Source: Phascolomyces articulosus
Lineage: Eukaryota > Mucoromycota > Mucoromycetes > Mucorales > Lichtheimiaceae
Length of the DNA: 64,000 nt
Assembly: GCA_025677815.1 (NCBI GenBank)
Contig: JAIXMP010000071.1
Coordinates: forward strand, 31,227 to 95,226
Reading direction: 5' to 3'
A model generated the notes under the pieces. The model was not told the DNA's origin. It saw nothing but the letters and a program-made list of their open reading frames with translations, and made no database searches. The position numbers were made by a program, and so were the translations under genes. Positions 1 to 64,000 of the stretch are shown here, in pieces; position 1 is the stretch's first letter; each line of letters opens with the position of its first letter.

Positions 1-1600
1 TACTACTACTACTATTACTACTACTACTATTATTACTATCATTCCTTGTTGTAGAAGATAACATCATGGGTTGTTGCCAATGAGGAGATGAAGAAGGTGT
101 TGTCCAAGTAGTAGTAGTAATAGGTTCTTGTTTAATGATAGCAGTAGTATTTTGTTGAAAATCCCAATCTGAATCATGCATTGGACTCATAGTACTACTT
201 CGACTACTACAAAGACTATTAGATGCTGTAGTTGTAGAAGGAACTCCTAAATGAGGTGGCCATTGTTGTTGGGGTAATGTTGATTGAAATTGATTCCCAT
301 GGATACCTTGATCATGACTAGTACCATAATTATGATAATGACCTCCTCCATGATGATGTTGATGATTATCTCCATTTCCATGATGATTATTTGTACCATT
401 GTTATTACCATGCTGATGATGGTTATTATGACCAGTACTACCACCATCTTGACGATAATGATGATCATTATCATCATCATCTTTTTTTCTTTGTTGTTGT
501 TGCTGTTGTTGTTGTTGTTGTAATCTTGAACGATCATGTGTTTTTCGATGTTGTGCTAAATTATCCGATCTTGAAAATCGTTTACCACATTGTTGACATA
601 AATAAGGTCTTTCCATAGTATGTGTTCTTAAATGACGTTTCAAATGTTCCAATCTTTTAAATAACCGACCACAAGAACCCAATGGACATGTATATGTTCG
701 GTTCGGATCCGTACCATCTTCTCCCATATTGGCTAAAGCATTAGTTGCAGAGGCCAAAGCGTTGTACGACGTGGTCGATAAAAGGGGTGGCGCAGGTTTT
801 TGTAAAAGTGGACTACTTGTACTACTTGTAGGTAGCACTGTTGTTGTTTGGGAAAGCATCGGATGGTGGTGTTGCTGCAATGCATAATGGGGTGAAAAAG
901 TGACTGTTAAATCAGGATTTGAAGTGGAACGATGATGGTGCCTAATAGGTCCTCCTGATGTATTACTATTACTACTTGTCGTGGATGAATTTGTTGTCAT
1001 CGTCTGATGAAGTAGATGAGGAGTCGTCACGATGGTAGGTGATGAGGTAGTAGAAGAAGAGGGTGTTGTTGTACTAGTAGTACTAGTAGTAGTGGATGAC
1101 AAAGATGCAGCTCGGCGTCGGCGTTGTTTATAGGTAGCCGATCCTTCAAATAAAGATACCATACCAATCAATGCTTTGGATTTTTTACGTAATTGATGTT
1201 GTTTAGATGAAGGATAATGATGATGATGATTCATTGTTGTCATTTCTTCTGAAGTCAAATCCAAATTACCAATCGCGTGAGAGATAGGTTCCATAGTATT
1301 ATTATTGGGTGTATCTAAATTCCCGTGTGATAATGATACGTTACTATTGCTTCGGGACCTATGTTGTTGTTGTTGGTGTGACTGGATAGGAAAACTAGTG
1401 TTGGGTTGCCACGATGCTCTGTTCATGTGTGCTCCTCCTTCACTTCCCGACAGTGTGGTTGTAGCACTTGGTGTCCAAGCCATAGCCCATTCGTCGTTGT
1501 CTGTCAACATGTCATCATGATCGTCTACATTAATATAATATATTTCAAAAAAAAGAGGTTTGTCGTAGGTTGGTATTTGTTGTTGTTGAAACGTTTCACA

Positions 1601-1643
<43 letters not shown>

Positions 1644-2056
1644 ACATAGAATATATATATATATTTAAAAAAAAGACAGCATAGACATATATATATATAT
1701 ATATATATGTATAAAAGAAATAGTATAATATATATATAATAGAATAGAAAAAAAAATCATTTGGTTGGTATATTTATATATTCTGTTTTTTTTTGCGTTG
1801 GATTTGTGATTGGGAAGTGTGTATGTATGTGTTTATTCTCTTTTTTTTCAACAGTGTGGTGTGAGGTTTTTTTTTTTTTTTTTGAAAGGAAAAAAAAATA
1901 CGTTTTATATATATATATGTATGTGTGTGTATTTTTTTTTAAAAAAAATAAGGGATTCAGGCATTACCTTCATTCGACAAAAGAGCATGACGATGATGGT
2001 CACCATTAGAAGTATTGGTTAAAGTAGGAAGATTATTATTCGAAGACGACGACGAC

Positions 2057-2091
<35 letters not shown>

Positions 2092-2832
2092 CTGTTGTTG
2101 AGACCTACCAGATACTACAGCTTCATCCTCAAGGGCATGAGCGGTAGCAGCAGCTGATAATGCCATAGACTTTCTCAACTGATCAAACAATTCATGCGTA
2201 GAATCCAACGATAATGAAGTAGCTGGGTCAGCGACGGCGATACTTGTAGGTTCTACACCAATCTTTTCCCTTTTCAAATCACGTTCAAGCGCGTCCAAGA
2301 ACAATCGATCATGAGGAACTGAAAACCAATAAAAGACTTTTTGTTTCTTTTGGGTTCGAATACAATTATTCTTGTAAAGCATATCCAAAAATTCGGATTT
2401 GGGTTCTTCCAAACAAGCATCATTTCCAGGTTTTAAATTACGTAGGTCAGAAAAGACGCCTTCTTCAAATTTCTTGAGATTACATACAGGTCGACCAAAT
2501 GCATGGAATCGAAAGACTAAACATCGAACAATATCTGTTCCTGTAATATGAAATAAATGATTCCAAAAGACACAAGACACACTTTCACCCGTGGGTAATG
2601 CAAAGGATTTGACGGCTCGTTCTGGATCCCAATCATTCGTGGCTGTTGCTAAGAAATATTTTAAATCGTCAATTTGAGTTAATCGGTCTTGTGTATCGTA
2701 GTTCGTGGGACGTGGTAGACTTAACATTGGTGTATCGTTGTTATTACTGTTGTTGTTGTTGTTGTTGTTATTGGTGGACGACGTGTTGTTACGACCACCG
2801 TGAGAGGTGGTCGACATAGTGATATTTGCCAT
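1..2832 (-). CDS. ste12: Ste12-family transcription factor, C-terminus cut by window edge
   Basis: DNA-binding regulator that acts in the nucleus downstream of the mating/filamentation MAP-kinase pathway in other fungi. Exon 1 is 2832..1968 and exon 2 is 1524..1 and continues off the window. The 443-bp intron (donor GTAATG, acceptor TGTAG) keeps frame in phase 1. Residues about 40-200 read as the STE homeodomain-like domain (for example [20 protein letters not shown] and [17 protein letters not shown]). Residues about 560-620 hold two C2H2 fingers ([19 protein letters not shown], then [17 protein letters not shown]), as in SteA-type proteins of filamentous fungi; budding yeast Ste12 lacks these fingers. 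A poly-Gln, Asp and His/Asn-rich tail follows. The Met at 2832 is chosen because upstream sequence is hydrophobic low-complexity. At least 796 residues are visible. Confidence 0.93.
1603..1640. repeat. (AG)19 microsatellite in the ste12 intron
   Basis: Thirty-eight bases of perfect AG repeat. In the ste12 transcript this is a CU tract about 80 bases upstream of the acceptor, followed on the far side by TA repeats (about 1689-1709), which helps explain the unusual intron length. Confidence 0.95.
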
Positions 2833-3795
2833 ATAATAATAGAGAAGTTTTTTTTTAATTCGTTTTTTTTTTTTTTTGGTGGTGGGTTTTTGTTTTTTTT
2901 TTGTTTTTGATAAAGTTGTTGTATTTAATAAATTGGTACTTAAATAAGCTATAATACAGATATATAAAAGAAGTAATTGAAAAGGTAAAAAAGAGAGAGA
3001 GAGAAAAAAGAAAAGAAAAGAAGAGAAGAAGAAAAAAAAAGGGGGGTGGAAAGAAAACGAAGTTGGATTAGAAAAAAAAAAGACCAAGTTTAATAAACAC
3101 AGAAAATATGCAATAGAAAATAAAAAGGAAACGAACCGACACACTATATACTCTCCCAACACATCTTTTTTTCATTCACGCCAAAATCTTTTCTATAATG
3201 AGATACCCAACCTGGGGTCGACTGCTCTCTCTCTCTCTCTCTCTCTCTTTATTACTTCATAGTGTAGTAACAGTGTAAGTTTATATTCATCATCTAGTTA
3301 TAAAAAATTAAGCTCCCTTTTTTTTTTGGGCGGTAAAAAATAAACCTATAAATTCCAAAAAAAGGAGAGCATTTTTTTTTTGGGGGAGAGGGAGGAAGGA
3401 AGATGTAAGATGGATGATGGGTGAAAGAGTGGGGTATTAAGGAGATATATTTATATATATATATATATATATAAAGGGGGGGGAGGAGGGAGGAAGTGGA
3501 TGGATGATGAGTGTGTGTGTTGGGATTTTTTTTTCTAACAGGGTAAAAACTTAGCAACTCTATCATTTATTATGTCACTTAGCAACAATAATTCAAGTAA
3601 CATCCATAATATATATTTTATTATGTAACCTTAGCAACAACAACATTTATTATATTAACTTGTCTTTTTTTTTTCTTTTGTTAAAAAAAAAGGGAGTTTG
3701 GAAGAGGGACCCCACAATTATAAGTGAAAAAGAAAAAGGTTTGCTGTTTTTGGTATCATGCATGTAGGATGATAAGTCTATAAATCTCATCTCAG

Positions 3796-3826
<31 letters not shown>

Positions 3827-6800
3827 ATCAAGACGAACCCATCTTTTTTTTTTGGGGGGGGGGAGAAGAGATAATTACCTTTTCATGTCATCATTTTAAA
3901 TCATTTATTTAAAAAGAATCAATGAATAAATAATGTTGAGTGATATTTATATATATGTGTGTATATGATGATGAATGGGTTTTTTTTGCGCACATACCCA
4001 AACCATCATCAGTTCATTGGATAGCCCAAAAGAAAAAAAAGATGATGGTCCCCATAAAAAAATGTGGTTTTGTAGATCACATTGTATCATCGTTTAGTAT
4101 CCCCACATTTTTATTATTGCATAAAATGGACAAATAATAGGTACCTACTATTTTGGCGGGACGTTTTTTTTTTTTTGTTACTTTACGAAAAACGTATCAT
4201 CCTATTTTACCCAACTAATTTATTTATTTATTTGTTTGTTATATCCATTGTATTATAATGCAGTATATATACATGAGAAGAAAAGAAAGTGATTAGTTGC
4301 TAATTAGTCCTTGAGTAAAAAAAATAAAAAAATCTCCTTTTGTACATAATGATGTGTTATTTTTTATATAACCTAATATGAATAAGCAGGGCCACTCATC
4401 AAAAAATTTCGGATCGGAATAGATGATTTAAAGTGTTGATTGCCGATAAATTTGATGATGGAGTAAAAAAAGCCGCGTGGAATCGCGTTTTTCCCTATTT
4501 CATCATCTATCATCCGGAATGACTCTTCCGATCATAATAATGTCATTTTTATTTATTATGCGTTGTAGTAGGTTTATATATACTCTACTCAGCTTTTTTT
4601 TTTCATCTGTATAAAAAAAATTCTTTATCCTATAAATATATCATCATCATCGTCATCATGCTTTAAAGTAATTTCTAATAGGTTCATGTTTATTCTGTTA
4701 GTTTTTGTTTTTTAGTTTTCCGCCCATAAATATGTAGTGTAACCCATTGTCGGATTATATATATATTATACTTTTTTTCGATATTTGAATAACAATTGGG
4801 TTTATATAGATGATGCTCATATCAATTAGTTTATTACTATAACACTTTCTGTATTAAACAACATTGATGTAAACAAAGTTAAAAGAGAACTGAATAATTT
4901 TTATTTATATAATCAGTAAAAAAAAACAGTACTAATAAGAGTAAAAATGAGAGTACATCTTCTTTTTACAAAGAAAACTATTTACATAATGTGTGTTGGG
5001 GGATGGAAAAGAAAGAACATTATAAACATGACCTTCCTCATCAAGAAGAAGAAGAAAGATGAGACAATGTAACTTGTGCAGCTTTTTTTTTTTATTTTTT
5101 GATGCAAATGTTTATTAGAAGAAGATATACTTTTTTTATTACAAAACGGAACTTTTTTTGTTTCATAAAAAAAATAATTGTCTTTTTTATTTTTTATTTT
5201 TTTACTATTACTACCTATATTGAAAGAGAGAGAAGACGACAGATCATATTCTTTTACAACTATACACAGTTTGATAATATTTAAAAAGAAAGATAGTAAT
5301 CACTTAAAGGGGTGCCAAAAAACAAAATAAATTATTGTTAAGTGCGACACATTTTTTTATTGTTGTTGTTTTTTATTATTCTTATGCATAATAACAAAAA
5401 AAAATACACATTGAATTTTTACATTTGAAACAAAAAAAAAGTTGTCTTTTAAGAACCTGTTATTATTATTGTCAAGAAAAGAAAATAGAAACCCGTTTTA
5501 CTTTTCAATGTTTTGAGTGTGGGAAAGAGTCTATATCCTTCCATATTAGAAGAAGATTTAAGGTACATTTAGATGGTTTAATACGTAGCAGAGGATCTTT
5601 TTTAATTGTGATACACTTGAAAAAGTACCAAATAAAGTAATATTGAGAATTGAAAAAAGAAAGAAGTCTTTCTATAAGGATAATATAGATACATCTCATC
5701 TGAAGTAAATCATGATTGATATATATTAAAACTTTAGAATGTCGTGATTAATTAACAATTTCATCTTTATATATGAATCTAGATAGATTTTTATAATATT
5801 CATTCATCAAAGATACATTATTATGTTCCATCTTAATTTTATGTAGTATGTAGACAATGTCATGAAAATTAGATTTTAGATGAAAATAATTATTATAACG
5901 CAATCCCATTTCATGAACAAATCAAGTTATACTAAATGTGCTACGCATATAAAAAAAAATAGTTATAAATGTTAAACTTCTTGGGTCATTTTTGATAATG
6001 TTTACTTGGTACGTATGAATCAATAAATTCCCAAAATATAACATAAATGAAAGTATTTTTATTTATTCCAATGCAGTGATCATGTTATACATACCTTTTT
6101 TTTTTTTTATTATGAAAGCATGTGGTTCTTTTGATTTGAATGGGCAGATCATAAAGTATCATCATCCTGCATATTATTCGTTAGTAGTGTTAAAATCCAT
6201 CACCCCATCATTTTGTAAATGCAAGAACAATTAGATCAATATATGTATATATATGATTTTCTTCTCTCCCCACAATAAATAGTTGACAGGATTGTTAATA
6301 TCAATGAGTACATTTTTTTAATTGACAAAGAAAAAGAATTCATCTGGTGACTTGTATATATATGATAATGTTGTTTTCGTTGATCAGATGATGATTTCAA
6401 TAAAAAAAAAAGTGCTCGTGCGCATGCATCCTTTTTTTTTTTTTTTACTTTTCTTTTCTTTTCATATCTTTATACTTTTTGAATTTCAAAAAGTGTTTTT
6501 TAGTTCTTCTTTCTTGTTTATCATTTGACCAAAAAAAAGATCCTCATGACCAAACATCCTATCACAAAAATGAATGATACGTTTTATTACCCTTGATTTT
6601 GTTCATTCATAGATCGACTTTGTTCAACAATGGATGACGATTTTTTTTTTATCTTCATGGTAAACTTTTTTTGGGTTGTCAATTACAAAAAAAAATTAAT
6701 TGGAGATAACGTGTACATTCATCATTCATCTATTACGTTGTTATTATCAAAAAAGTAAACACGTCTCCTTCCTTACCCCCCAAGATATATTGTTTAGAGA

Positions 6801-7240
6801 TGCAAAGAGATGATGATGTTGGCCTTATATATAATATATATATAATGAGTAGATTGATCTATAGATGACAACAAATAGTTCTTTTAAATCTTTCCACCAT
6901 TTATTTAGATCCATTTTATAATAAATGATAACATGACTTTTATAAAGTCATCATTCTATTATTTTATATTATATGAATATATAACATATACTATGTTATA
7001 CTAATCCCATCAACAAGGGCCAATAAAGATATTTTTTTTTTAAAAAAAAACAAAACATGGATTCAACTTTTTTTTTTATTATTGGTAATATTATAAATGA
7101 TGAAAATATGCAAATGAGGGAGGGGGAGAGGGTTGTTTATAAACAAGTTGTTTCATAGAATGCAAAAAAAAAAGAAAGAGGAAGAAGAAAAAGAAGAGTG
7201 AAAAGAAAGAGATGATGCAAAAAAAAAGTATTTATAAATG
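2833..7240. other. 4.4-kb intergenic region, no gene recognised
   Basis: AT-rich DNA with many A/T homopolymers, a (CT)n tract near 3222-3247, a 27-T run near 3797 and TA repeats. Open frames here are short and low-complexity, with no motif I recognise. It contains the ste12 promoter at its left side and the 3' flank of the gene ending at 7241. No tRNA or rRNA was seen. Confidence 0.6.
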
Positions 7241-9209
7241 TTAGTGTTGTTGTTTTCGAAAAACAAAATCCACATATTGTGTATTTGGAAGACAAGCAAC
7301 TTGAATTGAAATAATTTCATCTCCCATCATATTGGTAGGATAGTAAGCTTGTCCCCGGCTCGGAAGTACCAAAACAGGTAATTTTCCTTGTCGAATATGA
7401 GAGTCAAAAAATTCAACACCTTCTTCTTGTTCTTCTTCATACGGAGGAGAATACATCATCATCCCTTGATAAGGAACAGGTTGTTGTTGTTGTTGTTGCT
7501 TTTTTTTCTTTTTCCTTTTTTTACGATTGATTTTGTTCATCTTTTGTTGATAATCGGTTAATAATTTTTGATTGATATAATCAAATGTGATCCATACATT
7601 TGGTTCATCTGTATTATTATTATTATTATTATTGTTGTTGTTTTCGTTGGATGTAATGGCACGAAACACCCATACGTGTTTGAGATTGGCTATCTTCCAT
7701 AAATGCTTTGAATCTTGTAATGGAAGTTGGGTATTGGATGAGTTACTAGAATTGTTTATAAGAGTGGTATCACTGATATTATTATTATTGTTCATTGTTC
7801 GGGTATCTTGTTGCTGTTGTTGTGGAGATGCTTGTTGTTGTTGATAAAAGTCTTGATGTGATGGATTAGATGTAGAAGTAGGGATATGATTATATAATTG
7901 ACGTAAAAGATCTGCTTGTTGTTTAGAATCAAGAGCATCCCCTAAAGGTCCTTTGGATTGAATAGAATGTACTCTACCAATAGGTGAAGCAATATGAGGT
8001 GGGGAAGGAGTAAAAGGACTTGATGGAGAAGATGATTTATCACGACCTGTTGAAAATATATAGGATAACCATCCTTTTTTCTTTTTTGGTGGTGTGGAAG
8101 AAGAAGAGGCTGTAGACATGGAAGGGGTGGTTGTGATGGAACTTGGCTGTTGCTGTGATTGTGTTGGTTGTTGTTGTTGTTCAATATTGGTTCCAGTGGA
8201 TACAGATTGATTCGGTAATGATTCATGTGAACCTATCAATGAATGATGTAATGGTGACAACTGTTCCTGTGGTGATGGTAATGAGGTGTGTTGCTGTTGT
8301 TGTTGCAAGTCAAGTGCTGGATCCGTAGGGTCCAATGGATCATCGGCTAATACCAAAATATTTCGTTGAGCATTGGCTTTGGCTAATAATTCATTTTCAT
8401 TTAATGTGTCATCATCATCATCATCGTCGTCGTCATCATTATTGTTGTCATGATCATTTTCTTCTTCGTCATCATCGTTATCCGCACCATCATCATCATA
8501 ATAATATGCATTGTGAGGAATCTCGGCGCCAAGAGAGGCTGAACGACGCCGCAGATATTGTTGTTGCTGATGATGGTGATACCAATCTTCTTCTTCCTAT
8601 ATGTTAAATTTTAAAAAAGGCAATTTGTTTTAGCCCTAAAATAAAACAACAACAAAAAAAAAAAAAAAAACTCCCATTCCAGCCACTCCCGAAATAAATA
8701 AAAAATAATACCTCTTGTTGACTATCATAATATGCATCATCAAAAAATTGTCTTTGTTTTGATAATTTTAGTTCTCGACGAGTTTTTGCGGATATAGAAG
8801 AAGATCGTCGTCTTCGAGGAGATTGTTGTTGTGAAGTAGAAGCGATTCGCCACTGTGATGAAGGTGGAATACGATAAAGATCTTCTTCTACTTCATGAAA
8901 ATCGTGATAAGAAGGATGACGATTTAGTTCATGAGTTGTATTTCCATAACGTCTTTGTCTGGTATTGGTAGAATTAGACCGACGACGTTGAGATGGAGGA
9001 GGAGGATGTGAATGTGGATATTGATGACAATAAGGATCTTCACAAAGAATGGCTGTTGAAGAAGGTTGTTGTTGTTGATTTCTTACAGGTCTGGAAGTAG
9101 TAGTAGTATTGTATAAAGTATTTCGAATAGAATCGGCTTGATGATCTAATCGATTCATATGTCGTCGAACATAATCATCATAATCACGGTTACTTAATGA
9201 TCCAAGCAT
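7241..9209 (-). CDS. Low-complexity protein of unknown function (617 aa, 2 exons)
   Basis: Exons are 9209..8712 and 8596..7241. The 115-bp intron has a GTATTA donor and an ATATAG acceptor and joins in phase 0. I do not recognise the family. The N-terminal third is basic and Ser/Arg-rich. The middle has an acidic Asp/Glu/Asn stretch and poly-Gln runs, then a Ser/Pro/Lys segment (PPKKKKGWLSYIFS). The only globular-looking part is the last 150 residues: HLWKIANLKHVWVFRAITSN, then VWITFDYINQKLLTDYQQ, a Lys/Gln insert, and VEFFDSHIRQGKLPVLVLPS to the end. The spacing of Trp, Tyr and Phe faintly recalls small peptide-binding folds such as WWE, but I would not assign it. It is divergent from the Zn2Cys6 gene across 673 bp. 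Confidence 0.75.
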
Positions 9210-9882
9210 CTATGTTAACATATATAGATGATGGATTCTTTATTTCCATACAATAAAAAAAAGTTTATTTGATTTGATAATTATTATTTTTTTTTAAAAA
9301 AAAAAAGTGAAAGAGAGAGAGAAAAGGAAAAAGGAAAAAGGAAAGAGAGAAAATCACACCTTTGTAAAAGAAAAATAGAGAGATGATCAGCCGGTTTTCT
9401 ATTGCTGTTTGGTCCTGGGGCCAGATTTTTTATGTATGACAAAAAAAAGAATTTTGCTGGTTGGTATCATATATATATATATATATAAGGTTGTTGTTAT
9501 TATCATTTGCATCAGTATTTCATTCGGGCTGGCTTATTTGGGTATAGTTAAAACAAACGCCCCTCTTCTCCCTGCCCCCTGCTAATGACTTATATATAAA
9601 AAAAAACAAAATAAGCAATTACTAGGAATTAAAAAAAAAAGCATAAAGAAGAGAGAAGAACGTGGTAAATTCACTTTTTTTTCTTATTATGCAAAATTTA
9701 AAGCCAAGAAACAAAAAAAAAGTATTATGTGTCTATAAATTTTTTACATCCGACTCTCTTTTTTTCTTTCATATAAACCTGCTTTAACTCCTTTTTTACT
9801 TTCTTTTGATACATACATACATACTTAACTTTTTTTTTTTTTTTGCATTCCCATATTATTTTTATATAAAAGCATAATTATT
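9210..9882. promoter_or_regulatory. Divergent promoter region
   Basis: A 673-bp gap between two genes reading away from each other. It holds purine-rich GA stretches (9312-9350), a TA repeat (9468-9487) and a pyrimidine-rich, T-tract leader just before the plus-strand start at 9883. No specific operator could be identified. Confidence 0.5.
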
Positions 9883-9927
9883 ATGCATTCCTATTCATCT
9901 TCCAATACACAACCTAACAACAATAAC

Positions 9928-9964
<37 letters not shown>

Positions 9965-12900
9965 GACTTGCTGCCATGTATTTACCTTCTCAACAACAAC
10001 AACAAACACTAATTCCGCGCTCGGCAACGGCGCCGAAATCACACTCAACGATCCAACCTCCTCCAAATTCTAATTTAGAAGGATCGCACACGTCATTACC
10101 AATACCTACTTCTTTATCCACTGAAGACTCTACTATGGATCCTACTCGTCAAAAACGAACAAAGAAAGATCGTGCATGTAAATTATTATTATTATTAGTT
10201 TTTGAAAAAAGATCAAAAAAGTTGCATAACTTGTCAAACCATTATTGATTACTCATTTTTATTTTATTTTTTTCTTGAAAAAAAAAATACTTGTTATTTT
10301 TTTTAAATTCATTTTTAATAGGTGATCTATGTCGAAGAAAAAAAATACGGTATGGTAAATTTTATTTTTTAATAATAATAACAAGAATTTAAATATGCTA
10401 TAGAAAGAGAGGTATATATATATATTATCGAAACTCAAATAAGCTTTTTATTCCTTCTAACGGCATTGGGGGGGGGAATGGATAAAAAAAAATAGATGTG
10501 ATTATAGTCAAGCATATCCACAATTATCTTGTACTTCTTGTAAAAGTTATGGAAAACAATGCACGTTTAATGAGGTAATTTCTTCTCTCTCTTATTGTTG
10601 TTTATTAAGAATGGATGAGAGATAAAAAAAAAATATCGTCCTCTCCCATCCCCCCCAAAAAAAACTGACAGGCTATTAACATGTGATATATATATATATA
10701 TAATTAAGGCTGCGAAAAAGCGCGGACCACCTAAAGGATATGTGGAAGGATTAGAAAATCGATTACGAAGGATGGAAGAAATGTTAATGAATGTGGCTAA
10801 TGCGGGTCGATTATCGCCTGAAAGTTATCAGGATTTGATACAAGAGAAAGGGAATGATATATCTTCTATAACAACAAAGAAACGATCTGAAAAACGACAA
10901 AAAATATCACCTCCTTCTCCTACTTCTTCTACTGGATCTACAACCATGATTCAAGAAAATGCTTCAAGTCACAATGGTGTGACCAACCCTCTAGATAACA
11001 ACAATGCCGATCCTAATAATAATAATAGCGGTGGTGCTGGTGGTAGTACGGCAGATTCGTATTCCTATGTGGGTAGTTCTTCTGGGTTTCATTTACTTGG
11101 CAAGTTATTTCCAAAAAATAGTTTTCCATCCCATTCCAATATTTGTTCTTCAGATTTTGCTGAAGATGAATCTGATATGATGGTGGAACGATTACCTGAA
11201 GAACCTATCAGTCTAGTGTCCATGAATGATATAGAGAGTTCACATCAATGGGAATTACCTCATAAAGATGTTGTTGATCGATTAATTGAATTGTAAGTAG
11301 GGGGATGTATATCTGAACAAACGAACAAATTAAAGGAAAGGGAAGGCTAACCTCTTTTTTTTTTGTCTGATATATATATATATATATATATTAGATACTT
11401 TAAAAAGATGAATGTATTTATTCCCATTGTGGATGAAGCCGATTTTTATGAAGAATATAGAAAAGAAACAGGAAGCACGATTCCTCGTAATTTAATCCTT
11501 GCGATATGTCGAGCGTCAGCTCGATTATTAGATGAAGATGATTGGGTGATCAAGAAACATAATATTAATCGTACCGATCTTTTTGTTGCCTTGGCGGATG
11601 CTTTAATATGTGAAAACATTGATTTTATGAGTCCTACGATTGATAAGATTCAAATCTTATTATTAAGTTCATGTAGTGCTCGGAAATGGGCTGCTGAAAG
11701 TACGGATTGGTTAGGTATTAGTTTAGCTGTTAAAATGGTAAGTTGAAATGTGGTTATTGGAGGGGAGGGGGAGGGAAAATAAGGAACTAGAAAGAAAGAA
11801 AAAAAAGTGATCCATTTTTTTTTCCAGAAAATATATAAATAAATAAATAAATGGGATATTTTTATATTGATACAATTATGATTCATGATTTTTAGGCACA
11901 GGACCTTGGGTTACATCGATCCAATACACAATTAGGTATTCCAAGTCATAAGATGGAAGCACGAAAACGATTATGGTGGTCTGCTTATGTATTAGATAGA
12001 TGGATCTGTGCCACTTTGGGCAGGTAAAGTATATTTATCTATTCATGCAAAAAATAAAATAAAAATAAATAGTGTTTGGTTATATAATCAAAATTGGGAC
12101 ATGTTTATATAAGCAAATGTATCCGATCATCATCATCATGGCTTTTTTTTTTGACACTCAAAATAATCTCCTACCCAAAAAAAACCCTTATCCATTTTTT
12201 TTTTTTTCAATTAGACCACTCACCATATCGGATGCTGATTGCGATGTTGAATTACCAATGACAGAAGGAAATAATCAATATGCATTTATTCGTTATTTTA
12301 CCACATTATCCGCGATTCTTGGTGACATTCTTCGTATCTTATGTTCCCCGCGTGCTCGAAGTTTTTCTGATAAGCGTCGCGGAATGGATGAAATTTACCG
12401 GAGCCTTAACACAACCTTGGAAGAATGGGATCAAAGACTTCCGAACCAATGGAAATTCAGTGCCACTGAGATGGAGCGTATTGGAAGAAAGGATTTAGAT
12501 TATGATCTTGAAATTAAACTGAATTTTGGAGGTAATGAACTTTTGTTGTGCTAAAAGAAAATGGGTCAACTTCTCTCATTCTAATGAATGATATTATATA
12601 TATATATATATATAGCTGGGCAATTACGATTAGCGTATTATTCTGTATTATTATTATTAAAACGACCCTTTGTTGCCACCAGTGAAGGAAATGAATTCGA
12701 AGTTCCGGATGAATGTTATGACGCTATCCAATCCATTTTAAATATTGCAGAAGTGATGCAGGTGAAATCTATGCTGAGTTTTAGTTGGTCCCTGACAAGT
12801 AAGTAATATCATCGCATCATTCATTTGAATGATAAAAAAATGATAAGTGTGCCTTAAAAAAAAACATATAACACATGTGTAGCGGTGAATCAAAAAAGAC

Positions 12901-13126
12901 AGGACGGAATAAGAAAAAGCTGATTATATAATCTACAAAATAGGTTACATCATGTTCCAAGTATTGATAGTGACCCTGTTACTGCTCCGAAGTCCTGATC
13001 AACAGATTGCCACGAATGCTGAAAAATGTGTTGAACGATTATTGAATCAATATCGAAGACTTGAGACTTATATTGCTGAGGTAACATACTATTTTTATTA
13101 TTATTTTACTAGAAATGCCATAGTAA

Positions 13127-13162
<36 letters not shown>

Positions 13163-13677
13163 CCATATGGGTGTACAATTCTAGTACTTTACGGAAAGTT
13201 TTTTTTTTATGGGAAACTTGAACAAGAACTTTAATTATATATGATTTATATAGCCTTCCGTCATCCCAGTATTAGAAATTTTGGAACGATTGGTTAAAGA
13301 TACAAATAATAAGAAAGAAGATCCTAAATTAAAATGTTCTTCCTCATCTTCGTCATCCTCATCCACATCTCATGAAAAGAATGCCTCTTCTACTTCCATA
13401 TCCTCTTTATCAGGAATTGAATCCACTGCTTCGTCAGGCGAGGTGACACGTGCATCAGCAACAGGAACAACAGAACAACAACAACAATATGGAATGCCTC
13501 TCTGGGGAGCATCCAGTGGATTAGATTGGCAAGGCACGTGTTTCAAATTTATTTATTTATTTATTTAGTTAATATATGTAAAGAAATGAAACGATCTAAT
13601 GATGAAATATATATTTTTATATAGATTTAATGGATATATTAGCAGATAGTGGATATCAAGCATTAAAAGGGAAATAA
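9883..13677 (+). CDS. Zn2Cys6 fungal-specific transcription factor (11 exons)
   Basis: Nuclear DNA-binding regulator. Exons: 9883-10177, 10322-10349, 10496-10574, 10709-11292, 11395-11737, 11896-12023, 12215-12531, 12616-12798, 12944-13080, 13254-13533 and 13625-13677; all junctions keep frame. Exons 1-3 together encode the binuclear zinc cluster (RACDLCRRKKIRCDYSQAYP, then CTSCKSYGKQC). A linker and short coiled coil follow (KRGPPKGYVEGLENRLRRME). Exons 5-10 read as the fungal_trans middle homology region, with AQDLGLHRSN, an ARKRLWWSAYVLDRW helix and LGRPLTISDADCDVELP. The start Met precedes a 16-Asn run. The last intron has a GC donor. The target genes cannot be told from sequence; adjacency to GAL7 is suggestive only. 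Confidence 0.9.
13130..13159. repeat. (GT)15 microsatellite in an intron
   Basis: Thirty bases of perfect GT repeat inside intron 9 of the Zn2Cys6 gene. Confidence 0.95.
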
Positions 13678-14302
13678 TAATAAAATAGCATTTCAATTCA
13701 TCCTTTCATCACCATGATAAAAAAAAAGGGGTCCTTCTCTATTAATAATATACGATGGTTACATTGGTATATTAGCTTACCGGATATATATTATTATTCA
13801 CACACACACACACATACACTTGTAGTATTATAATAAGCAACAGGGACCTTTTCTCTCTCTTTCTCTCTCTCTGTTACAAAACAATCTTTTTTTTTAAGGT
13901 TTCTCAAACAGAATTACATAACCCTATGTATTAGGTCGGACAATGCATTTTTTTTTATCATGTTTAAACTTCCGACGTGTTATATAATCAAGGTGCAACC
14001 GCGGGATTGGATGGAAAACCTTAGCAAAAAGGAAGCTAAAACTAGCAAAAATATATAAAAAAGAAAAGGGGAAAATACAACGCAACCTTTTTTTTTTTTC
14101 ATTATATTTCAACTAGACTACCACACACAGGAGAGGAAAAGAAAAAACAAAACCTATACCTCTTCTTTTATATACACTATCTCTCTCTCTCTCTCTCTCT
14201 TTTTTTTTTATATACATACAAAGAAGTATTCCCTCCCCCACCTATATCTATTATCAAACGAATCTATAAATATATCAACAAAAAAAATAACAACACATCA
14301 TT
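13678..14302. promoter_or_regulatory. GAL7 upstream region
   Basis: A 625-bp gap that serves as 3' flank of the Zn2Cys6 gene and promoter of GAL7. It contains (CA)n at 13800-13813, CT tracts at 13852-13872 and 14181-14200, and an A-rich leader (AACAAAAAAAATAACAAC) directly before the ATG. No CGG-N-CCG-type zinc-cluster site was noticed by eye. Confidence 0.45.
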
Positions 14303-15450
<1,148 letters not shown>

Positions 15451-17094
15451 TTTTTTTTTCTTCTTACATATATACACTACTACATTTACATTTATATACA
15501 CACACACAACATACACACACACACACACTTTTTATATACACTCTTACATTTTACAACTGCAACTTCAATTCCCTACACAGACAACATTTCTCTCTTTTCA
15601 TCAACTCCATTTTTTTTTTATCTTTATTATAAAAAATTTTCAATTACTAAAAAAAAGAAAAAAATGAACAAATACAAAATCACTGTAGATAATAACACAT
15701 AATTTGTATATAATTTTTTTTTATTATATAAATATATATATCTATTTTAGACTCTGGTGGAAGTGGCGACAAAAACTGTCGTCCTTTCTTAGACTCTTGC
15801 TTTTTTCCATCCTCCAATGTTGTTCCACTTCTTTTCTTACTACTTCTTCGTCTAATACTACTACTACTACTACCACGACTACGACTACGACTAATTTGTC
15901 AACTTTGACAACTCAACAACAACAACAACATCGTCATACGAATGGAAACGAAAAAGTGACTTCAGCAACAACTACTACATCATCATCATCATGATAATGA
16001 TTTTATACTTTCTCTCTCTCTATGTGTATGTGTATGTCTCTCGCTCTTGTTTGAACCCTGTTTTTTTTTCCTTTTGGTTATATAATAACAAGACAAAGCA
16101 TGATTTTTCCACACACCCTTATTATTTTGACTTTTGGTGAGAAAAATATAACTTCTCCCACCTACTTATTTATTCTTTTACCCAAGTATTCGGATAACCC
16201 ACAAAAAAAATATCAGTTTGTATTACTTTATTTCTTATTTGTTTCTATTATTTATTATTTCTGTACATTATATCCTATTATATTCTATTATTTATTTATT
16301 ATTATTATTATTTATTTCATGGCAATAACATCCCATTTTTTGTTTTCCAAGCAATTTAATAGTATCATGAGGATTAAGCAATAGAAGGGAGGAGGAGTGT
16401 TGTTTTTTTTAATAAATTAAATTGTAAGTGGGAACCTTTTTCTAAATCAAGTTACTTTGGGTTGTACATTATGATGTATGGGAAATTTATAAAAGTTATG
16501 AAAAATGTTGTCAGCAGACAAAATAGACTGATGAGCAATTTAAATACTTGGAATATTATTCAATAGTATAATATATATATATATATATATAATAAATGTA
16601 AGAATAATCTATTGAGCGTTTTTTTAACTTTATCTTTCAATAGGAACATGGACTAATAGATCACTGGTTTCTTTCCCACTGTATAGCCAGATGATGATCC
16701 CGCCCCTCTCTCCCTGAAACAAAATAATAAAGTTAATGGTGCGGTTTATATAAAAGTACTTTTTGTCTTAGAGTACTAGGTTTTTTTTTCTTACACCTTG
16801 AAGAATACTTTCTTTGAACCATAGGTCTGTAGTTTAAAATTTTATTTTATTATTGTGGAAGATTAGTTGACCTACACCTGTAGGTATTTGGGAATAAAAT
16901 TAATTAAATGGATGATTAAAAGGCAAAACTGAAAAAACCTCTAATAGAGGAAAAAGTAATGCTTGATTACGGTATACAAAGTAGTGATAATGGAGATATA
17001 TAATTAAAGTATAAAATATATATTGTGTGGAGAAAGAGAGAAAGTGGGAATGGGTGGTAAGAAAGAAAATAACACACCTAAGTGTGTTATTCAT
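15451..17094. other. Intergenic, no gene recognised
   Basis: AT-rich with CA and CT repeats. A short open stretch at 15,766-15,994 reads as a Thr/Gln-rich peptide after a plausible acceptor, but it has no partner exon and no motif. The right half is long A/T runs with a TA repeat at 16569-16592. Confidence 0.5.
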
Positions 17095-17377
17095 CATATA
17101 TAGCTGGCTGTTCTAGTTCTTCTTCTGGGTCTGGTTCATTATCATCATCAAATATTTCGTCTGGATGGCTCAGGCGATCGATCTCTCGTATGACGTGAAT
17201 CAATGCTGGTCATGTTTTATCCCATTAACCAAATGTAAAGACATCCTTCAGATCGAGGTAAACTTGTTCACTATATGGTCGATTGCTTGCATATTGTTTG
17301 GGAGGCTAGGGTATTTCTCCAAAAGCTTCGGTTAAATCTCGGAATCTTAGCTGTAGTAGAGTGCACTTGGAGAAATG

Positions 17378-17408
<31 letters not shown>

Positions 17409-18721
17409 TGCTTTACTTGACACCATAGGTCTGTTAACTGATTAAAAAGGTAGCGTAATTATTCTTAAAATTTATTTTGATTATATATTATTTAATGAAA
17501 ATATATGTAAATGCTGTTTTGGTGGGAACATATATGATAAAGATTGAGAATGAAAGAGAAAATATTGTTAAAATGGTGTGGGATGAGTAATATTGAATTG
17601 AAAAATATAGTGCGAAAAAAAAAATAATTACTTTAAGCCAAGAGAGTGAGGCGTCACTGGTTTCTCTACTTCCACCTCTTCGTCCTGATAATGATGGTGT
17701 ATGCGAAAAAACTTGCTGATGAGATAAATGATTTTGTTGATGAAGACGATGATGATGCAACTGAGAAAAGGAGTTGCGGCTGTTACTTCATGAGGAATCT
17801 AGTACTGGGTGGAATACTAGTTTCTATATCTTCAATAACTTATAAAATGGTGCTTTTGATTGATGAAATGTACTTCATGATTGCTAAAACGTTGATTGAA
17901 AATACTCCAATATTGGATGAGGTGATTGTATATCTTGAAGTGTGATTAATACGGCATATAGATCCACAAGCATAAAATCCATGTTGATCAAATAAAAAGA
18001 ATAGCCTACTATGTAAACATAGTTTCATCATGAGTACATTTGCATCGCTGTTTTAAGTTCAAAATGAATAAGCATAATAGAGAAACATTTTTACCCATCA
18101 TTATGATTCCAAACGTAGATATGTAATTCTTTTTGTCAGGATATTTTTCAAGCATACCAAGAACATTTGAATTGTGATTCGATCATTTCCTTCGTGTCAG
18201 TTTCTCCTTCATCACTTTGTCATAGTAAAAATTCCTGGTGTCATTACTTTTCTTTTTGGACACTCCATGTACGATTATTATTATACTATTCTTTATAACT
18301 CTTTGTAATGTGCAGCACTTTCTGCTTAACATCTTTTACGTTCTTTTTAAATCTCTTATTATCTTTATTATTTATATTGGCTACGGTTCTTTTATCCGCC
18401 AAAAATAATTACGACAACTTCTTGCTGCTTCATCACACAGCTATATTCTCCTCTATCGTATAAAATTCTCAAGTCGACTTTTGTGTCATGACCTTTCCGT
18501 TTTCCAAGTAGTTCGTCCTGCGTTTTGTTTTTACTTATTGCTACTCTCTCCTGTTCACCTCTAAGATGTACATAATCATATAAATAACCATCAGCACTTT
18601 GTAATAAAACTAATGCCATTAATAATGAAAAAAAAAGAATCCCCAGAAAATAAATATAGTTACCAATGTACTAACTACCATTGTATCATTAAAAGAATAT
18701 CTGATCATGGACCAAATTCAG

Positions 18722-18776
18722 CAAATTGTTATATCATTTTATAAATTGTTATATCATTTTATAAATTGTTAGAACC
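18722..18776. repeat. Short tandem repeat
   Basis: Two and a half copies of a 20-bp unit (AAATTGTTATATCATTTTAT) just outside the left end of the MULE, inside the split pseudogene. Confidence 0.85.
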
Positions 18777-18933
18777 TTTAAAGAAATTTTATTTATAACA
18801 CGACATCAATTGAATAATACATTATCGAAACAAGGTAATGGTATAGTTTTTGTTTTGTTTTGTTTTTGTACGGATATACTGTAGCCAAATGTTCCATGAT
18901 ACAGGTTTTTGCACTAGATTCCATGCATCTTGA

Positions 18934-18941
18934 TTTAAGTT
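18934..18941. repeat. Target-site duplication, left copy
   Basis: TTTAAGTT immediately before the left inverted repeat. The same eight bases follow the right inverted repeat at 25554-25561. Eight to eleven bases is the usual range for Mutator-like elements. Confidence 0.85.
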
Positions 18942-19118
18942 GAGAATTACTACACGCGTAGGCTTCATTCGAAGTCAGATAGGTTATTATTCGAAGCCAG
19001 ACTACACGCGTAGGTTACACACCAGTCATCTTAGGACCAACCTACGTGCAACCTACGCGTGTAGTCTGACTTCAAATACTATACAACTTGTGCGACCTGT
19101 CATACTACATGCGTGGTC
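18942..19118 (+). repeat. MULE left terminal inverted repeat
   Basis: 177 bp. Pairs with 25398-25553. The motif CTACACGCGTAGG occurs at 18950-18962 and 19002-19014, inverted at 19052-19064, and degenerate at 19105-19116. It carries 21 bp absent from the right repeat, a partial duplication of the CGAAGTCAGA segment. Confidence 0.92.
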
Positions 19119-20354
19119 AGACTCCAGTTTAATAAATGATAAAGAAAAAAAAAACCCTTATAATGCAAATCTGATTTACCTCATACATTGTTACATAAAT
19201 TTGTGAAAATCAATAAATTACACAACGGGCACTTCTATTTTAAAATATCATAATGACATAGTGTTTTATCTAGTAGGAACATTTGCATAACACAATATTA
19301 TTAGAGGAATGATCAACATTTTCATTAAATTACACATCTTATACATCTACATATGAACAGTTGCTAGTGATAATCAATCAAACACTGATGTCGATTACTA
19401 TTATTATGGAAATTCCATGAATGCACATATAGATCATTTATATTGCGATATAATTATGTTATTGTCAAGGAAGCACATATATACAGATCATTAAAATATA
19501 CATAACCTTGCATAATTGGGATGGTATATACAACTCTATCAAGATCTTAAAATTATACAGTTTTTAAATAAAATGAGTACAAGCTATAATAGTTACTTAC
19601 TGATAGTAATGCTTATTATAGATATTAATATGTTAACTCACATATATAATGAAACAAAACAGTTGTAAGCAAATGCAGCTTATTAGCTATTATACATATA
19701 TATATTGATGATGTATAGATTTGTGCTATTTAATGAATTCTTACAAAATATGTTTGTAAGGTATATAAGCGAAGTAGTAAATATATGGTGCCTGTAAAAC
19801 ATTGCTCAGCACACAAATTTGCTAACATATAATGGAGGTTGATGGTCGACATTCCCATTAATATGTTTTTTTTTTGGTCTCTATATACAATCTCATGCTT
19901 AATCGTGCATATGATTTGTCATCTTTAGTACTCCATAGATACACATGTCAATCAACAAAATATATGTATAATTTTATGCCGTGTTCATAATCTGCATTTC
20001 GATTTTAAACATTTTTTTTCTAACATTATATACAACCACATGTTCGGCTAGCATGTGCATGATATAATATTCTAAATATTACTTGGTCACATATGTTGTT
20101 GATCATTGACTTTATGGGCTACCTATTATTGCAATTATGCACAGCATGATATGATATACACGGTGCATCTCATTTAAAGCAGATCAGCACTTGAATATGA
20201 TTAATACTTTAGTCAAGTAATACTTGGTCTTACAGGAACAACTTTTTTACGTATTTAAGTCTTGATTTGATGAGTATATAAATAAAGTTGGTTGAAACAT
20301 CAAAAAATATTATCACTACATTTTTTTTGTTATAACTACAACATTACCTATATC

Positions 20355-23300
20355 ATGTCATTATTATTTCCACAATCTCTTGAAGATATCCTTAACAAGA
20401 CGGATTACAAAACCAAAGATGAAGCATTCGCAATTGTTCAGAACTACGCGGCCAGAGTAGGCTTTTCCGTCATTAAGTCTAATAGTGGTATTTCTTATTG
20501 TACCTTTGAATGCTGCCATGCTGGATTACCACGAGCGGGCTCAAGTAATAAGGATGAAGGTAAAAGAAATAAAGGAAAATGTGTCATATGAAGGAAATAT
20601 TTTTATTTCTATTCAAATAAACAGATATTTTTTGTGTTAGCACTATATTAAATATGCTGTTTACATCTTATATAGATCCTACAGTGAAGACATACAAAGA
20701 TAAAAACGGTATTGAGAAAAAAAAGCCGACTCGTAAATCAAGAAAGACTGGCTGTACTTGGAAAATCAATATTTCATGCAGCGATACCAATAACAACCGA
20801 TGGAAATTTTCAACAATGTTATCTGACATCCCAGAGCATAACCATAATATGAGCATGAATCCTTTGATATACCATGAGCACCGTGATAAAGATGTATACG
20901 AACGCCAAAATATTATTAGTCAACTAGAAGCAGGTATTGCCCCAGGACAGATTATGAAGCAACAACGTGTGAATCTGCCACCACCATCAGTAGCAACAGC
21001 ACTACCAACTCAAATTCCAGGACTTGCTTCTCAATCTTTCTTTGGACAACCATTACCATATCCACCTACTCCAGTTATTACACCTATCTATGTTGCTGCA
21101 CCAATGTATGTCACTGCACCAACAACAATAACTCAACAACCAAGATATATAGGTCACCACAATATGATTCCAAAAGATTTATATAACATTGGGCAAAAAA
21201 TTCGTAAAAATCAAAATAACCGCGGTAATTATCAAGAAATGTATTTAATTACGACCTTTTTGGAACGACATGGATATATATATCGTTATGATACCGACAG
21301 CACTAAAAATCTCACCAAGTCTATTTTTACAACACATACAACATGTATTGAAAAGGCACGACGATTTCCTGAAGTTATTGTGATCGACTGTACATATCGC
21401 AGCAATCGAAACATGATGCCCTTACTCAATATTTTAGGTGTCAGCAACTTGGGTGCAGAAAATTACCGTAGTGACAAATTACGTTCATATTATATTGGAA
21501 GTGCTGTGATGTCAGACGAAAAAGCATTATCGTATGATTGGGTGGTTGAAAAATTGGCGCAAGTCGTCTGGGCTCCTGAAAGCGGTTCTACACCAAAGCT
21601 TTTTGTTACTGATGGTGATAGTGCATTAGCAAGTTCATTGCATAAACATTTTCCTGGTGTTCCGCATATCTTGTGTGTATGGCATATCAAGAAAAATTTT
21701 TGCAAGAAGGTGATGCAGCATGTAGATCGAGAAGAGTTGAAGGAGGAATACGAAGCAATTATTGAAACAATCGACAGGTTGTTATGGTCAAGAACAATCG
21801 ATAAATTTGAAGATGCTATCGGTGACTATAAGAAAGAAGTAAAAAGAACATGTGGTAGTAATAAAGTTGGGGGAGCGGATATCATTAGATATCTTGAAGA
21901 AGAGTAAGTAAAAAAAAAAAGTATAATATACCTTTATTTGATTATATAACACAGTAGTGATAGTTAAAAAAATGGTGTTTAACATATTAATCTAAATCTA
22001 CATTTGACATTTTATTATAGAATGCTTCCATTCAAAGAACGCTGGGCTGGTCCCTGGGTAGAGTCTTACATCCATTTAGGTGCAAGATCCACGCAGAGAG
22101 CTGAAGGTTTTCATGCGAATCTAAAGAAAATAATTGATCGCCCTGGTCGGATGCTACATACATTTGAAAGTATACATGAATACCTTAATAATGCTGTAAG
22201 TAATAAATAAAATTAAGAAAAAGTGTAGATATTTCAAAAGAATAGTCATATAACCTTTCAGAGTACTCTAATACATGAATAATACTATATAAATTTATTA
22301 CAATTTATAGGATTTTAAAGAAGATATACAACAGAATCGCGAATGTCAACTTACGTGGATAATCGAAGATAAAGCCACACCAAATGATAACCGTCTCAGG
22401 AAACAGATTGGACACCTACAAGGTACCATATGCCACTTTGCTCTATACAAGACATTGGGAGAGATTCAAGCTTCTCGGTACATGAATGAAGACATGTTGC
22501 TGGAATGTGGTATATTTTGCGAAGCAAAAACGAATTATAACTTACCTTGTCGTCATGTGTTATACCAATTCTTGGATAAACCTCTGGACCCTGAATTATA
22601 TCATGAACGATGGTGGCTAACACAACCGACAGGTAATAAATTTTAAATGACAGTTTATTATGTACTCTATTTTTTTTTAAAAAAAAAACAGAACTATTTA
22701 GACTAATTTTATTTTTCTGGTTGATGTATATGATATAATAGACAATATCCTCAAGGGATCACTTACTGAAGATATAGGAAATATTGATACTATTGCTGGC
22801 ACTGATGATGATCTACAAACATTTAATCGGTATCAAGAAATGAAAGAAAGAATTGTTACAACATACATGTCATGTCAAAATAACCAACAGCGTCAAGATT
22901 TAATTACAGCAGTTAATTCTGCATTGAAAAAATTCTCCCCTGTTCCTGTTGAAAACCTTGTTTTACCCAAATCTGTCAAAACTAAAGGCCGTCCTCCAAA
23001 AAAATCGATTGGTTCAAGAATACCTTCGGGCTGGGAACAACTTGAGGAAGAAGCAAAGGAGAAACAGAAGCTTAAAGAAAAAGAAGCCAAGCAATTGAAA
23101 GAAAAGAAACCCCTTTCACCTTCAAACAAACCTCTCATCCCCCATCGAAACAAGCGACCGAAGAAGGATGAACCAAATATGAATGATGAACTACTCAAGA
23201 ATGATAAGAGTACAATGTAAGTAAACAAAATATATAAATAATTACTATCAAGATACGAAATATAAATTGATTATATAATATATATTTGTATAACTAATAA

Positions 23301-24982
23301 TATTTATAATATTCAATATATATATATTTCTACAACTTTAGCATTTTACACCGAGATATTCCTTTGGAAAACACAATTGAAGCAGTCGAAATTATAGATG
23401 ATGGATGGTGTGGCTTTCGTACTTTAGCTTACATTATTCACAAGGACCAAGACAAGTATTTGGATATTAAGGAAAAAATGTATTCATATGTCAAGGAAAA
23501 TGAAGACCTCTGTTATACGTATGTTTGCCAAGGACATGCTACTGTATTTAATGACTTGCTTAAACGGTTGGCATATGGTATTGTACCTAGGTTACGAACT
23601 CGCTCTGTCTGCTACAAGGAATATTGGTTTGATGCAGCTCAAGATGCTCAAATTGCAGCAAACGCTTTCAGTATACCTATCGCTGTTTATTCTGATGGTA
23701 GTGTTCATGAATCAATACTTTATCTTCCATATGACTTACCTGATGGACAGCCCTTACCAGAAATTATGCATTTTGTTAATGGCAATCACTTTCAAACCAT
23801 CAAGACAAAACGGTTTCCACGAATGACTTGGCCTCCTATTCTCCCTCAACCCATGGCAATCTGGGAATCTCGTGGTCGGGATCAAAGTGAATACAAGGCA
23901 GCTTGGAAGTACATACATAGAAAGAAGTATCCCAAAATTACAAGCACAAATGGATCTTCCAAGCAACCGATTGTTATAGAAGATGATGATGACAAAGCCT
24001 CTAGTAAAGATAAAGTTTTGGAAGAACTAAGAGAAAAGTTAAAGACAATTGAAGCCATACCAGTTGAACGAGGTACGTACATTATAATAGAGTAAAAAAA
24101 ATACCAAAGCATAACCTTTTTGAATTATTTTTTAATCTTTAATATTTATAATATTTTACCGTAAATATGAATAGTCATATATCCATGCCCGTTCTGTGGA
24201 ACTTCACTTGGTGACCCTATGCCAGAGGCTATCAAGAAAGTGTACGACGAATACGTCCAAAAAAATGAACAGTATCGGAAGGATAGAGAGAAGGAAGCTG
24301 TAGATAAAGATACCCGATTTATTCAAATTCGCACAATAACTCGAGACCTACAATTGACGTTCCAGGAACAAATGAATTTTTGCCAAGTCCATAAGATTGA
24401 ATTGATTTACAAGCCAGAGGCTATTGAAAAAGGCTATCCACAAGATATAAACTTCAGGGCATTGCCAGAGCGAATCTTGCCACATCTGGAAACACTTGTT
24501 GAAATTGCCAAAGGAAAGCTTTACAGTCCTTTTCGTGATAATGAGGAAGCCTTTTTTAAGGAAAATAAAAGATTCGTAAAAAGAAGTGTCATGGCAAGAA
24601 TGTCTCGTATGGAAATGTATACGGTAATTATATTTGATATTGTTATAAGTACTACTTTCTCTAGCTTGTTTTATATATATAAATTAATGTAACAATGTTA
24701 TAATTTTTTTAGAGCGGATATTATGGAATACGAGGTAGAGATGTTATGTTACGAGTCCTACAACGTGAGTTACTCTTTACAAAGAAGATAGCAAGTAAAG
24801 ATACAAAACCATTGGACGAAATCACATTCATACAGACTATCCTTGTACCCGAATGTAGTATTCTCCTAATCCAGCAAGATTTGGATATATCATATTCTGA
24901 AGCATATGAAATCCTAATTGGCAGTCATAAGTATGGCAATTATACATATAATGATGTTGTGGATGAGGACTATGATGATTAA
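20355..24982 (+). CDS. MULE transposase fused to OTU protease and RTC4-like domains
   Basis: Eight exons: 20355-20559, 20676-21903, 22021-22195, 22311-22632, 22742-23216, 23342-24072, 24175-24623 and 24713-24982. All seven junctions keep phase, giving 1,284 residues. Residues 1-130 are FAR1/WRKY-GCM1-like (Cys/His, EHNHNM). The MULE DDE core has D306 (VIVIDCTYRS), D381 (FVTDGDSALA, CVWHIKKN) and E506 (STQRAEGFH). A SWIM-type finger follows (C602, C606, C616, H618). Residues about 700-800 are Lys/Pro-rich. An OTU-like cysteine protease follows with D822/C825 (DDGWCGFRTLAY), YWFDAAQDAQIAANAF and H951 (VNGNHF). Residues 1045-1284 read as a CPFC pair plus an RTC4-like domain (NFCQVHKIELIYKPEAIEKG, SGYYGIRG, TFIQTILVPECSILLIQQDL). 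The transposase is certain. OTU is very likely; RTC4-like is likely from motif order. Confidence 0.92.
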
Positions 24983-25397
24983 AATGATGCATCCTTGAGT
25001 AATATCATAGTAATTATAATAAGATTATAATTATTTTCTCTCTTTCTTTCCCACCTCTCTTCCCATTTCTTCTTCTTCTTTTTTTTTATTACTTTTTCTC
25101 TTTTCGATATTTCTTCCATTTTTTCTTCTCTTTATATCTGTCACCAATCCCATTAGTACTATTTTATTTTTAATGATGTACATTGACATCTTTTTATATG
25201 TAATGGAAAAACTTACAATATATAAATATTCTTTAAAAAAAATACTTTTATGTATCTTTTTCTTCTTTTATGTAGTTAAATGATCGTTATTTTTGATATT
25301 TATTTTGTATTAGTTTTCGTTGCAACTATATATCTTCTAATATTTCTGACTTAATTGTAAATGGGAGAGACAACATACACAGTAAGATTGAGAGTGG

Positions 25398-25553
25398 GAC
25401 CATGCGTGTAGTATGACAGGTGGCACAAGTTGTATAATATTTGAAGTCAGACTACACGCGTAGGTTGCACATAGGTTGGTCCTAAGATGACTAGTATGTA
25501 ACCTACGCGTGTAGTCTGACTTCGAATAATAACCTACGCGTGTAGTAATTCTC
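25398..25553 (-). repeat. MULE right terminal inverted repeat
   Basis: 156 bp, reverse complement of the left repeat with a handful of mismatches and without its extra 21 bp. Ends in CTACGCGTGTAGTAATTCTC against the duplicated TTTAAGTT. Confidence 0.92.
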
Positions 25554-25960
25554 TTTAAGTTTTGTAGATCCTCATAAGTTTTCTAAATGTCAGTTACAAG
25601 TAAAATAAATTATCCCATCGTTAATATCCAATTCAAATAAACAAATGATTTATATAAAAAGTCAATACTTACTATTGAGTTTCACCAGGGTCTGATAAAA
25701 CTCTATATTCTCTTCTACTACAACGCCAGACGGTAATGTCCTCTTTGTATTACCTATGTTTTTGTTAAGTGTTTTTTCCATCCGATCGATAAGGGATGTT
25801 GATGAAGTAGCAGTAGGTATTATAGATTGCGCAGCAGTATATGAGGTTGCTGCAATAGGCGGGATCAGAGTAAGCAGCAGGCCGCGCCGACGCAGTGGGA
25901 GTGGTGAGGAGATTCAATTTCTTTCGTCTTCAACTTAATCTCATACCAATCAATTTCACC
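25554..25960 (-). pseudogene. Upstream part of the gene split by the MULE
   Basis: Reading minus from about 25,880: an open stretch with SLIDRMEKTLNKNIGNTKRT and LPSGVVVEENIEFYQTLVKL, then a consensus donor (AATA/GTAAGT), a roughly 105-bp intron with a CTGAC branch-like box and a TTTAG acceptor. The next exon runs into the MULE end, and joining across the element (one target duplication removed) leaves the frame open for about 46 codons. The intron phase does not join perfectly, so the gene was already damaged or my exon boundary is off by one. Confidence 0.45.
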
Positions 25961-26025
25961 AATGATCTTATGAAGAATTCATCAAGATTGCTTGTTACAT
26001 TATTCAGTTTGCTGGAAAAAAGGCA

Positions 26026-26070
26026 TTGCTTAAACGTGCGTTATAGGCACGTTTTAGTTCGTTTAAGCAA
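26026..26070. repeat. Perfect inverted repeat (hairpin)
   Basis: TTGCTTAAACG at 26026-26036 pairs with CGTTTAAGCAA at 26060-26070. A second short pair (ACGTGC/GCACGT) lies inside. There is no U-tract after it and no bacterial context, so it is not a rho-independent terminator. Confidence 0.8.
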
Positions 26071-27262
26071 AGTTTTCTATTAATAAGCTATACCCTTAAC
26101 AAGCTATTATAACGCACGTGATAAGACTCTTTTTTTTTGTAGTGTATATTGAGAAGCTGGTGGCAGTAAAAATATATTTACACATTTGTTTCATTACCCC
26201 CATTTATAAATAGCAACCCAATATCTCTTATTTAGGTTGTTGTTCACGTCCAGTAAAGTAGAGATTTGTTCGAGAAAATATGCTAATGAAGGTTTGTTGG
26301 CATGTTCGAGATATGAAGAAACAGCTAAATATATTTAAAAAGTAAAATACAATGATTAAACGTGTCAATTATTGACTTTTTACCTTGAAAATGAATTTCT
26401 TCACAGCTTTGAAGGTTTGGCACGCTCTCAGTCGGTGTTCACATAGTGATAAGTGTTTGCTTGAGTGGTATGTGATAGGAATAAGTCAGATATACAGAGT
26501 AAAAGGCACCTGGTTGGATGCTTGATATTTTTTTTTGAGAGATAAATCAATATAGAAGAAAGTATTCTATGAACCAGAAGGAAATGGATACTGATACAAA
26601 TTTGGTTGTGCATTATACAAGCTGAAGAGGACACGGGCAATGATGGAGTAACTACTGACAAGAGATTGAATATAAGAAGGAACATATAGCGAAAAAAAAT
26701 AGCAGAATATATACAGATATTGAAGAAGGGGGTCCCAAGGAAAGGTCAAACAAGTCTATGTTCCACACACTGACCATTTTAAAGTACAATCATAAAGGAA
26801 ATGTAGATACAAATAGAACAATATGCGTGTGTGGATGTGGTGAAAGAGTGACTTGTGTAATACATCTAGGGTAACCAAAAACTTTCTATTACATTTTTCG
26901 TGTGTACATAATACAAAATTCAAATTATAAACTTACTGTGTTTTTTTTACGCCACATTCCTACGTCTACGCGTTTGCACATCTGACAACCACATAAGAAG
27001 TTGAAAGAGGTGTTTTAATATATGCATCCAGTATCATTGTTATAAAAAGAGTGTACTAAATTACCTGCTAAGTCAGGATGGTAAGACGTGGCCCTGAGAA
27101 ACCCATACTCATTATTATCCTCTCTTGGTTATTGAGAAGGATGTAAAGGGAGGCTATAGAAAAGAAAAAGAGAAACTATTTTATTAGTAAAAACAGCATT
27201 TCATAGAATGATAAACTACACTTTTCTGATTTTTTTTTCTTGCCAACATCGTACTTTATGTA

Positions 27263-27734
27263 CGGTCAACCCTCACCTGTTCCACTCCAGTTGTGAAAAT
27301 GTTCTACATTAATGCAGCATTTTATTGGGATTGACGCCTCGTAACTTCAACACTGGTTTGATCAAATTTATGTTTATCACGGTAAAAAAGCCTCGTAATG
27401 TGCAACAAAGATAAATACCAGATCCTTATCCCATTTATTAATAAAGTATACATATCCAAGCTAAATTTCGATGTATATGATTCTAGTTGTATAAAAACTT
27501 ACATTATTTTATATAATCTTTGATTTTTCTACATTATCATTACTATATATTATTGTTTTCCAGTTTTTTACCTTAATATGGTGATTTAATATGGGTATTT
27601 TTGTACAATTTCAGTTAAGATATCGATAATCATACTATATGGCTATACTATATACTCCTGAATATTGCAAAACCTTACCTAATGCATCAAATATCGTGGA
27701 ATTGTCAAAGTGAAAAAAAAACGAGGGTTGACTG
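27263..27734. mobile_element. Small non-autonomous Tc1/pogo-like element (MITE) candidate
   Basis: Left end TA-CGGTCAACCCTC and right end GAGGGTTGACTG-TA are inverted repeats of 12 bp with one mismatch, and both are flanked by TA, the target of Tc1/mariner/pogo elements. CAGTCAACCCTC resembles pogo/Tigger-type ends. The 472-bp interior is AT-rich and codes for nothing I can see. Confidence 0.5.
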
Positions 27735-28669
27735 TACTCGTGCAAAAAAAAAAAAGAAAAAAAAGAACTTACCGTGCAAAAAAGCAACGAGAATAGCCGA
27801 AGAAGAAAAAGAAAAAGAAAAAAAATACTTTTGTGATCAATTCACACTGACAGCTTGTATTTCAGTTATGGGTTTGACCAGTTTCAGTGATGTGCAGTCT
27901 CATAAAAAAACAAAACAACAATGTGTATATCTGGATAAACATCTAGAGTAGCATCAACTCTAATATAGCAAGGACCTGCTGTTCCCACTTTAGCAAAAAC
28001 TCACTTTCTGCAACAGATTTTAGGATATTCCTCTGTTGCAAAAACCGAGGGGTGGGTTTAACGGTAACAACAGTAGTCTGACGAAACAAGTCAATACACT
28101 ATTCACAATGAAAGAAATTCATAATAAAACTGAATATTCCTAAAGTACCACTCTAGCTACCTCCAAGAATAGATTTTTAAAAAAAAGTGAATCCTCATAA
28201 AAATATGACAAAGATGGCTCTCCTATTTGATTGTATCATTGTAATAGGATCATTATCCGTTTTCTTGTACATTGTGCGTTTTATATTCTTACAAGCGATT
28301 ATTAAAATCAATAAAATGGATATCCATGGGATGGTTTTGTGAATCATAAAAAAAAACCATAAAAGTGGAATCTCTGTGGTGGTTTAAGGAAGATGTCCCC
28401 TAATCTTTTTAACTGGAAAATGTTAATCCGTTTATTTCACCAAGCACTTATCTTTTTTTTTTTGTAGAATATCAGGGACTTGTCATTTTATTTTTACTCA
28501 CGATTGAATCATTTTCATTGGGTCTTTATTACTAATCTTCCAGTCAGTATGAATACAATCAAATTTATGCACTCAATATAAAAAGAAGACAGCCATTTTA
28601 TTTTTCAAGTCTTTATTTTTATTTATTTATTTTACCTTTCAAACTTCCAAACAGAATATATACATAACT

Positions 28670-29557
28670 ATGGCCCGTTTTATTCCTTACTCTGTCGCCA
28701 TGGTGACCCCATTTACCAAAGCTGGTAATCTAGATGTTGCCAATGTTCCTGCCGTCGTCAAGTATTATTTGAATCACAACATTCCGGGATTACTCGTGAG
28801 TGGAACCACAGGGGAACAACATTGTATGACCATTGCCGAACGAAAAGAATTATATCGATTGGTCGCTGAAACCACGGCCGGGACCGGATGCCAACTCTAT
28901 GCAGGTGTTGCTGCTTTCAAGACCGAAGACGCCAAAGAATTAGCAGCCGCTGCCAAGGAAGCTGGATTTTCTGGTATTATGCTTGGCTTCCCTCCCTATC
29001 GTATCCCCTCTCAAAGAGAAGCTGAAGTCTATGTCCAACAAGTCGCTTCTGCTGCTAAAGAATTACCTATTTTCCTTTACAATAATCCACGCCGCAATGG
29101 ATTCAATGTGGAACCTGAAACGTTTGCTCGTATTGTGAAGACAGTGGATAATGTCTATGGTCAAAAAGAAGCAGGCTTTCCAGAAAATGTCAAGAAAATG
29201 AAGACATTGGTGGATCCAGGTCTTCTCGATCAATACAGTTTCTTTTCTGGTTCTGATTCTTCGTTTATCGATGCGTTCACCAAATATGGTTATACAGGTC
29301 TTACTTCCATTGCTGGTAATGTCTATCCAGATCAAGTCAAAGCCATTGTGGATCATTTACAAAAAAATCAAGTGCAGCAAGCGGAATCGATCATGGCATC
29401 GATTGCTCCTGGTATCAAACTTTTGGAACAAGCGGGAATAATTCAGTCCGTCAAGTATTTATTACGTAAAAAGAATGTTCCTATTGGCTACTGTCCTCCT
29501 CCCATCTTGGATGTCAGCGATGAAATGAAAGAAGCATTAGATAAAGAATTTTCTTGA
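28670..29557 (+). CDS. Dihydrodipicolinate synthase-family lyase/aldolase (295 aa)
   Basis: Class I, Schiff-base aldolase of the DapA/N-acetylneuraminate-lyase superfamily, intronless and of full family length. The catalytic features are visible: SGTTGE with T46/T47, Y110 (GFPPYRIPS), Y137 in FLYNNPRRNG, and the Schiff-base lysine K166 in YGQKEAGF. Fungi make lysine by the aminoadipate route, so a true DapA role is unlikely. Fungal relatives act on keto-sugar acids, 4-hydroxy-2-oxoglutarate or similar 2-keto acids, and the substrate cannot be chosen here. The local GC content is higher than in the flanks. It converges with the acetyltransferase gene 152 bp away. Confidence 0.92.
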   Translation: MARFIPYSVAMVTPFTKAGNLDVANVPAVVKYYLNHNIPGLLVSGTTGEQHCMTIAERKELYRLVAETTAGTGCQLYAGVAAFKTEDAKELAAAAKEAGFSGIMLGFPPYRIPSQREAEVYVQQVASAAKELPIFLYNNPRRNGFNVEPETFARIVKTVDNVYGQKEAGFPENVKKMKTLVDPGLLDQYSFFSGSDSSFIDAFTKYGYTGLTSIAGNVYPDQVKAIVDHLQKNQVQQAESIMASIAPGIKLLEQAGIIQSVKYLLRKKNVPIGYCPPPILDVSDEMKEALDKEFS

Positions 29558-29709
29558 AATCAAAATAAAAAAATGTACTATGAGTCCATCCTTATACATG
29601 GATCCTATATATAATTTTATTCCAAACAACATAAATAACAAAATGGTTTATTGAACAATATAAAGTTGTTAAATCATATTACAATTTTGAATGAGTAAAG
29701 GAGGTGGTT

Positions 29710-30240
29710 TTATGATAATTGCTTGACCATAATTTCATCTGTATCTAACTTATCACCAATTTTAAATGTATGCGTCCCCACTTTTTGAAAACCATATTTT
29801 TCATAAAACTTGATCGCCTTTGGGTTAAATTCCCAAACACCCAACCAAATCGTCTTTTTACCCAAGGCTTGAGCTTTGGCAATGGCTTGTTCTAACAACT
29901 GTTTCCCAATGCCTTGACCAGCACAGTTTTTGTCCACATAAATACGTTGTAATTCAATGGATTCTTCAGGGGTACTACCAATAAAATCATAAATCTTTTC
30001 AGAAATTCTTAATTGACAAAAGGCCACAGGATGATCCTCTGCATTGAAAGCCATAAAAGTAAACATATTGGCATTTGTTAATTCTTGTGTTTGGATTTCT
30101 GTGGTATAGGTGGTAGCTAAAAAGGCTTCAAGATCTTCTTCTGGATTATCTACACCAAACGTATCTGCGAAAATTCTGGCACCTAGTTCAGAAAGAGCTT
30201 TTGCATAAGTGACGTCAGGTTGTAAGATTTTGATGTCCAT
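29710..30240 (-). CDS. GNAT-family N-acetyltransferase (176 aa)
   Basis: Acetyl-CoA-dependent acetyltransferase, intronless. The fold markers are present: LQRIYVDKNCAGQGIGKQLL holds the Q/R-x-x-G-x-G/A pyrophosphate-binding loop. IWLGVWEFNPKAIKFYEKYG is the typical beta5-alpha4 region with the conserved N and Y, followed by FQKVGTHTFKIG. The layout resembles bacterial PaiA-type polyamine or general amine acetyltransferases, but the substrate is not determined. The only in-frame start with the N-terminal strand is at 30240 (MDIKILQPDVTYAKALSELG). Confidence 0.9.
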   Translation of the reverse strand: MDIKILQPDVTYAKALSELGARIFADTFGVDNPEEDLEAFLATTYTTEIQTQELTNANMFTFMAFNAEDHPVAFCQLRISEKIYDFIGSTPEESIELQRIYVDKNCAGQGIGKQLLEQAIAKAQALGKKTIWLGVWEFNPKAIKFYEKYGFQKVGTHTFKIGDKLDTDEIMVKQLS

Positions 30241-30496
30241 AATGATGATGATAATTTAGTTATAATATAGAATGTAGAATATGAAAAAGGGTGGATAAAA
30301 AAAAGAGATAAAGAAAAAAAAAGGAGGAGATGTATGTGTCATTTAGACTAACATTGGTTTTAATTTTAATACGGAGATTAAAAAGGTCCCGTAAGTGTTG
30401 GAATAAAAGTTCTTTTATTTTTATAAATAATGCAAGTTATATATCTATCATACACACTTTTTTTCTCTCTTCTTTTATAATTCAACAAAAGAGTTA

Positions 30497-32745
30497 TTAT
30501 TGTTTAATAATGCTCACAGTCAATTCACTTCCAGAATGACCACCATCCAATTCTGTAGCATCCACACTAGTTAATCCTTCCAACTTTTGATATACAAATT
30601 GTAATACAGATTGTTCATCTGCATCTGGTTTGACTTGGATTTCTAAGGTACCCACACATTTGCCATAAGTGTTTTGCCAAAAATGAATACGATCAATTGC
30701 TACTACATTTGGATTTTGTCGGATCTAAATGTCAAAATAGATTATTAGCTGTCAAAAAAAAAAGAGATAAACCCTAGATTATTGTGTTGATGTCAATAAT
30801 GGTTCTTTTTACCTCTAAAATTCGACTTTCAATGCCGGATCGAGCGACATCAGGTGTGGTTTGTAATAATAATTTGGCAAGAGCAGCCGCTGTAGGTCCT
30901 CCCAAATAAAGCATGACAGCAGATTCACCAAAGGCAGTAAATTTATCCATGAAGGGAGATGCCATACCAAATAAAAATAAGATCAATACAGCCAATCCAC
31001 AAGAGACAATAGAGAAGGAATAAATATTGGATAATAAAATCTTGATGGCATTACCACGGGCACGATTCAACACATTATAGGAGAATCCATGAACGGTGGG
31101 TGGTGAACGTCGCAAGTCTATCATACCTAAATCAGTCATCATTTCTTTCTCTTCAAAATGATCCATTTCCCCCTGCTTTTGCTTTCTACTCCATCCTATC
31201 CTTCCACTGAATAATATTTCCCCATAACAGATAGAATACTTTACATCGAACAAAATTTTCATGATTTCTTAAACTGACACTGGATAAGACGGTGGCACTC
31301 ATGGCAATACACATGATCAAAAATCCACCAAAACCTAATCGTGCTTCATGATGGTGATGATCTTCTCCTGAAGTGGATGAATTATTCTTTTCCATTAATA
31401 AATGTTCAAGGGATTCCTTGGTGGTATACATGGTAACAAATAATAAATAAACAGTGATGGCCATTGCAAATACAATTTCATATCGACGTGCTCTGTTATC
31501 ATCATTATTTACATTAAAGGTCAGTCAGCCTTTTTTATCTCTCTTTTTTTTTTTATCGTTTCATTACGTAAAAATATACATATATAGATTGAATCATTCG
31601 TTACTTACGCAAAAGGTCGTTTTGTGTTGATGGCAAGGAATGCTGGATTGGTTCGAACAATATCGGATACAAATAAATTGAGAACACCCAAAGCATCAAA
31701 AATGACAAGATAGGAGAATCCAACAATGGCTATTAAAGCAAACAAGATGAAAGAGCTATGTTGAGTTTCAATGCGATACTTATATATATATATATATATA
31801 TATATATAACAATGGATCTACAAAAAGCACAATAACACTTTTTTTTGGGATCCCAATTAACCCCCCAAAAAAAACTTACATGCACTATCTCTGGATGTAC
31901 CTGTCCACCAAACTAAAGATCCAATGGTAATATGAATTAAGAACCATGTAAAGATTGTCTTTTGCATTGGTGCTAAATTGGCAAAAATTTCTGACCATGA
32001 AGGAAGAGGGGGTACATAAACATGCGGATAATGATGATGGTGATGATGATCGTCGTGTCCATGTACGTGTCCATGATCGTGACCATGATCGTGTCCGTGG
32101 TGATCGTGTCCACGATGATCGTGACCATGATGATCGTGTGCGTGTGCGTGTGCGTGTCCATGGTTGTGATCGTGTTCATGATGATGATCGTATGCATGTG
32201 GTGTATATCCTAGGGTATTCTGTTGTTCATGACTATGGTCGTGTTGGTGATAAAGATGAGGCGACGATTGTTGTTCTGAGGGAGTATGATTATGTACGTG
32301 TTGTTCATGACCATGGGCAAGATCATGAGAATGGTCGTGTACGTGATTGTGTTGTTGTTCTGATGTAGGCTTCTCGTGCTAATATAGAAAGGGAGACGGA
32401 TGTCAACTTTCTGTAATACTAAAAAAAAATAGACGTCTACTTACCTCGTGTACAATTTCGGCACGCGATGCACGTAAAGGAGCTCGTGAACTTTGAATGG
32501 CAACTAATTAAAATAACACGTTTTTGGATGGATAGGATTAGAGAGAGAGAGAGAGAGAGGTATATAATACAAAAAGGACCAAGTGTGGGGCTTTTTTTAC
32601 CAGGTGCAATAGATGGCGCTGTTCCTGTGGATGCTAAAGGAGGGGTGGCCGTAGGTGTGGCTGCACCAGGCAATTGTTGATGTTGAACCAAAGGGGATTG
32701 TGGCCTTCGTTTTGTAAATTGCCTTGTGGACTTGATGGTAGACAT
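30497..32745 (-). CDS. Cation diffusion facilitator zinc transporter, Zrg17-like
   Basis: Membrane zinc transporter of the secretory pathway (CDF family). Exons: 32745-32601, 32503-32445, 32378-31880, about 31778-31609, 31492-31240, 31172-30813 and 30724-30497. Exon 3 is extremely His-rich (repeats of HDH, HGHDHGH and HAHAHAHDHH) and then enters the first membrane helix (FTWFLIHITIGSLVWW). Further helices are FILFALIAIVGFSYLVIF, AMAITVYLLFVTMYTT, FGGFLIMCIAMSATVL and YSFSIVSCGLAVLILFLFGM. The motif KRPFAARRYEIVFA is CDF-typical. The C-terminus has the ferredoxin-like cytosolic domain (VGTLEIQVKPDADEQSVLQF). The helix-2 His of the usual HxxxD site is absent (SYLVIFDALG), as in Zrg17/ZnT6 subunits that work as heteromers. 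The exon 3-4 junction does not keep phase as read. Confidence 0.8.
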
Positions 32746-33369
32746 ATTTTTCAGGACAGGGCAAAAGGCAAAAGAGTAAAAAGAAGAAACCCAAGATTTC
32801 TGCAGCCAAAAAAAAATCTATATTTATATATGTAAGAGAAGAGGAGTAGCCAATCACAACATGAAGAATATCACGTCTACTATCAAGATTGACAGAAACA
32901 ACAGTAATAATATAACTCCATTTGAAACACTCACATACATGTATATATTTAACTCTCTTAGGAAATATTGACTAGATATATAAACTAATACGAAATTAAT
33001 AGCACGAGAGGGTGTCATATTGAATATATTACTAAAAACATACTAAAACAACAATTGAAAGATAAGAGGACAAGAATGATTTATATAGAAGAAGAAATTA
33101 GCATACACTATATATTAAAAAATTATTAATGAAACATACATATATATATATCAAATGATAATAAAGAGAGAGATATTGTGTCCGTGTGTGTGTGTTTGTA
33201 TAAAAAGAAAGAGAAAAAAAAGTAGTAACTCGTATATACGTAAAGGAAGAAAACAAGAAAAAAAAAGAAATGGTGCTAAGTATAATAATAATAATAATGT
33301 ATTGTTGATAAAATAAAATATATAATTATATAATTATGATAAAAAAAATTGAATTATAAGAAATGGTTT
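32746..33369. promoter_or_regulatory. Gap between PHO84-like and CDF genes
   Basis: 624 bp of AT-rich DNA: the 3' flank of the phosphate permease and promoter of the CDF gene, both minus. It contains GA and GT short repeats. No defined element was recognised. Confidence 0.4.
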
Positions 33370-35418
33370 TTAGTATCTTCGTTGTTGATCTTCTTCTACT
33401 TTACTATCTTCAGGGAGTGGAGCAATGGATTCCGTTTCACCTGCCAATTCTTCAAGGGTCTTACCCTTGGTTTCAGGAATAAGGAATGAGGAAAAGATAC
33501 CAGTCAGCATGAAAAATGCAAATATTTGAAGCAAATGGTCGATCCATGCATTATCACCACCAATATCTTTCAAAAGACCAAAACCAACTTGAGCCACAAT
33601 GGCACCAACTTTGCCTGAAGCAGCAGAGATACCATGAGCTGTAGAACGATAACGGGTGGGGAAACATTCACCAGGAACAATAAATGTGGTAGCGTTGGGA
33701 CCCTAATGATTCAATGGAAAATTCTGTGAGACTTTTTGTTTTCTTTTTTTTTTCCTCCTTAGGAAGGAGCTTCATAGTAAGATGGTTTTTTTTTAAAAAA
33801 AAATACTTACGAAATTGAAAAAGATTTGAGTCAAGGTATACAAGACAATGAACAAAGGAACAGAGTATCCGAGAATGGCATGATAACCGAAACCAAGAAT
33901 GACAAAGAAAATGGTGAGCATACAGAAACCCATGATTTGAATAGTCTTACGACCAATGTAATCGACAGTGAAGACAGTGATCCAGTAACCAGGAACTAAA
34001 GAATATTGAATATGAGTTTAACAAAATAGATCGAAAACAAAGAATAAAGTGTCTTTTTTTTTTAAAAAGGTACTCACCAGAACCAAGCAAATTGATAATG
34101 ATGTTACCAACACAAGTACGGAATACAGCACTATTGTATTACAAAAAAAAAGAATGAGTATTTCGTATTGATAAAGAACTTTTATCTATGAATCATCTTT
34201 TTTTAAAAAAAAGGTTGTAAACTTACGTGTATGGGTCATCACCACCAGCAAAACCAATATTCTTCAAAATAATGGAATTGTTCAAACCAAGACCATACCA
34301 GGCAACGTCCAGCGCGAACCAGGAATAAGCGGTACCAAACAATACTGTTGCATTTCTTCGTTGACCAAAGAAGCGCCAGAAATCAGCCCATGAAGCTTTA
34401 GCAATAGCAGGATTATCACTACGAGCGACAGCAACATTATCACTATAATCACCAGCAGCAGCACCATGTTCAATGAAAGCCTTGGCATCACGAATACCCT
34501 TTTCAATCTTTTGTTCGACATCCATAGTATAACGAGGAGTTTCAGGAATGGTCAAACGATAATACAAGGCAATACAACCGGGGATAGCACCAACACCCAC
34601 AACGACACGCCAAACATAATCCAAATTTTCAGGATTGCTATGAATAGCATTTTGAGCAGCAGCAGTGGCAATCAAACCGACCAAACTGGCGGCGACTTGA
34701 CCAAAGCCTTGCATAGCAAAGACAGCAGCCATCATGGCACCACGACGTTTGGTAGTAGCGAATTCAGCAGTAATGACAGAGGATAAAGGATAATCACCAC
34801 CGATACCAATACCCACAATGATACGCCAAAAGGTAATGACGGCCCAGAAGGAGGAAGCAGGACCATTACCAGCTAATGTTTGACCGACAGTACCGACAAT
34901 CATGATCATCAATTCAATACCGTACATACGTTTACGACCCAATCGATCGGCTAACCAGCCAAATAAAAGTTGACCCACGACAGTACCCACAGAACAAGAG
35001 ACTTTGATAGCAGTATCAACACCATGAGGGGTTTTGTTGCCTTCGGCTCCCCAATAAACGTAACCAATCATGGTGGATACCAAGTTGATGGCAAAGATAT
35101 CGTAGGCATCAGTAAAGAAACCAATACCAGATACAATACATGCACGTACATGGAACCAGCCAAATTTTGCATCATCAAACTAATTAAAATATATAGAGTG
35201 CGCGCGTTAAAAAAAATAATCGTGTAGTTAGGAAGAGGGGAAGAGGAACGAGTGGAGAATGCATATATTTTTTTTTCATGCGTAAAGGTAACAAGAAAGT
35301 TTAATTTTTATTTTCAAGGTACCTCTTCCAACGCCACTCGACGACGGTCGATAGCTTCTAATCCATAATTTTCTTCATAATGATCATCATGGGAAAGATC
35401 ATTGACGGGTTTCGTCAT
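33370..35418 (-). CDS. High-affinity inorganic phosphate transporter, PHO84-type (539 aa)
   Basis: Plasma-membrane H+/phosphate symporter of the major facilitator superfamily (PHS family). Exons: 35418-35323, 35179-34227, 34130-34078, 33995-33811 and 33702-33370, all in phase. Signature segments: AKFGWFHVRACIVSGIGFFT with DAYDIFAINLV (helix 1), FGWLADRLGRKRMYG (MFS loop 2-3), GIGIGGDYPLSSVITAEFAT (phosphate-transporter signature), VWRVVVGVGAIPG, IPETPRYTMDVE, a central cytosolic loop, DVAWYGLGLNNS, and FFNFGPNATTFIVPGECFPT in helices 10-11, ending in ETKGKTLEELAGE. The length is normal for the family. Expression is probably phosphate-starvation controlled as in other fungi. One CACGTG lies near 36,363, about 0.9 kb upstream, which is too far to weigh. 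Confidence 0.96.
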
Positions 35419-38400
35419 ATTTTTTTTCGTATTATTATCTTTCTATCGAGATAGTTGAATAGAAGTTTTTTGTTTTTATACAAAAGATGGGATAATAATA
35501 ATAATAATAAATGAAAGTAGAGAGAGAAAGAGAGAGAGAGAAAGTGGAACAAAAAAAAAATAGATTAAAGATGTATATATATATTGGATCAACTAAAAGT
35601 AGTAGTCGTTAGACGCGGAAGTTAAATCTATGGTTTGATAGCTTAAAACCTGTCGTTGAATCCATGTGCTCTCACGACATCTGCTTTTATTTCCAATTTG
35701 GTAAGTTAATGCCTCAGCGCACTGATCGTCCAATGAAGGTACCGATATCGTCCACGCTCAATAATCAAAAACGGTAAAAATGACCTTTTGTCGCAAAATT
35801 CTTAATTTTTGGATTTAGTCTCACTTTGTTTTTGTGTAATTTCTCCCTTTCTTCACTAATTTTTATTATTGACTATGAGTTGTTGTGATAGTATCTACGA
35901 TCTCTTTTTTTTTTTATTTATTTATTCTATTTACAATATAAAAAAAATAGAATACAAAGAGGTTTTTTTTTTCGTCACACATGAAAAAAATAGGTTGGTT
36001 AATCTTGAATCACTCCGGGTTTTCAATCGTGTCAACGTGCATAACAACTGCCTCTTTCAATAAATGACCTATAGACTGTCATTATAGGAATGACATTCTT
36101 CGCAACGAGATGTCTTTTATTGACATACTATTGTATATTGCTTATCTTGTTTGATGACGATAATATTTGTAGACTTTAGATTTATAATTATAAAAATAAT
36201 AATGATGATGATCATATATATAAACTAATTTTACATATAGAATAACATCTTGTAAAAATATTCTCGTCAAATTTAATTTTATTGTACGTACGTATGATTT
36301 CTCCAAAAAAAAAAAATACATCAAAAGAATTTCCTTCGACCAGAGCGATATGTTTTACACACGTGGACGGGAAAAATATAATTCAGTGAGAGCAAGCAGC
36401 TCACGAGTTATTGCCTGATATTTTCATTGAGAACTTTGCTGGCTACGCAAATCATACTATATAATGGGATGAGGCTTATACGCGTCCTTTATTTATTTTT
36501 TTTCAACATGATTTGTAAAGTGAAAAAAAGGATGGAATAAATACCTCGAAAAAAAGGAAAAGACAAAGGATACAGTTGTGTGTGTGCTATGACTTAATCT
36601 CATAGTGAATATAGTGATCTATTGTTGTTTTGTGCTTGGTGTTGCCTAAATATCTTTCTTGCTTTTCTATTTTTTGTTTTTGTTTTTGTTTTGATCGCTC
36701 TAACCTTTTTCAAAGTAATTAATCAAAAATTGAACCCAATTTGATGGAACCCGATACTTGCATATTATGTTTTGTTTACAAGTCATCACTACTAACTACT
36801 TGTTGATGTTGATAAGCGTTCTATTTGCCAAACTCTCTGCCTTACCTTTTCATGTTTACAAGTAGATAGAGGGTAAAAGAGTGAAAACTACTGTAAAATA
36901 ATAAAAAGGTGATATGTATTATCTTTGTTGCTGATGCTATAATATCATTGCTTATTATGTGTGGGTACCTTTATTGATAACTTTACTATTTGAGGTAAGA
37001 AGCATCATCTATCCATCAATTATTAAATACACATTAAAGATTGATACATAGTGATCATGTTACTATTTATTGGTTTTTTTTTTCGTATATATTATATAAC
37101 GTAGCCTATTGTTGACCTTTTTTGTTAGATAGTTCATCAGTACAGTTAGCAGTGGTAGTAGCATGATCAAGAAAATGTGAATGGTTGAATTATTGTATTG
37201 TATCGAACCACTATACTTTAAGCTTTAAATTGAACAGTCTTCCTCTTATTGACCTATATATGGTAACTTACTAGGTAAAAAGATCTACTTCCTGCATATA
37301 ATAATAATCTATGATGTTTCAAGATATGCAATCAATAATAATATGGGTGATGGCATCAGAAAAAATAACAGTCCCACATGGTTTGCTCTACATATAACCT
37401 GTTTATGCTTCAGCCTCTTTGTTTATTATTATTTCCTTGTTTATACATATATATATTGCAAGATATAAAAAAATATATATATTTTCTCCTGGTTTATACA
37501 TGAAGAATAGGAAAAGGCCATTCTGTAGTTCGTGATGGGTAAGAAGCAATGATAATTCAATATTGGAAAACCTGGTGTTTATAAAGTTAAAATAGTATAA
37601 TAACGAAGCTCTCTTATCTGATTAACGAGAAATGCAAAATTGTCAATGATGTTTTTTGTTGCTGATTACCACATTATTATGAATACAATATTCTACTGGC
37701 ATATTAATTCATTTTATAAAATATCGGATCTAATAATTATTACATAAGTATACAGTTAAAAAAATTAGCATTGGATATTGATATATATTTTTATACGGAG
37801 TGTATAAGGGTGGTTAGAAAACAAGATATTCGCTCAAATACAATGTATATATAGTTTTTTTTTTTTTTTTTTAAAAAAAAAAACGAGATCATATATATCA
37901 TTTAAATGACGACTCTTTTAAGCAATATTTTAGTTTAAGCCATAAACTGAACCAGATTTTCGGATTTCCATCATCAAAAAAGAAAATCAAGAAATCGAGG
38001 AAAATCCCTCACATGTATAAACGTGATGTGATACCATATACACATTTTACGTTTTAGAAATATAATAGTAAAATCAGTGATATACTTTCTAGCATGGAAG
38101 CAAATGGAGTACTTTTTTATGCCGCCAAAACGGATTCATGTTGTTGACTTATTATATTAGAGTTTCAGGTCAGTGTCACGTGAATAAAGTAGTCTGTTGT
38201 TGCCACAGATACTACTTAGACTTTTTTCTGGACTGCTCTTCAGAAAAAAAAAGCTACATGCGTCTATCTCTCTCACTATAGATTAAAAAAGGCATTCTAC
38301 AGAATCTGCCCTGAAAGTCCCATTCTAACAAGGAGAAAAACGTATTTGTAAATTCTTGCAGATTCATGGGTACAATGGTATATATCAAAGACTAGTTTTG

Positions 38401-38930
38401 ATAGGAAAATAATCAAGTCATTTATTTTTTGTTAGGTAAAAGGTACAAATTGTCGGTTTCTAAAAAATGATTAAAAGAAGAAAAAGTCGTTTTTAACCTA
38501 TAATAGTACCTCGGGTCACCAACACCCTACCGGGCGGATAATATATACTGTGTATTTGCGCAGGAGACAACAGTATTTTCAGGTTACATATATTGTAAGG
38601 TGCAGTCAGCATCAGTAGTAGGTAACCTTATCGTTGCTTGATTCTAACTTTTATGGAACACAGTGTTTCTTGCATTAATTATGGTTCAAATACTACAACA
38701 TGAGTTCCGATAAATGGTGCGCTGATCATTTTTACAATGTACATTGCTAGTAATCCATTGTAGAACTATGGATGCTATTCGATTGTTTTTCATGATTGTT
38801 ATATCATCCCTATTAAAACCTCCACCATATTTGTTATCATCCAGAAATAATTCGTCTTTGTAAACATGGTGAAAAAATATATATTCCAATCAAACAACAA
38901 GAATAACAATAGACTTCGAATTTCCAACTT
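35419..38930. other. 3.5-kb intergenic region, no gene recognised
   Basis: AT-rich DNA between the phosphate permease promoter and the palindrome. It holds GA repeats (35518-35543), A/T homopolymers and short TA repeats. The open frames are short and have no recognisable motif. Confidence 0.5.
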
Positions 38931-39427
38931 CATCGGAAAACCTGACGATGGCAATATTTTTGAATAAAGGTTATAAGCAATGAAAGATAGTCATTTATAG
39001 AAGAATATAGACAATAACAATCAATATTATAGAATATAGGCCTATATAGGCAAATATTTGTAAATAAAGTTTTAGCTGTAACACATAAATGGAACTATAA
39101 GGGAATGTGGTACAATATTTATATGCTTTGTTACGAAGGTGAAATGATTCCATGTTCTCTTATATAAATTATTCCTTTGTACTTTCGTTGTATTATGTCC
39201 TAATTCATAATATGATATCCAATACCTTCTTTTTTACCTTAGCTTGTTGATAGATAATCATTTTATTTAAAGCAAATAATTATTTAACAGCTACATAAAA
39301 TATGGTAATACATTAGGCAAAAAAAAAAAAAAAATTCCAGTGGACCCTTCAACCTCTGAGCTGGTGGAACATCAATTCTATCTTATATAGTCATACTATT
39401 ATTCAGAGTCATTTTTTCAAATATATT

Positions 39428-42400
39428 CTAGTCTTCTTCACCTTCATTATATTCATAGGAATTACTATCGCTATCATCATCATTTATATCACTATTAATA
39501 CTTTCATCACTACTACTGCTGTCATCGTCATGCTCGCTCTCTTCTTCAATCTCTTCATTGTTGGTGCTGAGGATTTCACCCCATTTAATTCTTCGAGCTT
39601 CTGTTAACATGGGTAGTATTCCTCGTCCTTTAAACCAATTGTAACGGCTAACGTCATGATTGATCAGAAACCTTTGATATATGGTAAAGTCATTATACCG
39701 TCTGGAATTTCCAACTTTTGATTGGAAATCAGGCACAAAATGAATAGGAAAGTCAATCGATGAAGCTTCAATTACTAAAAGATTGTTTTCATTTTTATAA
39801 TTCCCGTTGTCGTTGTAATTCTCGTTGTTAGCTTCTTGACGTATAAATACTTCCAGTCCACTGTTATGTTCTTCAACAACGGCTACATAAGGACGAACAA
39901 CACATGCTGAAATTTCTCGGTCATTACACATAGTAGTAAAAAATAAACGGAATTGAACAACAGTACGATCATTGAGAATTGCGAAGTCGTTTCGTTCTAC
40001 ACCGTGAAAGTTGGTATGCGATCTGAGTATATCTGTAGTAACATCGCCATCTTCATCATATGTGTTTAAATATAAGCTACGGTATGCTCTTATCTATACA
40101 AAGTTAAATTGTATATTTGGTTGAGGAGTAGAACTAATATCATCGATTATTGATATCCATTACATATAAAGTGGTAATATGGACCCTTATATAATTTCTA
40201 TACCTTTTGTTGTTGTGTTGCATTAATATTGTTGTCTGATTCAAATATATTGGAAATATAGTCTGAAACTATTTGTTGAACATCAACCAAAGTGGAGTCA
40301 ATTGTGTTAAGCTCACTAACATATATATATCTTCGCTTGAGGGGAGAAAAAAAAGTTATTCGTTCGTTGTTTATGGGTTTACAATTGATGTTAGCAGGAG
40401 GTTTTGAATATTGATCCCAGAATAAGTCACGTCGCTCTACATATTTCACAACCTATTTATTAAAATATTATATATAATGGTAAATCAATTGTTTTGTTTC
40501 GTCTTTTTATAAAGTCGTTAATAATAAAGGAGCAGGAGCACTTACTTGAGATATCATTCCAACATGAAAATTAGTTTTGCGACTTGGTTTCTTCGCGTCT
40601 GTTCGGTGCTGTCTCTCTGAATGGTTTGTGCTATATCCACAAATAATGCCATGACTCCGAATATCGCTTATATACTTTCGAAGCATATGATTTTTAGGGA
40701 AATTGAGTTTTCGCTGTATAATATTCATATATTATTAAGTGGAAAGGATTAGTGGCAATGAAGCTATTATTACTAAAAAATAGATATTGTAGACAGTTTT
40801 ACACATTACATACGTTTGTTAATTTTTGTAGTGCTGGACTATAGTAATTGAACCAGTCTAATGATTCATTCATCCACAGTAAAGTTTGGTCTGTATGTTC
40901 CTTAGCTGTAGCTTGGTTGAAGAAGTCAATGAAATGACGGACGCATAAAGAAACTTGTAATGGAACTAAGTCGTGAATAATAGCAAGAAGTATCTTTCAA
41001 TTATAATTAAAAAATACATGTTCATAAGTATATTAACTCCTTTTTAAGTATATCGTAATAAAGTTTGTTGCTATAAATCCTTACACTCATATGGCTTTTC
41101 ATTTCAGTAAAAGTCGGATTTTTCAGATTATTAATAAGGTATACAGTTTTGAAACATTTTAAATTTCTAAATTTTGGGAGTGCTGCTGCTCTGTTATTGT
41201 ATCCTTTGTTAGCATAAGATTATTGGTTCGTTTATTTTAAGGTTAATATAATAGTATATTACCTGCGGTTTACTTCATCTACTTTCCGTTTTTGTTTTAT
41301 AATATCTTCAATGCATCGTAAAATATACTGGTAAACGCCATTTAGCTGGTGAACATCATCACATAAAATTTTTGAATAAGGATCATTGAAGTTTTTGACA
41401 TCCCAGAATGCATTCTGTATAATATTATAATAATATAAACATTATATACTTGGCTCCTATTCAACTGTTTTGTATTTTAAACTCTCCTTTTTAAATATGT
41501 ACCTTGACAATATTAACGGATTTTTCTTTTGCATAGGCTAAAGCAGCAGCTTCACCATCATTTTCTATTATAGCACGTGCAGTTTCATATTCTCGTTTCA
41601 TCAGTTCAGGCGTACGTAACTGGTATTCGTAGTCATCTTCTTTTGGATTACCAAAGTCAACTGTTTTTTCAAAACAACGTGGGTATGAATTTGGGGAGTT
41701 GCCAGAACGGATGTTTGTCAAAAGACGTCTATAATATAATAGTAAATATCATATTAACATAGAAGCACTATAAATGTAATTATATAAAATATCGGTATGT
41801 ATAACAATTATTATTACTGCTCTGGTAAATCTGCAGAATAACTTGCGAGAGCGGGAATGCAATGAAATAGTCTGTTGTACGGCCCTTTCAATATACTATA
41901 GTAAGGTAAATATGTAAACTAAATGTTAAAAATGGGAAGAAAATTTACTTATTATACATTTCTAGTTACCATCCATTTTCCAATGCTGCAAATGGCTTGA
42001 GAATAATTTCCATACAATGATGAAATACAGCCTGTTTTGCAGTGGCCCACCATGTTGGAGGGGTTTTCCCAGGGTATTTGATAATTGGCATATATGCTAA
42101 TGGACGGCTTGCATGCGCTTCTTTTTTTTCCCTTAATTCCATGGGTACATTGCTCAATTTCATATAAAGAGGCCATAATGTGTGTCTTCCATTTGAACAA
42201 ACCAGTGTCATATCTGATGCCAACATTATGCCAAGAACCACTGAACCGCGAGGAGAATTTAACTAACAAATCATAATATATGTTCAATTAACAGTCAATA
42301 TTGGTAAATAACATATATGTGTTCATATCACACAAGTAATTTAAAATGATAGCTACCTGCATATTTTCAAACCATGTACCTGTATGTATATCTCTATATA

Positions 42401-43722
42401 TACGCTCACCATTACGAAACTGCTTTTCTGCTTGTAAAATCATTGTGTCCCAGAAAGCTCTATGACTAAAGAGATGCTCTGCTAAATCTTTAATATCTCT
42501 ATAATATAACTTTATCTTTCCAGCCTTTTCTTTGAATTCTTCTTTGTGATGATCCAAAATATCAGGTATATTATCTACATCAATAGCAATTTCCTCGAAC
42601 TAATAATAGCAATATAAAAGTTAAGTAAACATGTGCAGTATAATATATTATTATTTGATTGGGTGACTACATACTGGTTGGCACAAATTTTTTCTTTCAT
42701 CGTCGTATATAACCTTACTAAGTGCCTTGACAGTGCCAATGTTATTGAATTTCAAGAGTTCCCCCTTTGAAAGAGTCTCCTTTGATATTTCCTTGGCTAT
42801 TTCAAAGAATCTTAAAAAGTATGATGACCTCATTAATAATTTAGTCACCGATTTATATAGTCATAAACAAAAACATGAAACAAAGCTCTGTATATACTCT
42901 TTATAATTTGCGTTCGATAATTCCGAGTTTAATGCAAACTCTGCCATGCGATATTCAATATTATTTAATTTCCCCATGGTTGAATATGCATCCTGTACAT
43001 CTCTTTCATTAGGTCGGGGAGGGATAGCTTTTGGTGCTATTCCTATAGGCACTATTGATTTAATATATAGTCAATACAATAAATTTTATGTACTCAAGAT
43101 CAAAGCTATATATAGTAGGGATACTCAAACGTCTCTACATATTTGAACGTCCTTAGTAACCATAGTAATTAAGAATATGTAACAAATTTACCAGTGCTGA
43201 CAGCATCCCTGTTGTTGTTGAAAAACATGTTGTTGATGTAATTCTCTCGTTCAACATTACTAGCCATATTTTCTGTCAGTATGTTCATTGTACGAGTACC
43301 ATCATGAGTAGAATTATCATCGTGATTTTCATCGCTCCAATAATCTTCAAAAGTCACATCATTTTCATCTTGATGATGCAGTGTAGTAGTGGCATCACTA
43401 TTATGATCAACATCCATATCTTGATCAATAATCAGTTGATTATATAAGATATTCTATATAATAATAGAGCGTTATTTATTAAATTTTTAGGAAGTAATTA
43501 AGTTTATAAAAAAAGATATGGTACCTGATTACTGTCATGAACATTCTGCTGATGCTGCACAATGTTGGAATGTTGGCATATTTGATCTTCCATTGCATCT
43601 TCATTTTCGCAGGAATGCTTAGCGGCTTTATGTTGCTTTAATCCACCAGAGGTAAATGGCGCAAGCCGTGTACATTCGTCCTCTTCACAATAGTAAATTC
43701 TTCTCTTTTGAGATCTTGACAT
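39428..43722 (-). CDS. Plavaka-like transposase, left copy (open as far as read)
   Basis: Multi-exon gene; the first exons are 43722-43525 and 43453-43192, and the third starts at 43051. The N-terminus has a C2H2-like finger (YYCEEDECTRLAPFTSGGLK, then QHKAAKH), then an acidic region. The core reads as the Plavaka transposase family of fungi: VVLGIMLASDMTLVCSNGRH, TLWPLYMKLSNVPMELREKK, LFHCIPALASYSADLPEQRL, NAFWDVKNFNDPYSKILCDD and VHQLNGVYQYILRCIEDI. The middle has SSYFLRFFEIAKEISKETLS. The C-terminus is rich in Ser/Asp/Glu and stops at 39428. I found no stop inside the recognised exons, though I did not fix every intron (the junction near 42,860 is unresolved). The right copy is broken. Confidence 0.75.
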
Positions 43723-43905
43723 CGTAAGCTGGTTGTTACGTTCTTAAGTTTTAAGTTTCGTGTTGGTTTTTTTTAATGAGGCTGGTAGACTATAGAAGTT
43801 ACCCAAATTAGTTTCGGGTGCATGAAAGCCTAATTTTATTTCTTTTTTCCGCCCACAATTGCTGCGCATATTCATTTTGCAACTAACGTTACCACAATTT
43901 TTAAA
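43723..43905. promoter_or_regulatory. Divergent promoter of the transposon gene pair (left copy)
   Basis: 183 bp between the outward transposase start (43722) and the inward companion start (43906). An identical copy lies at 49464-49646. It has a T-rich run and GGGCGG-like and GCGCA motifs of unknown meaning. Confidence 0.5.
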
Positions 43906-46445
43906 ATGTCAAAAAAAGTAGAAAGGAGAAATGCGAAAAGCAACTCACATCTTGTATTAGGAGATAATAGAGGTTGAATGGATTGATTCGAAAATTATTC
44001 AATTAAGACATTTTCTAATTTTAACATCTTGCATTGCTTTTTTTTTAATCATAGGGGGCATTTTGACACGAAGACAAATACGTGACAATGAAAATGAAGA
44101 GAGTGAAAGTTCCCGAAGACAAACACGTAATTCTATGTTTAAAACAATAACTCAAATTATGGAAGATACCAAAGATAGCTAATCTAAGTGTTCGTAACGG
44201 TTTAGCAAGACAGAGGCTTTCTCGTAATGAAAATGAATCGTATGTTGTTGTTCCAAACTAAAACTATCTATGCTGCGCAAAATACTAAACTATTATTTTA
44301 GATTACCACAAGCTCGTAAGAAGCGTCGAATGAAGCAAACAACAAATCAGGAGTCTTCATCTTCGGATATGTAAGTATTTGTTGGTACTTTATTAAAATG
44401 TATTACAACTGTGATTCTGTTATTGATGGTTTATTTTTATAGCTCTGATCTTGACATTAGTGAATTTATCAAGGATGTAGGCGGAAAAAAACAACTACTG
44501 GCATTGTTAAGTGCTCATAAAAATACGGGAAGAATGTAAGTAATTATATATTAAATTGTTAACTAATGAAAGCAGATTGATGTTGTTATAATGACAGCTC
44601 TCGGTGCTTATGGATTTATTAAAAATTAACCGTTGTAATAGAAACGAAAATGAAGAACCTGATTTGGAGTCTCACTATGACGAAGAATCAGTTCACAGTT
44701 CACAAGATGAACAAGATGAACAAGGTGATCGTGTAGAGAATAGTTCTTTCCACGACGAAAACCATGAGAATCAAACAAGAAGGTATAATGAATTCCATAT
44801 TGAGAAATTTGTTTTACGGTATCAATGTAATATTATTAATGGCATACATCAATCATAGTAGCTTGGATAATGATGGTATGATAAATGAATAGTAAGTATA
44901 ATAATTTATCATTATAAGTATAGAATATAGTTAGAGAATACATGCAATTAAAAGAAGAATCTGCTTATATTTTTTCTATTTACTTCAGTGACGAACAAGA
45001 ACAAGTTGTACAGCCCTCTTTTCATAACTCTGGACGTTTCTATGATGCCCCATCTCCTCTCATCCAAGATTCTAGTCGATATCTTAGTAACGAGATCTCT
45101 CAATCACTTGTTTACCACCAATTCCATGAAAACAATGACCCGATACAGCAGACATCCAATTCGCAACATCAAGAAACAAGACAGAATGATGATTATTATA
45201 CACCTTCTTCTGAACCATATAATTCTAATTCAAGGTAATTGACAACATGTATAACGGTCATAGTTCCAGTTTTTTACAATTAGTAAAACTTATAACAAAA
45301 TATTTGAAACTAATTGCCAATGTCTATTACAGCGAGAGACAGAGTGTCGCGAGACAGTATGTTGCACATTTATGACTAATACACCATCTATTATCAACTT
45401 GATACAATACAATTCTTAACTATATTATTATCATTGTTTCTTCTTCCCAACTTATAGAATTGTACTGCGTTATAAGGATACACAATTTGAACGATATGCG
45501 CGTGCAGCATCAAAATGGATCTATATGCATGATGGATTTCCTGATGAAGATTCTGCATACGATGGTTCACTTTCTGCATTAAAAGAAATAAACAATATTT
45601 CTGTCTCAGATATGAATGATATTTATGTTCCTGATCAAACTATTGTCAAAAATGTAAGTAGTTCTTTTGCTTGAAGTAATTTTTGTATACAACCTTTGCC
45701 AATTTACTTTTTAGCTTACTTTTTTATATACATTAATCAGTTCCTTTCACTTGTTCGTAAAAGACGTGGCACATGTCACAAACAAGTAGAGACTTGGATC
45801 CGTAAGTATGCTTTCCCTGTCGACTCTTTTGAATCCCTTCCGTCCGATGCAGCCAAAGATATAAGAAATGTATACAAATATTTGCTTGAAAATATGCGGT
45901 ATGTAATACAACGTCTTTAATTTTTTTATATTTAATAATTTTATCAGATTGTTGGTGTTAATCATCTTCATTCTTTAATGATTTTCATATGTAGATTTGG
46001 TCGGGAAAACTATGAGAAGGATGGTCGATTGTTGTTGAATAATTGCTTGGTTGATTGTCTGAAATACGTCATGCTCAATAACACATCATCTTCTTCACGC
46101 CTTGGAAGAATTGAAAGTGTCACACGGCCACTTATAGCAATAATTTTTTCAATGGTAAATCAGATTATATACGTAGACTTATTTATATTGATCAAAATTC
46201 TTATTTAGTTATATATATATACTCATACGTAGATATATTACCACTTGGCCAAACTATCCAATCATCCTTCATATACGGAAGCCAAGGTTAAAGATTTTAC
46301 AGAGGGGTCCCCATGGTATAATATTTACAAAGGATTGATGAATCCAAATACACTCTTGGGCCGTGAAATTTACTGGAACCAAACCATTGTTTTTTTTAAT
46401 AACAAATGTATTGATGATGATCAGTCGGATGGTAATGCATCCTAA
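43906..46445 (+). CDS. Transposon companion protein, left copy, last codons lost
   Basis: Not assigned to a named family. Exons: 43906-43972, 44055-44126, 44179-44239, 44302-44370, 44443-44535, 44598-44782, 44859-44891, 44989-45234, 45333-45356, 45458-45653, 45741-45898, 45995-46154 and 46233-46445. All junctions keep phase except the one before 44598. The N-terminal half is charged and disordered (Arg/Asn/Glu, acidic Ser/Gln). The globular part starts at VLRYKDTQFERYARAASKWI. It continues through FLSLVRKRRGTCHKQVETWI, RFGRENYEKDGRLLLNNCLV, IESVTRPLIAIIFSM and HLAKLSNHPSYTEAKVKDFT. The pattern of a conserved helical domain beside a transposase recalls DUF6532-like fungal proteins, but this is a weak comparison. 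The left copy ends DDQSDGNAS; the right copy ends GNGWSLERLMAGI, so the left one was truncated at the palindrome spacer. Confidence 0.6.
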
Positions 46446-46933
46446 AACTGTACCGTTAAAAATAAAGCAAAATAAACTCAAATATTTGCATATATTGTTG
46501 AATATTGGGCATATGGGCAATCTGGGCTAGCCTTATTCGAATAAAGGGCGGAAGTTCAAATATTAGGGGCGCATAGTAAATAAAGGTGAATATGGATAGT
46601 TATACTAAAAATATTTACGAATATTCATAAATATTCGTGAATATAGGCTAATATTCATGTCCATATAAAGTATAAAGGGATACGAGATATCCACATAAAA
46701 GCATTTTAATATTCCTCCAGTTGCATGTAATGTTTTTGTAAGCAACTATTCATGATAATATTTTATTCATTGTAAATAGAAAAGAAAAAATGGTTGTAAT
46801 GAAGAATATAAAAGTGATATTCATATTTTTTTTGAAATGAGTGGAAGGGAATATAACTACTGCTATTATAATGAAAAATAAATATAGAAGAAAAGCTTAA
46901 ATACCTGCCATTAACCTTTCTAATGACCATCCA
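46439..46933. other. Palindrome spacer
   Basis: About 495 bp not shared between arms. The right end (46897-46933) is the 3' tail of the right companion gene. The rest is AT-rich, with interleaved short inverted repeats such as ACGAATATT...AATATTCGT near 46,617-46,638. At the left junction, GGATG-GTAATG-CATCC is a 5-bp foldback at the point where arm identity stops. Confidence 0.6.
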
Positions 46934-49463
46934 TTACCATCCGACTGATCATCATCAATACATTTGTTATTAAAAAAAACAATGGTTTGGTTCCAGTAAA
47001 TTTCACGGCCCAAGAGTGTATTTGGATTCATCAATCCTTTGTAAATATTATACCATGGGGACCCCTCTGTAAAATCTTTAACCTTGGCTTCCGTATATGA
47101 AGGATGATTGGATAGTTTGGCCAAGTGGTAATATATCTACGTATGAGTATATATATATAACTAAATAAGAATTTTGATCAATATAAATAAGTCTACGTAT
47201 ATAATCTGATTTACCATTGAAAAAATTATTGCTATAAGTGGCCGTGTGACACTTTCAATTCTTCCAAGGCGTGAAGAAGATGATGTGTTATTGAGCATGA
47301 CGTATTTCAGACAATCAACCAAGCAATTATTCAACAACAATCGACCATCCTTCTCATAGTTTTCCCGACCAAATCTACATATGAAAATCATTAAAGAATG
47401 AAGATGATTAACACCAACAATCTGATAAAATTATTAAATATAAAAAAATTAAAGACGTTGTATTACATACCGCATATTTTCAAGCAAATATTTGTATACA
47501 TTTCTTATATCTTTGGCTGCATCGGACGGAAGGGATTCAAAAGAGTCGACAGGGAAAGCATACTTACGGATCCAAGTCTCTACTTGTTTGTGACATGTGC
47601 CACGTCTTTTACGAACAAGTGAAAGGAACTGATTAATGTATATAAAAAAGTAAGCTAAAAAGTAAATTGGCAAAGGTTGTATACAAAAATTACTTCAAGC
47701 AAAAGAACTACTTACATTTTTGACAATAGTTTGATCAGGAACATAAATATCATTCATATCTGAGACAGAAATATTGTTTATTTCTTTTAATGCAGAAAGT
47801 GAACCATCGTATGCAGAATCTTCATCAGGAAATCCATCATGCATATAGATCCATTTTGATGCTGCACGCGCATATCGTTCAAATTGTGTATCCTTATAAC
47901 GCAGTACAATTCTATAAGTTGGGAAGAAGAAACAATGATAATAATATAGTTAAGAATTGTATTGTATCAAGTTGATAATAGATGGTGTATTAGTCATAAA
48001 TGTGCAACATACTGTCTCGCGACACTCTGTCTCTCGCTGTAATAGACATTGGCAATTAGTTTCAAATATTTTGTTATAAGTTTTACTAATTGTAAAAAAC
48101 TGGAACTATGACCGTTATACATGTTGTCAATTACCTTGAATTAGAATTATATGGTTCAGAAGAAGGTGTATAATAATCATCATTCTGTCTTGTTTCTTGA
48201 TGTTGCGAATTGGATGTCTGCTGTATCGGGTCATTGTTTTCATGGAATTGGTGGTAAACAAGTGATTGAGAGATCTCGTTACTAAGATATCGACTAGAAT
48301 CTTGGATGAGAGGAGATGGGGCATCATAGAAACGTCCAGAGTTATGAAAAGAGGGCTGTACAACTTGTTCTTGTTCGTCACTGAAGTAAATAGAAAAAAT
48401 ATAAGCAGATTCTTCTTTTAATTGCATGTATTCTCTAACTATATTCTATACTTATAATGATAAATTATTATACTTACTATTCATTTATCATACCATCATT
48501 ATCCAAGCTACTATGATTGATGTATGCCATTAATAATATTACATTGATACCGTAAAACAAATTTCTCAATATGGAATTCATTATACCTTCTTGTTTGATT
48601 CTCATGGTTTTCGTCGTGGAAAGAACTATTCTCTACACGATCACCTTGTTCATCTTGTTCATCTTGTGAACTGTGAACTGATTCTTCGTCATAGTGAGAC
48701 TCCAAATCAGGTTCTTCATTTTCGTTTCTATTACAACGGTTAATTTTTAATAAATCCATAAGCACCGAGAGCTGTCATTATAACAACATCAATCTGCTTT
48801 CATTAGTTAACAATTTAATATATAATTACTTACATTCTTCCCGTATTTTTATGAGCACTTAACAATGCCAGTAGTTGTTTTTTTCCGCCTACATCCTTGA
48901 TAAATTCACTAATGTCAAGATCAGAGCTATAAAAATAAACCATCAATAACAGAATCACAGTTGTAATACATTTTAATAAAGTACCAACAAATACTTACAT
49001 ATCCGAAGATGAAGACTCCTGATTTGTTGTTTGCTTCATTCGACGCTTCTTACGAGCTTGTGGTAATCTAAAATAATAGTTTAGTATTTTGCGCAGCATA
49101 GATAGTTTTAGTTTGGAACAACAACATACGATTCATTTTCATTACGAGAAAGCCTCTGTCTTGCTAAACCGTTACGAACACTTAGATTAGCTATCTTTGG
49201 TATCTTCCATAATTTGAGTTATTGTTTTAAACATAGAATTACGTGTTTGTCTTCGGGAACTTTCACTCTCTTCATTTTCATTGTCACGTATTTGTCTTCG
49301 TGTCAAAATGCCCCCTATGATTAAAAAAAAAGCAATGCAAGATGTTAAAATTAGAAAATGTCTTAATTGAATAATTTTCGAATCAATCCATTCAACCTCT
49401 ATTATCTCCTAATACAAGATGTGAGTTGCTTTTCGCATTTCTCCTTTCTACTTTTTTTGACAT
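46897..49463 (-). CDS. Transposon companion protein, right copy (full length)
   Basis: Mirror copy of the gene at 43906-46445, identical as far as compared by eye, with the same exon pattern (for example 47136-46897 is the last exon). It retains the complete C-terminus GNGWSLERLMAGI and stop at 46897. The phase break between the fifth and sixth exons (around 48,771-48,834) is present here too, so it is either a real property of the element or an intron I have placed wrongly, not a new lesion in one copy. Confidence 0.6.
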
Positions 49464-49646
49464 TTTAAAAATTGTGGTAACGTTAGTTGCAAAATGAATA
49501 TGCGCAGCAATTGTGGGCGGAAAAAAGAAATAAAATTAGGCTTTCATGCACCCGAAACTAATTTGGGTAACTTCTATAGTCTACCAGCCTCATTAAAAAA
49601 AACCAACACGAAACTTAAAACTTAAGAACGTAACAACCAGCTTACG

Positions 49647-52600
49647 ATGTCAAGATCTCAAAAGAGAAGAATTTACTATTGTGAAGAGGACGAATGTACA
49701 CGGCTTGCGCCATTTACCTCTGGTGGATTAAAGCAACATAAAGCCGCTAAGCATTCCTGCGAAAATGAAGATGCAATGGAAGATCAAATATGCCAACATT
49801 CCAACATTGTGCAGCATCAGCAGAATGTTCATGACAGTAATCAGGTACCATATCTTTTTTTATAAACTTAATTACTTCCTAAAAATTTAATAAATAACGC
49901 TCTATTATTATATAGAATATCTTATATAATCAACTGATTATTGATCAAGATATGGATGTTGATCATAATAGTGATGCCACTACTACACTGCATCATCAAG
50001 ATGAAAATGATGTGACTTTTGAAGATTATTGGAGCGATGAAAATCACGATGATAATTCTACTCATGATGGTACTCGTACAATAACATACTGACAGAAAAT
50101 ATGGCTAGTAATGTTGAACGAGAGAATTACATCAACAACATGTTTTTCAACAACAACAGGGATGCTGTCAGCACTGGTAAATTTGTTACATATTCTTAAT
50201 TACTATGTTACTAAGGACGTTCAAATATGTAGAGACGTTTGAGTATCCCTACTATATATAGCTTTGATCTTGAGTACATAAAATTTATTGTATTGAATAT
50301 ATATTAAATCAATAGTGCCTATAGGAATAGCACCAAAAGCTATCCCTCCCTGACCTAATCAAAGAGATGTACAGGATGCATATTCAACCATGGGGAAATT
50401 AAATAATATTGAATATCGCATGGCAGAGTTTGCATTAAACTCGGAATTATTGAACGCAAATTATAAAGAGTATATACAGAGCTTTGTTTCATGTTTTTGT
50501 TTATGACTATATAAATCAGTGACTAAATTATTAATGAGGTCATCATACTTTTTAAGATTCTTTGAAATAGCTAAGGAAATATCAAAGGAGACTCTTTCAA
50601 AGGGGGAACTCTTGAAATTCAAAAACATTGGTACTGTCAAGGCACTTAGTAAGGTTATATATGACGATAAAAGAAAAAATTTGTGCCAACCAGTATGTAG
50701 TCACCTAATCAAATAATAATATATTATACTGCACATATTTACTTAACTTTTATATTGCTATTATTAGTTCGAGGAAATTGCTATTAATGTAGATAATATA
50801 CCTGATATTTTAGATCATCACAAAGAAGAATTCAAAGAAAAGGCTGGAAAGATAAAGTTATATTATAGAGATATTAAAGATTTAGCAGAGCATCTCTTTA
50901 GTCATAGAGCTTTCTGGGACACAATGATTTTACAAGCAGAAAAGCAGTTTCATAATGGTGAGTGTATATATAGAGATATACATACAGGTACATGGTTTGA
51001 AAATATGCAGGTAGCTATCATTTTAAATTATTTGTGTGATATAAACACATATATGTTATTTACCAATATTGACTGTTAATTGAAAATATATTACGATTTA
51101 TTAGTTAAATTCTCCTCATAGTTCAGTAGTTCTTGGCATAATGTTGGCATCAGATATGACACTGGTTTGTTCAAATGGAAGACACACATTATAGCCTCTT
51201 TATATGAAATTGAGCAATGTACCTATGGAATTAAGGGAAAAAAAAGAAGCACATGCAAGCCGTCTATTAGTATATATACCAATTATTAAATACCCTGGGA
51301 AAACCCCTCTAATATGGTGGGCCACTACAAAATAGGCTGTATTTCATCATTGTATAGAAATTATTCTCAAGCCATTTGCAGCATTGGAAAATGGATTGTA
51401 ACTAGAAATGTATAATAAGTAAATTTTCTTCCCATTTTTAATATTTAGTTTGCATATTTACCTTACTATAGTATATTGAAAGGGCCATACAACAGACTAT
51501 TTCATTGCATTCCCACTCTCGCAAGTTATTCTGCAGATTTACTAGAGCAGTAATAATAATTATTATATATACCAATATTTCATATAATTACATTTATAGT
51601 GCTTCTATGTTAATATGATATTTACTATTATATTATAGATGTCTTTTAACAAACATCCATTCTGGCAACTCCCCAAATTCATGCCCACGTTGTTTTGAAA
51701 AAACAGTTGACTTTGGTAATCCAAAAGAAGATGACTATGAATACTAGTTATGTACGCCTGAACTAATGAAATGAGAATATGAAACTGCATGTACTATAAT
51801 AGAAAATAATAGTGAAGCTGCTGCTTTAGCCTATGCAAAAGAAAAATCCATTAATATTGTCAAGGTACATATTTAAAAAGGAGAGTTTAAAATACAAAAC
51901 AGTTAAATAGGAGCCAAGTATATAATGTTTATATTATTATAATATTATATAGAATGCATTCTGGGATGTCAAAAATTTCAATGATCCTTATTTAAAAATT
52001 TTATGTGATGTTCACCAGCTAAATGGCATTTACCAGTATATTTTATGATGCATTGAAGATATTATAAAACAAAAATGGAAAGTAGATGAAGTAAACCGCA
52101 GGTAATATACTATTATATTAACCTTAAAATAAATGAAACAATAATCTTATGCTAACAAAGGATACAATAACAGAGCAGCAGCACTCCCAAAATTTAGAAA
52201 TTTAAAATGTTTCAAAACTGTATACCTTATTAATAATCTGTAAAATCTGACTTTTACTGAAATGAAAAGCCATATGAGTGTAAGGATTTATAGCAACAAA
52301 CTTTATTATGATATACTTAAAAAGGAGTTAATACACTTATGAACATATATTTTTTAATTATAATTGAAAGATACTTGCTATTATTCACGACTTAGTTCCA
52401 TTACAAATTTCTTTATGCATCTGTCATTTCATTGACTTCTTCAACCAAGCTACAGCTAAGGAACATATAGACCAAACTTTACTGTGGATGAATGAATCAT
52501 TAGACTGGTTCAATTACTATAGTCCAGCACTACAAAAATTAACAAACGTATGTAATGTGTAAAACTGTCTACAATATCTATTTTTTAGTAATAATAGCTT

Positions 52601-53941
52601 CATTGCCACTAATCCTTTCTACTTAATAATATATGAATATTATACAGCAAAAACTCAATTTCCCTAAAAATCATATGCTTTGAAAGTATATAAGCGATAT
52701 TCAGAGTCATGGCATTATTTGTGGATATAGCACAAACCATTTAGAGAGACAGCACCAAACAGACGCAAAGAAACCAAGTTGCAAAACTAATTTTCATGTT
52801 GGAATGATATCTCAAGTAAGTGCTCCTGCTCCTTTATTATTAACGACTTTATAAAAAGATGAAACAAAACAATTGATATACCATTATATATAATATTTTA
52901 ATAAATAGGTTGTGAAATATATAGAGCGATGTGACTTATTCTAGGATCAATATTCAAAACCTCCTACTAACATCAATTGTAAATCTATAAACAATGAACA
53001 AATAACTTTTTTTTTCTCCCCTTAAGCAAAGATATATATATGTTAGTGAGCTTACCACAATTGACTCTACTTTGGTTGATGTTCAACAAATAGTTTCAGA
53101 CTATATTTCCAATATATTTGAATCAGACAACAATATTAATGCAACACAACAACAAAAGGTATAGAAATTATATAAGGGTCCATATTACCACTTTATATGT
53201 AATATATATCAATAATCGATGATATTAGTTCTACTCCTTAACCAAATATACAATTTAACTTTATATAGATAAAAGCATACCATAGCTTATATTTAAACAC
53301 ATATGATGAAGATGGTGATGTTACTATAGATATACTCAGATCGCATACCAACTTTCACAGTGTAGAATGAAACGACTTTATAATTCTCAATAATCATACT
53401 GTTGTTCAATTCTGTTTATTTTTTACTACTATGTGTAATGACTACGAAATTTCAGCATGTGTTGTTCGTCCTTATGTAGCCGTTGTTGAAGAACATAACA
53501 GTAGACTGGAAGCATTTATACGTCAAGAAGCTAACAACGAGAATTACAATGACAATGGGAATTATCAAAATGAAAACAATCTTTTAGTAATTGAAGCTTC
53601 ATCGATTGACTTTCCTATTCATTTTGTGCCTAATTTCTAATCAAAAGTTGGAAATTCCAGATGGTATAATGACTTTACCATATATCAAACGTTTCTGATC
53701 AATTATAACATTAGCCATTACAATTGGTTTAAAGGATGAGGAATACTACCCATGTTAACAGAAGCTTGAAGAATTAAATGGGGTGAAATCCTTAGCACCA
53801 ACAATAAAGAAGTTGAAGAAGAGAGTAAGCATGACGATAACAGCAGTAGTAGTAATGAAAGTATTAATAGTGATATAAATGAAGATGATAGTGATAGTAA
53901 TTCCTATGAATATAATGAAGGTGAAGAAGACTAGAATATAT
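49647..53941 (+). pseudogene. Plavaka-like transposase, right copy, decayed
   Basis: Mirror of 39428-43722. The first exon (49647-49844) is identical to the left copy. From about 50,086 on it carries a 1-base deletion (frameshift in GTACAATAACATACTG, where the left copy has AATGAAC), another 1-base deletion near 50,205, and many stops. In-frame stops appear where the left copy has CGA (for example GGATGAGGAATAC and GCTTGAAGAATT near 53.73-53.77 kb) or CAA/CAG. Most differences replace C with T or G with A. The acidic tail is still readable up to the stop at 53,932-53,934. Confidence 0.85.
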
Positions 53942-54451
53942 TTGAAAAAATAACTCTGAATAGTAGTATGGCTATATAAGATAGAATTGATGTTCCACTA
54001 GCTCAGAGGTTGAAGGGTCCACTAGAATTTTTTTTTTTTTTGCCTAATGTATTACCATTTTTTATGTAGCTGTTAAATAATTATTTGCTTTAAATAAAAT
54101 GATTATCTATCAATAAGTTAAGATAAAAAAGAAGGTATTGGATATCATATTATGAATTAGGACATAATACAACAAAAGTACAAAGGAATAATTTATGTAA
54201 GAGAACATGGAATCATTTCACCTTCATAACAAAGCATATAAATATTGTACCACATTCCCTTATAGTTCCATTTATGTGTTACAGCTAAAACTTTATTTAC
54301 AAATATTTGCCTATATAGGCCTATATTCTATAATACTGATTGTTATTATCTATATTCTTCTATAAATGACTATCTTTTATTGCTTATAACCTTTATTCAA
54401 AAATATTGCCATCATTAGGCTTTCTGATGTAGTAGGGGGTCTTAAAGTTAA

Positions 54452-54473
54452 ATATCTGAAAAATTTCAGATAT
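54452..54473. repeat. Short perfect inverted repeat
   Basis: ATATCTGAAA at 54452-54461, two-base loop, TTTCAGATAT at 54464-54473. Related AGATATCT-containing copies follow up to 54,550, so this looks like a cluster of subterminal repeats at the edge of a degraded element. Confidence 0.75.
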
Positions 54474-54852
54474 CCTTAGATTTTTAATATCTGTAGGGTA
54501 GGAACCTGATTGGTCAGAGCACAGATATCTTTAGATATTGAAAATCTACCTTCCTACCATCAATATTTTGAGATATTTGCAATTTTAGAAAATAAAAAAA
54601 AACATTTTCCATATGTAGATCATAACTATTAGAAATAGATCCTTCAAAATGAAGTTTTTCAAAACAAAAAAAAATAATGTTACTTTATAAGAAAACAAAG
54701 GATTTTTTTAGAAGTGTGTTTACTACAAATGATAGTGTATATAACTAAAAACTGCAGATATAAAAGGTCGTAATTTATTCTTGCCATAAAACAACGCTTG
54801 TTAATAATATCCATTACAACATATATCCATTCAACCTTTTTTTAAAAACAAA

Positions 54853-55810
54853 ATGCCTAACAACTCTCGCACTATAACCCCAGCTCCATCTAATAATAAC
54901 GAACATTACTTTAGATGGACCCATACACTTACCCTCAAACTTATTGATATTCTAGGACAACACTACGAACGCAACCAAGAATACACATTACTTAAACTCT
55001 ATCAAGGTGGAAAAAAAGGTAGCATGAAGAAGGTAGAAGTTGCCAAGATAATCACAGATAAGTTTAATGATGATGATCCAAAGCCTACACATCAAAAAGT
55101 AATGACAAAGATCAAAGGTCTTGAGCAAGACTACTAAGCGGCCAACACTTTTTTAAACAGTACTGGTGAAGGTATCAACAATAATGAAGAAAAGCTTAAA
55201 ATCACATCTATTAAAGGTTAGTTTACATTATATATACAAATTAAGTTCATAAAAAAGAGAATACTACAATTATAGAAGTTATACTAATATTGATTTGTAT
55301 CTACATATTAAAATATATTATAAAGATAAAGTTCTGTCAAAGTGTGCATATTTCGAAGAGTTATACCCTCTCATTCATGATAAGCCAAAGGTAAATATCC
55401 CATTCCATATTGATTCTGAAGGTGACCTTGCTCAAGAGGCCGAATAAATCCTTGATGGTAATGGTGAAAATGATGAAGAAGAAAATGAAGAAAATAGAGT
55501 ACCAGAAGCTACAATTGCTTCAAGATTGCAGGCTGGTCTTGCTCGTCTCTATAGAGAGAGTAATGATTGTGATGATGGCAGTGAAGAAGAAGATGCTGGA
55601 GACAGCATCTTTGGTGATGAGCTTGGTAGTCAAAGCTCCTAAACGACCAATCCTCATAAACGTAGCACTCCTCCCTCCAACACCAGCAAGAGCAACAAGA
55701 GACAATATACCAAGAAGGGCCCATCCCTTGGTGAATCGATCTTATGTATAGGTGAGATGAGAATGGAGATGGAGGAGAGAAAAATGGATAACAATGTCAA
55801 AACCACATAG
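54853..55810 (+). pseudogene. SANT/Myb-like DNA-binding protein remnant
   Basis: Starts MPNNSRTITPAPSNNNEHYF, then a helical segment RWTHTLTLKLIDILGQHYER and VEVAKIITDKFNDDDPKPTH-QKVMTKIKGLEQDY, typical of the trihelix/Myb-like domains of fungal transposon-associated proteins. TAA stops interrupt it at 55135-55137, after LAQEAE (near 55,446) and after LGSQSS (near 55,640). In each case the frame continues with sensible sequence. An intron-like gap lies at about 55,219-55,327. The C-terminal part is acidic then basic (GDSIFGDELGSQSS, NTSKSNKRQYTKKGP). Probably one protein of a decayed DNA transposon. Confidence 0.6.
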
Positions 55811-57316
55811 TAAAATCATTTTTTGAGTTGTTTTTCATAATCTATGGTATAAGTAATGTATATATATATGTTTACTTAATTTGTTACTGTTATTTTACCA
55901 GGACGATGTTAAAATGGTGAGAGAAATTATGTTTTTCATTTTATTCTGACCTAGGAGTATATTGGCAAAAATTTACTACTAAAATCACTCTTAATAAAAT
56001 TCAGCTACCATCCTCTACAATTTTTTTAACTCCAGCTTAGGGAAAAAAACTGGGGTAAAATAAGGGAGTGCTTATTTCTATTATATCATAACTGTAGCTA
56101 TATTCTTTTATATTATTATACCTATTCTTTATATTATATTATCATAATCTATAGTTTACTATCATTAGTACTAGTCATATTATTATCTCCAATATTATTA
56201 GAATAGTCACATTATTAATATAATTATCATATGTAGTAGTTTTAGAAAAGATATAAATACTAGATCATTTTATTAAAAAATAAAGATCATCTTCTATTTA
56301 TCTTATTATCTTATATATATCTTTATAGTTCTATTCCTTCATAATTATTTCTATATAATTACTTACCTATGTGGTTATCTATCTGTGTAGTTATTCTCTC
56401 TTCATAGTTCTCTCTATATAGTTTTCTCTTTGTAGTTTCTATTAATAAAAAATATAATACAAACCTTATAAAATATATATATTTTTTACTAAAAAAAATT
56501 ATAAACTATAAATTGAACTATTAACCTACTAAACTAAAATCTAATGCTCTACTAACTAACCTATTAAAACAGATTTATTTAACCTTAACTTACTATTTAT
56601 AAAATTTACTTAATGAAATTCTTTCTATAGTTTTTTTTAATTTTTTATTAGTAAAATGTACTAAATTTTAATTTCTATATATTTTATAATATATAGTAAT
56701 TATATATAAATTATTAAATATTTAATAAAATAGTATTAGTTTTTATAAAAAATCAATAATTTTAAATTTTCTCCTATTTCTCCTTAGTTAACTGAGTTTG
56801 AAATTGCACCCATTAAATTCTACACATCTTATTGGCCTATATATATTATAACCTGGTTTCTATAAAAGGAAATCGCGTGTTTATATAAGGAAAACTGGTA
56901 TAGTAGCTATTTTAGGAATAATCTAATTTAATATATTTCATATAAGGGTATATTAAAGGCTATATCTAATGCTATAATTATCAGATATAAAAACAAATAG
57001 TATATTCAGAATTCGGAGAATATGAGCTTTCAAATGGTATATATTTTATATAAAAAAATAAGAAAATTTTATATTTTTAAATTATATATAACTTTGGATA
57101 CAATTCTCTTATTGAAAATTAGAGTACATATTTTAATATAGAAAACTCTTAGCTTTCTAATAATATAATTTTAATTGCATAAAAATGAAAATTGATTGCT
57201 CTACTATAAAAAAAACCTTATATGCATATTTTAGGAATTAACTAACTATAATACTACTATATTACTATTATAGCTAAATACATTAAGAAATAAAGAAAAA
57301 GAGAGGATACTTTATA
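55811..57316. other. Extremely AT-rich DNA, no gene recognised
   Basis: Dominated by TA steps with few Cs or Gs. No intact reading frame or clear terminal repeats. Near 56,380-56,440 there is a loose repetition of TAGTT-TCTCTCTATATAG-like units. Confidence 0.5.
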
Positions 57317-57497
57317 CAGTATTTCCACTTTCAATTAGACATTTTTTTGAAATTATTGGTCTGAATTTTAAAAATTTTTGGTCACTGTTTAGTACCTCAA
57401 TTGGTCATTTGTTTAAAAACTAATTAGTCACTTTCTGAAAATCCATTTGGTTACTTTTTATAAAATAATATAGTTACTTTATTTTTTATAAGTAAAT

Positions 57498-58719
57498 CTA
57501 TATAGGAATCTTGTTTCTATAATTTTCAAACATATTCACTAAATGCTGAATTATATTTTGAAGGTGAGCAATAGGTACTTCTTTACTAGCTTCAATAATT
57601 CTTGAAGTGAGTATTTCTACATCACTAAGCTTACTGTACTTAACCTTTGCTTTTGTAATGGCCCAGAATTGTTCAATAAGATTTAACTCAGGTGAGTATG
57701 GAGGAAGATACACTGGTTTATAACCTCATTTTATGATTATAGGGTCAATCATTTCAGGGATATAGATAGGTGCATTATCTATAATGATAAAATACCCTTT
57801 CATTTCTGGAAATTCATCTATAATATCTATGGTATCACTAATGAACTGAAGATAGTGTTCACCTATAGTACCCTTAGGAATAGATAACCTTTCTTTAGGC
57901 ACCTTTCTTTTTTTAGCTCCTACAACTTTTCTTCTCTTTACATTCCCAGTTTCTCTCAAGCTTATATTTACAATACCCATAGCTAAGATTACACCTAAAA
58001 TACTATATGAAGTAGCTTTCATAGAAAGAGTAGTTTCAATAGCTTGTTTACTATATGGTGCCCAACTATAACTACAATGCATATTGATACTAAATCTGGA
58101 CTCATCTACAAAAATGCAGTTGCCAAGATAGTTGATACTATTTGTAATCTATATAGTAACCCAGTCTACTTATTCTTTGAGAGTTTCCTCTTTATTTCTA
58201 CTAATAGGGTGTCAGCTTATAATTTTGATGCTAAGGTTACATTCTTCCTTTATAAATTTGGCAACCCTTGTTTTTTTTATTTGCAAGTTGCCAAAGCTTG
58301 TAGTCAAACTTTCTACTACATCCTGAATTGTTACTGTTGGATCTTTATAAAAAGAAATAGACAAGGTGAGCCTTATAGGTATTATTCAGTTGGCTAGCTA
58401 GTCTTCTGGGCATCTTATTTGTTATTTTTTTTCAGAATTTTTCCTTCAGGATCTTCAGCTTATGCTTTTTTCCACTTACAAGCAGTATAGTAATTAATAT
58501 TGGCTGCAATGGCTGCTTGTTTTGGTTTTATTAACTTGTCCTTCAAAAAATAGAAATAATATCTATAGTCTTCATTTGAATAGATGGTATACTCCTATGA
58601 TCTCTCTTTCTTTGCTGGTACCACCTCTTCCATTTCAATATCTTCAGAAGTTGCTGTCTTGATTTGAACATATTGCTTTTTGATATACTTTTTAAGATCT
58701 ATCAATCTTTTTAAACAAA
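57498..58719 (-). pseudogene. Tc1/mariner (DDE_3) transposase, main part, broken
   Basis: Reads IDLKKYIKKQYVQIKTATSE, YYFYFLKDKLIKPKQAAIAA, KDPTVTIQDVVESLTTSFGN, then the catalytic core: first Asp in CIFVDESRFSIN, second Asp in GYFIIIDNAPIY, third acidic residue in YLPPYSPELNLIEQFWAITK. It is interrupted by a TGA between IIIK and GYKPVYLPP (57,726), a TAA at KWKKA/AEDPEG, another stop at 58,600 and frameshifts around 58,330-58,430. The start lies beyond the nested insertion: minus reading of 60,706-60,600 gives FFKDGASNLFNEQGQEAPSY, a plausible N-terminus. Confidence 0.8.
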
Positions 58720-60608
58720 GATGAATAATCAATAATTTATATTTAATGTTTCTTATATAATTTAGTTTATTATTTTATAATTTAAATATTTCTTATTTTA
58801 ATCTCTTAATTTATCAAGTATATAATATATTCTTTTCATTAAAATAATCAATAATTACTTCTTTTTATTTAAAATCACTTTCATTAACCCAACTATTATC
58901 ACCATCTTGGTAGCCTTTCCATTTGACATAAAATACATATCTTTTATTTTCTATCTTATGATTTACTATTTTTTCAACCTCAAATATATTTTCATCTTTA
59001 TTTACGTTTCTATATTCATATATATTTAAATCTTTATTTTTATTCTTTGACCTTTTTTTTCTTTTTTTAGATATATTATGATATTGAGGAAAATCAATAT
59101 CTGTATCATTATTATTATTATCATTGGTACTATTTGTTTCATCTTCATCAACTAACATATCAACATTTAGTTCTTCATCTTCATCATTTATGTCTAAATT
59201 TAGTAATTCCATTTGAATTTTATTTAAATCTTTTATTTTTTCCATTTGTTCCATTTAGTTTATATATACTATGTCTATTAATCTCATGTTATTTGGAAAA
59301 TCAAAATTGTTATTTATCCAAATTTTATGCTATTCTTGTTCTATTATATTAAATTTATTAACAAAATTCTGAATATTTTTTAGTAAAAATACAACTTTCA
59401 ATTGTAAATTAATATATTTTATATCATCTGTTTTTAATATAGAATTATTATTTGAGAATCTTTTAAATTTATTATATAAATCTTTAAACTGATTTTCTAC
59501 TATACTCCTGAAACTACCGAATACCCTATTATAATGTTCTTCTTGTTTATTTAATAGTATACCTGTTTCTTTATGAATAGAATAGAAAAAGTTTTTATCA
59601 TTTAAATCAATGTTTTTATTTTTACAGAAAGATTCAAATTGTTTTATAAAAAGAGTATAACCCCCATCTAGTGCAACACAATCTTGTTTTTTTATAGTTT
59701 TATATAATTTCATGTTGAGGAACATACTGCCATCAGATAATATACCACATAATTGACTGTTTGAAACATTTATTATATTCTCATTTATGTCTGTTAATAT
59801 CTGAGTCCTTATTCTACTAGTTATTAATTTATAAGACCACTTTTTCTGGTATGCAATATTAGGTTTATCATATTCTATAGCTGTATCATGCCCATCTAAC
59901 ACTAAAGTAATATGTTTAAAATTTTTAGGATTTTTGATTTGAGCTGATAATAATCTTATTTTAATATTACTGAACATATTTAATAAACAATAATCAACAT
60001 ATTTATTCATATTTTCATAATTTTTAATCTAGAATTCTTTATATATATTATAAAAACTAGATGATAGAATATATTTTTTAATATTTTTTGATGTAAATCC
60101 ATTTACTAATTGGTATAATAATAACAATGCTTTTTCTACTTCTAAATAAGGCCCTGGATATTCTTTATATGTGTATAAAACAGTAATAAAAAAGAATATT
60201 GGAATAAAACCTAATTTGTTTAACAATTCATCTTTGATTTCTCTTATATTTTTAACATTTTTTAATTCTGTTCTGTGTTTAAATTTATTTTCAGTTTTTT
60301 TCCAATCTTGACCTAAAAATACCCATTTCTCAATTACTAATTTATTTATTTCATTTTTTAGTCTTTTCCTATATTTGATTATATTGTCATCATTTTCATT
60401 AGCATATTCCTCCATAATTTCAACATCTGATTCCATATTTGTAGCATATATTTGATGATGTCCTTTTTAATTAATGTAAAAATTCAATTTTTAACTTAAA
60501 ATATATCATAGCAATAAATAAAAAAAAACTTTAATAATATTTTTAATCTATAAAATAATTTTTAAATACTATATAATTGTTATAAATATAATATCCTATT
60601 TATTCATC
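58720..60608 (-). mobile_element. Nested chromodomain-DDE element (about 1.9 kb)
   Basis: Candidate boundaries are the 9-bp inverted repeats GATGAATAA (58720-58728) and TTATTCATC (60600-60608), flanked by AAA on both sides, a possible 3-bp duplication as in PIF/Harbinger elements. It lies exactly where the Tc1 reading frame is split. The ends are short and AT-rich, so the limits are provisional. Confidence 0.5.
58865..60436 (-). pseudogene. DDE transposase with C-terminal chromodomain, three stop codons
   Basis: One continuous reading frame of about 520 codons with only three stops: TAG at 60029-60031, TAG at 59330-59332 and TAA at 59255-59257. N-terminal part: NKLVIEKWVFLGQDWKKTEN. DDE-like core: KHITLVLDGHDTAIEYDKPN, SNSQLCGILSDGSMFLNMKL, DCVALDGGYTLFIKQFESFC and YNRVFGSFRSIVENQFKDLY, a form common in Mucoromycota and Glomeromycotina transposons related to Harbinger-type DDE_4. 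Then a charged linker, and a chromodomain at the end (FEVEKIVNHKIENKRYVFYV, KWKGYQDGDNSWVNESDF), which in other elements targets methylated histone H3. All three stops are consistent with CAR to TAR changes. Confidence 0.75.
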
Positions 60609-60895
60609 AAAACAACTTCTCTTCAACATAAGAAGGTGCTTCTTGACCCTGTTCATTAAAAAGATTACTAGCACCATCTTTGAAAAACATAAACATGCTC
60701 ATTTTAATCATTATTTGAGAATTATATAAAAGAAATAACTAAATGAATTTTATAAAAAGTGACTAAATGGATTTTCAGAAAGTGACCAATTAGTTTTCAA
60801 ACAAATGACCAATTGAGGTACCAAACAGTGACCAAAATTTTTAAAATTCAGACCAATAATTTCAAAAAAATGTCTAATTGATGGTGGAAATACTG

Positions 60896-61994
60896 TATTA
60901 AAGTAATAAAGTTTGTTATATACTGTTACTGAAGTGGCTGCTTTCTAGGTCATATGATGTGGTTGAACAATTAAGCATAATGGAGCTCAAAAAAAGTAAA
61001 CTATATAGAGGAGACTGCATAAACTGTTTGCCTGTCGGAAGAACTATTTATCTATCCGTCAAACATTTAATACTACGCTTTTTTTCAAAAAGTCAAAAAA
61101 TATATAAAAATTCAGTGAATTCTAAAAAGTATTGCGAAAATTTCCACTGAAATAATAAAAAACAAAAGAATAAAGACAAAATTGTTTAAAATACGTAAAA
61201 TAGGCAAGAAAATGATTAAAAACTGAAAAATCAGTTTTGAATTGTTTTTATATTAATAAAAACAATACAAAAATCACACTCAAAATATAAATTGCAAAAA
61301 TGTGATTAAAAATACTTAAAATTCACGCTGCAATATCAAAAATCATAAAAATCGAAAAATTACAATTTTTATATATGACCCCTCGAAAATTCTAAAAATG
61401 CAATGAATCAAAGTTAACATTATATTAGAGTTTAATATCCGAAAAATTATAAATTTTCCGGAGAGCTCAATTCAGATGTATTGCCCATCGATTTGCCTAG
61501 CGTGTTTACGTAATTTTAAAACGGAAGTAATCGCATCACATCTCTTTCGAAACTATATAAATCTAATTACCCACTTTATTTTTCTTAATCTGTCTACAAT
61601 CTTCAAGTTTCATTATTCACAAATAATTATTTACATAGTACACTTTCTAAATATCACAATATTACGTAATTACACTGTAGCCACTCTCTAGCCTGCTTAC
61701 GTTTTTTCCAACTTCACATATAATTTCTTTTCATCACATTTATAAGCTTTTTGCCTTTTTACCTTTTCCTTTTATTATATTTATTCTATAATACTTATTA
61801 GTTTCTCTTATTAACTCTATTATTTTTTTATATATTTTATTAAACCCTTACCTTAGTTATCTATATACTTTATTTACTAATTGCCTTCTCTTCTACTTTA
61901 TCCCTAATCTAATCATTATTTTATTTATACCTTAATATAATATTTCATATAAAATAAGAATATTAAATAGTCTTAATAAAATAATTAATATATA
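60896..61994. other. AT-rich DNA between two Tc1 elements
   Basis: No gene recognised. Short open frames only, no motif. Slightly higher GC patches at 60,940-61,060 and 61,440-61,540 may be remnants of older sequence. Confidence 0.45.
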
Positions 61995-63642
61995 CTAGGT
62001 CAAAAAAGTCTAATGATTAGTACTTTAGTACTTTTTCATTATTACATATGCTATAGTAATCTGTTTCCTTTCATATTTAAATATATATTACTTTAATATG
62101 TTTTCTTACTATATATAGTATTATAAGATGATTGGTTGAAATATGGCAGAGTTATTAATATAATAAATTAAAGAGGCATTAGAATACCTTTTTGACCATA
62201 ACTATATAGCTGAACATTTAAGCTACAAAATAAACTTTTTTAATACTAGATCAAAGTTTTTATTATTATTTACACTCTTTCTTTACTTTTCTTTACTTTT
62301 CTGGAAAGTTTTATTATTTTTATATACTTTTTTATAATATGATGTTATTAAAACATTATATAAAGATCAAAATGAAACCACTTAGTAAAGCTAAGCAAGA
62401 GCAAGTTATTAAATACCTTCAAGAGGGATATTCTACATATATTGCTGCTCATTTAGTATCTATTGGTTAAGGTTCAGTAGTAAGGATCAGAAAATATCTA
62501 CTAATTCTTTTAAAAATTGTAAAAAATAGCCACCCCTCTAAGTTGAAACACTATTTAAAGAAGCTTTTAGTTTGAAAATTCAAGTCTTCAGGTATTACCA
62601 ATACTACCTAAGGCTCTAAATACTTAATGCAATATCATGGGGTTGCTGTGAGTCCTAAAACAGTCTGTAATACCCTAAGACAAGGTGGTCTTAAAGTATA
62701 TAAAAAGTTAAAGAAGCTATTAATTAGTAGTATAATTAGAAAAAAAGACTAGCCTAGGTAAAGAAGCATAAGGATTAGACAATTGAAGACTAGAAAAAGG
62801 TTATATAGTCTGATAAAACAAGAGTTAATTGATTTAGTTCTGATAGTATACTATATGTATAGTATGATCTAAAAGCAAAGATTATAAGAAATTATATAAG
62901 ATAAATAAGTAAAAATGATAGAGGTTACCTAATAGTTTGGAGCTGCTTCTCTTTGTATAGTATTAGCTATATATGTGATATTGGTGATAAAAATATAAAA
63001 AAGGAGGATTATCTTAATATTTTATAAACTGATTTAATAAACTCCTTAAACTACTATAATATGAATATAACTGAAACTACCTTTATACAAGACAATGACC
63101 TAAAACATAAGTCAAAAATTATAATGGATTAGCTAAACAACTAAGAATTTAAGAATATAGAGTAGCTACTATAGTCACCAGACCTTAATCCAATTGAAAA
63201 CCTTTAGGATAAACTTAAAAAAATAGTGCATACAAACTATATAACTCATGCTTCTAATAAAGATGAACTCTTTGATAGAATAGGAGAATATTGGTATAGC
63301 ATTTCAAATAAAGTATATCAAAAATATATTAAATCCATGCCTAGAAGAGTTGAAGCTATTATAAAAACTAATAGGTTATAGACTAACTATTAGATTTCTT
63401 AATAATATATATATAATAAAGTATTTTAACTACTACCTCAAAAAAGTGTTTTAATGCTTCTTCAATTTATTAAGTTAATAACTCCACTATATTTTAACTA
63501 ATCATCTTATAATACTATATATAGTAAGAAAATATATTAAAGTAATATATATTTAAATATAAAAGGAAACAGATTACTATAGCATATATAATAATAAAAA
63601 AAGTACTAAAGTATCAATTATTAGAATACTTTTTTGACCTAG
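61995..63642 (+). mobile_element. Tc1/mariner element, 1.65 kb, inactivated
   Basis: Flanked by TA (61993-61994, 63643-63644), ends CTAGGTCAAAAAAGT in inverted orientation. The inverted repeats extend about 170-180 bp (61995-62170 and roughly 63465-63642) with few mismatches. The size and target fit a complete Tc1-like element with a decayed transposase gene. Confidence 0.87.
62372..63393 (+). pseudogene. Tc1-like transposase riddled with TAG/TAA stops
   Basis: About 340 codons, normal Tc1 length. Recognisable parts: KPLSKAKQEQVIKYLQEGYS (helix-turn-helix start), KYLMQYHGVAVSPKTVCNTL, an SDKTRVN stretch preceded by TAG (W of the usual WSDE/WSDK motif), FIQDNDLKHKSKI (second Asp), and SPDLNPIENL-TAG-DKLKK (third acidic residue, W lost). 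About fifteen stops, nearly all at codons that are Trp or Gln in the family (TGG to TAG, CAA/CAG to TAA/TAG). I saw no large deletion. Confidence 0.85.
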
Positions 63643-64000
63643 TATATATAAGATATAGCATAATTTAAAATATTATTCATAATAAAGATATCAATTTCAA
63701 AATATTTTTTATTATATTTTATAGTAGTCTATAGCAATTATTGCCTTTATTGATTTGAATATATAGGTTTCATTTATACATTTATATCTCTTTATATATA
63801 TTTAAATTCTTGGTTTTCAGTTCTTAGTTCTGCCTATAGTTCCTCAGCTCCTATAAAGTTTAGTTTGGTTTGATTCTTTCAAATTACAGTTCAGTCAATT
63901 CCTTAGAAGAATGAACCAAACCAAACTATAGGGAACCCTAGAAAAAAAACATAGTAAAAAAAATAGATTTTGACAATTGCAAATATAGAGCTAGTGCATT
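63643..64000. other. AT-rich tail of window with an inverted repeat
   Basis: Contains an inverted repeat: AGTTTGGTTTGATTCTT (63862-63878) pairs with 63907-63927 (AAGAATGAACCAAACCAAAC), with two small mismatches. No gene seen. Confidence 0.6.

What the first reader, a model, noticed from the sequence alone, without database searches (positions are those of the whole stretch)
20355..24982. MULE transposase carrying OTU protease and RTC4-like domains in one reading frame
Seven introns, all in matching phase, join a MULE catalytic core and SWIM finger to an OTU-like domain with apparent D/C/H catalytic residues (D822, C825, H951). A C-terminal CPFC plus RTC4-like domain follows. RTC4-like domains are known from fungal host proteins, including budding yeast Rtc4, linked to telomere capping. 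Ulp1-type proteases are known in some plant MULEs. I know of no described element that combines transposase, OTU and RTC4. A transposon that trims ubiquitin and contacts chromatin ends or repair factors would be a new strategy for protecting transposase or choosing targets.
Basis: partly seen in the sequence, partly recalled or inferred. Interest (0 to 1): 0.88.

Follow-up and report, generated by a model that had tools for sequence, protein, structure and literature searches.

The report
Fungal transposon with captured RTC4 gene
A jumping gene in a mould carries, in one protein, its own DNA-moving enzyme, a domain of the ubiquitin-cutting kind and a module resembling a host telomere-linked gene (RTC4), apparently copied with its introns; what the two added parts do is not yet known.

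Summary
Eight exons (20355-24982) encode one 1,284-aa protein inside a complete Mutator-like (MULE) transposon, 18942-25553, with terminal inverted repeats and an 8-bp target duplication. MULE and RTC4 exceed Pfam cut-offs. Pfam finds no OTU in the window's protein, but exon 6 alone ranks OTUD5 first among solved structures (E 0.0055) and a nine-row profile reaches 6e-12; D822, C825 and H951 are invariant in 9 of 9 rows. The genome is very probably Phascolomyces articulosus. MULE-OTU-RTC4 order recurs in three diverged lineages there; overlapping Circinella minor proteins cover it too. New here: the RTC4 module resembles a stand-alone gene of the same genome and shares both its introns in position and phase, suggesting capture of host genomic DNA. 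Selection is purifying (omega 0.23 against copy C46). OTU also occurs in MULEs without RTC4. Ubiquitin cleavage and any telomere or repair role are inferred, not shown; the structure model failed (mean pLDDT 35).

The parts
18942..25553 (+). complete MULE transposon, 6,612 bp
   Evidence: terminal inverted repeats and flanking 8-bp repeat
18934..18941 (+). left target-site duplication TTTAAGTT
25554..25561 (+). right target-site duplication TTTAAGTT
18942..19124 (+). left terminal inverted repeat (outer 21 nt perfect; inner 145 nt 93% complementary)
   Evidence: a 184-base query from here (18942-19125) has 37 matches in the genome, the window's own included
25392..25553 (-). right terminal inverted repeat
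20355..20559 (+). exon 1
20676..21903 (+). exon 2, with part of a weak FAR1-like region and the MULE domain
21374..21697 (+). MULE domain (aa 302-409); D306 and D381, with E506 in exon 3, lie in motifs of the DDE triad (assignment recalled)
   Evidence: PF10551 3.6e-20; positions
22021..22195 (+). exon 3 (holds E506)
22311..22632 (+). exon 4, SWIM-like C602/C606/C616/H618
   Evidence: no Pfam SWIM match
22742..23216 (+). exon 5, charged linker
   Evidence: omega 0.20 against C46
23342..24072 (+). exon 6, OTU domain (aa 803-about 975) and acidic linker
23400..23411 (+). OTU D822-G-W-C825 motif
23787..23789 (+). OTU H951
24073..24174 (+). intron 6, phase 1; split codon lies four residues before the C of CPFC; same place and phase in host RTC4-type gene
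24175..24623 (+). exon 7, CxxC (from C1050) and CxxH (in FCQVH from F1114) plus start of RTC4
24624..24712 (+). intron 7, phase 0, one codon before GYYG; same place and phase in host RTC4-type gene
24713..24982 (+). exon 8, rest of RTC4 domain (Pfam aa 1159-1272) and stop

Best explanation
This is an autonomous-type MULE transposon whose single transposase gene has been lengthened in two steps. First an OTU-type cysteine protease domain was joined behind the transposase core; this appears older, since other MULEs of the genome have it. Later the last two exons, with both introns, of a host RTC4-type gene were captured behind it. Shown: one frame, TIRs and an 8-bp target duplication, several copies, the order kept in three diverged lineages, catalytic-type residues kept, purifying selection, shared introns with a host-type gene. 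Inferred: the transposase core binds and moves DNA; the OTU domain removes ubiquitin from the transposase or from host factors at the break, so that the complex is not degraded or signalled away; the zinc-binding-type RTC4 module docks the complex onto the host partner that Rtc4 contacts, at chromatin or DNA ends, or competes with Rtc4 for it.
For: Frame and domains. TIR and TSD; copy C35 has its own 8-bp TSD TATTTAAA. Near-identical copy C71: 1 mismatch and 5 gap openings over 5,680 aligned columns. OTU by sequence and profile to OTUD5, OTUD1, A20. Order kept in C71 and C35, in C46 and C78, and across Circinella minor P0001 (MULE to OTU) and P0007 (linker, partial OTU, RTC4). Host-type gene at C15 (471 aa in my model, no MULE or OTU match within the stretch fetched): 90 of 268 aligned residues identical, score 315 against a maximum of 68 in 200 shuffles; both introns coincide. 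Omega against C46: MULE core 0.16, OTU 0.23, CPFC region 0.26, whole gene 0.23. RTC4-bearing MULEs plus C. minor P0001 fall together at 94/91.
Against: No enzyme, binding or transcript data. No Pfam OTU hit in the window's protein. Structure model useless (mean pLDDT 35). RTC4 omega against C46 not computable because dS is saturated. Of six copies with both ends in hand a target duplication was found in two (window, C35) and not in C71, C45, C15 or C28. Annotated RTC4 proteins of this species lack the MULE part (P0005, P0006). The 94/91 group is under the program's 95/80 star, and 0 of 200 bootstrap trees explain the RTC4 label by one change, because P0001 (cut short) was scored as lacking it. 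The direction of capture rests on one host-type gene.
Confidence: 0.6

Rival explanations
1. The OTU-RTC4 part is a second gene lying inside the same transposon, transcribed apart from the transposase; the joined frame is a gene-model accident.
For: NCBI/UniRef entries P0005-P0009 are OTU/RTC4 proteins without a MULE domain.
Against: C. minor P0001 was annotated by others as MULE joined to OTU. Intron 5, which makes the join, has its splice signals at the same place in C46.
Confidence: 0.15
2. Passenger capture as in Pack-MULEs: OTU and RTC4 travel along without use.
For: MULEs take up host fragments, most of them without function (PMC13317346 passages); several copies are broken by stops or frame changes, with omega up to 0.82 in the OTU of C68.
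Against: Omega 0.23 for OTU and 0.26 for the CPFC region against C46 at dS 0.8 and 1.15; D/C/H invariant in 9 of 9 rows; order kept in three lineages and two genera.
Confidence: 0.1
3. The OTU-fold protease acts on the transposase protein itself, cutting it into transposase and RTC4 pieces, as some viral OTU-fold proteases cut polyproteins (recalled).
For: The acidic linker behind the OTU is the least conserved stretch (omega 0.47 for aa 976-1045).
Against: The linker before the OTU is well conserved (omega 0.20). The best-scoring solved relatives by sequence are cellular deubiquitinases. No cleavage site was identified.
Confidence: 0.1
4. The reverse direction: the stand-alone RTC4-type gene is a domesticated piece of such a transposon.
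For: Shared introns give no direction by themselves.
Against: RTC4 is a host gene of budding yeast (PMC6162548 passages), while among the MULEs placed in the tree RTC4 was found in one group only; the C15 gene has no MULE or OTU match in its fetched stretch.
Confidence: 0.1

Closest known systems
Plant MULEs with a transduplicated Ulp1 domain (Kaonashi/KIU, Vandal)
   Same: MULEs carrying a captured protease domain of the ubiquitin-like system, conserved in eudicots, precise function unknown (PMC13317346 passages)
   Different: Ulp1 there, non-TIR elements, in one of three genes of the element; here OTU in the transposase frame, TIR element, and a further RTC4 module
Ginger1 DNA transposons
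   Same: Transposase with C-terminal OTU or Ulp1 domain (PMC2836005 abstract and passages)
   Different: Gypsy-integrase-like transposase, listed from animals; RTC4 is not mentioned in the passages seen
MULE-Mucorales and other MULE groups
   Same: MULE with SWIM in Mucoromycota (PMC6446971, one table passage seen)
   Different: Listed there with 10-bp TSD and no further motifs; the words OTU, Ulp1, peptidase, protease and RTC4 have 0 occurrences in that main text; here TSD 8 bp
Host RTC4-type gene at G000:C15 (L001, PF14474 6e-17)
   Same: CPFC...FCxxH...RTC4 module and both introns
   Different: Own N-terminal region; no transposase or OTU
OTUD5, OTUD1 and A20 deubiquitinases
   Same: Best solved relatives of the OTU profile
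   Different: Identity not measured here; activity of the transposon domain untested

Membership tests
MULE (Mutator-like) transposon | MULE transposase domain | tested here: met
   PF10551 72.7 bits, cut-off 27.6
MULE (Mutator-like) transposon | terminal inverted repeats | tested here: met
MULE (Mutator-like) transposon | target duplication of about 8-11 bp (range recalled; values of 8 to 11 bp also stand in the table passage of PMC6446971) | tested here: met
   8 bp in window and C35; not found in C71, C45, C15 and C28
MULE (Mutator-like) transposon | SWIM or other zinc finger | tested here: inconclusive
   C602-x3-C606-x9-C616-x-H618; no Pfam SWIM at E up to 1
MULE (Mutator-like) transposon | FAR1-type N-terminal DNA-binding domain | tested here: inconclusive
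   26.6 bits against 28.1 cut-off
OTU cysteine protease | Pfam OTU model over cut-off | tested here: not met
   no match for the window; relatives C64 3.9e-4 and C27 7.4e-4, both under the cut-off. Read as a limit of the model's reach, given the next row
OTU cysteine protease | sequence similarity to solved OTU domains | tested here: met
   single query OTUD5 0.0055; profiles 3.1e-5 and 6.2e-12
OTU cysteine protease | catalytic D/C/H residues | tested here: met
   D822, C825, H951 invariant in 9 of 9 rows
OTU cysteine protease | OTU fold | tested here: inconclusive
   model mean pLDDT 35; no fold search made
OTU cysteine protease | ubiquitin cleavage | not testable with these tools
   needs enzyme
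RTC4-like | PF14474 over cut-off | tested here: met
   65.8 bits, cut-off 23.7
RTC4-like | role in telomere capping | not testable with these tools
   genetic link in yeast only (PMC6162548 passages)

The most novel reading that the evidence does not exclude
A transposon has built a host-control cassette into its transposase: a working deubiquitinase plus a stolen, intron-bearing Rtc4 module that brings it to the cell's own DNA-end machinery, so that breaks made by transposition escape or steer the host response. Expanded RTC4 families in other fungi (45 in a rust, PMC9370660 passages) would then be partly transposon-borne.
Probability: 0.3. Interest if true: 0.85.

Novelty: new variant of a known kind. 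Interest (0 to 1): 0.62.

Why it matters
Protease domains of the ubiquitin system have been noted in transposons without a settled purpose (PMC2836005 and PMC13317346 passages). Here one is joined to a module traceable to a host-type gene in the same genome, which names a candidate pathway (Rtc4, DNA ends) and gives a clean test by point mutation. It also warns that annotated fungal 'RTC4' proteins can be transposon pieces: of 13 PF14474 matches in this genome, 1 looks like a host gene (C15), 7 lie with OTU and MULE parts or with this element's TIRs (C80, C71, C35, C13, C45, C46, C78), and 5 were not assigned (C70, C32, C67, C44, C1).

Tried and rejected
AlphaFold of exon 6 on six rows: mean pLDDT 35, so no fold search was made. 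Pfam OTU on the window's own exon: none at E up to 10. The RTC4 module against PDB sequences: 9 hits at E up to 10, best Lrs4 9.5e-4 in the charged stretch, taken as coiled-coil chance. The idea that the whole gene is a domesticated host gene: rejected because of copies, TIRs and TSD. The idea that C46 lost its RTC4: rejected; a stretch with 118-nt inverted ends, 96% alike, lies within its exon 7. Protein database searches: 1 hit of 5,630 candidates for aa 801-1284 at full-protein length, 4 of 7,997 scored for the whole protein, 6 of 6,566 for the 482-aa part; this search needs shared 5-residue words, so distant fungal relatives can be missed. Literature: no paper with RTC4 plus transposase plus fungal; none with both 'RTC4-like' and 'mule'; no RTC4 in the 3 papers; none with 'RTC4-like domain', 'RTC4 domain' or PF14474; none with OTU cysteine protease, MULE and transposon; none; 1 for Mutator-like, OTU, cysteine protease and transposase (Ginger). 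This covers only the held open-licence library. PMC5751038 is not held.

Rows dropped: the MULE tree used 25 of the 29 matches (C51, two C38 pieces and C20 left out as short or split) plus four proteins. The OTU alignment A2 used 9 of the rows (31 matches), picked by eye as different from each other; broken copies were not among them. Most loci reach only about 1.5 kb beyond each match, so 'no RTC4' in other OTU-MULEs means none within that reach.
Full report
What is there. Eight exons, 20355-24982 on the plus strand, joined at GT-AG introns, give one 1,284-aa protein. Pfam finds MULE (3.6e-20) and RTC4 (5.1e-18) over their cut-offs and FAR1 just under its cut-off. The gene lies in a 6,612-bp element, 18942-25553, with inverted repeats whose outer 21 bases are perfectly paired, flanked by the repeat TTTAAGTT. 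Copy C35 has its own 8-bp repeat TATTTAAA; four further copies with both ends in hand (C71, C45, C15, C28) show none. Motif positions of the usual DDE triad are D306, D381 and E506 (positions; assignment recalled). The SWIM finger is only partly canonical and is not called by Pfam.

Whose genome. G000 has 47.4 Mb in 110 contigs. Its contigs C71 (129,568 bp) and C35 (617,795 bp) have the lengths of the contigs of P0005 and P0006, both named Phascolomyces articulosus. That species is in Lichtheimiaceae, Mucorales.

The OTU domain. Pfam misses it in the window. The exon alone ranks two OTUD5 sequences first and second among PDB sequences, E 0.0055 and 0.0063. A four-row close alignment improves this to 3.1e-5. 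A nine-row alignment of OTU rows of the genome gives 6.2e-12 for OTUD5; its best 17 of 23 hits are OTU-type enzymes or chains named as viral RNA polymerase, which I take for viral OTU domains. Relatives C64 and C27 match Pfam OTU at 3.9e-4 and 7.4e-4, under its cut-off. D822, C825 and H951 are invariant in 9 of 9 rows.

Conservation of the order. In the own genome 13 places match RTC4, 31 match the OTU query and 29 match MULE. MULE, OTU and RTC4 lie in order in the window element, C71 and C35. C68 has MULE and OTU, with a piece of RTC4 seen only with a home-made profile; C13 has OTU and RTC4, its MULE part was not found or not fetched. C46 (64% in the OTU exon) has the same order, but an inserted stretch with inverted ends at 220407-220523 and 225015-225132 interrupts its exon 7. 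C78 (45% over the OTU part aligned) keeps SWIM region, linker, OTU, CPFC and RTC4 in line. C45 is a 940-bp derivative with both termini and only the RTC4 end. In Circinella minor P0001 joins MULE to OTU and ends before the histidine, and P0007 joins linker, part of OTU and RTC4; no single C. minor protein found holds all.

Splicing and selection. In C46 the splice signals of introns 2, 3, 4, 5 and 7 lie at the corresponding places (intron 2 donor three bases off in the alignment), intron 6 keeps only the acceptor column, and intron 1 is unclear. Exons are 58-81% identical and introns 52-67%. Against C46 omega is 0.16 for the MULE core, 0.23 for OTU, 0.26 for the CPFC region, 0.20 and 0.47 for the linkers before and behind the OTU, 0.40 for the N-terminal part and 0.23 overall. 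For RTC4 dS is saturated; dN is 0.31. Against closer copies omega is higher: 0.45 overall for C35, 0.36 for the part of C13, 0.51 and 0.70 for the two parts of C68; for RTC4 alone 0.34, 0.18 and 0.55 on 7, 16 and 10 changes. Stops were skipped in these counts: 2, 5, 11 and 9 for C35, C13 and the two C68 parts, 3 for C46. C71 and C35 share a shorter A run in the OTU exon that C13, C68, C46 and the window do not have; since C71 is otherwise 99.9% identical to the window over the part compared, this is unexplained.

Origin of the RTC4 part. L001 (C15) holds a 471-aa stand-alone protein by my gene model, without MULE or OTU matches in the stretch fetched; its RTC4 end scores 6e-17 in Pfam. Its C-terminal part aligns to the transposon's with 90 of 268 residues identical, score 315 against at most 68 in 200 shuffles. 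Its first intron splits, after the first base, the codon four residues before the C of CPFC. The transposon's intron 6 does the same. Its second intron lies between codons, one codon before GYYG, as does the transposon's intron 7. A rough chance for one such coincidence in 239 codons is 1 in 700, for both about 1 in some hundred thousand (my estimate). Both also share CxxC and CxxH, which look like a zinc site (inference). Capture of genomic DNA from a host gene is the simplest reading; the host splice sites are read from sequence, without transcripts.

When. Other OTU-bearing MULEs of the genome (C64, C95, C100, C40, C18) show no RTC4 within about 1.5 kb. The RTC4-bearing MULEs and C. minor P0001 form one group at 94/91, just under the program's 95/80 mark, with unresolved forks inside and a long C78 branch. 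The label test asks for two changes, and 0 of 200 bootstrap trees need only one, because P0001, which is cut short, was scored as lacking RTC4. One gain in the ancestor of this group is the simplest reading but is not proven.

How it may work. Shown: architecture, mobility marks, selection. Inferred: transposase activity, ubiquitin cleavage, and a docking role for RTC4. Ginger's authors proposed that OTU and Ulp1 domains may act on repair factors during transposition (PMC2836005 passage). Rtc4 is linked to telomere maintenance genetically but its function is unclear (PMC6162548 passage). The joint model is that the OTU protects the complex from ubiquitin signals while RTC4 places it with host end-binding partners.

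Novelty. Ulp1 domains in MULEs and OTU in other DNA transposons are known. MULE plus OTU plus RTC4 was not found in the searches made, which cover one open library. I file it as a new variant of a known kind.

Noticed in passing
window 38924-54436: Very large inverted repeat (arms about 7.7 kb in several pieces, 95-100% complementary, 488 nt between the inner arms), towards the end of contig C80; real palindrome or assembly artefact.
   Followed up: no
window 57311-60901: Second inverted-repeat element with a DDE_Tnp_4 reading frame at 59330-60028 minus, Harbinger-like by recall.
   Followed up: no
window 62032-63601: Inverted repeats of 164 nt, 90%, 1.2 kb apart: small element.
   Followed up: no
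L038-L043 (C1, C15, C28, C29, C32, C37): Six copies with equal scores of another OTU-type reading frame ('DGNCGWRAAS'), not next to a found MULE core; its element type is unknown.
   Followed up: partly
L006 (C45:910898-911837): Short element with both termini whose inside is the RTC4 end of the transposase gene; a possible source of falsely annotated RTC4 genes.
   Followed up: partly
window 23342-24072 against C71 and C35: C71 is 99.9% identical to the window yet shares a length change in the OTU exon with the more distant C35, and it lacks a target duplication: conversion, recombination or sequencing error.
   Followed up: partly
window 1957-3171, 14291-15265, 28553-29557, 34223-35179: Host genes around: STE-like transcription factor, galactose-1-phosphate uridylyltransferase, DHDPS family, sugar transporter.
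   Followed up: no
PMC9370660: A rust fungus has 45 annotated RTC4 proteins, discussed there as DNA-damage response; transposon origin was not considered in the passages seen.
   Followed up: no
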